This document shows positions 1 through 64,000 of a stretch of DNA of 64,000 nucleotides, in pieces. The DNA is from Labyrinthula sp. Ha (taxonomy: Eukaryota; Sar; Bigyra; Labyrinthulida; Labyrinthulaceae): assembly GCA_015227615.1 (NCBI GenBank), contig JAALGZ010000038.1:1-64000 (forward strand), in the 5' to 3' direction. A program made the position numbers and the translations under genes. The stretch's first letter is position 1. Every line of letters starts with the position of its first letter. The notes beneath the pieces were generated by a model that made no database searches, was not told the DNA's origin, and saw only the letters and a program-made list of their open reading frames with translations.

Positions 1-66
1 TCTCCCCAAAATTTTCATCCAAACGCGACGAACCAAGTATACCAAGAGTAGGAACAAAAAAAAGCT

Positions 67-423
67 ATGAGTGAACCTAAACCAATTCTTAAGCATGACC
101 ACACCACACACACAGACAAGCATATAAGCTTTGATGAAAAAGTGATCTCTGAGCATGATAAGTTGCGCGGGACTAGGGAAAAAATAGATGAACCAGATAC
201 ACCATATCCAAACGACGACATAGGTGACATAACTGAACAGCAGCAAAAAGTAAAAGAAGATTTGACAGCTGTGAAAGAACAACTAGAAAATATGAACTCA
301 GTTCCTGAAATATTGGAAGAGGTAAATCATAAACAGTTTGAAAAGAAGCGAAAAGAGCACTACAATGAATTTGAAAAGATGAAAGCTTGGAAGAAAGAAC
401 ACCAGAATGAAGAAGACGAATAG
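67..423 (+). CDS. Protein phosphatase 1 inhibitor-2 (IPP-2/Glc8-like)
   Basis: A 118-residue acidic, hydrophilic protein, predicted to be disordered, that should bind the PP1 catalytic subunit in cytosol and nucleus. Three hallmarks of the PPP1R2/Glc8 family appear in order. A SILK-type element (KPILK) lies at residues 5-9. The block KIDEPDTPYP at 39-48 matches the conserved GSK3 site, with Thr45 as the phospho-acceptor. FEKKRKEHYNE at 91-101 matches the helix that covers the PP1 active site. Human PPP1R2 is about 205 residues, so this is a short form. The reading frame is complete and intronless. Its stop is 3 nt from the stop of the opposing CX9C gene, so the two mRNAs must overlap at their 3' ends. 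The family call is strong; regulation by phosphorylation is inferred from the family. Confidence 0.9.
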   Translation: MSEPKPILKHDHTTHTDKHISFDEKVISEHDKLRGTREKIDEPDTPYPNDDIGDITEQQQKVKEDLTAVKEQLENMNSVPEILEEVNHKQFEKKRKEHYNEFEKMKAWKKEHQNEEDE

Positions 424-426
424 AGT

Positions 427-585
427 TTATCCTTTCATACACTCTTCAAATTCTTTTTCTGCTTTTCTGCAATATCCTAAACTGTTAAGTTTTTTATTAG
501 ATGTACTAAATTCTTTGTTGTTGCTCCTCAAGCACTTCTTATACGCTTCATAAGATTTCGAGCAGTTCTTTTCAGCTTTATCCAT
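427..585 (-). CDS. Small twin CX9C (CHCH) mitochondrial-type protein
   Basis: A 52-residue ORF. Two CX9C motifs are visible: Cys8-Cys18 and Cys39-Cys49, separated by about 20 residues rich in Asn, Ser and Lys. This is the helix-hairpin (CHCH) layout of small proteins oxidised by Mia40/Erv1 in the mitochondrial intermembrane space. Known members act in cytochrome oxidase assembly, ribosome assembly or lipid transfer. The sequence does not tell me which subfamily this belongs to. There is no presequence, as is usual for Mia40 substrates. It faces the inhibitor-2 gene tail to tail and is divergent from the SLC10A7-like gene. It is too short for ordinary gene-length cut-offs, but the cysteine spacing and lysine/glutamate-rich helices make it convincing. 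Confidence 0.8.
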   Translation of the reverse strand: MDKAEKNCSKSYEAYKKCLRSNNKEFSTSNKKLNSLGYCRKAEKEFEECMKG

Positions 586-995
586 TCTAAGTAATAAAAT
601 CAATATTCTTTTTTTACAACCCGAGAGTGCATTTTGTTACTTTCTCTCCTTGTACTAAGCAATCTTCTATGAAGAGTTATTTGATATCAATTAAAATCTA
701 CGTGGATCTGAACTCTTGTCTTTGCACTGGATAAAAGCGGTATTCACATTCAGACATTCATGTCCTAGGAGCTTATATAATGGAGTTTGATTTACCGAGG
801 AGGTTTGAAGCGGCTAGTAGTGATAGATAACTTGTATCAACCATTTTCTTGTTTGCTCTTGTTTTCGTGAAATTCAGATGGATGGCTTTTATAGGCAGAG
901 TTTAAACTTCATCGAAACTTATTTTACCGTTTAAACAAAAAGAAAACCAAGAAGAAGGTCTCATCGAGAGTTACAGTAAGATTGAGTTGTGCAAA
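586..995. promoter_or_regulatory. Divergent intergenic region (CX9C / SLC10A7-like)
   Basis: About 410 bases between two divergently oriented start codons, so it presumably holds both promoters. A TATA-like string (TATATAATG) lies near 774-782, far from either start. The frame of the SLC10A7-like start codon stays open upstream to about 906 without another ATG, so a further 5' exon cannot be excluded. Nothing else stands out. Confidence 0.4.
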
Positions 996-2203
996 ATGTT
1001 TGAGGATAAACAGAGCATAAAAAATTTTTGCATCAAGTATCTTAAGTTTTAAAGTTTATATTTAGATGGCATTTACCAGCTTTCTTACTAATTGGTTTAC
1101 TTATTGGGTACGCTTTTCCATATCCAGGTACACAGCTAAAAAAACAAGATCTGAAAGGCTTTTGTTTAACTTCTGATGCTTGTGTCTATGATAGCATTGC
1201 CAATTTTCTAGTAGGCATCATTTTCATATTCTCCGGAATCAAGTTAAAAACAGAAGAAATTAAGCAAGCTTTATCAAAGCCTCAGGCCGGCATCTTTGGA
1301 ATCATCTCCATCCTCTTAATCACCCCGCTAATCAGCTTTGTTGTCGTGCTAATTAACTTCAAAATACAAGAGTTCTGTATTGGATTGGCCATTTTTTTCT
1401 CTCAAGCTACAACTTTATCATCAGGCCCGATAATTGCAGCCCAAGCGAAAGCGAATGTTGCTCTTGCTCTTCTTCTTACTGTAACTACGAACATCTTAGC
1501 TGTTATAACAATGCCTTTATTTGTAGTTCAAAGTATAGATATTTTTGTTTCTAGAACAAGCTCAAGTTCAACTTCTGAAAATTCAGTTTCAATTAATGCT
1601 GCACCAATTATTCTAGAGCTTTTGTTTCTAATTTTAGTGCCTCTTACATTTGGTAAATGTTTACGAAAATTTGAATCTGTTAGAAATTTTGCAACAGATT
1701 TTAAATTACATCTCAAACTTTGTACATCTTTTTTTCTTGCTGTAATGGTGTGGATGCAAATTTCGGCTTCTGCAGAGGATTTGAAACAGATTGATGCGGG
1801 ATCAATTTTTGCTGTAATTGCACTTGGGATTATTGTCCATTTAGTTTATCTTTGTTTTAATTTTGTGTGTTGTAAATTTTTGTTGAGCATGCATGAAAAG
1901 GAATTACGTACAGTTGTAATTGTTGCTTCTCAAAAAACTCTTCCTGTTTCAATTACAGTGCTTGAGGTTCTCGATTTAAGTACAATTGGATCTGCTGGGT
2001 TGGTGACAATTCCAATAATTTCATCACATTTTGTCCAAATCGTCATCGATGCGTTCTTAGCAGGTAATTTTTATTTTTCATTGTCAATTTTAGCTTACTG
2101 GGGAGAGAAAAAGTACGAGGATGAAGTAGAAAAACATGCCGAGAAGATTAACTTGGAAGAAGGAAAACAGAAAGAGAGTGAAAAGAACATTGAAATTAGT
2201 TAG
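996..2203 (+). CDS. SLC10A7-like bile acid/sodium symporter family membrane protein
   Basis: Two exons (996-1045 and 1066-2203) give about 395 residues. The unspliced frame hits a stop at 1043. Removing the 20-nt GT...AG intron 1046-1065 joins MFEDKQSIK...YLK to WHLPAFLLIGLLIGYAFPYPG, which is the first membrane helix expected in SLC10A7 and bacterial/plant relatives. Next comes VGIIFIFSGIKLKTEEIKQAL, matching the family's conserved FFNSGLxLKTEEL block. About ten hydrophobic segments follow. A TTLSSGPIIAAQAKAN stretch around residues 150-165 and the QKTLPVS motif in the second half are also typical. The tail is charged (KESEKN). Related proteins lie in Golgi or plasma membrane and influence calcium and glycosylation; the substrate is unknown. 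Family confident, location and substrate inferred. Confidence 0.85.
1046..1065 (+). other. 20-nt spliceosomal intron
   Basis: Starts GTTTTA, ends ATTTAG, and splits codon AA|A (phase 2). It is supported by the reading frame: without removal the conserved first helix of the transporter lies in a different frame from the ATG and a TAA intervenes. No other boundary near here restores the family N-terminus as well. Confidence 0.7.
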
Positions 2204-3312
2204 TTTTACGTTTAGATATTAGAAAAGGTTTTGAGCATTGTCCTGTTTTAGTACATTTGCATTTCAAGTGCATCCGGTCATTGTGCTTCCTAGGTGAAAG
2301 TGTATTAATTTGTGACAACTTTCACATTTACCCCCTGAGGGGGTGCAATTTGACCTACTTAAACGATTTATGACTTTAATTTTGAAGAGTACTTTACTCT
2401 GGTTGAGAATCAAGGGGAAATAGACATCAGGACTCCTGAGTTGTCAATGGTATGAGCTTAGCTTGCTAATGAACCCATTATTGCTTTTTAGGTCACCATG
2501 ACCTGATACTATCATCTAGAGGTAAAAAGCCTTCTTTATTTTGTAGGTAGATGAAATGCTACTGAGTGGGTTTAGAGTACTGTTGATCTCTACATTTATT
2601 AACTTTAGATTAACTAAAACGCTCTATATATTCCTTCATATTGGAGCAGAATGAGTTTTCTTGCATGTAGAAGGAAATACGTCATGTTAGAGTGCAGTAC
2701 ATAAGGCAAGGTTATCTTTTGAAAACATTTTCACAGACATAGAAGGAAGACAAACCATATATTTCAAGAACACTGGAAAGATGCGGGTCGCTCTACAAAC
2801 ATAGTCCGATATCATGCACATGAACTCTACAACTTCTACCTAACTCTGCAGCTTAACTCATTACATATTATGCGCTGGAAAAATTCTGAAACTTATATTC
2901 TACAGATTTCTTAGATCTTCGATGGCTTTTTTCTTCTCATGTCTTCTTATCCAAAGGTACGGCCCGTCAAATATCACCCAAAATAATTATTCTTACGGTT
3001 CTTAAACATTAACAATTTCTCTTCATTCGTGATCCTGAAACTCCAGTTTTTTTTCATTGTCTGTAGCAAAGAATATCGCATCTAGAGCAGTTCTCCGCTG
3101 TTTCACATCTGTTGTTCATATTTTCCCCATTCTTCTTCTTAATCACATTTTTTGCAAATTTTTCTTCCTACCTAACAAAAGACAAATACAATTCAAAATT
3201 AAATTCACCAATAAGGCTTATTCAGCATTGTCAAGCTTATCTAATCTAGAATTTTTTATTGCTGAGAATGATATTATGTCGATTTACTTGATTTACTCTA
3301 GAGGTTATTTTA
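2204..3312. other. Intergenic, hairpin-rich 3' flank of the transporter gene
   Basis: No convincing gene. Two inverted repeats lie close together about 100 bases after the stop. One is an 8-bp stem, GTGAAAGT at 2294-2301 pairing with 2318-2325. The other is a 15-base hairpin at 2330-2344, ACCCCC-TGA-GGGGGT. They could shape the 3' end of the transcript. An open frame from about 3057 lacks an ATG and resembles nothing I know. Confidence 0.4.
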
Positions 3313-3588
3313 ATGATTCCGGTTCCCGTGGAAGCTCTAAGTAAAGTTCATATCGATGAAAATTATCCGTATCTCTGTTGCTTCTTAGTTCTTGGAACAG
3401 TGAATCTTCAGCAAAGGAACACTGTGTTAAACTTAATTAAGCAAGTTAGAATACTTGACTATAGTAGCAGACCTAGTAAGAAAGTAGGATCTAAAAGCAT
3501 TTTTATATTTGAAAATAATGAAACTAAAATTGGTATTTGGTGCATTCAAAACTTAAATTGTACTAGTTTAAGGGATCTTCGGCAATAA
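3313..3588 (+). CDS. Small hypothetical ORF, doubtful
   Basis: 91 codons from ATG to stop with a plausible mixed composition: hydrophobic centre (CCFLVLGTVN), basic patches (RPSKKVG), and a WCIQ motif near the end. I do not recognise a family. The frame stays open a little upstream of the ATG, and the base just before it follows a pyrimidine stretch ending in AG, so this might be the last exon of a decayed or spliced gene. It lies about 600 bases left of retroelement 1. Treat as uncertain. Confidence 0.2.
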   Translation: MIPVPVEALSKVHIDENYPYLCCFLVLGTVNLQQRNTVLNLIKQVRILDYSSRPSKKVGSKSIFIFENNETKIGIWCIQNLNCTSLRDLRQ

Positions 3589-4189
3589 CCATTAGAGAAA
3601 GTTAAACAATCTATTTAATTCAGCTATATGTCGCAAGAGTTCAATGACAGGGTCAGCTGAAAAATCAGTAGAAAGTATATTCCTGGTTAGAGATTGAATG
3701 TTAGGTGTTAATAAATCCTTGCAAAAGTACTTAGTTTCTACTTATACTGGCTTCCTGAGTATATAAATTGATTTTGTTATAGGACTTTCTATTCTATCTT
3801 GGTGTGTTTTTACCATTCGAGCTTCTTCCTCATCTTTTCGTGTATTCTACATCTTGATTCTGAAATTCTCATTTACACCGTCTTAGTTCTGTATTGTTAC
3901 TGAGGAAAATTAAAAGTTCAGAGTGTTTAATTTTGCTACTTGGGCATATAGCCGCGAGGATTCCCTTGAGTCTAGTAGCAGAGATCCATCTTTTTCAAGA
4001 ATTTGAGGAGTTTAGATAAGCTACTCAGTAAGCCTATCGTATTTAAGATCGTGGACAGTATAGGCTTTTAGCATACTCATTTCCAGCTAAAAGAAATTTA
4101 AATTTGAATTCAATATTTTTCCAACTGAATATTTCGCATAAATTCCTTCCTAAAAGAGCATTATTACGACTACCTCCACTGCACGAACT
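3589..4189. other. Intergenic, nothing recognised
   Basis: AT-rich sequence between the doubtful ORF and the left LTR. No coding or RNA signal seen. The last four bases (AACT, 4186-4189) are the left copy of the target-site duplication of element 1. Confidence 0.5.
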
Positions 4190-4426
4190 TGTCTTCGCTG
4201 GTATACCTCCTGACTCTTTCTTCAATCGTAGATATTGTGTGTTAACAGTTAAATATGACAGATATAAACGGTTAGAATATAACAGAACCGATATAAGTAG
4301 TATATTACAAGGTAGTACATACAAGGGTGTGTACATGTCCAATATAGCAAGCGTACACATGGGTGTGTACCGCCTTCTATGTCAACGAATATATTGCTAG
4401 AACGACTATCACGTCCTTTGAGGACA
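4190..4426 (-). repeat. 3' LTR of element 1
   Basis: 237 bp, TGTC...GACA. Differs from the other LTR at two positions by eye. It holds two tandem hairpins (4315-4334 and 4353-4370) with the same GTACACA/TGTGTAC-type stem. The left hairpin has one mismatch in this copy. Confidence 0.95.
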
Positions 4427-4435
4427 TCCCCCCTT
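4427..4435 (-). other. Polypurine tract of element 1
   Basis: AAGGGGGGA on the minus strand, directly against the 3' LTR, where plus-strand DNA synthesis starts in this class of element. Confidence 0.75.
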
Positions 4436-4449
4436 GAAGGAGAGAAGTG

Positions 4450-6240
4450 CTATGCACTTGAAGGTGTGTAAACAATATGAGCTTTAGCATCAAGTTCTAT
4501 TCCACAGCTGCTCCAGTTCTGGCGTAAATTGTTACTTCTGGCGAACATCTCGAACTTGTTGCAGTGAGGAAAAACAAGATCCAAGATCCAGTAGAAAGTT
4601 TCGGGCTTAGCTGAAGGTTCTAAAGGAATAGTCTTGATTGAGTTTGAAAAATGATCTAATTTGTATTCTCCAAAAGTGTCTGAATAGTAAATAGATTCCT
4701 GTTCTCTCCTTTGAAATATTAGGCAGGTCTCTTGAGCATGTTGTAAGAAATAACCTAAACTTTTAAATAAACTTCCAGATCTATGTGATTTGATCCAGGT
4801 AAAGATGTCGATTAAATAATAATTTAGAGATTTGGCCCAAGACAAGGCGCAATGATAAGAAGAATTCGTAACCCACAAAAATAAATAACTTCCAAAAGGG
4901 AAGTGTTGTAAAGGTAAATCTAATTTCATAAATTCAGAGTTAGATAAAGTTGGGTAGTCCAGTGTGATTCCACGTGTAGGATTTGAATTGCCTATCTTCC
5001 ACGGAGGATCAACCACTAAGATTTGAAAAATGTTGTGTTTTGAATAAGGTTTTTCGAATTCCAAATCAAAGATGTTTTGTCTAAATAATCTGGTATCGGG
5101 TGGAGTAAAGTAGATTCTTCCATTACATCCTAAAAGGGTATAGTAATTTCCGCCATTATATTCTAGGATTACCTTGTCGCCTGATAATAAATCCACTGAA
5201 GTAAGTTGCACTTTATTGTCAATGAGAGCCAAAGAGACTGAAATTGAGTCTTGTCGGTATGAATAACTACTTGGTGTATTTCGTAGTTCATCAAATTCTT
5301 GGCAAAAGGTAATAGATTTTGAATATAATGTAGATAGATCAGTCCAGTACGTAGAGGAGTTTAATAAAGTTTTGTAAAGAGTGTCGAGTAATAATTCACT
5401 TCCTTCAACAGCTTTTACTAATGGTTCTGATAGATTAAGTATTCGTGATTTTAAAGCTTCAAAAGAAGAGATACCAAATTGTAGTAAGAATTGTTGACAT
5501 TCATCAGAATCAGCGTATTCCTTTTCCATCAACCTAAGATGTTTGAGGTTCTCGATTCTTCTGAAATAAGGGATCTTAATGTCTTCTGGCTTCGAAGTTA
5601 TTTCGATCTCTTGAGAAAATAAAGTTAGTATCTTTGTCTTTTCAATGTAGGTGTTGAAACGTCCAGGTAAGTTTTTGTGCATCGTTTTAATTCCAAAATG
5701 CTTTTGAAGAAAAGTTCTAAGTTCGACCACATCGAATCTTCTATTATGAAATATTCCAATAGACTGCAAGTTACATAGCCTCTGAATCTGGGTCGAGATT
5801 TGTTGCTTCGATCTAAAAGGTAAATAATCTCCTTCTAAGTGTTCAACATATTTTCCAGATCCGAACTTCATGATTAAAAGACGTAAAATGTTCTTCTCCT
5901 CTGGTAACCATCCTAGGGTATTTCCCCCCGAAATAAAATGAAAATTTAGTTGTTTCTGAAACTTCATCGAGGATAAACGAAAATTGAGGCTGTTGACACG
6001 TGCAAGCTGATTTCTTCTTGAAACATCATGATCTTGTAGAATTCTTGAAATAAGCATCTTGAGGTTATTGTCGTCCATATTTTGAACATAAGAAGTAACT
6101 AGAATAGGAACATCTTCATAAATAGTAACAGCTGGTTCCCAGGTGTCTTGATCATGTTCAAATCCTAACCAGCGGATTTTAAACTCAAAAGAGTTATTGT
6201 CTGTAGCTAATCTACATCCAACAATGCTTTCTATTTCCAA
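4450..6240 (-). CDS. Pol C-terminal module of element 1: chromodomain, Myb-like region, MT-A70 methyltransferase
   Basis: C-terminal part of the retroelement Pol. A chromodomain lies at about 6079-6240 (pattern F-K-I-R-W-L-G-F...D-T-W-E-P), a fold that reads methylated histone tails. At 5716-5919 is a stretch W-x-x-E-E...G-S-G-K-Y...LPFRSKQQIS that resembles a Myb/SANT helix-turn-helix. The last 210 residues (about 4470-5090) match MT-A70 enzymes: DPPW at 4999-5010, then a YPTLSNSEF block, LFLWVT, TWIKSHRSG, and F-A-R-x-x-N-x-x-x-N-W near the end. METTL3/METTL14-type enzymes carry the same series. The expected reaction is N6-methylation of adenine in RNA or DNA using SAM. It follows the integrase GPY/F region (WIGPYQII) with no gap, so it is part of the element rather than a neighbouring host gene. 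Target and activity are inferred. Confidence 0.85.
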   Translation of the reverse strand: MEIESIVGCRLATDNNSFEFKIRWLGFEHDQDTWEPAVTIYEDVPILVTSYVQNMDDNNLKMLISRILQDHDVSRRNQLARVNSLNFRLSSMKFQKQLNFHFISGGNTLGWLPEEKNILRLLIMKFGSGKYVEHLEGDYLPFRSKQQISTQIQRLCNLQSIGIFHNRRFDVVELRTFLQKHFGIKTMHKNLPGRFNTYIEKTKILTLFSQEIEITSKPEDIKIPYFRRIENLKHLRLMEKEYADSDECQQFLLQFGISSFEALKSRILNLSEPLVKAVEGSELLLDTLYKTLLNSSTYWTDLSTLYSKSITFCQEFDELRNTPSSYSYRQDSISVSLALIDNKVQLTSVDLLSGDKVILEYNGGNYYTLLGCNGRIYFTPPDTRLFRQNIFDLEFEKPYSKHNIFQILVVDPPWKIGNSNPTRGITLDYPTLSNSEFMKLDLPLQHFPFGSYLFLWVTNSSYHCALSWAKSLNYYLIDIFTWIKSHRSGSLFKSLGYFLQHAQETCLIFQRREQESIYYSDTFGEYKLDHFSNSIKTIPLEPSAKPETFYWILDLVFPHCNKFEMFARSNNLRQNWSSCGIELDAKAHIVYTPSSA

Positions 6241-6299
6241 CTGCTTAAAATTGTGAACGAATAATGCTTTCAACTTCTTGCTGCCAATAGGGCGAGTAT

Positions 6300-9200
6300 G
6301 TGAATAAAACCAAATGCGTGATGAATGGACAGTTCTAGTCTTCCCTAAGAGAGACTCCACTAAATAGACGTTGCTTGACAAAATGTCTATTATTTGATAG
6401 GGTCCTATCCATGAGAGGCTAGTTTTAGCATTTGCATGTTGTGTACCATGTTCAGAAACTAACACCCAATCCCCAGGTGAGAATTGTAAAATGGGCGTAG
6501 CAGTTTTATTTCTCCTGCTATTTTCAGCTTCTTGTTTAAGCCTCACAACTTCAAAAGTTTGATTTTGTATTGTGTCTAAAGTAGTGATAATATTTTCAAC
6601 ATCAGAAAACATGGCTTCTTTGTCCAAGGGCTTATGAACTTCATTGCCGACTGTTATCGCAAAATGTTGTAAATCACGTTCTATTAAAGGTGTATTCAAC
6701 CTATGATATAAAAATAACTCGTTAGGAGTTCTTCCATCTCTTCTCTCCATAGGTTTACTATTGATGATGTAAGTTATTAAAGATAAAATGCTAGGCCATT
6801 GGGATTCGTGTAATCCGAACTGACTAACTAGCGATTTGAGATAGTTTTAAATGCTATTATTTGCCGTCTCTACTGAACCATTAGTCCATGGCGAGTAGGC
6901 AATAGTAAAATTTTGTTCAAATCCAATTGATTTACTCAAGTAGTGTAGTAAATTATTTGAAAAATGGGACCCATTGTCCGTAATTATTAAAAAATATTCT
7001 GCAAAACCAAAGTTTGCTCTCCATAATAGAAGAGACTCTGCCATTCCTCTTGCGGTAGGCGTTTTATGAAAGGTAAGTTGAGTCTTTCTAGTTGCAGAAT
7101 CTAGTAATACTAATATATAACCTGTTTGATTAATGTAAAGAAAATCAGCACGCAATATTTCGCGTGATTTCTTAGCTAAATGCGTTAGGTGATATGGTCT
7201 CCGTATTATGCGAGGGGACTTTTGACAGTGTAAACACCTGTTTCTGTAAGAAGATAATAAAGAATTTAAATCTTTTTTCCTGATTCCCTGTAAATAAACT
7301 TCGGACAGGTACTTCTTTTCTGCAGAAGCACTAGGATGTCCTCTTAAAATATGGTTCATAATAATATAGCGAGGGATTAAACTTCTTGGTATTACTAATA
7401 AATCATCTTTGTAGTAAATTCCTTCTTTAATTTGAAAATCGGACAATGAATCAGAGTGTAATCTATGTTGATGTTTCTTTAAAGTATTGAAATCTATTGA
7501 TTTAAAAGAGATGTTCGGGTAAAATGGTGAAAGGTAAGAAATGTGTTCGTTCAATAATTCTTGTTGAAGGTTAGAACGATTGGTTGAGACTGAAACTCTT
7601 TCTTCGAGCTCTGTCTCACCAAATGATAAATTAGAAACTTTAGCTGTTATACGAGCTAATTCTGGTTCTTGATTTAATACATCTAAGAAGTTAATCTCGT
7701 TAGAAGGCTTAATTGTTTTCCAATTTTTGAAATCTGGTTCAATATTAGCAACTGTTTGAATTTTTATCTTCTCTGGTTCCTGATCTGCTTCTGTATTTTC
7801 CAAAAACACATCTTGATTAACTTCAGAGTTCGATTCATAAATAAAGTTGCATCTTGAAATATTTGCCTCGTTGGTCTTCCCCCACCGGGTTAAGAGATCA
7901 GAGACAAAATTATCTCTACTAGAAATATGGAAGATGGTTAAGTCAACAGACTGTAACCTCAGAATCCACCTATAAAGGCGATCCAAATAGATTCGACGTT
8001 CATTTTGTTTGATTCTGACTACTGAAAGTAAGGCTCTGTGGTCTGTGTAAATATAGATCCCACCAGAGTGTGTCCTTAGAATAAACCCTATTCGCTCAAA
8101 AGCGTAAATAATTGGGTATAATTCTTTCGAAGAAATATGCCATCTTAATTCACTTGAAATAAAAGAACCCGATAGGAACATAATTGGTCTTGGTTTTAAA
8201 GTTCTGACGTCGTTAGTGACGTTCTTTTCTTCATCTTGAAAAACAGCAAGGCTCCAAACATCTTGAGAGGAGTCTGTAAAAAGTAAAAGTGGTGTTTTTT
8301 CATCATACATTGAAAGGAATCTTTTACTTGAATCAACTATGGCTTGTTTCAGCATCGAATATGCCTGTTCTCTTTCTTCAGTCCATTCGACCTCTTCTTT
8401 TAATCTTTCAACTTCAGATAACTTTTTTCCTTTGAGATTAGCATATTCTGCAAAGGGTTTTCTTAATTGAGAGAGCTTCGGTATATTTGGCGAGAGCCAA
8501 TTCGCTAAATAAACTAATTGTGCTGCCTCATGCCTGTAAGTAGGCTTTGGCATATTTAATATTTTTTTCAAAGAATGCTGGTGAAAAATTCCATTGACCT
8601 CTTTTAATTTCGCGGCCACACCAGATGGTGTGTTGTTCTCCGAAACCGCATTTTCTTAAATTGAAGCGGACTTTTCGAAATATAGCTCTTTGTAATAATT
8701 TTTCTAAAATAATGCATAGTTTTTCAAAAGAAGTTGAGTAAACGAGAAGATCATCTAACCAAGCTAGTACACCATTCTCTTCTGTATTGAATAAATAATC
8801 ACCATCTTGATCAATAACTTCATTAATTATGCGATCAAAGAAAAGCGCTGGGGTGTTTGACCATCCCATTGGTGCGCCATTTAGAGTGTAGGCACTCCTT
8901 CTTGTGACGAGAGTGAATATCTCTCTATGTTCTTTCTTTGTAGGCAGAAAGTCAAAGCCTGAAAGTATGTCCAAAGTAGCATAGAACTTAGTGTTCTTGA
9001 TGGACATTAGTTGCCTTTCTAAATTTGGCAAGTTTAAAGTAGTTGGTTGAGTTATTTGGTTCAACTTAATCATATTCGCTACCATTCGGTAACGATTGAG
9101 AATATTGTCTTCCTTCCAACTTTCGCGTTGACTGTTCGTCATCGTAGCCCAATCACTAGGCTTAGTAATCTTTTTTGTGACAACAAAACAGGATGGCCCC

Positions 9201-10560
9201 AGACTGGGTTCTTTGCTGGAGAAACAATACCAGCCTGTCGTAGAGCTTCAAACTTGAGCTCTAGAAACCTCTCCTCTTCTTTTGTCTGATGATAACCATC
9301 GCTCCTCAGGATTGAGGAGCCTGGTTTAAGTTCCACTTCTATGGGAGTTAGATTAGACATCTGTGCATTAGATTGTCTTAATCCCCATCCAGCACGATAT
9401 TTTGTAAATAAGTCTTTCAAGAAGTTCTGTTGCTGTAAATTAAATGTAGATTCAGAGAGTTTAACATTTATCATATTATTTATTTCCTTGTCTTCCTCCG
9501 CTATTTGAATATTACCCTCGCCGATGCCTATTTCGTTGAATTCTTCAGGCATGTTCTCTTGAACATTGGCTAGTAATACGGGAGTAACTTCGCTGTTATC
9601 AGGATCTCTGTCTAATTTTTCAAAATGAGCTGTTTCTAAGTCTTCAATGGGCTTTACTCTGAGCTCTCTAGCTTCGAGAGTTCGAATATATGTTGCCCCT
9701 TCTTGAGATAAAATAGTTGGCGCATCATTATAAAATTGAAGTGTGGGGGTTTGATTAAATAAACTTAGAATAATCTTCTGTAAATCTTTCTCGATCTCAT
9801 CATATTCCAGTTGTACATCTGTGTCCTGTTGATGTTTAATAATTGAATGATCTAAATTGTTTTTATGGAAAATAAAATATCTTAATACACTTGGCCTGAA
9901 TATTTTGTGAAATTCTTCTGAAGTAAAATCCTTTTCCTGAATAAAAATAACTGAATCTGCTAATTTATAACCACTGCTATAAAAAGTATTGAAAATATAG
10001 AATAAGAATTGAATGTCTGCTTTGATAATATAAAATGTAGAGTGTGATCCTGAATTTTTAAAGAATGATGTAATTTCCTGCTTGTTGAGTTGATTAATAT
10101 AAATCTCCACTGTTGGTCCTTCCAAAGAGTCGTCTTGAATGCCGCGTAAAGAAGGGATTGGTTTAGATATCTGGACTTCGTTTCCACCTTTATCCTATTT
10201 TTCCTTTTCTTTGCTATGATCAGCTTGTGCGAGATCTAACTTGATTCCAAAGTAGTTTAAAGTTCTTTTACCTATAATAACTTCATCCCAATTGGGATCG
10301 TCTACTACAAAAAACTTCTGAACACCTATTCTGAAACTAGTTTCCCCCTGTTTAAGCATAGCCCTAGAGTAGACCACCTTCTTTACTTTCTTCTTAGTTT
10401 TATCCGGGAACTGGACCTCCTTTATATATTGCGGGTCTTCCGTCTTTATGGTATATTGTTCCAACGTCTACAGACTACTAACGTTGTAGTCTGCTCCCGT
10501 GTCCGCAATACCCTTTACGCTGGTATATTGCTTGCTGGAGAGGTGAAAGAGCATCAGAGT
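6300..10560 (-). mobile_element. Protease-RT-RNase H-integrase region of element 1
   Basis: Fossil pol region. A retropepsin motif (DTGAD) is followed by the reverse transcriptase fingers and palm, including the polymerase box (LAWLDDLLVY, near 8735-8770) in the W-x-D-D form that element 2 also uses. RNase H shows LLLFTDSSQD, SSKELYPIIYAF and YTDHRALL. The integrase has a CLHC zinc half-motif, a D of the core in RADFLYINQTGY, TDNGSHFSNN, and SPWTNGSVE for the catalytic glutamate, then a GPY/F subdomain. Order and motifs are those of Ty3/gypsy. The region is interrupted by several breaks. Confidence 0.9.
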
Positions 10561-11916
10561 GATAGGTGTGGCGCTGTTGCCTATTCTTCTAAGGACAATG
10601 CAACCGACGTTTCTTAGTTGCTTGCGCTTTCTGTATTCTTCATTATGATAAGGTGGAAGATGTGATGTTTTAAGTCCAGTGGTTTGCTTCTGTTTGACGG
10701 CCTTTTCTCTTAAAACGAATCTTCTTTTTATCATTTTAGATCTTAACTTTAGTAGATCCAACTCCTTAACATCCAAAAGCATCTCGTCTACATTGAAATT
10801 GAACGCTTCTGGAACTTTTGATAATATTGTTTTTAAGATCTTCTTTCTGTTTCTATTCATCTGCTCTTTATTAAGGAACTTTAAAATCTTCATTGCCTCA
10901 TCCATGAAAGTGTAAATCTGGTCTTCTGGAAGCATCTTCTTTGTCGGCCACTTTAATACAGTTTGAAGTAAAAATATGCTCCTAGAACGCTCCGCTTTAT
11001 AATAATTCTGTAGATGTTTTTTGAGATAATTCATAATTGAGTGCGACTCTTTTATGTTTACTCCTCTTTGTTGTAAGCTCTCAGTTACCCCGCTTGAGAT
11101 CAAGCTCAGTATATTCATTGGAACGTTAGGTAATGTCGTTTCCACTTCATGAACAAAAGATTTGATTTCTTCGTATGTGAGTGAAGATAATTTCTTAGGA
11201 GGAGTTATATGAATCACTGGGTATCCACGAGCTGTATGTGGAAATGCTGAACTCGGAGTGTTGTAGGGCTCAAAGTTGTTCATATGGAACTTTCTGTCCA
11301 CATAGGTACTTCCAGTATCTGACCAGGGATCGATGCTGCTGTCTGCAGATGTTCGTTCTTCATCCTTCTTTGACTTTCCTGTGTATTCGGACTTTTTTGA
11401 AGATGTCTTTGATTTGTAACTTTTCGCTTTAGAAAGAATTGTAACTTTTGATGCTTTGGAAGAACGCGATTTCTTTGTAAGGGTTGTGATCTGACTTTGT
11501 GTATCTTCATCTTGGGTTATTGAACTTCTTGAAGTTAAAGCTGACGTAGCTCTTGAATTCGCTACTGACTTTGTGTCACCAGTTTCTTTAGCATCTTTAA
11601 GCCTTTCCTCCACTTCAGTTATCTTAGCTAACTTCTCTGCGATATCTTTTTGGATTCTTTGCATCCTTTTCCTCTCTTTGATAATAGCTTTGATATTTTC
11701 GAGATCTTTAGGTCCATACTGTGCAGATCCGCCGCTGCTTCTTGGAGACTTTCTAGACGCTTTTGTGGGAGTTTTCTCTGGGGACGCAGTCCTTTGTGGA
11801 GATGTGCTTGGATTCTGGCTTTGATCATCTTTTTCGATATTCTCTTGTGGATTACTCGGTTCCGTTCGATCTTTCAAAGGTTCATTAGATGTTTTCTCTT
11901 TAGATTGAGGAGTCAT
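10560..11916 (-). mobile_element. Gag-like region of element 1
   Basis: The first reading frame after the 5' LTR; its ATG is only about 20 bases into the internal region. The N-terminal third is highly charged and Ser/Thr/Lys-rich (KASRKSPRSSGGSAQYGPKDL), with a coiled-coil-like stretch after it. The middle (HITPPKKLSSLTYEEIKSFV onward) resembles a retroelement capsid in helix content and position. No CCHC zinc knuckle is seen, unlike element 2. An AQYGP motif is shared with the Gag of element 2. Identification rests mainly on position. Confidence 0.7.
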
Positions 11917-11923
11917 CTGTACG

Positions 11924-11935
11924 TTACTCGAGTAA
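11924..11935. repeat. 12-bp perfect palindrome at the primer-site position of element 1
   Basis: TTACTCGAGTAA directly abuts the 5' LTR. This is where a tRNA primer-binding site, normally starting TGG, should be; none is present. Confidence 0.8.
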
Positions 11936-12172
11936 TGTCTTCGCTGGTATACCTCCTGACTCTTTCTTCAATCGTAGATATTGTGTGTTAACAGTTAAAT
12001 ATGACAGATATAAACGGTTAGAATATAACAGAACCGATATAAGTAGTATATTACAAGGTAGTACACACAAGGGTGTGTACGTGTCCAATATAGCAAGCGT
12101 ACACATGGGTGTGTACCGCCTTCTATGTCAACGAATATATTGCTAGAACGACTATCACGTCCTTTGAGGACA
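11936..12172 (-). repeat. 5' LTR of element 1
   Basis: 237 bp, TGTC...GACA, flanked on the right by AACT. It contains two hairpins with tetraloops: 12061-12080 (GTACACAC-AAGG-GTGTGTAC) and 12099-12116 (GTACACA-TGGG-TGTGTAC). The element's promoter should lie in this copy, reading to the left. Confidence 0.95.
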
Positions 12173-13095
12173 AACTACACAGGCAAGTTCTTTGGTTTAT
12201 CCTCCGAAACAACAAAAAACTAGCTGATATTGAAACAAGAGTTCCTCGCTTTTTTCTTACAATTTTTTTCTATGTGCTGTAAGTTAACCTATTTCAAATT
12301 CGATTTGACCAAAGTATATTGCATAAGAAGCCCCGATCCCTAAATTTTGAAAGCAAACTACTTGAGTCAGTCGCGCACAAACTGAAATGACAAGGAATAG
12401 TTAGTTTAGGGAACTTCAATACTCACGATGGGTAGATTAACCCATGTTCCTTAATTATAGGATCGTAGAGAATCATCACTGAAGGTGCTATCTGCTGAAG
12501 AGATAACATTCTTTGGACTATTGCAGGCGAAGAATAGTTTTGGAGTAGATACAAAACCGAAAGCTCCTATGCCAAGAAAGCATGAGCTAGTTACATTAAA
12601 TATCCGAAAATTTAATATTTAGTTTAATAAAATGCATTAGTGGGTATTTCATTCAAGATCCACGTCTTTGATTTTGGGCGAAGCTTCACTTTATGATATA
12701 CTTTGGGCAACTTCAAATCTAATTGTTTTCTCCTAATAAAATAAAACTTATACAAAGTAACTATTTAAGAAAATAATAAATAATTCTCATAGTACAGCCC
12801 AAAATAGTAACATTAATCTTAGATATGTTTATCCAATCTCTCCCATTGTTACGGGAGTTAGAGGTTCTCATTCCATGTGTTCTGGCTGATATCGTGGAAA
12901 ATAACATTTATATAAACTATAAATTTCGAAAATATAACTAATTTTTCCCTGCTTTACTTTCTATCAATTCTGTATAATTTCGTTTTGTGAATTGTTTGGT
13001 TCTATTATATTATAACTTTATAGAGAATACAAGAGTCAAGTATGTAACAAACTGGGAATTCCCCAAAATTAGTAGCAATCAATGACTAGAGACAA
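12173..13095. other. Intergenic region upstream of the DEAD-box gene
   Basis: AT-rich, no gene seen. Near its right end is TCCCCAAAATT (13060-13070), 26 bases before the helicase start. The same 11-mer lies at 3-13, upstream of inhibitor-2, so it may be a promoter element. Confidence 0.4.
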
Positions 13096-14739
13096 ATGGC
13101 GAGGAAAAGAAAGAGAAAACAAAAACCACAGAACCCAGACACGGAGACAACCCAGATTTCACCAGAACCACCGAAAGAAGACCCAAAATCAACCGAAGTA
13201 ACACCTCTAAATACCAAACCACCGTGCGAACCAAATGAACAACCCAAACACGCTTCAAAACCAGAGAACTCAACAGAAACAACAAGTTTCTTCTCCAACG
13301 CAAAGTTCAACTCATTGAAAATAAATGAAAAACTGCTTACGTCACTAGAAAACAATAATTTTGAGTCTATGACTCCAATCCAAGCTCAATCCATCCCACA
13401 TCTGCTAGCTGGAAAAGATCTACTAGGAGCAGCCCAAACTGGTTCTGGGAAGACCCTTGCATTTCTTGTACCGGCAATTGATCTTCTTTACAAAACAGGG
13501 TTCAAAGCAAAAAATGGAACTGGAATCATTACAATCACACCAACCCGAGAGCTGGCAATTCAAATATTTGAAGTTCTTCAAACATTATTGGAATCTTTTC
13601 AACAAACTGCTTGTTTGTGCATTGGAGGAAACAATAGAAAAACAGAGGCGCAGAAATTACTCACTGGAATGAATTTTCTTGTTTGTACTCCGGGAAGACT
13701 TTTGGATCATTTGCGACATGCTGATTTTGTATACAGAAATCTGTTAATGCTTATCATCGATGAAGCAGATAGACTACTGGAAATTGGTTTTGAAGAAGAT
13801 TTAAACCAAATTTTGAAGATTTTGCCCACGTCAAGACAAACTGTGTTATTCTCTGCAACACAATCTGAACGAGTAGAACAATTAGCAAGACTGTCTATAA
13901 AGACAAAACCTGTTTTTGTGGATGTTCGAAGTAAAGTACAAGCTACTCCAGAAACACTTTCTCAAGGATACGTATGTTGTCCAGGTGATAAACGTTTTCT
14001 TCTTTTATACTCTTTTTTAAGAAGAGTGAGAAAGAAAAAAGCGATGGTATTTTTTTCATCATGTGCGAGTGTTAAATTTCATTCTGAGCTACTGAATTTT
14101 ATTGACTTGCCCGTAAGTGAAATTCATGGAAAACAAAAACAAAATAAAAGAAGCTCAACATTCTTTGAGTTTTGTAAAGCTGAAAAAGGGATTTTATTAT
14201 GCACAGATGTAGCTGCTCGAGGATTAGATATTCCAAATGTTGATTGGATTGTTCAGTATGATCCTCCAGATGATCCCAAAGAATATATTCATCGAGTAGG
14301 AAGAGCAGCTAGAGGGTCATCTGGTAAGGGATCTGCTTTGCTTTTTCTTACACCAACTGAATTAGGTTTCATTAGTTATTTGAACCAATCTAAAGTTGAT
14401 GTCAAAGAATATGAGTTTCCAAAGTCTAAGGTGAAAGATGTGCAAGGACAGCTTGAGAAGCTAGTAAGAACTAATTATTATCTTCATCGAAGTGCGAAAG
14501 ATGCGTATAGAGCATATTTATTAAGCTATGCGTCACATGCAAGGAAGGATATATTTGATGTATACAAAGTTGACTTGAAACTTGTTTCTAAATCTTTTGG
14601 GTTTGATATTCCACCGAATGTGAACTTGAACTTGAGTGATAAAGGAAAGAGAAAGAAAAAGAAAATTGTGGATGGAAAACAGTGGGCTGAACAGAGAAAT
14701 AGGAATGGACCTGATAAAAGACAGTTTGTGTATCATTAG
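13096..14739 (+). CDS. HAS1: DEAD-box ATP-dependent RNA helicase, Has1/DDX18 type
   Basis: 547 residues, single exon. After a basic, low-complexity N-terminus (KRKRKQK) the helicase core starts near residue 65. Motifs in order: Q motif MTPIQAQSIP (92-101), Walker A AQTGSGKT (113-120), PTRELA (149-154), TPGRLL (198-203), DEAD (222-225), SAT (253-255), and in the second RecA domain ARGLDIP (374-380) and HRVGRAAR (399-406). The region after about 450 (YYLHRSAKDAYRAYLLSYASH) is the DUF4217 extension typical of Has1/DDX18. These enzymes work in the nucleolus on 60S and 40S ribosomal subunit assembly. DDX10/Dbp4 also carries DUF4217, but overall length and the KLNFFSNAKF-like lead-in favour Has1. 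It converges with the RasGEF gene, 194 bases between stops. Confidence 0.92.
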   Translation: MARKRKRKQKPQNPDTETTQISPEPPKEDPKSTEVTPLNTKPPCEPNEQPKHASKPENSTETTSFFSNAKFNSLKINEKLLTSLENNNFESMTPIQAQSIPHLLAGKDLLGAAQTGSGKTLAFLVPAIDLLYKTGFKAKNGTGIITITPTRELAIQIFEVLQTLLESFQQTACLCIGGNNRKTEAQKLLTGMNFLVCTPGRLLDHLRHADFVYRNLLMLIIDEADRLLEIGFEEDLNQILKILPTSRQTVLFSATQSERVEQLARLSIKTKPVFVDVRSKVQATPETLSQGYVCCPGDKRFLLLYSFLRRVRKKKAMVFFSSCASVKFHSELLNFIDLPVSEIHGKQKQNKRSSTFFEFCKAEKGILLCTDVAARGLDIPNVDWIVQYDPPDDPKEYIHRVGRAARGSSGKGSALLFLTPTELGFISYLNQSKVDVKEYEFPKSKVKDVQGQLEKLVRTNYYLHRSAKDAYRAYLLSYASHARKDIFDVYKVDLKLVSKSFGFDIPPNVNLNLSDKGKRKKKKIVDGKQWAEQRNRNGPDKRQFVYH

Positions 14740-14933
14740 ATTTTAGTTTAACATGGTAATCAGTTTTCTTTATATTCTAGACTAAAAGAAAAGCAACTAC
14801 TAGAAAGGAAAACAAGTTAATTTTGAGAACCCTTTGACTTAAGGTTAGATTTATACAATGTAAGACTTGGGTATATGCAACAATATTCAAAAACACAAAC
14901 ATATTTGGAACTACGAACTAAACTGGCACTCAC

Positions 14934-17039
14934 TCAAAGGAACCCACCACCTTCAAGCTTATTAATAAAACTATTTGATATCACTTCCTTTTCTTTTCTA
15001 CTATACTCGACGAGAACTTCTAATGTCGGAATGTAATCAAAGTCATGCAATCTCCTTACAAGACCAAGAGCATTCTTTTCTAGCAGCCCTCTGTTAAAGC
15101 AGTTTGATGCTTCAAAATTAGTCATCCCACCTTCTAGGAAACTCTTTATATGCGAGTATCTTCTAGATAGTCTCAGAACATTTACTAGCTCTTGACCTTC
15201 TATCTCCCCTTTCGCCGGTACGTCGTCTTCCAAAGGAATCAAGTACCGCATAGTATGCCCTAAATATGGAACATGGGCTCTCCTCTTAAACTTAGATAAA
15301 TCTGCTTTATGCACCAGGTAATTATTATCTGGTTTCACAGCCCGATTTAAATAGCAAAACGTAGTATGATCTTTCTCTTTTACAAATTCCCACAACCAAT
15401 CCAGAAGAGGCTGATTTAGTGCCCCCATAACCGCAAAGAAATAGTGAAAGTTGCCCACTTTTCGCAACTGATGGGCTAGTTCTAACATATAACACAAGCG
15501 ATAAACTCTCGCTTGAACTTTCCTATCAAACTCGCCTTGGGAATCCAAAGAAACTCGAAACGAATTTGACCAGATTCGCTTCCATTGAGAATCTAAACTA
15601 GCACCGTTTGAAATTAAATAAGGTTCCTCCATTTTAACATCACCCTGAAGGATATAATGAATTGCCCACCAACTCACAAAATTAAACTTCTTTTGAACTA
15701 ATTTGTAAGAATTTGATGTTTCTCTGACTGAATCATTTCTCAGCTCAACAAACCTAACTTTTTGAAGTAATCTGTGAACATCCAGGGTCAAAAAATGAGC
15801 AACGCAAACTGGTGATTCATACTTTAGTTTACCTATTCTCCGCTTCAAACGAACATGTTTTGACAAGAAACTTAATTTATGATTCTGTTGCTGAGAGCCA
15901 TAGGAACTAGGCAGAGAGCTGGGAGAAATTTCCCTATTCTCTGTAAAGTCCGGAGGTGATCCAGTTAAACTCTCACTTAATTCTTTGAGATCTGGGGAGG
16001 ATTTAAAGGCATCCTCAGGCTTGAATCGTTTTGAGTTCGACTTACTTCCATGTTGTCGTAAAACTTTGGAAAAGTTACGTATTGATGAAAAAGCATTTGT
16101 CGGATGAATAGATAATTTCTTCCTTATTTCGTGTGTTAAATTCTCAGTTGAGGGTTCTTCAGTAACAAAGTATGTGGTTGAACGTAATGAAGTGGCTTTA
16201 AAGATTGATTCCAATCTATGAAGCAAAGCCAGGAGCTCATCAGAAGCAGTCAAAGAGAGTTTTATAAAATCTTTCAGGTTGTTAAAAGATTCCCGACTTA
16301 TCAACACCTGCAGAAGTTTCTTTCGATCCCAATCAGTAGATGTAAACTCTTCATCATAACAGGTGTTGAACCGCACAAATTCCAACAACGAGGTTAACCA
16401 AGCTTCCAAGAAATTCACAACTGCACTCTTCCTTTCTCCTAAATCAGCAGAATTAATTCCGGTACCGAAGACCTTTGCCATTATGCCGCTTTTCTTTGAG
16501 TCTTTCAAAACAATGGCGTTGATATTAGAATTAAACCCCGATGAGGGATATGTATTGGCTCGAGGTCTTTTCTTTGAGAAATTTTCTTTGTATACATACG
16601 AATTCGCTCTATTTGATTTCTTAGAACCAAACATTTGACACACTCTATAAACTCTTAATACTTCTTTTCCCCCTTCTTTCTTTATATTTATAGAGTATTT
16701 TTCCTCAACCGACATATTTTCCTTAATTAGCCGTTGAAGTATCAACAAAAGTTGATCGAAAGAAAAAATTTCATTGGAGAAGAGTGAAAATGCTTTTATG
16801 TAGTCAATTTTGATATTTTTCAAACAAGAAATCTTTTCTTCTCCAAATATCAGATAAATAAGAAGACCTTGTAGCGAAGCGTGTGTAATTTCCACATGTT
16901 TAAGTCCGTTTTCCAAAGAACAGGCCTGTTCGCCCAAGTCGAACTGCTGCAGCTCAATGTCAGATTTTCTTCGAGTTGTTGATCGAGAAAGACACGTTCC
17001 ATAACTTAGTTCAGCAATAAGTTCTAGGGTATCTTCCAT
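14934..17039 (-). CDS. Ras guanine nucleotide exchange factor (RasGEF, Cdc25 domain)
   Basis: 701 residues, single exon. The N-terminal 130 residues (SLQGLLIYLIFGEEK...FSNEIFSFDQLLLILQRLI) look like the RasGEF_N/REM module that props up the catalytic helical hairpin. A Ser/Asn-rich linker follows. The Cdc25 catalytic domain covers about residues 420-680: VAHFLTLDVHRLLQKVRFVE, NFHYFFAVMGALNQP, NNYLVHKADLSKF, VPYLGHTMRYL, and a C-terminal helix pair. The family loads Ras-type GTPases with GTP at membranes. No SH3, DH or PH domain is visible, so recruitment is unknown. The start is the first ATG of the open frame and gives a complete REM module. The minus-strand upstream region begins at 17040. 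Confidence 0.9.
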   Translation of the reverse strand: MEDTLELIAELSYGTCLSRSTTRRKSDIELQQFDLGEQACSLENGLKHVEITHASLQGLLIYLIFGEEKISCLKNIKIDYIKAFSLFSNEIFSFDQLLLILQRLIKENMSVEEKYSINIKKEGGKEVLRVYRVCQMFGSKKSNRANSYVYKENFSKKRPRANTYPSSGFNSNINAIVLKDSKKSGIMAKVFGTGINSADLGERKSAVVNFLEAWLTSLLEFVRFNTCYDEEFTSTDWDRKKLLQVLISRESFNNLKDFIKLSLTASDELLALLHRLESIFKATSLRSTTYFVTEEPSTENLTHEIRKKLSIHPTNAFSSIRNFSKVLRQHGSKSNSKRFKPEDAFKSSPDLKELSESLTGSPPDFTENREISPSSLPSSYGSQQQNHKLSFLSKHVRLKRRIGKLKYESPVCVAHFLTLDVHRLLQKVRFVELRNDSVRETSNSYKLVQKKFNFVSWWAIHYILQGDVKMEEPYLISNGASLDSQWKRIWSNSFRVSLDSQGEFDRKVQARVYRLCYMLELAHQLRKVGNFHYFFAVMGALNQPLLDWLWEFVKEKDHTTFCYLNRAVKPDNNYLVHKADLSKFKRRAHVPYLGHTMRYLIPLEDDVPAKGEIEGQELVNVLRLSRRYSHIKSFLEGGMTNFEASNCFNRGLLEKNALGLVRRLHDFDYIPTLEVLVEYSRKEKEVISNSFINKLEGGGFL

Positions 17040-18217
17040 TTTTGTCTATATGTGAGTAACGCTTCTCACACCTTGAATTAAGTTTTTGTTGATGTTTACT
17101 TTTGAACTTTGCTTTCGGATTTTAAACGTTAAAGAGATGTTGCTGCTGAGTTTATTGTAGAGATTCGATCGAATATTTTAATATATTGTAAAAAAATCAG
17201 TGTAATATTGGTATATAATAGTGCATTACCAGTTGTTTGTTGAGTAAAGTGAAGATGTCTTTAATATAATAGAGTGGCTTCAGATATATTCGATAAGTAA
17301 TTCTACTTCATTAGAAAATACAACTTCATTGCTCTAACATTTGTTAAAGGAAAAAGTTAAAGGGAGTACATCAATTCTTCAGAGGTTAGACTGCAGTTTT
17401 ATTCAAGAAGCAGCCTCAACTTGATGATTTGTACTATTTTACTCCTGAGTTCTGAACTCTAAGATTGAAGTATAAAGAGTTTTGAGTCTCATGTTCTTTG
17501 TAAGTGAGTCTAAAAGCTTAGGAAACTAAGATTACAAGAAGATCATTCTGCTCTATGACTTAATCATTAATTAAGTTTTGATATCGCAGGATGAAATTTC
17601 GAGTAGGTGTAGCCCCCTTTGCCATATGTTCTAACGAATTGTTCGTTGGGTACGACCCATGCTGTGCGAATGTATTCTGCGCTATCAGCAACCCTAGTTG
17701 CTTTGGAACTGAACTGTAATTTTCATCATCAAGCTGTGCTTGGCCGAAAACAATTCTTTGAGCTACAGAAAACTCAAGAAGCAGTGAAAAAAAATGGTGT
17801 ACTTCCTTAATGTTAAAACGCAGATAAATGGCTATGGACCACAATAGGCTTACCATCTATTTCATACTGCTTAGTTTTTCTTTGCCAGTTTCATACTTTT
17901 CCTGCATTGACTATACTTCAGTCATAATAATGGAAACTTAAAATGAATAGTAAGTTATGCTCCGTATCTCTTTCAACTTTTGCTGCGAGGTTTTTATACA
18001 GATTCTTAGCATTCTGACAGGAGCTTCGAGTGGCTATGTTAGTGGATATGTACCACCAATATACTGAAGAGTCCCTGTGAATTGTCCACTGCTCTCTACA
18101 CCACGTTCAACATAATTTATCACCAAATAATTCATTTTTTTAAGCATTCAGAGTATCATTCGCCTCATTCGGTTCAGTTCCAGCCAAGTGATACTTGGAG
18201 GGGGAACATAGAAATTG
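17040..18217. other. RasGEF upstream region and unassigned ORF-like sequence
   Basis: The first 500 bases are AT-rich and presumably hold the RasGEF promoter. A 98-codon open frame on the minus strand (17560-17856) reads plausibly (LDDENYSSVPKQLG, IAQNTFAQHGSYP) but I recognise no family. It may be debris belonging to the transposase relic to its right. Confidence 0.3.
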
Positions 18218-18760
18218 TTACCTTATGAAGTGCATTATTCTTTCCATAAACTGGTTTCGTGCTCTGTTTTGTTGAGGTAATCCATTGGCAACTATGTGTA
18301 CGTACATGCCACAGCTATCCAGTGTAAACCGGTAGACGCAATTAGAGTGCTCACTATTGTTACCTTGCTGTTTTTGTTGTTGCAGTCTGGCATGCCGGAA
18401 AACCACTAATATGAACTAGTTATACAAGTTCATTAGCAACTACATCCAATGACCAACCCCCATAACTGAGTACTCTTCCGTAAACACTTTTTCCTACGCT
18501 CCGCCATGTTAGTTTCATCAACCTTGCCCAACAGGCTGTAGTGGAAATTAATGGAGTTCGCAGATTCATCTCGCACTGGAAGGAAACTCATGTGATTGAG
18601 CTTTTTAAATCTGTTGTTCTCATGTGTAATAGAGATCAATGTCAACGTGTTAGCGAGGCTTCTAAAAAAACACTGTTTGTCGCGGCATCACAGAAGTCAT
18701 TCCAAAAAGAGTACCATGTGTCTCAACACCTAACGCCACATGGGCATTCCTCGTAGCAGG
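18218..18760 (-). pseudogene. Relic of a Merlin/ISXO2-like DDE transposase
   Basis: Protein-like pieces on the minus strand, in several frames and with stops. The best piece reads LLGKVDETNMAERRKKCLR...LWGLVIG (near 18440-18535). It matches the ISXO2/Merlin pattern V-[DE]-E-[ST]-x-x-x-x-R-K...W-V-F-G that contains the first catalytic Asp. Downstream pieces (TLIASTGLHWIAVA, YLNKTEHETS) resemble the later SDxWxAY...GY.H.TVNHS part. Terminal inverted repeats were not found. This is a dead DNA transposon fragment immediately left of element 2; the family call is tentative. Confidence 0.35.
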
Positions 18761-18905
18761 TAAGGTAGAATTTTCTTAGTAGAGGTTTGGCTAATCCTTG
18801 TAATGATAAAGCAACGGTTACAGTAACAGTTTTGAATAAAGGTAATCTCTATCGTGTGTGCAATAGTAAATTCTTGTTAGAATGATACAGCATATGTGCC
18901 ATTTT

Positions 18906-19395
18906 TGTACACTCGGAAAACCCTCGAGCGTTCAGACGTATGAGAACGTGCTTCCACAGTAGAACGACTGCGTTCTACGTCTCTCTGTATCCGAAGTAAC
19001 TATTGGATACAACTAGATCGCTCTTATTGCTAAGGGATCTATCCACAGACTTTGTAATGGCTCTCTTCAAGCCACAAACTCCGATACTATGCTAAGTATC
19101 AATGCAATAAACTCACAAGGCGTTGTTAACACTCAGGGGTTTCTGCACTTATCGAAAACTGTGTCTTAGACGAAAATCTATGAAGTTTTCAAAATGTTGT
19201 TATTATCTATTAACTCTATTTCTGATCGCCCAAAATACATATGTGATATTTATTCTACTTACAATTATTCTATAGGGCTTCAATTAACTTACACAAGTAA
19301 CCATACTGTTGACAATAATTCAAATACTATATATGTTATACGAAGTTAGTTAAATAACCCAAGTTATCTGAAACGTTACTAATTAAACATACACA
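18906..19395 (-). repeat. 3' LTR of element 2
   Basis: 490 bp, TGTAC...ACACA. It contains a perfect hairpin at 18959-18978 (GTAGAACG-ACTG-CGTTCTAC) and a second 6-bp stem further right (GTATCC...GGATAC). Confidence 0.93.
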
Positions 19396-19410
19396 TCCCC
19401 CTTCTCATCT
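19396..19410 (-). other. Polypurine tract of element 2
   Basis: AGATGAGAAGGGGGA on the minus strand, directly against the 3' LTR. It ends in the same G-run plus A as the tract of element 1. The last coding triplet of Pol reaches it. Confidence 0.75.
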
Positions 19411-21083
19411 TAAAAGAGGTGTACCTCTTTTCCATTCGTCGACATACCACAACCAAAGGCAACCCCACTTGATCGAGGATCGACTTCGAATCCCAATTGA
19501 ACCCAGTCTTTTCGCAAGTTGCAGCACCTTGCAAAAAGCTCAACCTTAAGGGTGTTCCTTCCAAATACTGACTCAAAATATTCATAAGCCCTCAAAGGCT
19601 TCACACCATTTTCTAACCGATCAGCCCACAATAACTCTGTTTCTCTCAGCTTATGAGTCTCATCAAGAACCTTCTCTTTCTTAGTTCTAGACACAAACAC
19701 TAGCAGCATTTCTGCCGAGTGTTGAAAGTAATAACCCAAAGATGTACGCAAGACCCCCGACTTGGTACATTTAATCCAGTCAACTATGTTAACTAAGTCA
19801 TACTGGTGTTTGTCAAAATGTTGTAAGGTTCTGCCTAGATTCCTTTCGATAACCCAGATAGCAATGAATGCCGGCTTCATGTTCTCAAAAGGTATATCGA
19901 GGACCTCAGAATCTTTGCATTTAGGATATCGAGTTCGGATCCCTCTCACAGGATTAAAGGTGCCAGTAGCCCATGGCGGATCGACGAGGAGAAGATCAAC
20001 CTCATCACCTGGCCATAGCGCAACTGTATTCCCTTCATAAACGTCAGCAAAATACCAAGTTCTCTCTCTTGGAAACATGCAAACCTTTACCGAAAAAGGC
20101 CACAACTCGCTCGACAAGTCAAATATATTGCCATACAGTTTAGTTAAAGTGAAGTTACCTATGTTGTCTACTTGCATAAATATTCTTAAGTCGGAGCTCG
20201 TCTCTATATTCTCACTACTTATTTGAACATTTTCTACAGTTTCCACCAAAGTTACAGTTCTACGGTCATCCAAAATATATCCTTCAGGGTTACCCACAAA
20301 CGATATCCCCTCGAACACATATTTCGAGATCTCTAGCCATAAACCTTTTACTTCAGTCAACTCCTGCAAGCAATCTCTCACCTTAGAAACATCCTGCCTC
20401 GCCTTTGATTGCATCCTCTCTACTTGCCGGCGGAATGCTTTCCCTGCACCTTCTGGTATCACGAAGCTCATCAATGATTTCGCCGTCTCAAAAGAATCAT
20501 ACTTCCACGAACACAGAATATTCTCCACTGGAAAATTATATTCCTGCTTTCGATCTTCCGAGGCTATATCAATTTTTCTACCATTAAATCCAGCCAAGCT
20601 CATGATTCCCATAGTTCTCTGAATATATGAGTACATCATTGCCTTCGATTTATGTGGCATGAACTTCGTAAACGACTCAAAGTCGCCCATACCGAAGCAT
20701 TTTACGAGACATCTCATAACAAATTTGTCCAACTCAGACCAATTCTTTACGTAGAAAGGAACAGCCTCTCGTTCCTCCCACCAGTTACCTTCAACTAGGA
20801 GATGCGATCTCAGATTGGGCCTCATTTTACCCACCCATCTAACATTGATATCGCCTAGGATATGTCTCTCGATCCAGGCCATAGCCCTCTTCGAGTTTCT
20901 TTTATCCCTTACAGGCTTCCTCTGATTCTCTAAGTATTTTATGACAAGTGATTTGACATCTCTATACATAGATCTGAGAGGTTCCCAAGTATCATCTCGA
21001 GATTCGAACCCTTTCCAATGGACATGTAACCACCATTCTCCATTAGAGTATCGCAATCCATGGAATCTCCCCACTTCAAGCTC
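19410..21083 (-). CDS. Pol C-terminal module of element 2: chromodomain, Myb-like region, MT-A70 methyltransferase
   Basis: The same module as in element 1, strongly diverged. The chromodomain is at about 20925-21083 (W-L-H-V-H-W-K-G-F...D-D-T-W-E-P). A possible Myb/SANT-like region lies at 20559-20741 (NWSELDKFVMRCL...GMGDFESFTKFMPHKS). The MT-A70 domain covers about 19452-20054: DPPW at 19971-19982, then a GIRTRYPKCKDSEV block, IAIWVI, DWIKCTKSGVLRTSLGYYF, and E-L-F-A-R-x-x-N-x-x-x-D-W. Both copies also share an NIFDL motif just ahead of the methyltransferase. The likely reaction is SAM-dependent N6-adenine methylation; whether the target is element RNA, its cDNA or host chromatin cannot be told. 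Co-linear with Pol, therefore part of the element. Confidence 0.85.
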   Translation of the reverse strand, partial: ELEVGRFHGLRYSNGEWWLHVHWKGFESRDDTWEPLRSMYRDVKSLVIKYLENQRKPVRDKRNSKRAMAWIERHILGDINVRWVGKMRPNLRSHLLVEGNWWEEREAVPFYVKNWSELDKFVMRCLVKCFGMGDFESFTKFMPHKSKAMMYSYIQRTMGIMSLAGFNGRKIDIASEDRKQEYNFPVENILCSWKYDSFETAKSLMSFVIPEGAGKAFRRQVERMQSKARQDVSKVRDCLQELTEVKGLWLEISKYVFEGISFVGNPEGYILDDRRTVTLVETVENVQISSENIETSSDLRIFMQVDNIGNFTLTKLYGNIFDLSSELWPFSVKVCMFPRERTWYFADVYEGNTVALWPGDEVDLLLVDPPWATGTFNPVRGIRTRYPKCKDSEVLDIPFENMKPAFIAIWVIERNLGRTLQHFDKHQYDLVNIVDWIKCTKSGVLRTSLGYYFQHSAEMLLVFVSRTKKEKVLDETHKLRETELLWADRLENGVKPLRAYEYFESVFGRNTLKVELFARCCNLRKDWVQLGFEVDPRSSGVAFGCGMSTNGKEVHLF

Positions 21084-21099
21084 ACCCCAATTATTGATA

Positions 21100-24000
21100 A
21101 AGATTTTTCTCAATGCGTCATCCGGCACGTACCCTGAGGGCTCGTAAAAATACAACCTTGAAGCATGAACCGTTAAGGTCATACCGTTCAAGAGTCGCAC
21201 CCGGTACACATTATTGCTAAGTACCTCCTGTATCAATACAGGGCCAGACCACTCAAGCTTAATCTTGTTAGTCTCTCTCGGCGTCTTAGCAGTGCTAATG
21301 AGACATCATTCACCTACCTGGTATTTGAGCAAAGCCTTATCAAAACGCTTCCTCCTTTTATTCCAGTAGGCATTTCTTTTAGACTTCATCAGAGACACAT
21401 AGTCAGCAACCCGATCCTGATACTCATCAAGTTGATCTCGAAAATTCTTCGACAACTTAAACAAGGTATCCCCATCCGTATCTATTACCTTCACTTCCCC
21501 ACCTACCTTTCTCGAGATCAACCTCGGAAAAGCAGCAGCTTCAATATAATCCTTCTCAGGATTTATGAACAGGAAAAGTTGGTTTGCACAAGGCGCCTTA
21601 CTCCCCTGGAAGCTTCCTAGACATGATGGGTAGATCGTTCATTGCCGCCTGTATAGTGCCCAGTACTAAAGGCCATTCATCCCATTGATATCTTCTCTCC
21701 GATACAAGGGCCTTCAAAAAGTCAAGTACTTTTTTGTGTACCACCTCAATTTCACCGTTCGTCCAACTCTCGTAACTCACCGCGAAGTTGTGGGTGAAGC
21801 CAAGAGCTTTTCTCAATTTTTCCAACACTTGGTTAGCGAAGTGAGATCCTCGATCTGTCACAAGGGTGAAGTTCGATTCTAACTTCCAATTACTGTTGAA
21901 ATCTTCTAAGGCAGATACCACTGTCTCGGCGTCAGCCTTAGGTGCGTATTTTAAATAGGTGAACCTCGAGAAAGCATCTGTCAATACGAGTATGTATCCC
22001 TTCGGATTAACATACAAGTAGTCGGACACTAGCACTTCTCTTGGTGCCCTAGCCTCAGTGACTATGCTTAATGCAGTCTTCAATAACGAAGGTCCCTTTC
22101 GACAGTGAGCGCAATTTACTTTAAGATCCTGAAAGATGCTCTGTAAAGTTGCCCCTTCACCATATGTCTTAGGGATGATCCATGCATATTTTGAAGCTTC
22201 CGCTACACAGGCACTCACCGGTCCATGGTGACCCGCAAGGTGAATGTGAACCATCTGTCTCTCGAAAAGGGTTTCAGGTATCACAACCTTGTCGCCGGCT
22301 CTTGCCAGCTTGATGCCATTGCCAAGTCCTTCAGCTTCCTGACCATCAAGCAGTTCGGCCTCAGAGATGCGCTTCCACGAACCTTCATAATATGGGTTGA
22401 ACGCTGAGACTCGATCCTTATCGAAGGCTCTCATCTGTTCATACGTTCTTTTCTCCCTTTGCTTATTCGGGTTCAGTCTGACAGCGTTCACCGTGACCCT
22501 GAGTATTTCGTCATCTTCGGTTGCAGTACCAAGATCTTCGATCGTTGGACCCGAAGACTCCTCGTACTCGGCTTGTTCTGTTACCCAATCAAGGATATCA
22601 TCGAAGGTCACTGCTGACTCATCGACATCCTTGAGAAGAAACTCCTCTCGAACCTTTTCTCTAGGCTTCCTTGCGAATGCCAGGCCCCCATCTTGACGAG
22701 TTTCATACTTGACGTCATCGTCGAGATACCAAGTATCGAAGCTATTCTGGTCAAGCATCGACCTAACCTTGATATCCTCGGGTACTCCAGGGACCATCTC
22801 CCTTAGCTGTTCAAGCTCTTGGTCGGTCGGTGATACGAACATCCTTCTGTAGAAGTTACGTTCCCCTGTGTTCAAGGATTCCGGAGGTGGATCCCTAACC
22901 AAAGCCCTAGCGGCTCTAATCTCTCGGTCTTTCCCTTCGACCCGGGATGCCCACCTTGACAGCATATCGGCGAAGATGTTACTTTCACCATCTACGTGGT
23001 AAAGTTCAACCTGAGCCTGCTGCAAAGTCAGCACCCACCTTTGTAGCCTATTAAGGTGTCTATGGTTAATCCTGGATCCACCCTTAATTATGGCTCTGAG
23101 GTTCATATGATCCGTGTACACCTGTATTGGCGTTGGATGATATAGTAATAAATACGAAAGACGACTGAACGTCTTCACAATCGGGTACAGTTCTTTATGA
23201 ACGATACCCCACCTCTGTTGATCCTCGCCAAACTTGCCAGAGAAAAACATCATAGGAAACACTGTCTTCTTCAACAATGACTTACTCCTCTCAGATGACC
23301 CAGCTTGAAATACTATAGCGCTATGGTATTCCTTGCTGGCATCTGTCACCAGTAACAAATCCTGGTTACGATCATAAGTCTGCAGCTTCTGTTTCGCCGC
23401 TAAAGACAAGATCCTTTTGAACTCCTTGAAGTCGTCAGACAATTCGTCCGACCACTCGACACGTTCGTTCTTGCGTTTCAGGTCAGACTTTTCCCCCTTT
23501 CATTTGTGGGTACTTAGCCATAACCTTACCCCTAAGCTCCCCGAGCTTCGGTATGGCCAGTGATAGCCATTGCGCAAGGTGAAGTATCGCCGCGAGTTGA
23601 TATACAAACTCCGGCCTCGGAACTTCGAGTATTTTCTCATAATACTCCTTGTTAAAGTTCCATTTTCCCCCTTCTACCTCTCTTCCGCAATAACTAATCC
23701 TAGTCGAGAATATGGTAGATTTCTGAGGGCTGATCCTTACCTTAACCTTCCTAAGGTTTTCAAAGAATCTCTTCAATACTTTAATAAAATTATCAAAGTT
23801 GTCTGCGTAGATCAGACTGTCATCAATCCATTGGATGATGCCATGACCATGCCTACCCTCGACTTCTCTGCCCACCACATGCTTCACCATCTGCTGGTGG
23901 AAGAACACGGGGGTCGAGTGGTATCCCATGGGTGCGAAGTTCAACTGGTAGGTCCCATGTTCGGACACTATATTGAAATACTTCTTCGCTTCTTCGGTAG

Positions 24001-25660
24001 TGCCGAGTTGGTCAAACCCAGACACCACATCGAACGAAGCATAAAACTTGCTCTGAGCGAGATTTTCGAAACTCTTTTCCAAAAAGGGTAGCTGATTAAC
24101 ATCGCGACGCAAAATTTTATTCACGTCGACTAAATCAACTACCATCCTAAGTTTGTTTCCTTTCTTAGGAACGGCAAAGACCACGGAACCAAATTCCGCA
24201 GCCGGCACTAGTTTCAAGAGCTTCCTTTTCTCCATACTCATAATTTTTTCCTTTATGAATCTGCTCTTTTCAGCAGATGTCGGCCTAGCTCTGGGGTACT
24301 TGAACTCGTAATTCTCCAACGGGAACACGGGCATAGGCTCCAGCTTACTTATGCGGGTCTGCGAATAGTCCGTTGCGAACACATCCCAGTACTCCAAGCA
24401 TAAAGCTTTTAACTTCTTCCTCATCTCCATCGAGGCATCCGTTGCCTTAGAGATCATAGATGATATAGCCTCCCTTATCTCTATCTCCTCAGAGACTGGG
24501 TCAACTTCTTCATCCACGTCAGGTAATAATATATCACCCAAGTCATCATCGGCGATGTCTTCTACATGCCTTTTCAGTCGGATGACCTCTCCAAAGTCGA
24601 TACCGGAGGTATCACCAGTGTTTATTCTCTCAACTAAGTCAACACTAGTCTCGGTGTTGCGTACCCACAACATCCCGGGGACTTCCACCTTCGTCAGCCC
24701 CACTCTCTGGGGTTCCACTGCCTGCCTGACCTCAGCAAGGTAGTGTGCGAAGGAGTCCCCTACCACCACATGTTCGTGGTAGGACGATAGCCACCTGCTA
24801 TCACCCGCTAAGGCGTCCCTTTGCAGGTTGTTGATAAGACTATGTTGTTCGTCAGTGATCAGCTGACCCACCACAACCATGGTCTTTTGCTCTCCACGAA
24901 AAAGTTGTCCATCCTCTCGAACCTTGATCTTGGGAAATACGTTGACACTTCCGCCCTGTAGAAGCGAAAGCATCTGTATCACCCGATCAAGTTCCTCAGG
25001 TAGACCACCTTTCACAAGCAGAACATTTTTCTGCTTTTGTCTAACGACCTTACTCTGGTCAATATTCTTAGCAAAAATGTAATATCTACGGATCTTTAAG
25101 GACGATCCACCCCTGCCCCAACGTAAAACGCGGATGTACTCCAATAACTCGTATTGGTGAAAACTCATATATTGAAATACACTGTTAACTTTAATTACAT
25201 CCACAATTAACATAACTATGTTGGGCCAAACCGAAGACCCTAGTTTTCTACTTAACCAATTTATATTATTTATATATTTATAACATAGAAAACTAGATCC
25301 CGAATTTACTTGGCCCACCAGGTGGATAACCTGGCTGCCGCTTTCCTACCCGAGCTCCATATTTTGCTCGGGTAACAAGTGCATCATTCTTAGTGCGGGC
25401 TTTCCGATTAGGAAATAATCCCAATCCCCGGCCACTAATAGCACACGTTGCCCATGCACCTTCCGCCTCAGTTTACCATTTTTAAAGACGTTGAGGTCGA
25501 TACGTCCAACCTTGACAACAGGACTGATCGTCCCGTTGGCAGAGGTCACCTGTCCCTCGGCGTCCTTCACATCTTTGCAAAACCTCACGTGTTTGCCATA
25601 AGATGCTACTACGGCATCCGCCCCTGAGTCCATCATCGCGTCTTTGATTTCCTTGAACTC
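21100..25660 (-). mobile_element. Protease-RT-RNase H-integrase region of element 2
   Basis: Fossil pol region. Protease motif M-D-S-G-A-D (about 25612-25640). RT with LVDVNKILRRDVNQLPF, FASFDVVSGFDQL-like lead-in and polymerase box IQWIDDSLIYAD (about 23812-23850), again W-x-D-D. RNase H shows LLLVTDASKEYHSAIVF, HKELYPIVKTF and YTDHMNLRAI. Integrase shows CAHC, VSDYLYVNPKGYI, TDRGSHFANQ and SWTNGEIE, followed by a long linker into the C-terminal module. Several breaks interrupt it. Confidence 0.9.
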
Positions 25661-28189
25661 ATGGTTGAACACCTGCATGCCTTCACAGGGTCTAGGACTC
25701 ACCAACTTAGCAATGAAAGTCCTAACCATAGGCGGTTTCTTGGTGGCGATGTATTGCACCTCACTCGAGTCGTCACTGAGGACTTCCCGTTTCGCCCTGG
25801 GTTTCTGGTTTAGCAAACTTGCTCTCTTGCGAGGTACATTAACCAACCTAGGACAGTTCCGGGAATAATGGCCATACTCTTTACAGCGATAGCACTGGAT
25901 CGTTGCCATATAGTTAGTATTCCCCTGTCCCTGCATTAGCTGCGCCTGCCTTTGCATAGCAAGTGCTTTCCTTTTCTTGCGCCTTTGCGATTTAGTTTCA
26001 GGGGGTCCGCTCCCCACAGCTAACGCGTTCGCACTTGTCGGCAAATAATCAGGCCCATATTGTGCCTTCTCGCCCCTATCGATAGCCGCTTGTCGCTGAG
26101 CTTCAAGGGATTTTTGGAGAGCATGTAACGTAGACAGAGGATTAACATTAGCCGAAATCTTGTTAGCTATGATTTCCCTAGTCATCTGCATCTCCTTAGG
26201 GCATTTCTTAACGATCATCTCGAAAAGGTTAGCCTTTTCGTGGTTATCAATACGCATAACGTATTGTTCTTTGATGACCTTCCGAATGCTCTGGAAAAAC
26301 TTTGTGAAGTTCTGTAGCGAAGTGCCACTGTTAGGCCACTTCAACTACTCCAAAGCACTCATTGGTATATCCGTAGTTTCAGCAAGTAGCCTATCTCTAC
26401 GCTCCCTCAATACCATTAGGATTTGAGTAAACTCCCCCGTTGGACACAAGTCGTCCAGAAGGTTCCTGTCCACATATAGTTCAGGCTTAAACATGGGGTC
26501 CATCTTTTCAGCCGCTTCTGAAACATGAAGAAACTGGTTGATGGTCTCTATAGACATTGTCTCAGCCGTCAACAGTTGAGGTTTAGGATACCTTGGCCTA
26601 CTATTAGACATGTTGCCGGGGGGACTCGAGGACAGTTTCATAACTAACGCCCTTAGAGTCTTATTCTCAGCGAACAACACGTCCGATGTCCTAGCCAAAT
26701 CCTAAAGCTTTTCACTCAACTTATACATCGAGTTACTCATTATCGCCATGAACTCCGCACTATCCTGTGAATTAACATAATTCATTTTGATAATAGGATA
26801 GGCTCTATCCATTGCGTCACTCATGACCGGCCAATTGTCGAAGATGGACATATCCATTCCATCAAGTATACCTCGATGTTGTGGGTCATCTGTAGACAAG
26901 CAGACCTTAGGAACCGGATCCAATGTATAAGGTTCCCTTCCACCTGTTTTCTGCTTCAAGAGAGCATGTCTAGCCAGCCTTTCATTCCGAGAAGCTCTAG
27001 CATTTATGGCGACTTCGGCGGCGTATTCTATCGCTTGCTGCTCAGGATTGAGCGACAACCAATTTTCCGTCATACCCTCGAAGTGCCTTCTCTCACGAAT
27101 ACTGAGAGGCTGTCTTTCCATGCTTCTATGGTTCGTACTGATATTCGCACGGTCAATTGCGTTGACAACGGCGTCATACCATCTATCAGAACCATTATCC
27201 CTGGCCAGGGTGGTCAGGTTCATTGAGGTTCGTGCGCTTCGACGTGATGCGCCTCTACCTGTACGTATTCCTTCATTCACCTCCGGAATACGATTCCCAT
27301 CCCTGTCAGAACCGATAGAACCTTCAACCTCCGGGTCATCGAAATCTCCGATCTCTAAAGATCTAACAGATTCAGTCTCCATTGGTTGATATGCTTCAGC
27401 ATCCCTATCTCCATACCCAACGTTCGTCTCGACCTGAGTTTCCGCCACAAGGGCTTGCGTGTCCGGAGGATTCATCAATTGAGCAGAAGGTGCATTCATA
27501 GAATACGGAGGGGTAGAAGTAACAGATACCGGCACTTGGGAGGATCCCAGAGGTACTCCAGCATCACGTCCCCTTGCTGCAGTAGCCCCAGAGACATTAC
27601 TCTGAGTTGAAGCTCCAACCCGCTCAACAGGTCTAGAACTTCTGCCACCAGTTGTAGGAACAGTACTTGCCGCAGGGCGGGCAGGAATGGCCGCTGACGT
27701 AGCATCGCTGCTCGTCACCCCAGACACAACATGAGGAGTCACAGTGGTATTGCCCCCAGCTCTAGCTTGTGAGCCAGAAGGCAGCGGAGTTATCTGTACT
27801 TCTTGTACTGCTGATCCAGTATTATCAGCCGCTGGAACGGTTTCTATATTTGTTTCAGCTGATTCCGCAGCTCTTACTCCTACAGGAGCGCTATGTGCTG
27901 ACGCAGATGTCGCTTGAGTAGCTTGATGAATACTCACTGGGACCGAACCAGCTCCTTGAGATGCGGCACTGGGTTCAGCTCCGGCAGTTATCCGAGATTG
28001 CGTTTGCGCTCCCGTTACCGGATCTACGATCGTGACCTCACGGTCCGATACACCCGAGGTAACCTGTTATTGAGAACCGGAAACGTTACCTCCAACGACC
28101 TCCCTTGCGGGAGTCTGCGCGGCGGCAGCTTGCCTCGCTGATCTGCGAGGTGGTTTCGCTGCGCCCTTATCACTTTTCTTCCCCGCCAT
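25660..28189 (-). mobile_element. Gag region of element 2 with CCHC zinc knuckle
   Basis: Starts MAGKKSDKGAAKPPRR just after the 5' LTR and palindrome. The N-terminal third is low complexity, rich in Ala, Pro, Ser, Thr and Val. The middle contains charged helical stretches consistent with a capsid. A CCHC knuckle C-x2-C-x4-H-x4-C (CYRCKEYGHYSRNC) lies at 25853-25894, preceded by a basic RRKKRK run, as expected of a nucleocapsid that binds RNA. AQYGP, shared with element 1, occurs ahead of it. The region is broken. Confidence 0.85.
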
Positions 28190-28195
28190 CTGAGG

Positions 28196-28211
28196 AATTG
28201 TTATAACAATT
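28196..28211. repeat. 16-bp perfect palindrome at the primer-site position of element 2
   Basis: AATTGTTATAACAATT directly abuts the 5' LTR start. As in element 1, it replaces the expected TGG-type tRNA primer site. Confidence 0.8.
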
Positions 28212-28701
28212 TGTACACTCGGAAAACCCTCGAGCGTTCAGACGTATGAGAACGTGCTACCACAGTAGAACGACTACGTTCTATGTCTCTTCGTATCCGA
28301 AGTAACTATTGGATACAACTAGATCGCTCTTATTGCTAAGGGATCTATCCACAGACTTTGTAAGGGCTCTCTTCAAGCCACAAACTCCGATACTATGCTA
28401 AGTATCAATGCAATAAACTCACAAGGCGTTGTTAACACTCAGGGGTTTTTGCACTTATCGAAAACTGTGTCTTAGACGAGAATCTATGAAGTTTTCAAAA
28501 TGTTGTTATTATCTATTAACTCTACTCTAGATCGCCCAAAATGCATATGTGATATTTATTCTACTTACAATTATTCTATAGGTCTTCAATTAACTTACAC
28601 AAGTAACCATACTGCTGACAATAATTCAAATACTATATATGTTATACGAAGTTAGTTAAATAACCCAAGTTATCTGAAACGTTACTAATCAAACATACAC
28701 A
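28212..28701 (-). repeat. 5' LTR of element 2
   Basis: 490 bp, TGTAC...ACACA. The hairpin at 28265-28284 matches that of the other LTR except for one stem mismatch. Confidence 0.93.
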
Positions 28702-29463
28702 TAAGCCAGAATTTACCTGAAATCTTTATGGAGTAAATAAACAACAAAAATAAAAGTATTTATTGTTTTATTATCGTTTGAGTAATAAATTAATTAGTTT
28801 TGCACAAATAAACTTGTATTTTCTTTCTTCGTATGAAATAGATGGTTTCTTGCCTTCACGTTTACAGACAGTAGTTTTCTATATACAAGTGAACAATTTG
28901 AAATTTAGTTTTCTTTATACGATAGAGAGTAGAAGTCGAATATTTAAATAATACTTTTAAGCTTAAAGAGATTTTTGTTGGAAAGCTCTTTACAACTGAG
29001 TCAAAAGTACATCTCTATCATAAATTTTCCAGCGTGAAAATTGACTGAGAAGATATTTTTGGAAGAAACATATAAGGTATCTCTTGGAAAAAAATGCAGT
29101 TATTTTGTTTCTTACTATAGAAAAATAGGTTTTAAAACTGTTTTTTAGGGTATTTTACTTGAGAAAGAATTGGAACAGATTGGAGAAATTAGTATTCAAT
29201 GCCTGGTCTAGAACTTTCTTTAGAAATAAGTCGAACTTCTCTTGATAGCTACGAAATAACAGTTATTTCTCCAAATATAGATTTTGGTTTGGAAGATACT
29301 TTATAATAGCGCTAAGAAAAAGAAACTGAAGTCAAATTTTCAAAATTTATTTATTTGAGTTCTTTCTCGCCATAAACTTATCTGGGAAGAACAAACTATA
29401 TTATACAAAAACTTCACAGAACAAATTAAATATTATTGATATAATACATATAAAAAAAAATTT
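28702..29463. other. Intergenic, nothing recognised
   Basis: Very AT-rich flank between element 2 and the first EGF-7TM gene. No target-site duplication of element 2 and no coding signal seen. The last 100 bases should contain the 3' end of the EGF-7TM A transcript. Confidence 0.5.
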
Positions 29464-30660
29464 TTAAATTGATATTCCTCTTTTTTTATTCATTTTGCAG
29501 AGATTCTCTTTTTCCCCACGAGTTGGTAATGATTCTGTTAGACGTGCTACTAATTCGACTTTATCTGCTTGCATTCTTACATTTAAACTTGTCAACCTAT
29601 TCTGGGTTGTACTTTTAAATCCATTTCGAAATTCAAAGCTTGATTTAACAAATAGACTAGAAGCAGTGGAAAAAAAGTTTGAATTACCCCTAGAATCAGC
29701 TGCAAGGATACAAACAATACTCCAAACAATAAACAATATAGGAACTTGATATCCTAGAGTATACAAAAGAAACGGGAAAATGGAAGGTAAAACTGTAAAT
29801 ATAAAACACAATAATCCATACAAATAAGATAGTTTTTGTAAAATACTTAATACAGCAAGGTTTCTATGGGCAAAATTAACACGTTTTTCTGATGCATATT
29901 GTTTTTGAGAACTCTCTGCTAAGGATAAAAAAGAACGTAGATCGCGAGTTATAGTACCGTATAAAATATGCACCATAAAAAGAGTATATTGGTTTCGGAA
30001 TAAGGTCAGAAACAGAAATACTCTAAGAACATTATATCCAACACCTCGTGCCAAGAAAATAGTTGTCCAAAGAACTTGATATATAATAAAATCACTTAAA
30101 AGAACATAGTTTGAAGCTGTTGAGAAAACTCGCACTTTTTTGGTTAACTTTAGATTTCCTAATTGTGTTCTTTTTAGAATGTAAAAAATATATCGCTGAA
30201 AGGAAATGGTTACTGCAGCTATATTAAGAAGTTCCGTATTTCGAAATAATGCTGTAAATAAAGGATCTTGTCCTAAATTAACTCCATCGAAATCTGACAG
30301 TTTGTATGCACAGAGAAAGATAATCAAAACAAAACCAAGCAATAGTGGAAATAACCTGATAAGTTGCTTCTTTTTAGTTATCCTTGAAGATTGATGAACA
30401 AATGCCATAATAGTTGCAACAAGAGCTAGAATATAAACCGTAATCAAAGCTGACTTATTCTGTGTGCAAAGCCCAACCTGATTTACGTCAATGTCTTCTC
30501 CATCCAAAAAATACAGAGACATTTCCTTAGACTGTGACCATCCACGATCACATACACATCTCTCTTGAAAGGTAGAATTATCTGGGGAATCCACAACAAC
30601 ACATGTTCCGTAAACACTACATTCTCCTGCAGGAAACAGTTCAAAGCAATTTGTCCTCAT
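29464..30660 (-). CDS. EGF-7TM family membrane protein, paralogue A
   Basis: 398 residues. The N-terminus holds six cysteines (5, 14, 20, 35, 37, 65) in an EGF-like pattern with GTC and CVCDRGWSQ. Seven hydrophobic segments follow, the first at about 71-91. The third contains ISFQRYIFYI, followed by a basic loop KRTQLGN. With the EGF domain outside, this loop is cytoplasmic. The tail is about 65 residues, Ser/Arg-rich, and ends ISI. No signal peptide precedes the EGF domain in this frame; all six paralogues start at the same Met, which supports this start. The first 115 bp of the coding region are identical to those of paralogue B. No close known family comes to mind; a receptor or adhesion role is inferred from the layout only. 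Confidence 0.8.
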   Translation of the reverse strand: MRTNCFELFPAGECSVYGTCVVVDSPDNSTFQERCVCDRGWSQSKEMSLYFLDGEDIDVNQVGLCTQNKSALITVYILALVATIMAFVHQSSRITKKKQLIRLFPLLLGFVLIIFLCAYKLSDFDGVNLGQDPLFTALFRNTELLNIAAVTISFQRYIFYILKRTQLGNLKLTKKVRVFSTASNYVLLSDFIIYQVLWTTIFLARGVGYNVLRVFLFLTLFRNQYTLFMVHILYGTITRDLRSFLSLAESSQKQYASEKRVNFAHRNLAVLSILQKLSYLYGLLCFIFTVLPSIFPFLLYTLGYQVPILFIVWSIVCILAADSRGNSNFFSTASSLFVKSSFEFRNGFKSTTQNRLTSLNVRMQADKVELVARLTESLPTRGEKENLCKMNKKRGISI

Positions 30661-30674
30661 ACCGTCTGACTCTG

Positions 30675-31013
30675 TTATTCTAGTTGCATATAAATATGAG
30701 TTTGTAAAACTGCATATACGTTTGATCGCATTCTATCACAATTGATAACACAGTTTTGCTCTATTGCTTCATGCCTTGTATTTCCCTTAATTTCTCTACT
30801 ATATTGGAGGAGTACATTTTTTATTGTACAGATTATCGTATTTAAACTCGCGTGACCAGAAATATACAGAGAGTAGTGTTGCAACTCGATACAATTTTGG
30901 CCAATATCTTGAAAATTTAAACTTGAACAAGATAATACTTCAATAGAAATTTCTATAAATGCTAGAATCAGGTATATTCTCCCTGGAATATGCCAGGAAA
31001 ACGATACTTTCAA
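30675..31013 (-). CDS. Signal-peptide-like ORF upstream of EGF-7TM A, possible 5' exon
   Basis: 112 codons ending 14 bases before the start of EGF-7TM A on the same strand. It begins MKVSFSW and continues IYLILAFIEISIEVLSC, which looks like a secretion signal, then a Cys-containing helical part. A piece near its end (IKNVLLQYSREIKGN...DRMRSNVYAVL) resembles an ORF piece just upstream of paralogue B (IKIIILRYAVKKNKIGN...DSRIKRYLDLY). It might be a first exon supplying the missing signal peptide, but I could not find splice sites that keep both copies in frame. Alternative: a separate small secreted protein or a relic. Confidence 0.3.
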   Translation of the reverse strand: MKVSFSWHIPGRIYLILAFIEISIEVLSCSSLNFQDIGQNCIELQHYSLYISGHASLNTIICTIKNVLLQYSREIKGNTRHEAIEQNCVINCDRMRSNVYAVLQTHIYMQLE

Positions 31014-34000
31014 GATATTGAAAATGTGTAACCACCTCCGATATACATTTTCAGATAAATATAAACAGTTTTCAGTTTATACATAGATAGTTAATTCGTT
31101 ATTAAGAGAGTAGTTAGTAACCACTATAAAATGTTGTGGGCAAATAATCAATAGCAGGTGGTTACAAATATAATACTACAATAATTATATATATGACAAT
31201 ACTTTCAGAAACATTCCTCAAATTGACCAAAAGATAACTAATTTTCACTAGAGAGACTAACAATTGGTGCTATTAAGTACACACCCAACCAGCTGTTTTT
31301 TCATGTGGCTAGTCACGAAAATGACTAAGTTCAAGATCTGAATAAAACGAACAAATGAGAAGCAACAAGGGTATACTAACTACATTTTTCTCTCATGTTA
31401 AGTCTTATGGAGCCAAGTTGTTCTTAAATAGATCCAATATAACGAATAAAGATTGAATACTCTGGGCATATTTGCTACAAATCCTTCCATAGGGATAACC
31501 TTCCCGAAAAACGAGTTTAAGTTTTATTAAAATTCCATTAAACTTTATTTCCTCCTTTTCAGCTGATACAAATTACACCTCCGGTTGGTGTCGTGCTAAG
31601 CTGCTGGTGATGAAATCAAGAGATAGTTAGACATACTTATTGGATAGTATTCGGAGGAAATAAGAGGAACATTCCGGGCTTAATGAAACAAAGAACGCTT
31701 CCCTTAAATATTTTTTCAAGCTAGCAATGATAACTGTATCGGTTTCACTAGAAGGTTCTTGCAGAAAGATTTCAAACCAAAAAAAAAGCTGTACGAAGAA
31801 TATATTTAGTTTTGGAAGTATTAAAGTTCCAAAGCTTTGAGAAAATGATAAATATTTTCTAGGAAGGAGCCCAAATGTGTTATTTGGGGAGACAATATTT
31901 ATACAAATATGAATGAGAGACAGGAATATGTCATGATAAATATCATCATGACTAAATACACAAAGAATACACGTAGCAAGTCTTAAAATAGTCGAAAATT
32001 TTTAGGGAGAGTTGTCTATTCTGAGTTAAAACGTTTTTCAAAAGATATTGCTGCGTTTATATGGTTTATTGTCTAAAATAAGCCAATGGGTAATGGAAAG
32101 AAATCAACAAATATATGTTTGTAGTTTTGGATACGGAAGTTTTCAGTTATGAGTGACGATGCTCACCGCAAAATGAATTTAACTAGAATTCACTTGTATT
32201 TGCTTTTATAATGGATTTTTTAACGCAAAAAGAGTTTTCAGACAGTGAACCTTCAAAAAAATCAACAAAAAAATAAAGGAATATCGGGCATAGCTTTCAT
32301 TAACAGCAGGAAAATGTTCTCATTAAAAACTCATCTACGCATATCAGAAAACTCAAACCTACTTTATTGGAATCAGAAAAACATAGAATCATAGCCTGAG
32401 TGCAGTTTATACATGAGAAAATTTAGAAAATTACTGGCGAAACTTCTTGAATTTGTTGATGGTACGATAATTTGATTGTAAATAGACTTTCTGTAGTATT
32501 AATTGATCAGTTTTCGAATATCTAGCTTCTGAGGGCTAATAGGTATTAAGAACACTGATCTAGTTAGTGTTGATGTATTGAAAAGATTAAACAGAGTGGA
32601 AGACGACACTATCATGCCTAGAACATAGTTATCCAAGATTAAAGGTGTGAGTTATTAGAAGTTTGTTTTTGAAACCATACAAATTTTAAAACTAAATGAT
32701 CTTAATTAACATCATAATTTTTCGAAGAATGCAAAATTTTGTAAGGGTTGCCTATGAAGTCCAGTTGAAATGCAAAGGTACATTTTAGATTTAACTAGGG
32801 GCAAAGATGTATCACTCGTTATTCTGCTAAAACCCCTAAAATATTCCAAGGGTTTAGTATTACATCTTAGCAAGTAATACTTGAAGTGAGTTAATAATTC
32901 TTGTCCTGAAAATTTTAATATTTTATATTAACGATGTTATTGATTATAGTATTTATCACTCTTTCTTTTCTTCTTTCTTTCTTTTTTCTCTTCTAAGAAG
33001 ATAATAAACTCATATTAAAGGTTTTTGTACAGTTAAAATCTTTCAAAGGATCTGTTCTTTGTTTGTCTTAAGCCAAGCGATCCTTTAAGCCAATTGTGTC
33101 AAACTATCTTCAAATCAACCAATGTTATCAATTTTCATAATATTCTGTTATAAACCCTACGGAAATAAAGACATAGTCTCTAAAAAATCTAGACTATACT
33201 TCAACATGGAAAAACTTTATTAAGCAGAGCTCTATTTTGCAAGAAACAATCACCAACGCTGTTTTGATTTTTAGTATACATACAATAATTGTGGAGGCAA
33301 AACAGTTTTCTGTGTTCTATTTCTCCTAGCAACAGAAAGAATCTATATTTTAAGTAAAACTGAACCAGATTATTCATCCTTTTAATTTTGTTTAAGTAAA
33401 TTTGGTCTTGTCAATTGTATTCTTATTAACGGGTAGTTATGAATTATTTGACTATTGTGGCCATAATGGCTCAATTTCCGTGCATCTATATTTAAAAGCG
33501 GCCAGTTATATTGTAGATGATTCATGGTATCACCCAGTGATTTTCTGAACTCTGTCATAAAAATAGATGAAGTCTTCATTCTAAATGGAAAATATAATCT
33601 CAATATCTTCAACACCTTTCTGTTCATATCATATAAATCAAGTTTATAACTGTATTCTGTCGTGCCAGTTAATGTAAATTCAGATACAATGAGATTGGCA
33701 TTTTGTTAGTCTTGATACTCAGAGTTTGTATAATTTAATTCCTCATTACGACGGACATGGGAAAAGATGTCATGAGCGTAGCGTTTGCTAAGAATTAGAA
33801 CTGTGTTACTGCAGTATATTTACCTAGAAATTAACGTTTTCAACACACCAAAGTTTGCTTACTTCATTTGATCAATGGAGTATGAACTAGAAATATCGAT
33901 TAAATAGAGAGTTAACCATAATATGTTTTTATATATCAACATACTAAGGTCAGAAACCCCAACGGGTACCTGGTTGGTACCCAGTACTACTAAGCTTATG

Positions 34001-37000
34001 TTGCATCAAATGCTAATAGGTTTAATTCCAACCATAACAAAGTCTTGCTGCAATTCACTAATTTACTCACTATCCATCTACCTAACATTATATTTCGTAG
34101 TACTCTAGACTTGCCGAGAATCATTTGGACACAATTACTATGCAGCGGATGAGCGCGACGCTCATTTGCCTGAAGATATAACCACTAATACTTCCTATGA
34201 GAAGTCAGTGAAAGAAAACGATTCACCATTACCCTGAAACTATAGTTCCCTTTGAATAGTTTCAGCTATCTAGTAAGAGGAATGTTGAAATCTTGTGAAA
34301 TATACAAAAAATCTGCAGTTTAGATGGGTTGACCTTACCCATAATATAGAAGCTAGGAGAAGTAATTAAGGCTAATGTTACCATATTGTCTTCAAATCAA
34401 GAAAAGGCCCATTGGTAATACTATAAGATGAATTAAACTCTGGAAATATCATCGTTTAGGAAGAGTCATACCTGTGGTTAAATATTACTAATATGATGTT
34501 GAAAAATGAAAAGAGGTAATGACTCAATTCAAATATGACAATTAAATTGTCACACATAGTGGGAAAATAGTAGCTAATAGTAGATTTAGGCTTGGCCTTT
34601 TGATATACTCCGCCTAATGCCCAAATAAATATTTAAGCCTAAGAAAAAATACACCTAAGCTTGTAAGACTCAATATAGAGACGCGATACCGAATTATACT
34701 ATACTCAAGCAAATGATAAGTATTCACATCGTGCAGCCTCGTACTACATGATTTATGTTCCATAACCTATGGAGTCTGTATGAAGGCATGAAGTTCATTC
34801 ATATTCTCCAAAGAGAAATATTAACAATTTCCCCAATTTGCTTCGTCTGAACCAGTATCTGAGGCTCATTTTGCCAAATATCATAAGTCGTACCCGAAGC
34901 TCAAATCTATAAGTCATATGGGTTATCTAGTTGCACGTTCCTTCAAGATCATGTTATCAAAGCACTGGTTACTTTACGTTTCCGCAAGTAGAACCGAAAC
35001 TCCTTTGTCGACACATTAAAAGATTTTAGATTACCATTGAACCTTACTCCAAATTTCCTAACTTTGTCTAGACGCGTAGTCGTTAAAACGAATTGATTTC
35101 ATAAAAAACATTCTCTGGAAAGGTGAGACGAAGTAAGACACTCGTGAACCAAATAAACTTTAGCAATTGTATTAAGTTCATGAATATGGAAACAAAGCCT
35201 AATATCGTCTAAATAGAGTTATATTCTAACGGTTAGGTTTAAATTAATTTTAATACTAGAGCTTACGTTGCATCTTGAGTAAATTGGAGAATTAACTTTA
35301 TCCCTTGGGTAAGCTATAACCCGTGTATGAATTTTGTTGCGGGAGATTAGCACTGGATCCATAATTAGGGAATTAGTCTTCCTGGTAAAAACAGTGATGT
35401 AAATTCTATTCTTAATTTCTTGGAGAATGTAGCCGGATTTTGTTCCTCATGTATTTCAAGCTTCATAATCTAGCCTAGAGATTCGGTAGACAAGAAGTAT
35501 GTCTATTATACGGCCTGTATATTTCAGAAGATTGTGCATAATTGTATAAAACTTAAATTCCTGCTCTTTCAACATAGTGACCTCTTTCTACATGATTTTC
35601 ATAGTTCTTAATCATATCTCTGATAGCTGATTCTCTATATAGAAAGTAATTGCTGCTCATAGCTTATTTGGTTGCAATTTATATTGGTTATTAAAATGAA
35701 AATTCTATTATATTCCCCTTGAAACTCAAAAGTTTTCTCCCAATATTTCTGTCAATTAAAGCTTGGTTCGTCACAGATCGAAGAGCGTATTAAATTGTGT
35801 TTCTCATCTGTGAACAAAAACTATCTGAAATGGAACAGTTATATTTCAATTAAAGTAAGAGCATTTTAATATCTATTCCAGAAAAAATAAAGAAAAATGC
35901 TAACCCGATTTTGCTTTTTCCCTAACGTGCTTAAAATAAGTTGAACGTGTTATAGCTGTAGGTCTACGGATGCTATATAATATAGAATCATCAATACTCT
36001 AGAATTATTATCAAAATTTCTGAGTTTTCATAGTACTTTTTTGCGTTTTCATGATACCCAGATAATATTTGAGTATTTTAGTTATATAATCGTAACTCCA
36101 ATAATATTTTAAGGTGCTGAAAAATACCAAAGCACCCTAATGTTCTTCATTTCACACTACCCCCGTTTGCATACCCAAAAGAAAAGGCCCACACGGCCCT
36201 AAGAATGTGGAGAGACTGTGCTACATAAAAGGGTCATACCCCTACAATAGTTATTTTCCAGGATTTTTTACTGGTGTAACATGTAGATACTGAAAACTAG
36301 ATGAGAATTTGGAATTGGGTTCGTATTTTAATATGTTTACACAGATACTAATAACTATGTAGTTTCAATGATCAAATCAATCTAGTGCAAGAGGATATAA
36401 CTTTGACTTCAATTGTGTGAACCGGAGGGAAAAATGTTGTTAAAACCACGAAATAACTGAAAGAGCTCTATTGATGTTCAAAGTTCTAACGTTAATAGTA
36501 ACACAGTGTTGTATTACGGTACTTGTCAAAGTAACGAATTTATAGTGAATAACACGTTTCTCTTACTGTGCAGTTTTTATGAAATTCGGAATATAGTTTT
36601 AAGTTATTAAGGATTAAGTTATCGCATATTTCAGCACTCAAAGACTTCCTTGGATAATTACATATTATTAGATCACAGTATGACATTACTGTAAACACCA
36701 CCTAACAATTAATCTATCAATCAAAGACACATATTTACAAATTATTCATTGACTCGTATCTCAACAACTACTGCGAGTTAAAAGACAATATTTACTTCAA
36801 TTTAAAGTTCTAAACTTTAACTTAAAGCTTTTGCTATTTTATCACCACTTATCTAAGTCTCTACTTAGTATACACCTTTTCTTTTCTCTCACTTCTGCTA
36901 TATATTACTAGTTTAATATTACAACACTACGGCCCCATAAAAGTGCATTGACATAGCAAAATGGAAAAAAAAGAATACACATATATCTGTACCTTGTTAA

Positions 37001-38667
37001 ATTGGCGACAATGGTTGACGCATACAAATTCCTTCTAAATTCAAGACTAAATTTCCACCTTGACGAATTGGTTAATTCACCACAACCTTCATCACCTTGA
37101 GAATCTAGAACCACATGTTATACAGCCAGAGTAACGTCAGCATGTGTGAAGGTGTTCACGTACAGAATTGAAAATTTTGACTGAATAAGCCAAAGAAGTA
37201 TCAAGAACTTAAAGAAACAAATTATCTTGCACTATAGAAACTTGTGACCCAAGACTGAAATTTTACTCGCGATGATATGAACGCCGCGTAAAATTGGCTG
37301 GAAAAAATCTTTATCACTCAAAGTAAAATATTAAATCTTAAAAGTCGTTTGATGTATTATAATTATTGTTCCAAGCATTCTAATTCATAACCTTACCCGA
37401 ACTTTTAATAATGAAAAATTTCTTACATAATATTTAAAAGATTCTGTACATAGTTTCTATTAGAGAATAATAAGTTCTTCGATAGTTAAGGCGCGTTCTA
37501 TCATGAAACAGATATAAAAATAAATTTCTATGTACATAGAAAGGATGCTCATAATAGCATCAATCATACTCTATGCTAAGAGGTTTAAATATGGAAACAG
37601 TTACACTTTTTAATATAGTTAGAAAAGCTTAAGCTTAATTATCTTGGATTTGAAGCTATTTCAATAAAATTTAATATATTGTTTTCTATTTCAGAAATTA
37701 CGCAGAGATGTTAATGCGATTATCATAAACTGATTATAGTTACTTAACTTCAAAGACAGCATATAGGAAAAAACAATGATTTATAACTCTCTCGCATACA
37801 AGTTCTTGTTCTTTGATGAAATGTTGAAATTGAAAAGCTATATCAAAGTTTAAAATATTAATACCTTGTTGGTGTATTCAGCAGAAAAATGTCCAGAGAT
37901 TACTATGAGATGTTGATTTTAATTACGAAACTAATTTAAAATACCTAAAGAAGAATAGATCATTTCAAAAAGGTTAATGCTTGACTTCATCCTAATGTAA
38001 GCTAACAAACCCTGCTGAACTCGTCATCTTCTGTGCGAATATTTTAGCTATGCAAACTCTGAATTAGAAGAAAGCTAGAGTTTTCTCTAGATCTTATCGG
38101 TCAAAAGATTTATAACAATGTCTGCACAAACATTTTCTAATAGTAAAACTCTATTCATATCTTGTACACTTTATGATGAATTTCTTACGATCCTTAATCT
38201 TACGGTTGTACCCATATTGTTAGAGCGTAGCACCCCAGAAATATTTGTTTTGCAACTTATGTTTATTGCTTACAATAAAATTACTCTACGATAAAATACT
38301 GTTTTATTTGTTTAACTTGAGATCTAGTTATAAATCTGCTAAGTGTCTAAAATCTAGAAAGCAGAAGAAGTTTTGAATCGAGGATAAGCAAGGAATGAGA
38401 ATATCCGAATCTATCGTTATTACAGTAGACAAGCATCTCTAGGCTAGCAACAATATCAAACTACAATTTAGTTTGTCAGAGGATTACTTCTAAGAAATCA
38501 ATAAAAAAAAGAATATTAATTAACTTTAAGACTTGATCTCCCACATTAACTTTTGAAAAAGGTAAGGAGATTCCCAAATATGCAGTTGAGAAATTTTCTT
38601 ATATTAGTGGGTGTTGAACACTTAATCCATAAAGTAAACAATACTTGACAAGTATATAACACAAATT
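31014..38667. other. Gene-poor spacer between paralogues A and B
   Basis: About 7.6 kb of AT-rich sequence without a convincing gene. An 81-codon minus-strand frame (33382-33627) reads plausibly but matches nothing I know. A 17-base hairpin ATGAGCG-CGA-CGCTCAT lies at 34149-34165. A slightly GC-richer patch is at 36125-36240. No tRNA, LTR or tandem array was seen. Confidence 0.5.
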
Positions 38668-39849
38668 CTATATAGATATTTGCTTTTTTTCTTTCTTACT
38701 CTTTAATACTTCTCTTATTTGACTCTGTGAAGCTCCCGCTGTATAAATCCGATTTCCTGCACTTGTATGTGTAGAGCTATTGTTTGCAGGACTTTCAAGT
38801 CTGTGTCCATCGCCTATTTTAGCATTCACAGTCTTGGTAGAATTAGTTGAACTTATTCTTTCTTTTCTTCTAGTATTAGTTGCTACTAAAGAAACAAGAC
38901 TCCAAACAATAAACATTAAAGGAACTTGATATCCAAGTGTATACAAAACAAAAGGAAATATAGCTGGTACTACAGTAAACATAAAACACATAAATCCATA
39001 GAAATAAGAAAGTTGTTGCAACATACTTAATCCAACTAAACTTTTTTTTGCAAATTTATAACTTTTTTGTACAGCTAGATTTCGAGTTGAGTTTTTTGAA
39101 TGTCTTAATAGAAGTAAGTAAGTTCGTAGATCACGAATTATAGTACCAAATAAAGTATATACCATAAAAAGAGTGAACTGATTACGAACTAATGTCAAAC
39201 CAAGAAATATTCTAATGACATTATATCCAATTTTTCTTGGCATGAAAATAGTTAACCATAGAACTTGATATATAATAAAATCACTTAAAAGAACATAGTT
39301 TGAAGTTGTTGAAAAAACTCGCGCTTTCTTGGTTAACTCTAGATTTCCTAATTGTGTTCTTTTTAGAATGTAAAAGATGTATCGCTGAAAGGAAATCGTT
39401 ACTGCAGCAATATAAAGAAGTTCCATATTTCGAAACAATGCTGTAAATAAAGGATCTTGTCCTAAATTAACTCCATCGAAATCTGATAGTTTGTATGTAC
39501 AGAGAAAGATATTCAACAAAAAACCAAGTAATAGTGGAAATAATCTGATAAGTTGCTTCTTCTTTGTTATCTTTAAGATTTGATGAAGAAATGCCATAAT
39601 AGTTGCAACAAGGGCGAAAATGTAGAGAGCTGTCAAAATTGTGTCATTGTGTGTACAAAGCCCTAGTTTCCTATCTTTAATGTCTTCTTTATCTAAGAAA
39701 TAAAGAGACATTTCTTTAGATTGTGACCAACCAGGATCACATACACATCTCTCTTGAAAGGTAGAATTATCTGGGGAATCCACAACAACACATGTTCCGT
39801 AAACACTACATTCTCCTGCAGGAAACAGTTCAAAGCAATTTGTCCTCAT
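38668..39849 (-). CDS. EGF-7TM family membrane protein, paralogue B
   Basis: 393 residues, the shortest copy, most like paralogue A. The EGF part differs from A mainly after CVCDPGWSQ, where it reads DKEDIKDRKLGLC instead of DGEDIDVNQVGLC. Seven helices; TM3 has ISFQRYIFYI followed by KRTQLGN. The tail is Ser/Asn/Thr-rich (SPANNSSTHTSAGN) and ends KKQISI. In the frame upstream of the Met, TAG is the second codon back, directly after a pyrimidine-poor AG, so either translation starts here or an intron ends just before it. The gene is complete and intronless over the aligned region. Confidence 0.8.
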   Translation of the reverse strand: MRTNCFELFPAGECSVYGTCVVVDSPDNSTFQERCVCDPGWSQSKEMSLYFLDKEDIKDRKLGLCTHNDTILTALYIFALVATIMAFLHQILKITKKKQLIRLFPLLLGFLLNIFLCTYKLSDFDGVNLGQDPLFTALFRNMELLYIAAVTISFQRYIFYILKRTQLGNLELTKKARVFSTTSNYVLLSDFIIYQVLWLTIFMPRKIGYNVIRIFLGLTLVRNQFTLFMVYTLFGTIIRDLRTYLLLLRHSKNSTRNLAVQKSYKFAKKSLVGLSMLQQLSYFYGFMCFMFTVVPAIFPFVLYTLGYQVPLMFIVWSLVSLVATNTRRKERISSTNSTKTVNAKIGDGHRLESPANNSSTHTSAGNRIYTAGASQSQIREVLKSKKEKKQISI

Positions 39850-41480
39850 ATCCTATATCTATGTTCTTTAGCTCAAGTATCAAGTTTTGTAATATAAATC
39901 CAAATAACGTTTGATTCGGCTATCCAATTTCACTTGATACAGCCTCTCTAAATTTCCTATTTTATTTTTTTTAACAGCATATCGAAGTATTATAATTTTT
40001 ATTTTATCGGAAATGTTGCAATTGTCGACCAGAGCAGCTAGATACGTGATGATAGTAGTAGCACACAAAGAGTACCCAATGTTTGGGTATCAAAACGCAC
40101 TCAATATGTAATGTGGGCTTAACGTAAAGTATTTGAGAGATGAAACTTTTAACTTCTGGCTTCAAACCAATTTTGTTGGGCTCTCGGAAAATATACATTC
40201 TCTATTACTGAAGAGATAGTAAACTGGCTCATAATTTAAAACTTGTTTTTTTAAGTCAGCAACGAAGAGAAGAGTGCACAAAAAGTTAAATAGGAAGTGA
40301 GTGTAGAAATAAGCTAGTTGATAATTGAGAAACAGCAGAGATGAGAAAATGAACTTTAAAAAAGCTTATCTTGGTTTAAATTTCTCTTGGAGTTTAGCAC
40401 TTAAACCTGCTCATAGCCTCTATTAGGTTAGAAAATTTTAATATTTTGTGTATTGTAGGAATATTAAACTTATCAAGATGTTGAAGATGATAGACTCTAA
40501 GATTTGTCTGAGTTTCTAACCTCGAAGATAGCTGGTCATTAAATATCATCGAAAAATATGAGATAATAAGAGTATTATAAGATAAGACCGATAAGTTTAT
40601 TAGATAAAAAGAAAGAAACAGTTGCAAGAAAACAAAAAACTTTGTTCTTTGAAAAAGTTTAAAATATTAGAAAAACACAAGAATATGAAAACGCGTGCAC
40701 GAAGCTATTTAAAAGAAGTTGGTTTTATTCAACTTATCTTGAAAATATGACAAAAGGTTTTATTTAGTATTCTTGAAGAAGCCAATGAAAATAAGAAAGG
40801 GTTTACAGTCATTCCTAGCTGCATAGAACAGGTCGATGATCTTCAAGTATCTAATTTATTTCACTAAATTTTTTCGTTTTCAATAAACACTATGAGTAAT
40901 TTCAATCCCAATATATAAATACAAGTAAAAAACCAATTTCTATAGCTATTAATTTGAAGTTTCCATTTGGTGGTTTCAACAACTTCAAGAACAAAAGCCG
41001 ATGAAATGTATTAGTTCAAGAAAAAAAAATAAAATTGGTGATTATTCCTTATACACTTGTTCTAAGTATTACTAAGGACATTATATTTATATATATATAT
41101 ATCATTTAAAGAAGAGTTGTATCAGGTTTCTTGAATGAGTAAATTTTTCCTTAGTTTTGTTACGTTGATAAAACTAAGAACTTGGTTCATATGTTGAAGA
41201 TTAATAAGAAACAAATCTTTTACTCATTTTTCATTTTGCTGTGAAGTTTGCAAAAGTCTTCTTATGAAAACAATATATTTCCTTTGATCCAATAATTAAT
41301 CAAAACAAAAGATAGACCTTAACATTTATATTTGTGGATGACTTGTCAAACACTACAAAATAAACATTTCCTGTGCATCAAAAAGCCTATAGAGACATTT
41401 TAAGCGGAATAACTGCTTGAGATCTTTATTTTGACGAGATACCAATATAAATAATACTTTTGACATATGCAATAATATTT
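39850..41480. other. Spacer between paralogues B and C
   Basis: Just upstream of B (39880-40068, minus) is an ORF piece resembling part of the signal-peptide-like ORF upstream of A. A short TA-rich microsatellite lies at about 41089-41101. Nothing else recognised. Confidence 0.45.
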
Positions 41481-42683
41481 CTATATAGATAGGTCTTTTG
41501 ACTCTTTGGACTCATACACAAACTCTTTATCTGTACTCATCGGCAACCCTTCTATTTGACTTACAACTAAACCTGCTGTATCAAGTCGATTTCTCCCACT
41601 GAAAGGAGAAAAACTTTTCTTCTTAGAACTTATAGGTTTACTTCCAACTGCTGTATTTGTTTTCATTGGTAGTGTAGAGGTAGTTGAACTTGTTTTTTCT
41701 TTACTTCTTGTATAAGTTGTAACAACAGAAAGAAGACTCCAAACAATAAACATCAAGGGAACTTGATATCCAAGTGTATACATTATAAAAGGAAATATTG
41801 AAGGAAGAAATGTAAACATAAAACACATCACTCCATAGAAATAACACAATTTCTGTAAAAAACTTAGTCCAGTTAAACTCTTTTTGGCAAACTTATAGTT
41901 TTTTTCTGCAGCTAAAACAGTTGTTTTACTTGATGATTTTGCTAAAACTAAATATGTTCTTAAATCACGTGTTATTGTACCAAACAAAGTATACACCATA
42001 TAATTAGTATATTGATTACGAAATAGAGTTAACCCAAAAAATATTCTTATTACATTGTATCCAGTTTTTCTAGGCATAAAAACACTAACCCATTGCATTT
42101 GATATATAATAAAATCACTTAAGAGAACATAGTTAGAAATTGTTGCAAATAATTTTGCTCTCTTTACTAATTCCTGGTTTCCTAATTTCGTTCGCTTGAG
42201 AATATAGAAAATATATCTTTGAAACGATATACTAATTGAAGCGATATATAAAAGTATAGTATTAAAAACAAGAGCTGTAAACAAAGGATCTTGTCCTAAA
42301 TTCACCCCATCAAAGTCTGACAATTTGTATGCACAAAGGAATATGTTCAACAGAAAGCCAAGTAAGAGGGGAAATAACCTAACAACTTGTTTTTTCTTTC
42401 TTATCCTTACAACTTGATCAATAAAAGCAATAATAGTTGATACCAAAGCTATAATATAGAGAGAAGTCAGTACTGAGTTATTCTGTGTACAAAGACCAAC
42501 CTGATTGACATCAATGTCAGCTTCATCAAGAAAGAACAGAGACATTTCTTTGGATTGTGACCATCCGGGTTTACATTCACATCTTTCCTGCAAAGTGGTA
42601 TTGTCAATAGATTCTACGACAACACAAGTTCCGTGAAAACTACATTCTCCTGCGGGAAAAAGTTTAAAGCAAGTAGTTTTCAT
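41481..42683 (-). CDS. EGF-7TM family membrane protein, paralogue C
   Basis: 400 residues. EGF-like N-terminus with CECKPGWSQSKEMSLFFL and a potential N-glycosylation site (DNTT). TM3 reads ISISFQRYIFYI, then KRTKLGN. The tail carries the motif VVSQIEGLPMSTDKEFVY that is conserved in C, D, E and F, and ends KDLSI. Its TM1-TM2 region is almost identical at nucleotide level to paralogue D. Complete frame, start Met aligned with all other copies. Confidence 0.82.
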   Translation of the reverse strand: MKTTCFKLFPAGECSFHGTCVVVESIDNTTLQERCECKPGWSQSKEMSLFFLDEADIDVNQVGLCTQNNSVLTSLYIIALVSTIIAFIDQVVRIRKKKQVVRLFPLLLGFLLNIFLCAYKLSDFDGVNLGQDPLFTALVFNTILLYIASISISFQRYIFYILKRTKLGNQELVKRAKLFATISNYVLLSDFIIYQMQWVSVFMPRKTGYNVIRIFFGLTLFRNQYTNYMVYTLFGTITRDLRTYLVLAKSSSKTTVLAAEKNYKFAKKSLTGLSFLQKLCYFYGVMCFMFTFLPSIFPFIMYTLGYQVPLMFIVWSLLSVVTTYTRSKEKTSSTTSTLPMKTNTAVGSKPISSKKKSFSPFSGRNRLDTAGLVVSQIEGLPMSTDKEFVYESKESKDLSI

Positions 42684-44029
42684 ACTAAGAGTGTTTATAT
42701 TCTTGTTGTATTAATATTTTATTTCATACACTGTATTTAGCTCTATCAGACCTTAAAGTTACTCCTGGTATCGGTAGCTTTTTGTGTTTGCCCTTTGTTT
42801 GGTGTTGTGTTGAAAACAGTTTATTGCAGGAAAATATCTCATTCCATATAAGTTGCGATATAATTAAGGAGAGTTCAGGTATTCAGATAAATTTTACAAT
42901 ACTTTACCCTGGTTAAATAGGCTCAATAACAGATATTAAACTATTGTTTCGGGAGCAACTGTGCTTAAGAAATATTTGCTGGGATTTTGTTTGCAGTCCG
43001 ACTAGAAGCAGAAAAGTTTTTATTATGCCAGAACTTTGAATCAATGGTGATAAAAGGAACATATTGATAGAATTTATCATAAAGTATATTCTTCTTGCAA
43101 AATGTTCGAATAAGATTCTTGGCCTCAGGAGTCACATACTCTTAATTCTCATTAGCTTAATTTTCGAGTTACCAAAAAGTTTTACAAAAACTTAAAACAG
43201 CAAAAATAAATCACAAATGAAAGAACAAGCATCACGTCCAAACAACAAAATAAAAGAGGTAGTACCAGAGAAACGTAACTTCAAGTATCTGCTTGTAATT
43301 AAAACATAAGTTCACGATAAGAGAACATGCACCAGTTACTTTTAAAGCGGATCAAGGAAAAAAAACACCAGAAGCTGAAATTATAAGCTTCAAATCAGAA
43401 ACAGGAAACCTGTTGAAGATAATTTGAGCTTAACAGATAATATTCTGTTGGAAACAACGCTTGAAACTATATACAAACTTCTTTTTTTACTGCCTCAACT
43501 AATTTGTCAAAACAGATCAAGCAAGCAAGCCCCAATTGATGATATTGTATTGCTCAAATCGGATACAAGCTACCTATTCAAGACAAAGAGAGCTCTACAG
43601 TGGATATTGTGATGGGAAAAAGGGTTTGAACTGTATGCGCAAGCTATTTTAGATGTGGATGAAAATATTTTGAATACCCGTTCACGCAAACAAGCGCCAG
43701 CTAATGATATTTCAAAATGAGTTTCATACAACCGGAGGGTGCAAGTAAATAAAAGTTTCTTTTAAAGTATAATCGTTCTTTTATTACTCACTGGATTGCT
43801 TACATTTCCTAAGAAGTTGAATGAAAAAAATTAATCAGGAAAGTAAGTTTGGGTTTAGATTCAAGTTAAAGCTTTTCACTTAGAAATAAAGTATTTTAAT
43901 TTGCATGAAAATCACATCAGCTCTAGGATTTGTTCCCTTTCCACACAAACATACATGTTTGCAGAGTTGGTATTAAAAACTTAATATTCCTTAAAGTTTT
44001 AATACCTTCCATTGGACCTGTGTTTTTTA

Positions 44030-44650
44030 TTTCATTCACAAAATTGACGATTTATGTGTTCAACATATGGAAAAGGATTCAAACATATCCTGAGCTTCAT
44101 CGAGGACAGTGTGGAGATGGAGGGCCGAGTTATGGGGGAGTATTCTTCAAGGCTTATATCACTCAAAACCTCAAGTATTGGTTCTGATTAAAAACAGAAG
44201 TTCATTTAATTCCATAGAATAAGGACAAGACACTCTAACCTTAAGCTTTTTGCTTTTCTGTTTCCTTGCTGCCTTCTAGCCGATGCGACTTGATCTCAGC
44301 TCACTTTAGGTTGTGCACATGGGAAATTCCCAATCTGCATATTTTTGATTTCTCCCAAGTATGGTGAACATTTATATATGGAATTGCTCAGGTCCAACAG
44401 ATCAGGGGGAACAGCTGACTTGGGATTAATAAACCCTGGCAGAAAATACTGGGAAATAAAAAGTTTGAAGTAAAATCAGCCTAATTAACTTACGAGTACG
44501 GAAGATCCTAAGCTTGTCTTATGACCGTCGCAAGTCCCTGAAGGACGCCACGCAATAGCAACATTAATAGCCTTTAAAAATTCTGCCCTTCTCAATAAAT
44601 GGAGAGTTATCATTAATTTTGAGCACATAATGATCCTTCTCTCTACATTT
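44030..44650 (-). pseudogene. Decayed protein-coding relic with a canonical-looking intron
   Basis: On the minus strand, high-quality protein-like stretches follow one another in changing frames: WQKCREKDHYVLKINDNSPF, AIAWRPSGTCDGHKTSLGSS, INPKSAVPPDLLDLSNSIYK, SLEEYSPITRPSISTLSSMK and RICLNPFPYVEHINRQFCE. Between the second and third lies a 45-base GTAAGT...TTTCCCAG segment, and its removal keeps phase 0. So a spliced gene once lay here. Several further frame shifts suggest it is dead. I do not recognise the family; a transposon-derived origin is possible. Confidence 0.4.
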
Positions 44651-47600
44651 TTGCCAAGTGATGGGTGAAGAGATAATTAAAAGATTAGAAAGCGATACAA
44701 TTTACTAGTGAATTTGCCAGAATTGCTAAGACTCTGAATCAAGAATAAATATTCTCAGTATGGTTTAAATGAGAGGTGATTACTCATTACTGCACAGTTT
44801 GCGAACGTCCTTACAAAATTCGCCTTTATACACAGACTTTCCTCAAAACCTAAAAACATTGAATCAAGTTAGAGAAATAGTGGTACTTCTTTAATCTAAT
44901 AGTTAAATTACTAACTGTTTCCTGTCAGCAATCTCCTTCTTTACTAAAACTTAAATAGTACAGAGACACTACAGTAGGTTTCAGCTACATCCCTAAATAA
45001 ACGAAAACTGTATGTCATATTAGCCATTGAAGGAAATAACTAAGGAAACGTTGACAGCGAAAAAAATCCTAAAGAACTAGCTTTGTGGAAACCCATAGAA
45101 AATAATTCGGCTGTCCAAGGTTTTGTCACTATATAAAATTAACATTCATCAGTTTTCTATCATTACTATGTTACCGGGTTTGATGAACTTGAATCAGAGA
45201 GACATTTTCTCCAATGTTAGGATTTAGTGTGTAGCTTAAGAAGTTTTTCCATTGAAAATTTTACAGTTCTCATTCCCAATCACTCTAGATTTGAATATGT
45301 CAAACCTCGTCTAAGATCTTAGTTAGAAATCATGCTTTAGTGCTACACGCCTTCACTCTGCATGTCTCCACAAATAAAAAGCATTTTCTTGGAATGACAA
45401 ACTTAGCTTATGGAGGACACTGGAATCTAGCTCATCTTCTTTTTCTTATTGCAATAATTTTCCTTAGATTTAGTTTCTAAATTATTAAAATTACGGAGTT
45501 GAAGACATTGTTTACTATAATTTATATGGTGAAAGTAAGTTCACATGTCTGGAGAGTTCCCTTGCAACAGAACATTGTAATACTCATGAGACAAATCCGG
45601 AAAAAAACTTATACCTTAGGACCATACCTCCCACTTTATATTCCAATTTTCTTCTGGTTCTTATTTTTCTTGTTATGTTTATGAAATAAAATATTTCCTA
45701 GTTTTACAACATTATTAGTTTAAATTTACTCTTAATTGCTTATTGCTAATATATTCGACCAATATTCACAAAAGAGAACATGAAACAAATCCTATTGTCT
45801 TATATAAGCATGTCTTGAAATTTCATAGTAATAAAGTGAACATTCCTGTGATATTTTCTCCAGAGTTGCTTTCTACGTTCATTCTTGAATACAAAGAATA
45901 GCTAAATATCAAAAACACAAAAAATATAATCCATATATATTAATTAATCAGTACATCATCTCATTGTAAGCCTGTGAACGAACTGTGGGATGACTTAAGT
46001 TTGCTTCTATAAACTTAGATTATTTGAAGAAAAATAGCATATATTTCCTCTTTCATCTAACATTTTTGATTCATGTGAAAAATATCAATAGTTAACATTC
46101 TTCTAGTGACTCTACATAGGTTTCTTCTAAAACCTATTGAATATGGTTAATCTCCTTGTGATTATTGGTTCAAGATCAAATATTAACGTTTTACCCTCCG
46201 TTTTCTCCGTTGCTCATTGACGAGCTGCCATCAAATTCGACATAGTTAACAGATTTAATTACCTATTCCACAATTTGAGCAAAACCGGTGCAAGAGCGAG
46301 GTTGCTCTACATTCAGCTGATTTCTTGTTAAATTTCAGTTCAAAGATACCCTATTTTTTGCTCAGAAAATATAGAACTCTTTGTTATACTCCTCATTTCG
46401 GGTTCAGTTACAAGTCATTAACACAAATAGAATACTTTGTATTTAAAGAACTGGTGTTTCAAAAGATATAGAAAAGTCAAATTACATTTCTACTAAGTTT
46501 TAATATGATACTAAGTGCTTTATGTGATTAGATGAAGCATTTACAGAAAAAATACTTGCATCATTTATCATAATTTTGAAATTTGGAGCTCTTTCGAGGA
46601 AATAATACAGGTAATTAGAAAAATATGTTTGAGATTAGACGATTATAATCAAGAATTAGAAGGCATACCAATATGGCAACTAATTTGAATAAAGTATGGT
46701 TATATTACTTCAACTCTCAGCGGTAAAAATAATTACCCTATGGAAATAGCTGTTTACAATCAAGTTCGCTATAAATCTCGTTTACAGAACAATTTTGCGT
46801 CAGCATCCGATTCGGTATAAAAATAGCGATACGTGATATGTACAATGTTTTATAACGGTAAATGGATTAGATTTATGTGACGATGGACTGAAACTACTCT
46901 AACACAATTTCTAAGAAAATGTCGTAACAATCTGGGAATATTCTCCAAAATTTAAGAGATATATTTTTTGTTCTAAATCGGAATCATTCATACAAGTTAG
47001 GTTTTGACTAAATTTCATACTATGCCAGTAAGAAATCCCGACCGAATTGTAACAAGATTATGGCTTTTTATTTGGTTTACGGATGAATTATGAATTCTCA
47101 TTGACTGAATCAGTATTTTTATAGGGCGTGTAGTATGTATGGAATTGTTGTTTTTAAAGGATCAGTAATCAGCAAAAACGAAGAATTTCTTACAATTAAA
47201 GTCGACCTTAATATCGATTTTGCAGGATACTGAGCTATAAAATAATCTATAGTGAACTTAAGGTCTGCAAATTTAATACTCTTACTAAAACACATACAGT
47301 TCATCTTAGCGCATCAGTAAAAGAGTAAAGCTTACATAAGAGAAAAATAATATACATTCCTAAAGTTTATGGAAGTATATTATGCGCTTAGATCTAAATT
47401 AAAGCTTTGTTTGTTGTTATCATCATTGAAAATATCTCCACGAATTAATCTTTATTTTTTGCTATATTTTATCAAAGCCAAAAGCTGCAGTGCCTAATCT
47501 TGGGATCTAATAGTATAAAATATTCGAGAAACCAAATTCTGGTGGGGTGTGATAGACATGTTTGTAGAGAAACGTTTCAAAACAAACTAACCTGTTAGCC

Positions 47601-48769
47601 TTTACTGTGAAACTTTTGGATATTCCTTGCTCTTGTACTTTAAATTTTCTTTTCTTCCCGATATATTGTTAACAGCTGTCGAGCACTTTCTAGATATTAG
47701 ATACGTATAATTTAGTGCCTCCAGCATTGAGTTCAGTATGGACTACATTAAAGTAAAAATTATTTAATTATGAAAAAACCCAAAAAATAATTATTTGCAG
47801 ACTCTTTTTTAGGCCGCCTCTGAATTTATTACCAGAACCATTTCTTATGATGTCGCGTTTTTGGAGATTGACGATTCATAACGATAAGACACATATGTTC
47901 TAAAAAACAATTACACATAGAAATTATTGGTGGTCTGGTACATAGCTGTTCCATTACTCCTGTCAGATACCTTTTTTCAAGTATTATGGAAATGTACTAA
48001 TATTTATTTAGAAGCTTTTAGCACTCACACATATGTTTAAAAAGGATCTTGCCAACACATTCCATGACAACCGATACAAATACCGAATACTTCGTTGCCT
48101 ACATAGAGCTATTCTATGATGTATGGAGATCTAGGTCCAAGCTGTGGGGCTCAATAATACTCAAAGATTCATATGCTACTCTTTGTACATGCCAGATGAA
48201 TATTCTATGCTGTAAGAAGCTCTTATTCTATGCAGAACTGAATATTTCTTTCATGATTATCCAGGTTACTACAATTAATCACCTTTTGTTATCAAAGGAA
48301 ATCATAAACAGCTTCTAAGGCATATGGCAATTCAATGATGTACATAATGTCGACGCATACGAGAGAAAATTGCACAAAACTTTGTACCTAAGTAGATTTT
48401 GAATTATTTCGCTTAATATTTCGTATTAAGCTCTTTATGAGCACTAACAAGTTCATACAAAAAGAAATGTTAATCTCTATGTTATATAAATCAGCTCTTT
48501 TATAAGTGTCATTGCTAAGCCTATTCAGAAGGTGCAACGGCGCAGTACAGGAGAAGCTTATCTTGTCACAGTGCCAGAAAGGAAAAGAACTTCTATATAC
48601 AATATTCCGCAATTTCAGCTGACTGGCACACAGCATCAGCCTGAAGAAGCGGTTTTGAGTCAGTGCTATTGTTTTGGCTCATTGATACTACCCAATTAGG
48701 TTTCGGTATGTATACTCTAATAATACACCTAATAATGAGGTACAGAATATCCATTTAACTAACCGAGCA

Positions 48770-48940
48770 AGATTTACAACTGCGAGAAAAAGCTGTGTCT
48801 GCCTCAGCAGTTGGTGCTTGTAGATCGCTGGGCTTGATTGCGTTGCTCGGCTTCACATTGGCCAAACACCTCCTCGGGCTCGGTTCCAAGCTGGTTATTT
48901 CTATTCGCTTCTATGACGAAGACAATTGCGGACTGATTTT
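48770..48940. other. GC-richer protein-like patch
   Basis: A sharply GC-richer island in AT-rich DNA, open in both directions (plus reading ...ASAVGACRSLGLIALLGF..., minus reading ...NNQLGTEPEEVFGQCEAEQ...). Possibly a fragment of an old element. No family recognised. Confidence 0.25.
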
Positions 48941-49759
48941 GATCTAACCAGTGAAGATAGAGAATCACTCAATTTGGAAAAAAATCAGAAGAAATTAAAC
49001 ACAAAAATATAGATATCAAAAGAGCTCAAAGAATGTCCATGAAAATACGACAACGCATAATATATTGTAGCTACTTTGCTTACAGGTGCCTTTAAGTTTA
49101 GTGTATATTACACGTTTTTACGTGTAGAAACACATTCTAAGCCTTAAGCGAAGTCATAATTTTACTGAATTCTTTGTGAAATGTGCTCAATACAAAGTGC
49201 TTACTACTTTTGATGACAAAGTAAGTTGCAATAAGATCTTAATTCCCTTTAAGACAAACATCATGGTCAGATTCTTTTTAGTTGAAACATCCAGAACTAT
49301 ACTGTAATTTACCATATTGAGATCACCAGTTAAATAGTATATTCAGATGCTAAAGGTACAGGTGAGCTACTCAAATAGAGATAACACTGTTTTCCAAGTT
49401 AAATGAAAATAACGAGCTTAAGTACGACAACAGATGATTTGAAAAGGAACTTAATTGCCATAACCTCATCCGTTGATAAATATTATGATTTTTTTATAAA
49501 ATTCTTGTAGTAACTTTTTCTAGCCAAAGAAAAAAAATATTAATAATTGAACAGAAAAAATACCGAATAGAAACATAAACTCTGTTTCCTAGATTCCATT
49601 CAAAATCTTCAAATAATGGGGAGGAGGAAAGAATTACATATTCAGTTGCACTAGAGCTGAATAGGTTTTATTCTATAATTATAAAAAACTAGCTATATAC
49701 TGTGGTCCAAACAAAAAAACTCATGTTCAGAGAAGTAAGTAAATAATTAATATATACAT

Positions 49760-50959
49760 TTATATAGGTATATGTTTTGAACTCGTTGGAACATAAACAA
49801 AATCTTTATCTGTACTCATCGGCAAAGTTTCTATTTGACTTACAACTAAACCTGCTGTATCAATGCGACTTCTTCCCCTAAAAGGTGAGAAACTATTTTT
49901 TGTAACATTTCTAAATCCACTTCCAATATTTGTTTTCATCCCAGTAGCAGTTGTACTTGTAGAAGTTTTCCCTTTACTTCTAGTATAAGTTGTTATAATA
50001 GAAAGAATGCTCCAAATAAAAAATATAATAGGAACTTGATATCCAAGAGTATACATTATAAATGGAAACACAGATGGTAGAAATCCATATATAAAAAACA
50101 TAGCTCCATAAAAATAACACATATGCTGCAAAACGCTTAATCCAACTAAACTTTTTTTTGCAAATTTATAACTTTTCTCTGCGTTTTGTTTTCCAGTTGT
50201 ACTTCCTGAAGGATTTGCTAAAGTCAAATATGTTCTTAAATCACGAGTTATTGTACCAAATAAAGTATATACCATAAAAAGTGTATAAAGAGTACGAAAT
50301 AATGTTAAGCCAAAAAATATTCGAATAACGTTATATCCAACTTTTCTTGGCATAAAAACACTTAACCAAAGCATTTGATAGATTATAAAGTCGCTTAAGA
50401 AAACATAATTTGAGATTTTGGAAAAAAAACGCGCCCTTCTAATTAATTCTTGGTTTCCTAGTTTTGTTCTTCTAATTATATAAAAAATATAGCGTTCAAA
50501 TGATATCAAAACTGAAGCAAGATATAAAAGAATCGTATTCATAATAAAGGCTGTGAACAAAGGATCTTGTCCTAAATTCACCCCATCAAAGTCTGACAAT
50601 TTGTATGCACAAAGGAATATGTTCAACAGAAAGCCAAGTAAGAGGGGAAATAACCTAACAACTTGTTTTTTCTTTCTTATCCTTGCAACTTGATCAATAA
50701 AAGCAATAATAGTTGATACCAAAGCTATAATATAGAGAGAAGTCAACATTGAGTTATTCTGTGTACAAAGACCAACCTGATTGACATCAATGTCAGTTTC
50801 ATCAAGAAAAAATAGCGACATTTCTTTGGATTGTGACCAGCCGGGTTCACATTCACATCTTTCTTGAAAAGTAGTGTTTTCTGTAGAATCTTCGAGAACA
50901 CAAGTTCCGTGGTTAGCACAAGTTCCCACTGGAAAAAGTTTAAAGCAAGTAGTTCTCAT
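49760..50959 (-). CDS. EGF-7TM family membrane protein, paralogue D
   Basis: 399 residues. The EGF part reads GTCANHGTC and CECEPGWSQ, with NTT as a potential glycosylation site. TM3 contains LISFERYIFYI, i.e. a literal ERY as in class A GPCRs, followed by RRTKLGN. The tail holds VVSQIETLPMSTDKDFVY and ends KHIPI. The 5' half shares a near-identical nucleotide tract with C, and the tail shares a 137-bp identical tract with E, so the gene is a mosaic. Complete frame. Confidence 0.82.
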   Translation of the reverse strand: MRTTCFKLFPVGTCANHGTCVLEDSTENTTFQERCECEPGWSQSKEMSLFFLDETDIDVNQVGLCTQNNSMLTSLYIIALVSTIIAFIDQVARIRKKKQVVRLFPLLLGFLLNIFLCAYKLSDFDGVNLGQDPLFTAFIMNTILLYLASVLISFERYIFYIIRRTKLGNQELIRRARFFSKISNYVFLSDFIIYQMLWLSVFMPRKVGYNVIRIFFGLTLFRTLYTLFMVYTLFGTITRDLRTYLTLANPSGSTTGKQNAEKSYKFAKKSLVGLSVLQHMCYFYGAMFFIYGFLPSVFPFIMYTLGYQVPIIFFIWSILSIITTYTRSKGKTSTSTTATGMKTNIGSGFRNVTKNSFSPFRGRSRIDTAGLVVSQIETLPMSTDKDFVYVPTSSKHIPI

Positions 50960-53900
50960 ATGAAGTGTATTGTTCCTTTTGATTCGCTGAAATCTTTGTC
51001 CCCAAATCTATATTTTGATTGAATCGAATTCATATCTACTTCGGGTACGGATGCATTGTTTTACTTGTTCGTTTTCTCTTCTGCTGTTGTAAACAGTATA
51101 TTCCAGGAAGTTGTTCCTGTCTAATTTACTAGATCCTTGGGCAAGTAATTTCTAAAATTATTGCAATTGGTCTACATTTTGGGCATATTCTTTTTCATAC
51201 TTCACCAACTATCAATTAGAATATTATATGTACACCTTTTCTATTTATGTATAGCATAATACAAAAAGCTCTGGGTTTGTAAATAAATAATTAGCTCGTC
51301 AAAATTGTACTAGATTATTTTTACGCTATGATGTTTCTTTTAATGAACTGGTAAGAATAGGAATAATACACAGGAAGAGAAGAACTTTATCAAGTAGTGG
51401 ACCAGGAAAAGTTAAAGTACAAACAAGAACAAGTCATAGTAATAGCAAGTAAAGAATTTTTGAATTTTTTGGTAACTCAAACGTCTTAATCTTGCTTAAG
51501 TTCTGTATCTGTTCGATTTGATTTGTTCAAAGTAAGCAACTTAATTACCGAAGAGATAAAACTTGTGAGTAGATATATATAATAATTGATATAATTATCC
51601 TTTTAAAGAGCTTTAAACAAGTTTTCTAAACAACTAAAGATTTTTCTTCTTAGTAAAAGGGGGATATGACATCCTATTGAGGAAATTCTACGAGAGTGGC
51701 TAATCAGAATCCTATTTGGCGTTACTCCAACCAATAAAAAGTTCAACAGCTCTAAGAATACTAGTAAGGACCATAAGGTCTCTAAATGAATTATGTCTAT
51801 AATAGAATATTCAAGGTATGTGATGGCTACGGTTTATATTAATAGAAATGTGCTTTCATTTCATCTTTCATAAGCTGTTTCCAAAGTGGATATCTGTTCG
51901 CCCTGTTACTTTGCTGTCGTCATGCATCGTGCTTCCTTGCTTAACCATATGTTGCTTTTTTATTTCTGTGCTGCACGCAAACCATTTATGATATTCTTTT
52001 CAAGCCACCCATAGCTATTTTTGTGAGTGTTATATTCTGTACACTCTAAAGTCAAAATGCGTTACATACGAAATATCTCAGTAAACATTTTCTTTTTTTT
52101 CTCATAAAGTTCTAGCCAACTCGTGTACAGTTTTCGGAAAACTATGGCAAAATACAGTACATGGTTCTATCTCCAATGTTAACTAAGTTCATACTTAAAT
52201 AAAGTTTGGAATTTTTTGCAATACTGACAGTGTCAAAGGGAAATGATGTTTCTTGCATATCTAAGTAGAGTTTAAAAACTTAATGAACTCACAAATATTT
52301 ACTGGTAGATCATTGCCTCAAAATAATCTAACAACTAAGTTATCATGGTGATTAGTCTTTGTTCTTACTCATTGCACTTTTGAGTGAAATTTTTTACTAC
52401 CGGTGAAAAACATCATAGTTTCTTTTTAGAAAAAGCTCAAGGCTCAATTTTATAGATAGATTAACGGACTTAATTCAAGAATATAGGCTAATCCCTTTTA
52501 TTTTGGACCCAAATTATTACTTGTTCAAATATTATGCAAATTGGTTAAATTTGAGCTAAAATATTCATCTTACTCCAGAATGCTAAGAATGGATATCAGC
52601 ATCTAACTCTCGTTCCACAAGTAGTACTCAACATAGATCTTAACCTTTAAGACTTGCTCGTTATGAAATTATGAACGTGTAAACAGATTTTAACTCTAAA
52701 ATCAAACTCATGAACCCATATTTTGAATCATATGTTGAGCAAACCTTCCCCAGTAACTTATTGGTCACGTTAAACCATTAGAAACATAAATATAAGCCGA
52801 AAATTTATACTTACTTCATTGCGGGATCCAATCCATCATCACAAATGGAATAACAAATGGTCGTTAAAGTAATATCAAAGAATTGAAATAGGTCTAAACT
52901 CTCGGATGGAGATGTAGTGAAACATACAAATTATACAATTGGCATAGAAAGATTAATATCAAGTTGATTTCCTAGAAAATAATTGTCAAATTAAATCACT
53001 GATATCCTCTAGTCGGTGGTATTTTAGTGAAGACTCAGTAGAATCTAAAAACTAGGAAATGTATGTGAAATTACTTACATGTAGAAGTAGACCATGATTA
53101 CTAAATCTATACTTACAAATTCTAGCAAAACAAGGAACCTTTCTAGTGGAGATAAAATATATTAAATATATAAGGTTACTTTTTTATAGTATAATCGAAA
53201 CCTTTCTTAATATGGTAGAAAATATATAATAGAGGTGGAGGAATTTTTTAATATTTAAGTTATGATGGATTGATTAATGAATAGGGATCTATTTTGAATA
53301 CATTTCTGTCATAGAAGAATATTTTTTTTCTGCTTAGCTCTGTAGCAAAATTTTCGATGCCAGTTGTGACGTCTCTGTTACACCAAAGCTTAATACGGTT
53401 TTAAGAACCTTGATCACGTGCTATTGAACCACATCATCCACATTCATCAGATTTAGAACTTATGTTACTAGATGTGATAACTTTAAAAAAAATATCGGAA
53501 CAACATCGTAGATACATCCTATTCGTTTTCTGCAGTACAAAATACCATTTCATTTTGGTATATAACTTCTAAAGTGGTTTAGCGAGGGAATTAACTAAGA
53601 GTATGAAAATTTTCTAGACTATTTTTAGTAGCATCCTTAGTTACTATTGCAAAAGATTATTAAATAAGAAAGAGCTATTAATTTGTCCTTGATACTAATT
53701 TAATATTGGGGACATGAAATGCAATTAAAGTAATGAGTTTTCGACGGATATTTCTGCTTAACGAAGAGATTATAGTATTTATTTTTAGAAAAAGGTAGGT
53801 TGAAAAATATGAAAGCAAAAGTAAGCTTCTTCATGTAGATGTGTTTTCTTTCCAGCATAATACACTTTTATCACAAAAAAGTGAGTGGAGTAAAACACCT

Positions 53901-56900
53901 GGTAAACATGTTAATAGTATCATAAAACTAGGAAATTTCTGTTCAAGTAGCGAATGTATGTTGTATTACTTATATTGAAAAAAATGTATATTCCTTTAAC
54001 TTCCATGATCATTTTCTTCATTAAATAAACGAATCTCACTTATTGAAAAACTGAAGAATGTGCTTTGTTATTTCTTTTTTCATTCATATAAGTTAGAAGT
54101 TTGATATATCTTAGTAGGTACTATATTTATCCTCGATAACATGTAACATCACAGTTTCGAAAAAGTAATAATTATAAACTATTCATATTCTATTGTATTT
54201 AGAACTTAATAAAATTAGAATTCCTCATATGTAATCTAAGTAATTTGGGATTGAAATGTTGGGAGTTAAGATCGACTATCTCAATCTTCAAGATAAAACA
54301 TCTAACACACCTCTTTATGTTCCGAATCATACATTTATATGTATATACCCATTTTATAGTATTGTTTCTTTCTTAAGGGCTCTACCTAAGCTATTTCCCC
54401 CTAAAGCTTAAATATCCGTTAACCTGAGATGAAACAAATTCTATAGCAAACCACAAAAATGATCATTGAGCTTAGGGAATAAGAATCGGTGCTGAGAAGA
54501 GTTTTATGAAGAAATGACTTTTAATGACAGCCAAGAAAGGATATTAACATGTGGAAATATTAATACCTTTTCCTTTAAAGTAAATCTATGGGAGAAAAAA
54601 ACAAACTTCTTCTAAAGTTTAGATTAAATTTGCAGCCACTTGAAACACAGTCTTATAATGAATCTTAGTAGATCAAACTGGTATATTAATATTGCCTATG
54701 AATGGGTTAATACATGAGTAACTTGAACAATATAATTATCCCTGTAATTATGTTGTTCAGAGTCCCTTTAGAAAAAAGCAGTTCTTATGGAAAAATCTAA
54801 ATCTAGTTCTGACATCCCTTCAGTGGTAACGAAAACTAGAATTCAAAGCTTGGCTTTTACTTTTTTGGTTCATACGAGTAAATGATAAAGATGCATAACT
54901 GAGTTGGAAATTAGAATAATCTGTAGGCTAAATGACATAGCATGCTAGTTAACATAGACATTTTGTGATGTCAAATCTTGTGACTATTTTTTATCGTAGC
55001 TCCAAAAGCTGATTAAAAGGAACAAAAGGAAGCAAACCAGTTAATAATGCCATTTCAATGATCATTTCCGGTCTAGAGCAATTTGACTAGATAATTACGT
55101 ATTATCGACGAGTATGCAAACTACAGTGAAAGGCACATTGGATTTAAGAAAAATAGGGAGTTGCGGAACTTTACCATGAAAAGGTGAATCTCTTGGTTGA
55201 TATTACTAGGTCCTTAATGATTGAGGAACATAAGCTATTTTATCAAGAATTATATCAAGTGGGAGCCTGTGAAGCATTTTGACTATGTTGATTAAAGATA
55301 AGAGATGAATTATAGTTTGGAAATGTGATCAACATATGATACTTATTCCTTACGCAATATTATATGTTTGTGAAATAATTTCCAAAAGAAAATATTAATT
55401 TGGTTTGGTCCAATGTTATAGTTTGAAAACTGATTTTTTTATCTTCAATACAGGTATATTTCTTAGATTATTCCAGTAGATTTATATTGGCTTAACTTAG
55501 CACGGAAACTAGCGGAGATAATTAAACAAAAGTTATGGGGATTAATTAAAATGTTGCTAGCTGTATTCTTTTCGTTCGTAGCGCCCATTCGCACAGAGTT
55601 ATACAAATCTTAACCTATCAAAGTTGTTAGATTACTTGAAAACATAATCTTGCGTAAAAGGTAAAATAGGAGTAATAAGATCTAATGGACAAAGGTTAGG
55701 AACTGCATTTATCCAGCAGATATGTAAGAACGGAGCACTGGCAAAATCTTTATAAACCCATAGGATCCTCCAGTAGAATTGATATGCTAGTTAACTTCGG
55801 GTTCTAAGTAATTTTTTGCTCAATAAAACAATAAATTTTCAATTTATACTCCACTACAGAATCGATGTTTTAGTGTATTATTTTCTGGAAATTTACTAAG
55901 CATGGTCAAGAAAGTGAGAAGCAAGTAAGACATTGACTGATTGAATACGAAACACTTGGTTTTAAAATCATAGTTCTGTACTAAGAAATCAAATGCGGAT
56001 CAATTAAAGCAACAAAATATCTCTAAAGTTTCGAATTTTAAATAATATGAACATTATCAGGTTTGGTATTCTTAGTACAAGAGACAAGTTTTAAAACATT
56101 GAATATCGGTATTATATTCTAAAATTACTTATTCATAAGAATCAATAAACATCAAGCGCCCAATCAGCTTTTTTATTAATGCATATGGATGGCATGAAGA
56201 TTACTGTAACTCCTCAAAATATAATGTGCAAGTATTTTTAATAAATATCTCTCAAGAAGGATTGCTTCTCAGCTCATGATGTCTTGCTTAAGCACTCTTC
56301 TATGCCAAGAACACCAAGAAATTAACATAATCTTTGGTTTTCTTCCTACTCATCTCCAAGATTATTATAATTCTTATTTTAATTTAGTTTCTCCAAGGCG
56401 ACAAATAAAAAAATTATCACACCAGCATTGCTAATAGCACTAGAATTGTTGCTTTTTTTTAGAAGTCGGGCAGACTCCAAGAATGTCATCGACAAAATTT
56501 CTTAGTATTTTGAAACGAGTTTTCTTCTTGGGTTCTAAGCCTTTCTCGCATGTTTTTGCCAACTTGATTCAAATATATGTTCCAGGCGTCCTAAATCATA
56601 ATATATATGCAATCTATTGTGGGGAAAAGAGAATCCGCTAACTTGCTTTCTGAGAAGTAAGAAATAATTTTTTTTGAAAGAAGCTTTTAGTAAATATTTT
56701 AAGCAAACATTATCTTCAAAATAATTCAAATTTCTAATTTACACAAAATCAGCTAAGGGAACTTAATTATTAGAGGCACTTGATGCAGAGCTTACTCATT
56801 GAATATAACAGCTGTTATTTTTCTGCTGTAAAACAAGAATTTCATGCCATTAATTAGGAGCAACCCTATTTCTCTTTTGAAATAGCTTCATTCTTATATT

Positions 56901-57423
56901 CTGCCCGATATCAAAAACCTTATGTACTTCCAAAAAGTCAAGTGATAGTATTTTTGTGATTTATTAAAATTATTAACCAGCAACTTTTCTGAAATGATTC
57001 TACTACCCGCTTCTATGCAGTAGATAGAAAATGTGTCTACCTTCAATTTTACTTCTACTATTACTATATTTTCTCCTGAAACCATTTTTTATTAGAATTA
57101 GTAGCATCTTAAGTGCAGTTAAAGTGCGAAAAAGTATTTATGGATTCTTGCACTCTATGGTCTGGATGCAGTCAAGCCTTAAAATTAATCTTTGTAAAAT
57201 ATATATATCTATTCCAACAAATCTGTGCTGCTGTTAATGCTGAGTCCAAACTTCAAAGTATCACTCATTTAAGTTTCCTTAATAAACTAGAAAAATGTAA
57301 CATTGTCAAACCATTTTATAGGTAGGTTATTGGCCCTTCTAGGGGCCTTTGTATTTTTTTTCGGTAAATGTACAAAAATGCCAAGATCAGTCATATGAAG
57401 TTTAGAATAGAGGTAGAAAAAGA

Positions 57424-57552
57424 TTAGCAGGAGTGAACTTCATTGCTCTTATTTTCCACATAAAGTGTTTTCCCGCTCAGATATTGTAGGTTTTTGATCT
57501 CGGTATTGTCTAGGTGGTTTTTACTTAGCGCCACGTAGGCTAGTGTATTCAT
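57424..57552 (-). pseudogene. Leucine-rich-repeat fragment
   Basis: A 42-codon piece from ATG to stop. LAYVALSKNHL fits the LRR core L-x-x-[LV]-x-L-x-x-N-x-L exactly, and the next part (IKNLQYLSGKTLYVEN) looks like a second, degenerate repeat. Flanking sequence is not coding, so this is probably what remains of an LRR protein gene. Confidence 0.45.
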
Positions 57553-57661
57553 GGTGAGGAAGGATATTTTATCTTTTGCAATGTGGCATTACCATTGACA
57601 GCTGAAGTGGCTAAGAGTACAAGAGTATTCCAAAGTGCAACAACGCCCTTAGTGAAAACTT

Positions 57662-57686
57662 TATATATATATATATATATATATAT
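57662..57686. repeat. (TA)n microsatellite
   Basis: An uninterrupted TA run of about 25 bases, the longest simple repeat noticed in the window. Confidence 0.9.
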
Positions 57687-58481
57687 TTGAACTTATAATG
57701 AGCTCTTTGAAATCTAAGCAGCTATTATTTTTTTCATTTTTTAGAAGCTTCAGACCTGCATGAATTTGATACATACTTGACCGGTTGAACCTAGGTAGAT
57801 ACTACCATCCCTTGAGACAAGATTGTAATAAGAATCTCCAAAGGATAATTTAACTATTAACATTTATTTATAATTGGGTTTACGACCCAGTTTATTAATT
57901 AGTTAAATAGAAAATTTGTTACTATTAACGCGTTTCTATGGTTTCTTCTCTAATGTATGACATTTCTTTTTAATAGGATACAGTGTCATCAATGACATCC
58001 TATAATTCAATTTGTTGACAGAAAACAAGTAAATAAAAAATAAATTTTCATAAAATTTAACAAATATTAAGTAATGTTTTGTTCCATGTCCACAAATACC
58101 ATCTATTTTCCTAACCAAACCCCATTTCCTATTGTTGGGCTACATGTATGGCTAAGTGTTATTGTTCTCAATAAACACCTTAACATGATTATTTGCAACC
58201 AGGTGTACTCGATCTTCATCTTATTCAAAAAATTCATAGAAAAAGAGTTGTTTGGTTATTTGAACAATTAGACCAAGAAACCAGCTTTGCTTAGTTATCT
58301 CGGAACTATACTTTCGTCTTTGCTAATTCAGCCCCTGAATGAAAGAACAATTATTCAAAATACTTCAAACTTGAGATTTTGCACTTTTAACTTATCATTT
58401 AAGATAAACCTGAGACAACTATACGTAGGCTCAACATATAGCGAAGGATAAAGAATATTTCTAATGTTAACAAAACTTGCA

Positions 58482-59681
58482 CTATACAGACATTTCCTTT
58501 TCATCATATGAACCATATCCAAACTGTTTGTCTGTACTTGTTGGCAGAGTTTCTATTTGACTAATAACTAATCCTGCTGCGTTGATACTATTAGTTGTAA
58601 TAAAAGGAGAAAAACTATTTTTTGTAACATTTCTAAATCCACTTCCAATATTTGTTTTCATCCCAGTAGCAGTTGTACTTGTAGAAGTTTTCCCTTTACT
58701 TCTAGTATAAGTTGTTATAATAGAAAGAATGCTCCAAATAAAAAATATTATAGGAACTTGATATCCAAGAGTATACATTATAAAAGGAAATACAGAAGGT
58801 AAAAACGCATATATGAAAAACATAACTCCATAAAAATAGCACATATGCTGTAAAGCACTTAATCCCAGTAAACTTTTTTTTGCAAACTTATAACTTTTCT
58901 CTGTACTTTGATTTCCAGGTGAGTTTATTGAATCTTTTGCTAAACTTAAATATGTTCTTAAATCTCGAGTTATAGTACCAAATAAAATATATACCATAAA
59001 AAGTGTATAAAGGGTACGAAATAAAGTTAAACCAAAAAATATTCGAATAACATTATATCCGACTTTTCTCGGAAGGAAAATACTTAGCCAAAGTATTTGA
59101 TATATCAAGAAATCGCTAAAAAAAACATATTTTGAGATTTTCGAGAATAATTTTGCTCTTGTTATTAAATCTTGGTTACCTAACTTTGTCCTTCTAATTA
59201 TATAGAAAATATATCGCTCAAACGATATTAGAATAGAAGCAAGAAAGCAAATCTCCGTATTCTTAACAAGAGCTGTAAATAATGGATCTTCTCCTAAATT
59301 CACTTCTTCAATATTTGATAATTTGTATGCACAGAGCACAATATTCAATACAAAACCAAGCAAAAGTGGAAATAACCTCACAACTTGTTTCTTCTTTCTT
59401 ATTCTTACTACCTGATCAACACAAGCAATAACACCTGCCACCAGTGCTAATGCATAAAGTACAGTTAATACTGACTCATTGTGTGTACAAAGTCCCACCT
59501 CATTCACAACAATATCCTCTTCATCCAAAAAGAACAGCGACATTTCTCTAGATTGTGACCAACCTGAAGCACATTCACATCTTTCTAAAAGAGTAGTATT
59601 ATCTGGTGAATCAACAACTACACAAGTTCCCTGATTACCACACTTTCCCACTGGGAAAAGTTCAAAGCAAGTAGTTCTCAT
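58482..59681 (-). CDS. EGF-7TM family membrane protein, paralogue E
   Basis: 399 residues. EGF-like N-terminus with GKCGNQGTC and CECASGWSQSREMSLFFL. The loop after TM2 (KLSNIEEVNLGEDPLF) departs from the SDFDGVNLGQDPLF of A-D. TM3 reads LISFERYIFYI then RRTKLGN. The tail has VISQIETLPTSTDKQFGY and ends KEMSV. The stretch coding for about 45 residues of the tail is identical in nucleotides to D while neighbouring parts differ. Complete frame. Confidence 0.82.
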   Translation of the reverse strand: MRTTCFELFPVGKCGNQGTCVVVDSPDNTTLLERCECASGWSQSREMSLFFLDEEDIVVNEVGLCTHNESVLTVLYALALVAGVIACVDQVVRIRKKKQVVRLFPLLLGFVLNIVLCAYKLSNIEEVNLGEDPLFTALVKNTEICFLASILISFERYIFYIIRRTKLGNQDLITRAKLFSKISKYVFFSDFLIYQILWLSIFLPRKVGYNVIRIFFGLTLFRTLYTLFMVYILFGTITRDLRTYLSLAKDSINSPGNQSTEKSYKFAKKSLLGLSALQHMCYFYGVMFFIYAFLPSVFPFIMYTLGYQVPIIFFIWSILSIITTYTRSKGKTSTSTTATGMKTNIGSGFRNVTKNSFSPFITTNSINAAGLVISQIETLPTSTDKQFGYGSYDEKEMSV

Positions 59682-62600
59682 ATAAAAGCTATATTTTGTT
59701 TTAACTTTTTATATGCTTTCGTTGTTTGTTTATTAAACTTCAAGCCTATAATTACGTTGTTTTCTGATACAGCCTTATTGCTGCAATTTCTCCTTTGTTT
59801 GTTTAAGCGCTGTGAAATCTGAACAGTTTCATGTATCGAAAAATTCTCATCCTATTAGATATGTCGTATACCGCCCATTATGAATTAGTGCACGTAATGA
59901 TAGTAAAATTAGGCAAATTACATTGTCATTAAAGTATTAACACGGCTATCTATTTCTGTTAATGACGTGTTTACTTGTTTTAATACATAGCAATTAGAAG
60001 TTATAATTATAGATTGTTACAGTTAAAACACAAATATATAAAAGAATAATCTTGTTTGGAATATGGTTTATATTAATGAGTATCAGCTATTACCTGTCTA
60101 CATATTTCACAGGGCTTAAAAAAGTGTGTAATTTTATAACAAAAGGACACATTAATGTATTGTACTCTAGTGGTAGACAGTGAGCCTCAATTTTCTACCT
60201 TCGAGCGAGGGAATGGGACCTTTAAGAAGCAACGAACTCTCTACTTGACTTGGTTTCCTGGTATCCTGGAGGTAGATGCTGAAGCCCAGATGAATCAATC
60301 CAACCCATGGAAAAAAGAGAATAGATAATTTAACTTGTTACTGCCCCAGGCGACTCACGCAAAAGGATGAGGCAAAACTTGGATTTTACCTGGTTCGAAG
60401 GTACCACCACTGCGTAACTATGCGCTCAAATCTTGCAGGGAAATATCATGCTGAAAGGTCTTAACATGGTAACCATGGCAAAGCTTCACTGTACACGTGA
60501 CCTAATTGAACGGGTCACACTTAAAGGTTCAATCCAGTCAGTATCTATTACTTGGGATCCCACATAGTTAAACTTTCTCTCAACTTGAACCAATAAATCC
60601 AGTTGCAAACTCACCAAACTTCAGCAATCTGGCCTCTTCCTATTTAATACTTAAGTTTTCTTTTCTGAACGTCTATAAACTCCGCTAAGTGTCTTTCTGG
60701 TTTCCAGGTGTAGATTTTTGACAAACCTGGATGGTTAATTAAGTGCGTATCTGAGCCGGGATCTCTTTCATAGAAAAATACCTCCACAACTGCTGGGAAT
60801 TCCCTAGGCTTAGTTTTTGGATTGTTCTTAAACTTCAGGTAACCCCAAGGAGGGAACGAGGGTATAACAGTTCTTGGGAGTCTAGCTAGCTCAGCTGTAG
60901 ACTTGTTGATTAAGGGAAATAGCATTACCGATAAAGTGTTCTTTACGGTCTAAACTCAAGATACGTGGTCTATTCGTTTGTTAGGCTTAAACACTTAAAG
61001 GACCATCTAGAATCTATTCAACTTATGCTTCTATGTTAGTTAAGTTTTCCATAGCTACTTATATTACGTTTTTGTGCTTATGTTACTTTAATTAAAGGAT
61101 TAACTCCCTTAAGAATAGTCTTTATTTATTTTTATTTATGAAGTTTTTATGCAACACTGCTTCTTAACTTCTAACCAAGTATACATTGATTACCTTGGGT
61201 AAACATGAAACTTTTAAATTTTTGGTTATCTTCTCATACATATGTCACTCTTTCCTAAATATCACATGGCGATTAAACTATGTATATACTCTACACTGTT
61301 AGTAGTCTTAACTTGTATTAAACTCATAGTGCACTGGCAGCGATTCCTGTGAGTTTAAATTAATTTTAAAGAAGTCTAAGATAGGCTCTTTAATATTCAG
61401 AAGATCTCGTAACTGAGGAAGTCTTGCTTGTGTCCCAGAGAAAGCCTCCACTTCACTTCCGAATGGGACATTCTTGTGCTTATCTTATCGCATTTTCGGA
61501 AGAAACATCTTTTGGGTAGAGAACCTATCGTTCTCTCTTGATGCCCATGATGTCAGGGCTTGAATATATAGCAGCAGAGTCAATACTAAACCGCGTATAT
61601 AGTGTATACATCGCAGCTAACACTGTGGCTCATTATCAAAAGCAGATTAACGGTATATATGAACTGTTTCTGGTAAGAACAGGTAACGGTAACTACATGT
61701 ATCTGAACTGATTAATCGGGAAGTTCCGATATTAAAAGAACATATTGGCAATAGATTATATAATGTCTTCTTGGACAAACCTCCAAACTTGATATATTTT
61801 CCTTCTTAAAGTCAAAACCGTAGAAGTGACAAAATGTGCCTTAAGAGAAAAACATAGCTAACCCACAGAAATCAAACCGACATCTTGAAAAGAGGAAAAC
61901 TACCATAATCTGCAGCAATTTTGAATCGGGTCCTCTAACGCTCTCTGAACCTATTTCAAATCAATGTGTCCCTTCGGTTTGAATTTCTTATGAGAGGAAG
62001 TGTTATATCTAAAGTCAATTTAGTAGGCAAAAGAAAAAAAATAAGTATGAAATTAGAGCAGGTGTTTTTTATGCAGTTCTACGGTTAATTGTCATGGGAC
62101 TTTTACTGGATGAATATCGAGTATCTGTAACTTCGTTAGAAAAGAAGTTCAAGTTATGAAACATACTTCGCAACATTCAAAAAAGAAGAAACCTGATATG
62201 GCGAGTAAAAGGAACAGGGTTTTAGTGGTCTACTGCTTGTGTGCTTAATTTTATTGTAGGTTATCATTTTTATAGGCTTGTATTCTTTAAAAAATGTTGA
62301 GAGTGCTGTTTCTAGATAAGGAGACCAGTTTCCAAGGGGGGAAGAAACTAACAGTAAATCGGAATTAACGGTGATATTGCTCGTTAATAATGGTATTAGC
62401 TTGTGGAACAGCATATTACTGGTAATTATTGTTATCACGATAACAAGCTCAAGATAATACAGCCATAATTCCTGAACATGTGGTGAGGTGAACGGTTATG
62501 GGAAAATGCTTGCAATACAGCATTACCCCACCCTATATTCATGTAAGAATTTAGCAACGTACGTAGTATTAACATATGGGAAAAAGGCATGAAGAAACAA

Positions 62601-62705
62601 ATAAGCGCAAACAACAATGAAGGCAACCAGGAAGTAGCCTGGGAGTAGTATCATACTCAAATAATACAAATATTTCAGAAAAAGTCAGAATAAAAGAAAT
62701 AATTC
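59682..62705. other. Spacer between paralogues E and F
   Basis: Shared upstream side of the divergent genes E (-) and F (+), about 3 kb. A GC-richer relic (60170-60960) lies inside it. The rest is AT-rich without supported genes; both promoters are presumably here. Confidence 0.45.
60170..60960 (-). pseudogene. Unassigned protein-coding relic
   Basis: A GC-richer block with a 93-codon open frame (60644-60925) reading SFPPWGYLKFKNNPKTKPRE, FPAVVEVFFYERDPGSDTHL and INHPGLSKIYTWKPERHL. This is clearly protein-like, with Trp, Pro and charged residues unlike random AT-rich sequence. Downstream (60170-60640) pieces such as EEARLLKFGEFATGF and FCLILLRESPGAVTS continue in other frames. It is probably a decayed gene or element; I do not recognise the family. 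Confidence 0.35.
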
Positions 62706-63908
62706 ATGAGACAGACTTGTTTTGGTCTCTTCCCTGCCGGAAAGTGTGGATTTCAAGGAAGCTGTGTTGTTGTAAACTCATCAGGCAACACAACTATTCA
62801 AGAGAAATGTGTATGTGAACCTGGTTGGTCCCAGTCCAAGGAAATGTCCTTATTTTTTCTAGGCGAAGATGATATTGACGTTAATCAGGTCGGACTATGT
62901 ACAGAAAACAAATCTCTTCTTTCAGTTCTTTATTTCTTAGCGCTTTTTACAGCTGTTATAGGTTTTATTTATCAAACTTCAAAAATAACAAAAAAGAAAC
63001 ACGTGGTGAAACTTTTTCCCCTTTTGTGTGGTGTTGGGATGGAGATTTTCCTGTGCTTGTATAAATTAGTAAGCTTTGAACAAGCTAATCTTGGAGATGA
63101 TCCCTTGTTCTCAGCTTTTGTTGCAAACACTGTTCTATTATATCTAGCTTCAGTATTAATTTTCTTTAATAGATATATTTTCTACATTCTTAAACGAACT
63201 CAGCTTGGAAATCAGGGATTAGTTAAAAAGGCAAATTTTTTTTCAAAAATGTCTAAACATATATTTTTTAGTGATTTTATTATTTATCAAATGCTTTGGT
63301 TAAGTGTTCTTATGCCGAGAAAAATTGGATTTAATGTAATTAGAATATTTTTGGCTATGACACTATTTCGTACTTTTTATACTCTTTTTATGGTACATAC
63401 TTTATTTGGTACCTTAATTCGAGACATCCGGTTATTTTTAACTCTTGAGAAACCAAGATATAAAATAACTCATAACGCAGCTATAGCGAAGAGCATGGAA
63501 TTTGCAAAGAAGGGATTAGTTGGTTTAAGGTTCTTACGATTAGTTTGTTACTTTTATGGATTTGTGTTCTTTGTGTATGGATTTTTACCTTCAGTGTTTC
63601 CTTTTCTTTTATATACACTGGGCTATCAAGTTCCTTTAATATTTTTAATTTGGAATATTATTTTTATAGCAGCAGCTTATACTAGAAGAAAAAGAAGATC
63701 AATTTCTACATCAGGTACAAAATTAAAAACAAAAACTGGCTTAGGAAGTACATTTGAAAATGTGCGGAAAAAAACACACTTTCCATTTACTTCTCCTGAA
63801 GATATGAATACTGAGAACCTTGTTGTAAGTCAGATAGAAACTCTTCCATTTAGTAATGATAAAGATTATGTGTACCAACCTAGGTATTCCCAAGATAACT
63901 CAATCTAG
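62706..63908 (+). CDS. EGF-7TM family membrane protein, paralogue F (opposite strand)
   Basis: 400 residues, the only copy on the plus strand and the most divergent. EGF-like N-terminus GKCGFQGSC and CVCEPGWSQ. TM3 carries LIFFNRYIFYI followed by KRTQLGN, so Asn replaces Glu/Gln before RY. The tail has VVSQIETLPFSNDKDYVY and ends QDNSI. A TAA lies two codons upstream of the Met in frame, so an unspliced message must start at this Met. This is the best evidence for the common start of the family. The gene ends 92 bases before the window edge. Confidence 0.82.
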   Translation: MRQTCFGLFPAGKCGFQGSCVVVNSSGNTTIQEKCVCEPGWSQSKEMSLFFLGEDDIDVNQVGLCTENKSLLSVLYFLALFTAVIGFIYQTSKITKKKHVVKLFPLLCGVGMEIFLCLYKLVSFEQANLGDDPLFSAFVANTVLLYLASVLIFFNRYIFYILKRTQLGNQGLVKKANFFSKMSKHIFFSDFIIYQMLWLSVLMPRKIGFNVIRIFLAMTLFRTFYTLFMVHTLFGTLIRDIRLFLTLEKPRYKITHNAAIAKSMEFAKKGLVGLRFLRLVCYFYGFVFFVYGFLPSVFPFLLYTLGYQVPLIFLIWNIIFIAAAYTRRKRRSISTSGTKLKTKTGLGSTFENVRKKTHFPFTSPEDMNTENLVVSQIETLPFSNDKDYVYQPRYSQDNSI

Positions 63909-64000
63909 TTGTTTTCTCTTAGAAACTTAATTAAATTATATTTTTGTTTGTTTTGGCTTCTAAGAGCGAAGTAGAAAAGTTAGGTTTGTAGCTAAGAATT

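Follow-up and report, generated by a model that had tools for sequence, protein, structure and literature searches.

Element 1, a young LTR retrotransposon of Ty3 domain order, lies on the minus strand at positions 4190–12172 of the window (the whole analysed stretch of 64,000 nucleotides), and the tail of its integrase is predicted to combine a chromodomain, a p1-type Myb domain and an MTA1-type adenine methyltransferase. Sequence comparison establishes how the domains are ordered, that two of them resemble MTA1 and p1, and that this pair recurs across element families. As for function, we lean towards a reading in which this tail methylates the newly made copy and its flanks, so that the insertion would be permissive and unsilenced. 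Element 1 has the following features.

4186–4189, no strand: target-site duplication AACT, left copy, flanking the LTR
4190–4426, minus strand: 3′ LTR, member of a direct-repeat pair with TGTC…GACA ends
4427–4435, minus strand: purine run resembling a polypurine tract and adjoining the 3′ LTR, read from 25 bases
4450–6846, minus strand: open frame of 798 aa from stop to stop (ORF list) with integrase C-terminus, chromodomain, p1-like domain and MT-A70
4498–5028, minus strand: MT-A70 domain, predicted MTA1/AMT1 type (Pfam E 4.1e-20, 72.9 bits, cut-off 23.9; residues 607–783)
4513–4545, minus strand: FARSNNLRQNW, SAM-pocket motif with the equivalents of MTA1 F355, R357, N359 and N360
4999–5010, minus strand: catalytic DPPW, its D being residue 424 of window:4453-6279:-
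5725–5922, minus strand: p1-like Myb domain, p1 being the DNA-binding partner of MTA1 (PDB p1 6.6e-6; 12-copy profile 4.9e-18)
6082–6237, minus strand: chromodomain (Pfam Chromo 8e-9, 35.7 bits, cut-off 25.1; residues 204–255)
6310–6405, minus strand: sub-threshold integrase C-terminal (GPY/F-like) match (Integrase_p58_C E 0.005, 17.3 bits, cut-off 27)
6889–7170, minus strand: integrase core (rve; Pfam 25.4 bits, under the cut-off of 32.6)
7948–8301, minus strand: RNase H (RT_RNaseH; Pfam 57 bits, cut-off 24.8)
8639–9094, minus strand: reverse transcriptase (RVT_1; Pfam 52.1 bits, cut-off 29.6), in a frame of its own
10468–11967, minus strand: Gag open frame of 499 aa from stop to stop, its first codons inside the LTR
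11936–12172, minus strand: 5′ LTR, the other member of the direct-repeat pair, with TGTC…GACA ends
12173–12176, no strand: target-site duplication AACT, right copy, flanking the LTR

The two LTRs of element 1, which start with TGTC and end with GACA, are mismatched at 2 of 237 bases, and the AACT on both outer sides constitutes a 4-bp target duplication. Because the LTR pair and these duplications enclose the MT-A70 domain, it lies within one inserted element, where it shares a frame with the integrase C-terminus and the chromodomain. The original prediction of an MT-A70 domain within the Pol of a Ty3-like chromodomain element is thereby confirmed, the Pfam score being far over the cut-off, and both the DPPW and the terminal F-A-R-x-x-N-x-x-x-N-W motif that it described are found in place. 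It had also set the methyltransferase directly behind the GPY/F part and chromodomain; the order and the common frame hold, but the p1-type Myb domain intervenes and the GPY/F match stays below threshold. Pfam matches give the order RT, RNase H, integrase in the Pol of element 1 and of the scanned copies. Among PDB sequences, the chromodomain matched that of MPP8 (3.6e-4). The Pol of element 1 is broken: frame changes separate the RT-side frames, and a single in-frame stop precedes the last frame, which carries the chromodomain and MT-A70 and is open. An AlphaFold2 model of window:4453-6279:- reached a mean pLDDT of 45 on a five-row alignment. Searches for tRNA and Rfam matches found none within the 64-kb window.

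Compared with solved structures, the methyltransferase domain of element 1 (METHYLTRANSFERASE) gave E 6.9e-32 for Tetrahymena MTA1 versus 1.3e-14 for METTL3, which scored about 57 bits lower, and METTL14 was not listed among these matches at E≤1 or at E≤10. The METTL3/METTL14 type that had been proposed for this domain is rejected on these scores, and its similarity places it with the MTA1/AMT1 type, the eukaryotic DNA 6mA writer. According to the accessible text of PMC9174199, MTA1 is the catalytic subunit of a complex that modifies ApT adenines of double-stranded DNA by methylation, and its activity is abolished by a change to alanine at D209 or N360, and likewise at D182. When 33 element rows were placed on MTA1 numbering (L026 was dropped, since no frame fitted the motif pattern; rows L033 and L052 represent one and the same locus), D209, K334 and F355 were kept in 33/33, and R357 and N360 in 32/33 each. 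The exact DPPW is present in 25 of the 33 rows; the other eight read DPAW (2), DPPG (1), DPPY (4) and DLPF (1), and one of them, L032, is also without N360. The D182 position carries D in 19 rows and N in 12, one of which is element 1; in 2 further rows it is K or R. Because of the changes at D182 and the missing DPPW or N360, some families may be inactive. Element 1 itself retains DPPW together with the equivalents of K334, E353, F355, R357, N359, N360 and E371, and departs from MTA1 at D182 (N) and N370 (I).

The linker between the chromodomain and MT-A70 of element 1, searched alone against the PDB, returned three p1 sequences on top (7f4l_E, E 6.6e-6), followed by the next match at 0.24. 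With a profile of 12 copies (alignment A4), p1 was matched at 4.9e-18 over positions 4–68 of 74, while SNAPC4 (1.3e-11) and c-Myb (1.3e-9) were matched in the Myb core only (positions 4–52) and p2 gave a weak match (0.0027, positions 4–65). The p1 extension QS..F.GL..D is present beside the Myb-like core, as read from the alignments, and Pfam Myb is found in 7 of the 12 rows, with no match in the row of element 1. These 12 rows were chosen by eye from the linker sequences and not blind; the genome-wide p1 search described below was blind. A p1-type Myb domain in this position, upstream of MT-A70, links the module with the MTA1 complex, which methylates DNA.

The genome was searched in full (50.8 Mb, 153 contigs). 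The MT stretch of element 1 gave at least 126 scored matches at E≤0.001 (453 candidates), PF05063 at least 150 scored places over the cut-off (354 candidates), and the RT of element 1 at least 150 scored matches (543 candidates). The best 150 of the 543 RT matches were merged to 144 loci, and the MT matches (126 + 150 + 17 rows from the METTL3 search) to 244 places. At 123 of the 144 scored RT loci an MT place lies 3.07–6.99 kb downstream on the same strand, and as a control, an MT place in the wrong position (equally far upstream, or downstream but on the opposite strand) was found at 4 of the 144. Among the 21 loci that remained, an MT match with E≤1e-4, in some cases a short one, is present in 12 of the 13 stretches fetched, one locus has an MT 1.2 kb away, and four lie near contig ends. 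Related copies thus carry the domain, and the suspicion raised with the original prediction, that they might lack it, found no support. With the Tetrahymena p1 domain as query, at least 150 places were scored (307 candidates), and 129 of these 150 have an MT 322–1167 bp downstream on the same strand (16 further MT places having been added), compared with 1 of 150 in the control upstream on either strand. The two best p1 matches (C1:1284467 and C100:136111; 49% and 47% identity) lack a listed MT place nearby and probably represent p1 genes of the host itself; another 19 p1-like places are unpaired with MT. The predicted pair of p1 and MT is, by these matches, a feature of many divergent element families of the genome. 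As a rough estimate, based on 244 MT places of about 8 kb each in 50.8 Mb, many of them fragments, the elements may make up a few percent of the genome.

The window holds one more such element, and its features are as follows.

18904–28702, minus strand: element 2, divergent from element 1 but of the same type, with LTRs at 18904–19396 and 28210–28702
19488–19997, minus strand: MT-A70 domain with DPPW (Pfam 7.1e-18)
20529–20750, minus strand: p1-like stretch (alignment A4, row 2), sharing 24% identity with that of element 1

The LTR pair of element 2 shows 13 mismatches over 492 aligned bases. Elsewhere in the genome, Pol is a single frame of 1914–1929 aa in L010, L013, L014 and L023, and the more divergent families L049–L052 have one frame each of 1756–2660 aa. 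RT, RNase H and MT-A70 are over the Pfam cut-off in all six scanned frames (L010, L023 and L049–L052), the integrase core in three (L023, L051, L052) and also in element 2, and Chromo in four, being under the cut-off in L049, L050 and element 2. Integrase_p58_C, the GPY/F-like family that is under the cut-off in element 1, is over it in L023 and L051. The frame of L010 equivalent to Gag has 573 aa and ends in a stretch that weakly resembles an aspartyl protease (E 0.11). In L049 a protease-like stretch is situated between p1 and MT-A70 (Pfam RVP E 0.0018, 19.0 bits, under the cut-off of 20.7), and a DSGA motif was read by eye between the same domains in L050; with such a stretch at this point, the enzyme might be cut free in these two families.

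The substitution pattern indicates that the methyltransferase is under purifying selection. Between L010 and the sister-subfamily copies L017–L021, dN/dS is 0.05–0.09 for MT (five pairs), 0.02–0.04 for RT (four computable pairs), 0.04–0.15 for the chromodomain part (five pairs) and 0.10–0.15 for the p1 linker (four pairs), for pairs that are not independent and whose dS is above 0.9 and often saturated; for L010 versus L017 the values are 0.05 for MT, 0.02 for RT and 0.04 for the chromodomain part. Among the near copies (L011–L016), dN/dS of MT is 0.11–0.20 on few changes, above the 0.02–0.08 of RT. RT identity to L010 falls to 35–41% in L049–L052. When the RT and MT trees of 23 elements were compared, no conflict was seen at well-supported forks, although both trees leave several deep forks without firm support. 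The AU test does not reject one common origin for all element MT domains (p 0.42 and 0.34); L018 and L019 were left out of both AU trees, and METTL14 and two phage rows out of the first. Nor does the MT tree, from which AMT6/7, AMT2/5 and METTL4 were left out, show such an origin: the forks near its base are weak and the branching place of the element enzymes is without support. As a separate observation, ApT usage is 0.82–1.06 in the elements and 0.78–0.86 in four host genes; the elements tend higher, their composition differs, and nothing is drawn from this.

The host genome encodes an AMT1 at C91:220767, with E 2.2e-73 to MTA1. In species with AMT1, 6mA is found in transcriptionally permissive, H3K4me3-linked chromatin, as stated in the accessible text of PMC12695648. 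Because 6mA of the host AMT1 pathway marks permissive chromatin, an insertion carrying this mark would look like active host DNA. We propose that the integrase complex keeps the tail after reverse transcription, that the chromodomain may hold this complex at chosen chromatin and the p1 domain may hold DNA, and that the MT domain would then methylate adenines, probably in ApT, of the new copy and the adjoining DNA. The marked fresh insertion, resembling active host DNA, would be transcribed and not silenced. The element enzyme may act by itself, or host AMT6/7 and p2 may serve as its partners. Methylation of the new copy and its flanks is favoured by the retention of D209 in 33/33 and N360 in 32/33 rows, by the likeness to MTA1 and p1, by the recurrence of the domains in many element copies, by the low dN/dS of MT between L010 and L017, and by the presence of a host AMT1. 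Several observations argue against it: the D182 and DPPW positions are altered in some rows, the MT tree is weak near its base, MTA1 shows no SAM binding without p2 in the accessible text of PMC9174199, dN/dS of MT exceeds that of RT in near copies and dS between subfamilies is saturated, and the Pol of element 1 is broken. A further one comes from Trichomonas vaginalis, which has AMT1 paralogues, and where nanopore 6mA is reported on transcribed genes and not enriched in transposable elements (PMC12695648, accessible part). The fuller picture, in which these elements are mobile 6mA writers whose integrase, chromatin reader, p1 and MTA1 domains deposit permissive 6mA at the insertion, as an anti-silencing device that was assembled from two subunits of a eukaryotic DNA-methylating complex and has diversified along with the elements into many families, is put forward more tentatively.

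The strongest alternative, which we regard as rather unlikely, is that the MT-A70 part is a targeting or docking piece without catalysis, which, as an MTA1-like subunit equipped with p1, associates with the host AMT1 complex, or recognises 6mA-rich DNA close to promoters, and thereby steers integration to permissive sites. Ty3-type integrases are known to use chromodomains for targeting, and both elements of the window sit between host genes, but two insertions carry no statistical weight in this respect. As described in the accessible text of PMC9174199, MTA1 contacts MTA9 through its YLQH loop. This loop is FLQH in element 1, and of 8 element rows read at this point, 6 end it in QH or RH, consistent with docking; the equivalent loop is lost in L051 and L052. 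The 8 of 33 rows that are without an exact DPPW point in the same direction, but a pure docking piece would need neither the exact DPPW of the other 25 rows nor the D209, K334 and F355 that are kept in all 33.

Less probable than docking is that the methyltransferase shields the element cDNA from a nuclease or a defence directed against unmethylated DNA, or aids the host against DNA viruses. Such roles have been suggested for retrotransposon-coded DNA methylases in general (PMC6338049 and PMC5890265, as far as their text is accessible), but pure shielding leaves the link to a chromodomain and a p1 domain unexplained.

That the element's own RNA is methylated (m6A) seems more improbable still, since the likeness to MTA1 and p1 shifts the balance towards 6mA on DNA. 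METTL3 and METTL14 share the MT-A70 fold, and a single YTH-domain match in the host genome could be an m6A reader; the nearest relatives of the element domains, MTA1 and p1, are however parts of a DNA-methylating complex (PMC9174199, accessible text). With human METTL3 and METTL14 as queries, host AMT1 was the best match among the 150 and 142 places listed, at 134 and 56 bits, and the places ranked after it include long element frames. From a genuine METTL3 or METTL14 orthologue, far higher scores would be expected. In this exon-by-exon search, which an intron-split gene could escape, none of the listed matches to METTL3 or METTL14 surpassed host AMT1, so that the usual m6A writer seems absent. 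Finally, a one-off neighbour insertion or an assembly artefact that set an MT-A70 gene beside a retroelement is ruled out by the copy counts, for although a single copy with a broken Pol such as element 1 could mislead, the same order is met at more than 100 places on many contigs and in single frames of up to 2660 aa.

As in Ty3/gypsy chromoviruses, the elements have LTRs, the order RT, RNase H, integrase, and a chromodomain behind the integrase. They differ in the tail, which in element 1 continues for about 540 residues past the chromodomain with p1 and MT-A70, and in the protease-like stretch between these two domains in L049/L050. With the ciliate MTA1c/AMT1 complex (MTA1, MTA9, p1 and p2), they share an MTA1-type MT-A70, a p1-type Myb domain and largely conserved SAM-pocket residues, but here two of the subunits are predicted to be joined to an integrase in one polyprotein. 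Captured DNA methyltransferases in retrotransposons have been described before; the accessible texts of PMC5890265 and PMC6338049 report Dnmt3 in Gypsy elements, DNMTs in LINE and DIRS elements, and adenine enzymes resembling Dam in DIRS elements. KnitGypsy-Dnmt3 of Klebsormidium nitens is similar in that a DNA methyltransferase was captured in a Gypsy Pol and purifying selection is evident (PMC5890265), but its enzyme modifies cytosine and has the unrelated Dnmt3 fold, and the word "chromodomain" occurs nowhere in the accessible text of that report. The DIRS elements also encode an adenine methyltransferase, but of the bacterial Dam type and together with a tyrosine recombinase (accessible text of PMC5890265 and PMC6338049), as opposed to MT-A70 and a DDE integrase here. 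The Pfam matches of the scanned elements contain no Dam or phage-integrase family, but MT-A70 and rve instead, and no DNA cytosine methyltransferase family.

We found no report of MT-A70 or AMT1 in an LTR element in the openly accessible PubMed Central literature, covered mostly at the level of titles and abstracts. In the accessible text of the 6mA survey PMC12695648, the words "integrase" and "chromodomain" are absent, and the sole mention of "retrotransposon" concerns the Mavericks of T. vaginalis. What is new is the MTA1 type, the p1 partner, and the union of both with a chromodomain integrase. If the proposed function is correct, the elements would provide a natural integrase-tethered 6mA writer, and a comparison of fresh insertions with empty sites would give a handle on whether 6mA causes permissive chromatin or follows transcription. 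Elements would then be shown to imitate an activating mark of the host, and not just to use or evade a silencing one.

As for relatives elsewhere, none were found in a collection of genome contigs, and the whole tail had no match in viral contigs. Three loci in the viral contigs have short free-standing MT-A70 frames of 211–228 aa, and among annotated phages one Vibrio phage protein was matched at 25% identity.

As judged from the reading frames, production of Pol by read-through of a stop codon is suggested for the element copies at L010 and L023, loci elsewhere in the same genome, because Gag and Pol share a frame there and are separated by a single stop codon (1720-1722 and 8276-8278, respectively). 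No stop codon separates the two at L049 and L050, where Gag and Pol form a single continuous frame. These two copies also have a protease-like stretch that is placed not ahead of RT but towards the C-terminal end, where it separates p1 from MT-A70:

within L049:44-8023, minus strand: aspartic-protease-like stretch (weak Pfam match)
within L050:112-6945, minus strand: aspartic-protease-like stretch (motif read by eye)

The catalytic DPPW motif is replaced by DPAW, DPPG, DPPY or DLPF in L029, L030, L032, L036, L037, L039, L040 and L041, so that catalysis may be lost or altered in element families lacking the exact motif. The genome itself (G000) has AMT1, two free-standing p1-like frames and one YTH-domain match; among the matches listed in an exon-by-exon search, no METTL3 or METTL14 match scored above AMT1.

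Adjoining the 5' LTR of element 1 is a perfect 12-bp palindrome, TTACTCGAGTAA (11924-11935), which starts without TGG, the start of the usual tRNA primer site. Element 2 and the host genes, which occupy long open frames, are located in the window as follows:

1046-2203: SBF-like transporter, host gene
13090-14739: DEAD-box helicase with SPB4-type C-terminus, host gene
14934-17045: RasGEF protein, host gene
18904-28702, minus strand: element 2, a second LTR element, built like element 1 but divergent from it (LTR pair, MT-A70 with DPPW, p1-like stretch)

The LTRs of element 2 differ by 13 mismatches over 492 aligned bases, and a CCHC-like knuckle can be read by eye in its Gag-side frame (25346-26344). 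The region 29464-63908 contains six open frames of 394-422 residues, five minus and one plus, all on one repeated sequence family. Pfam returned no match for the one frame searched; by eye, the six appear membrane-protein-like, with a Cys-rich N-terminus.
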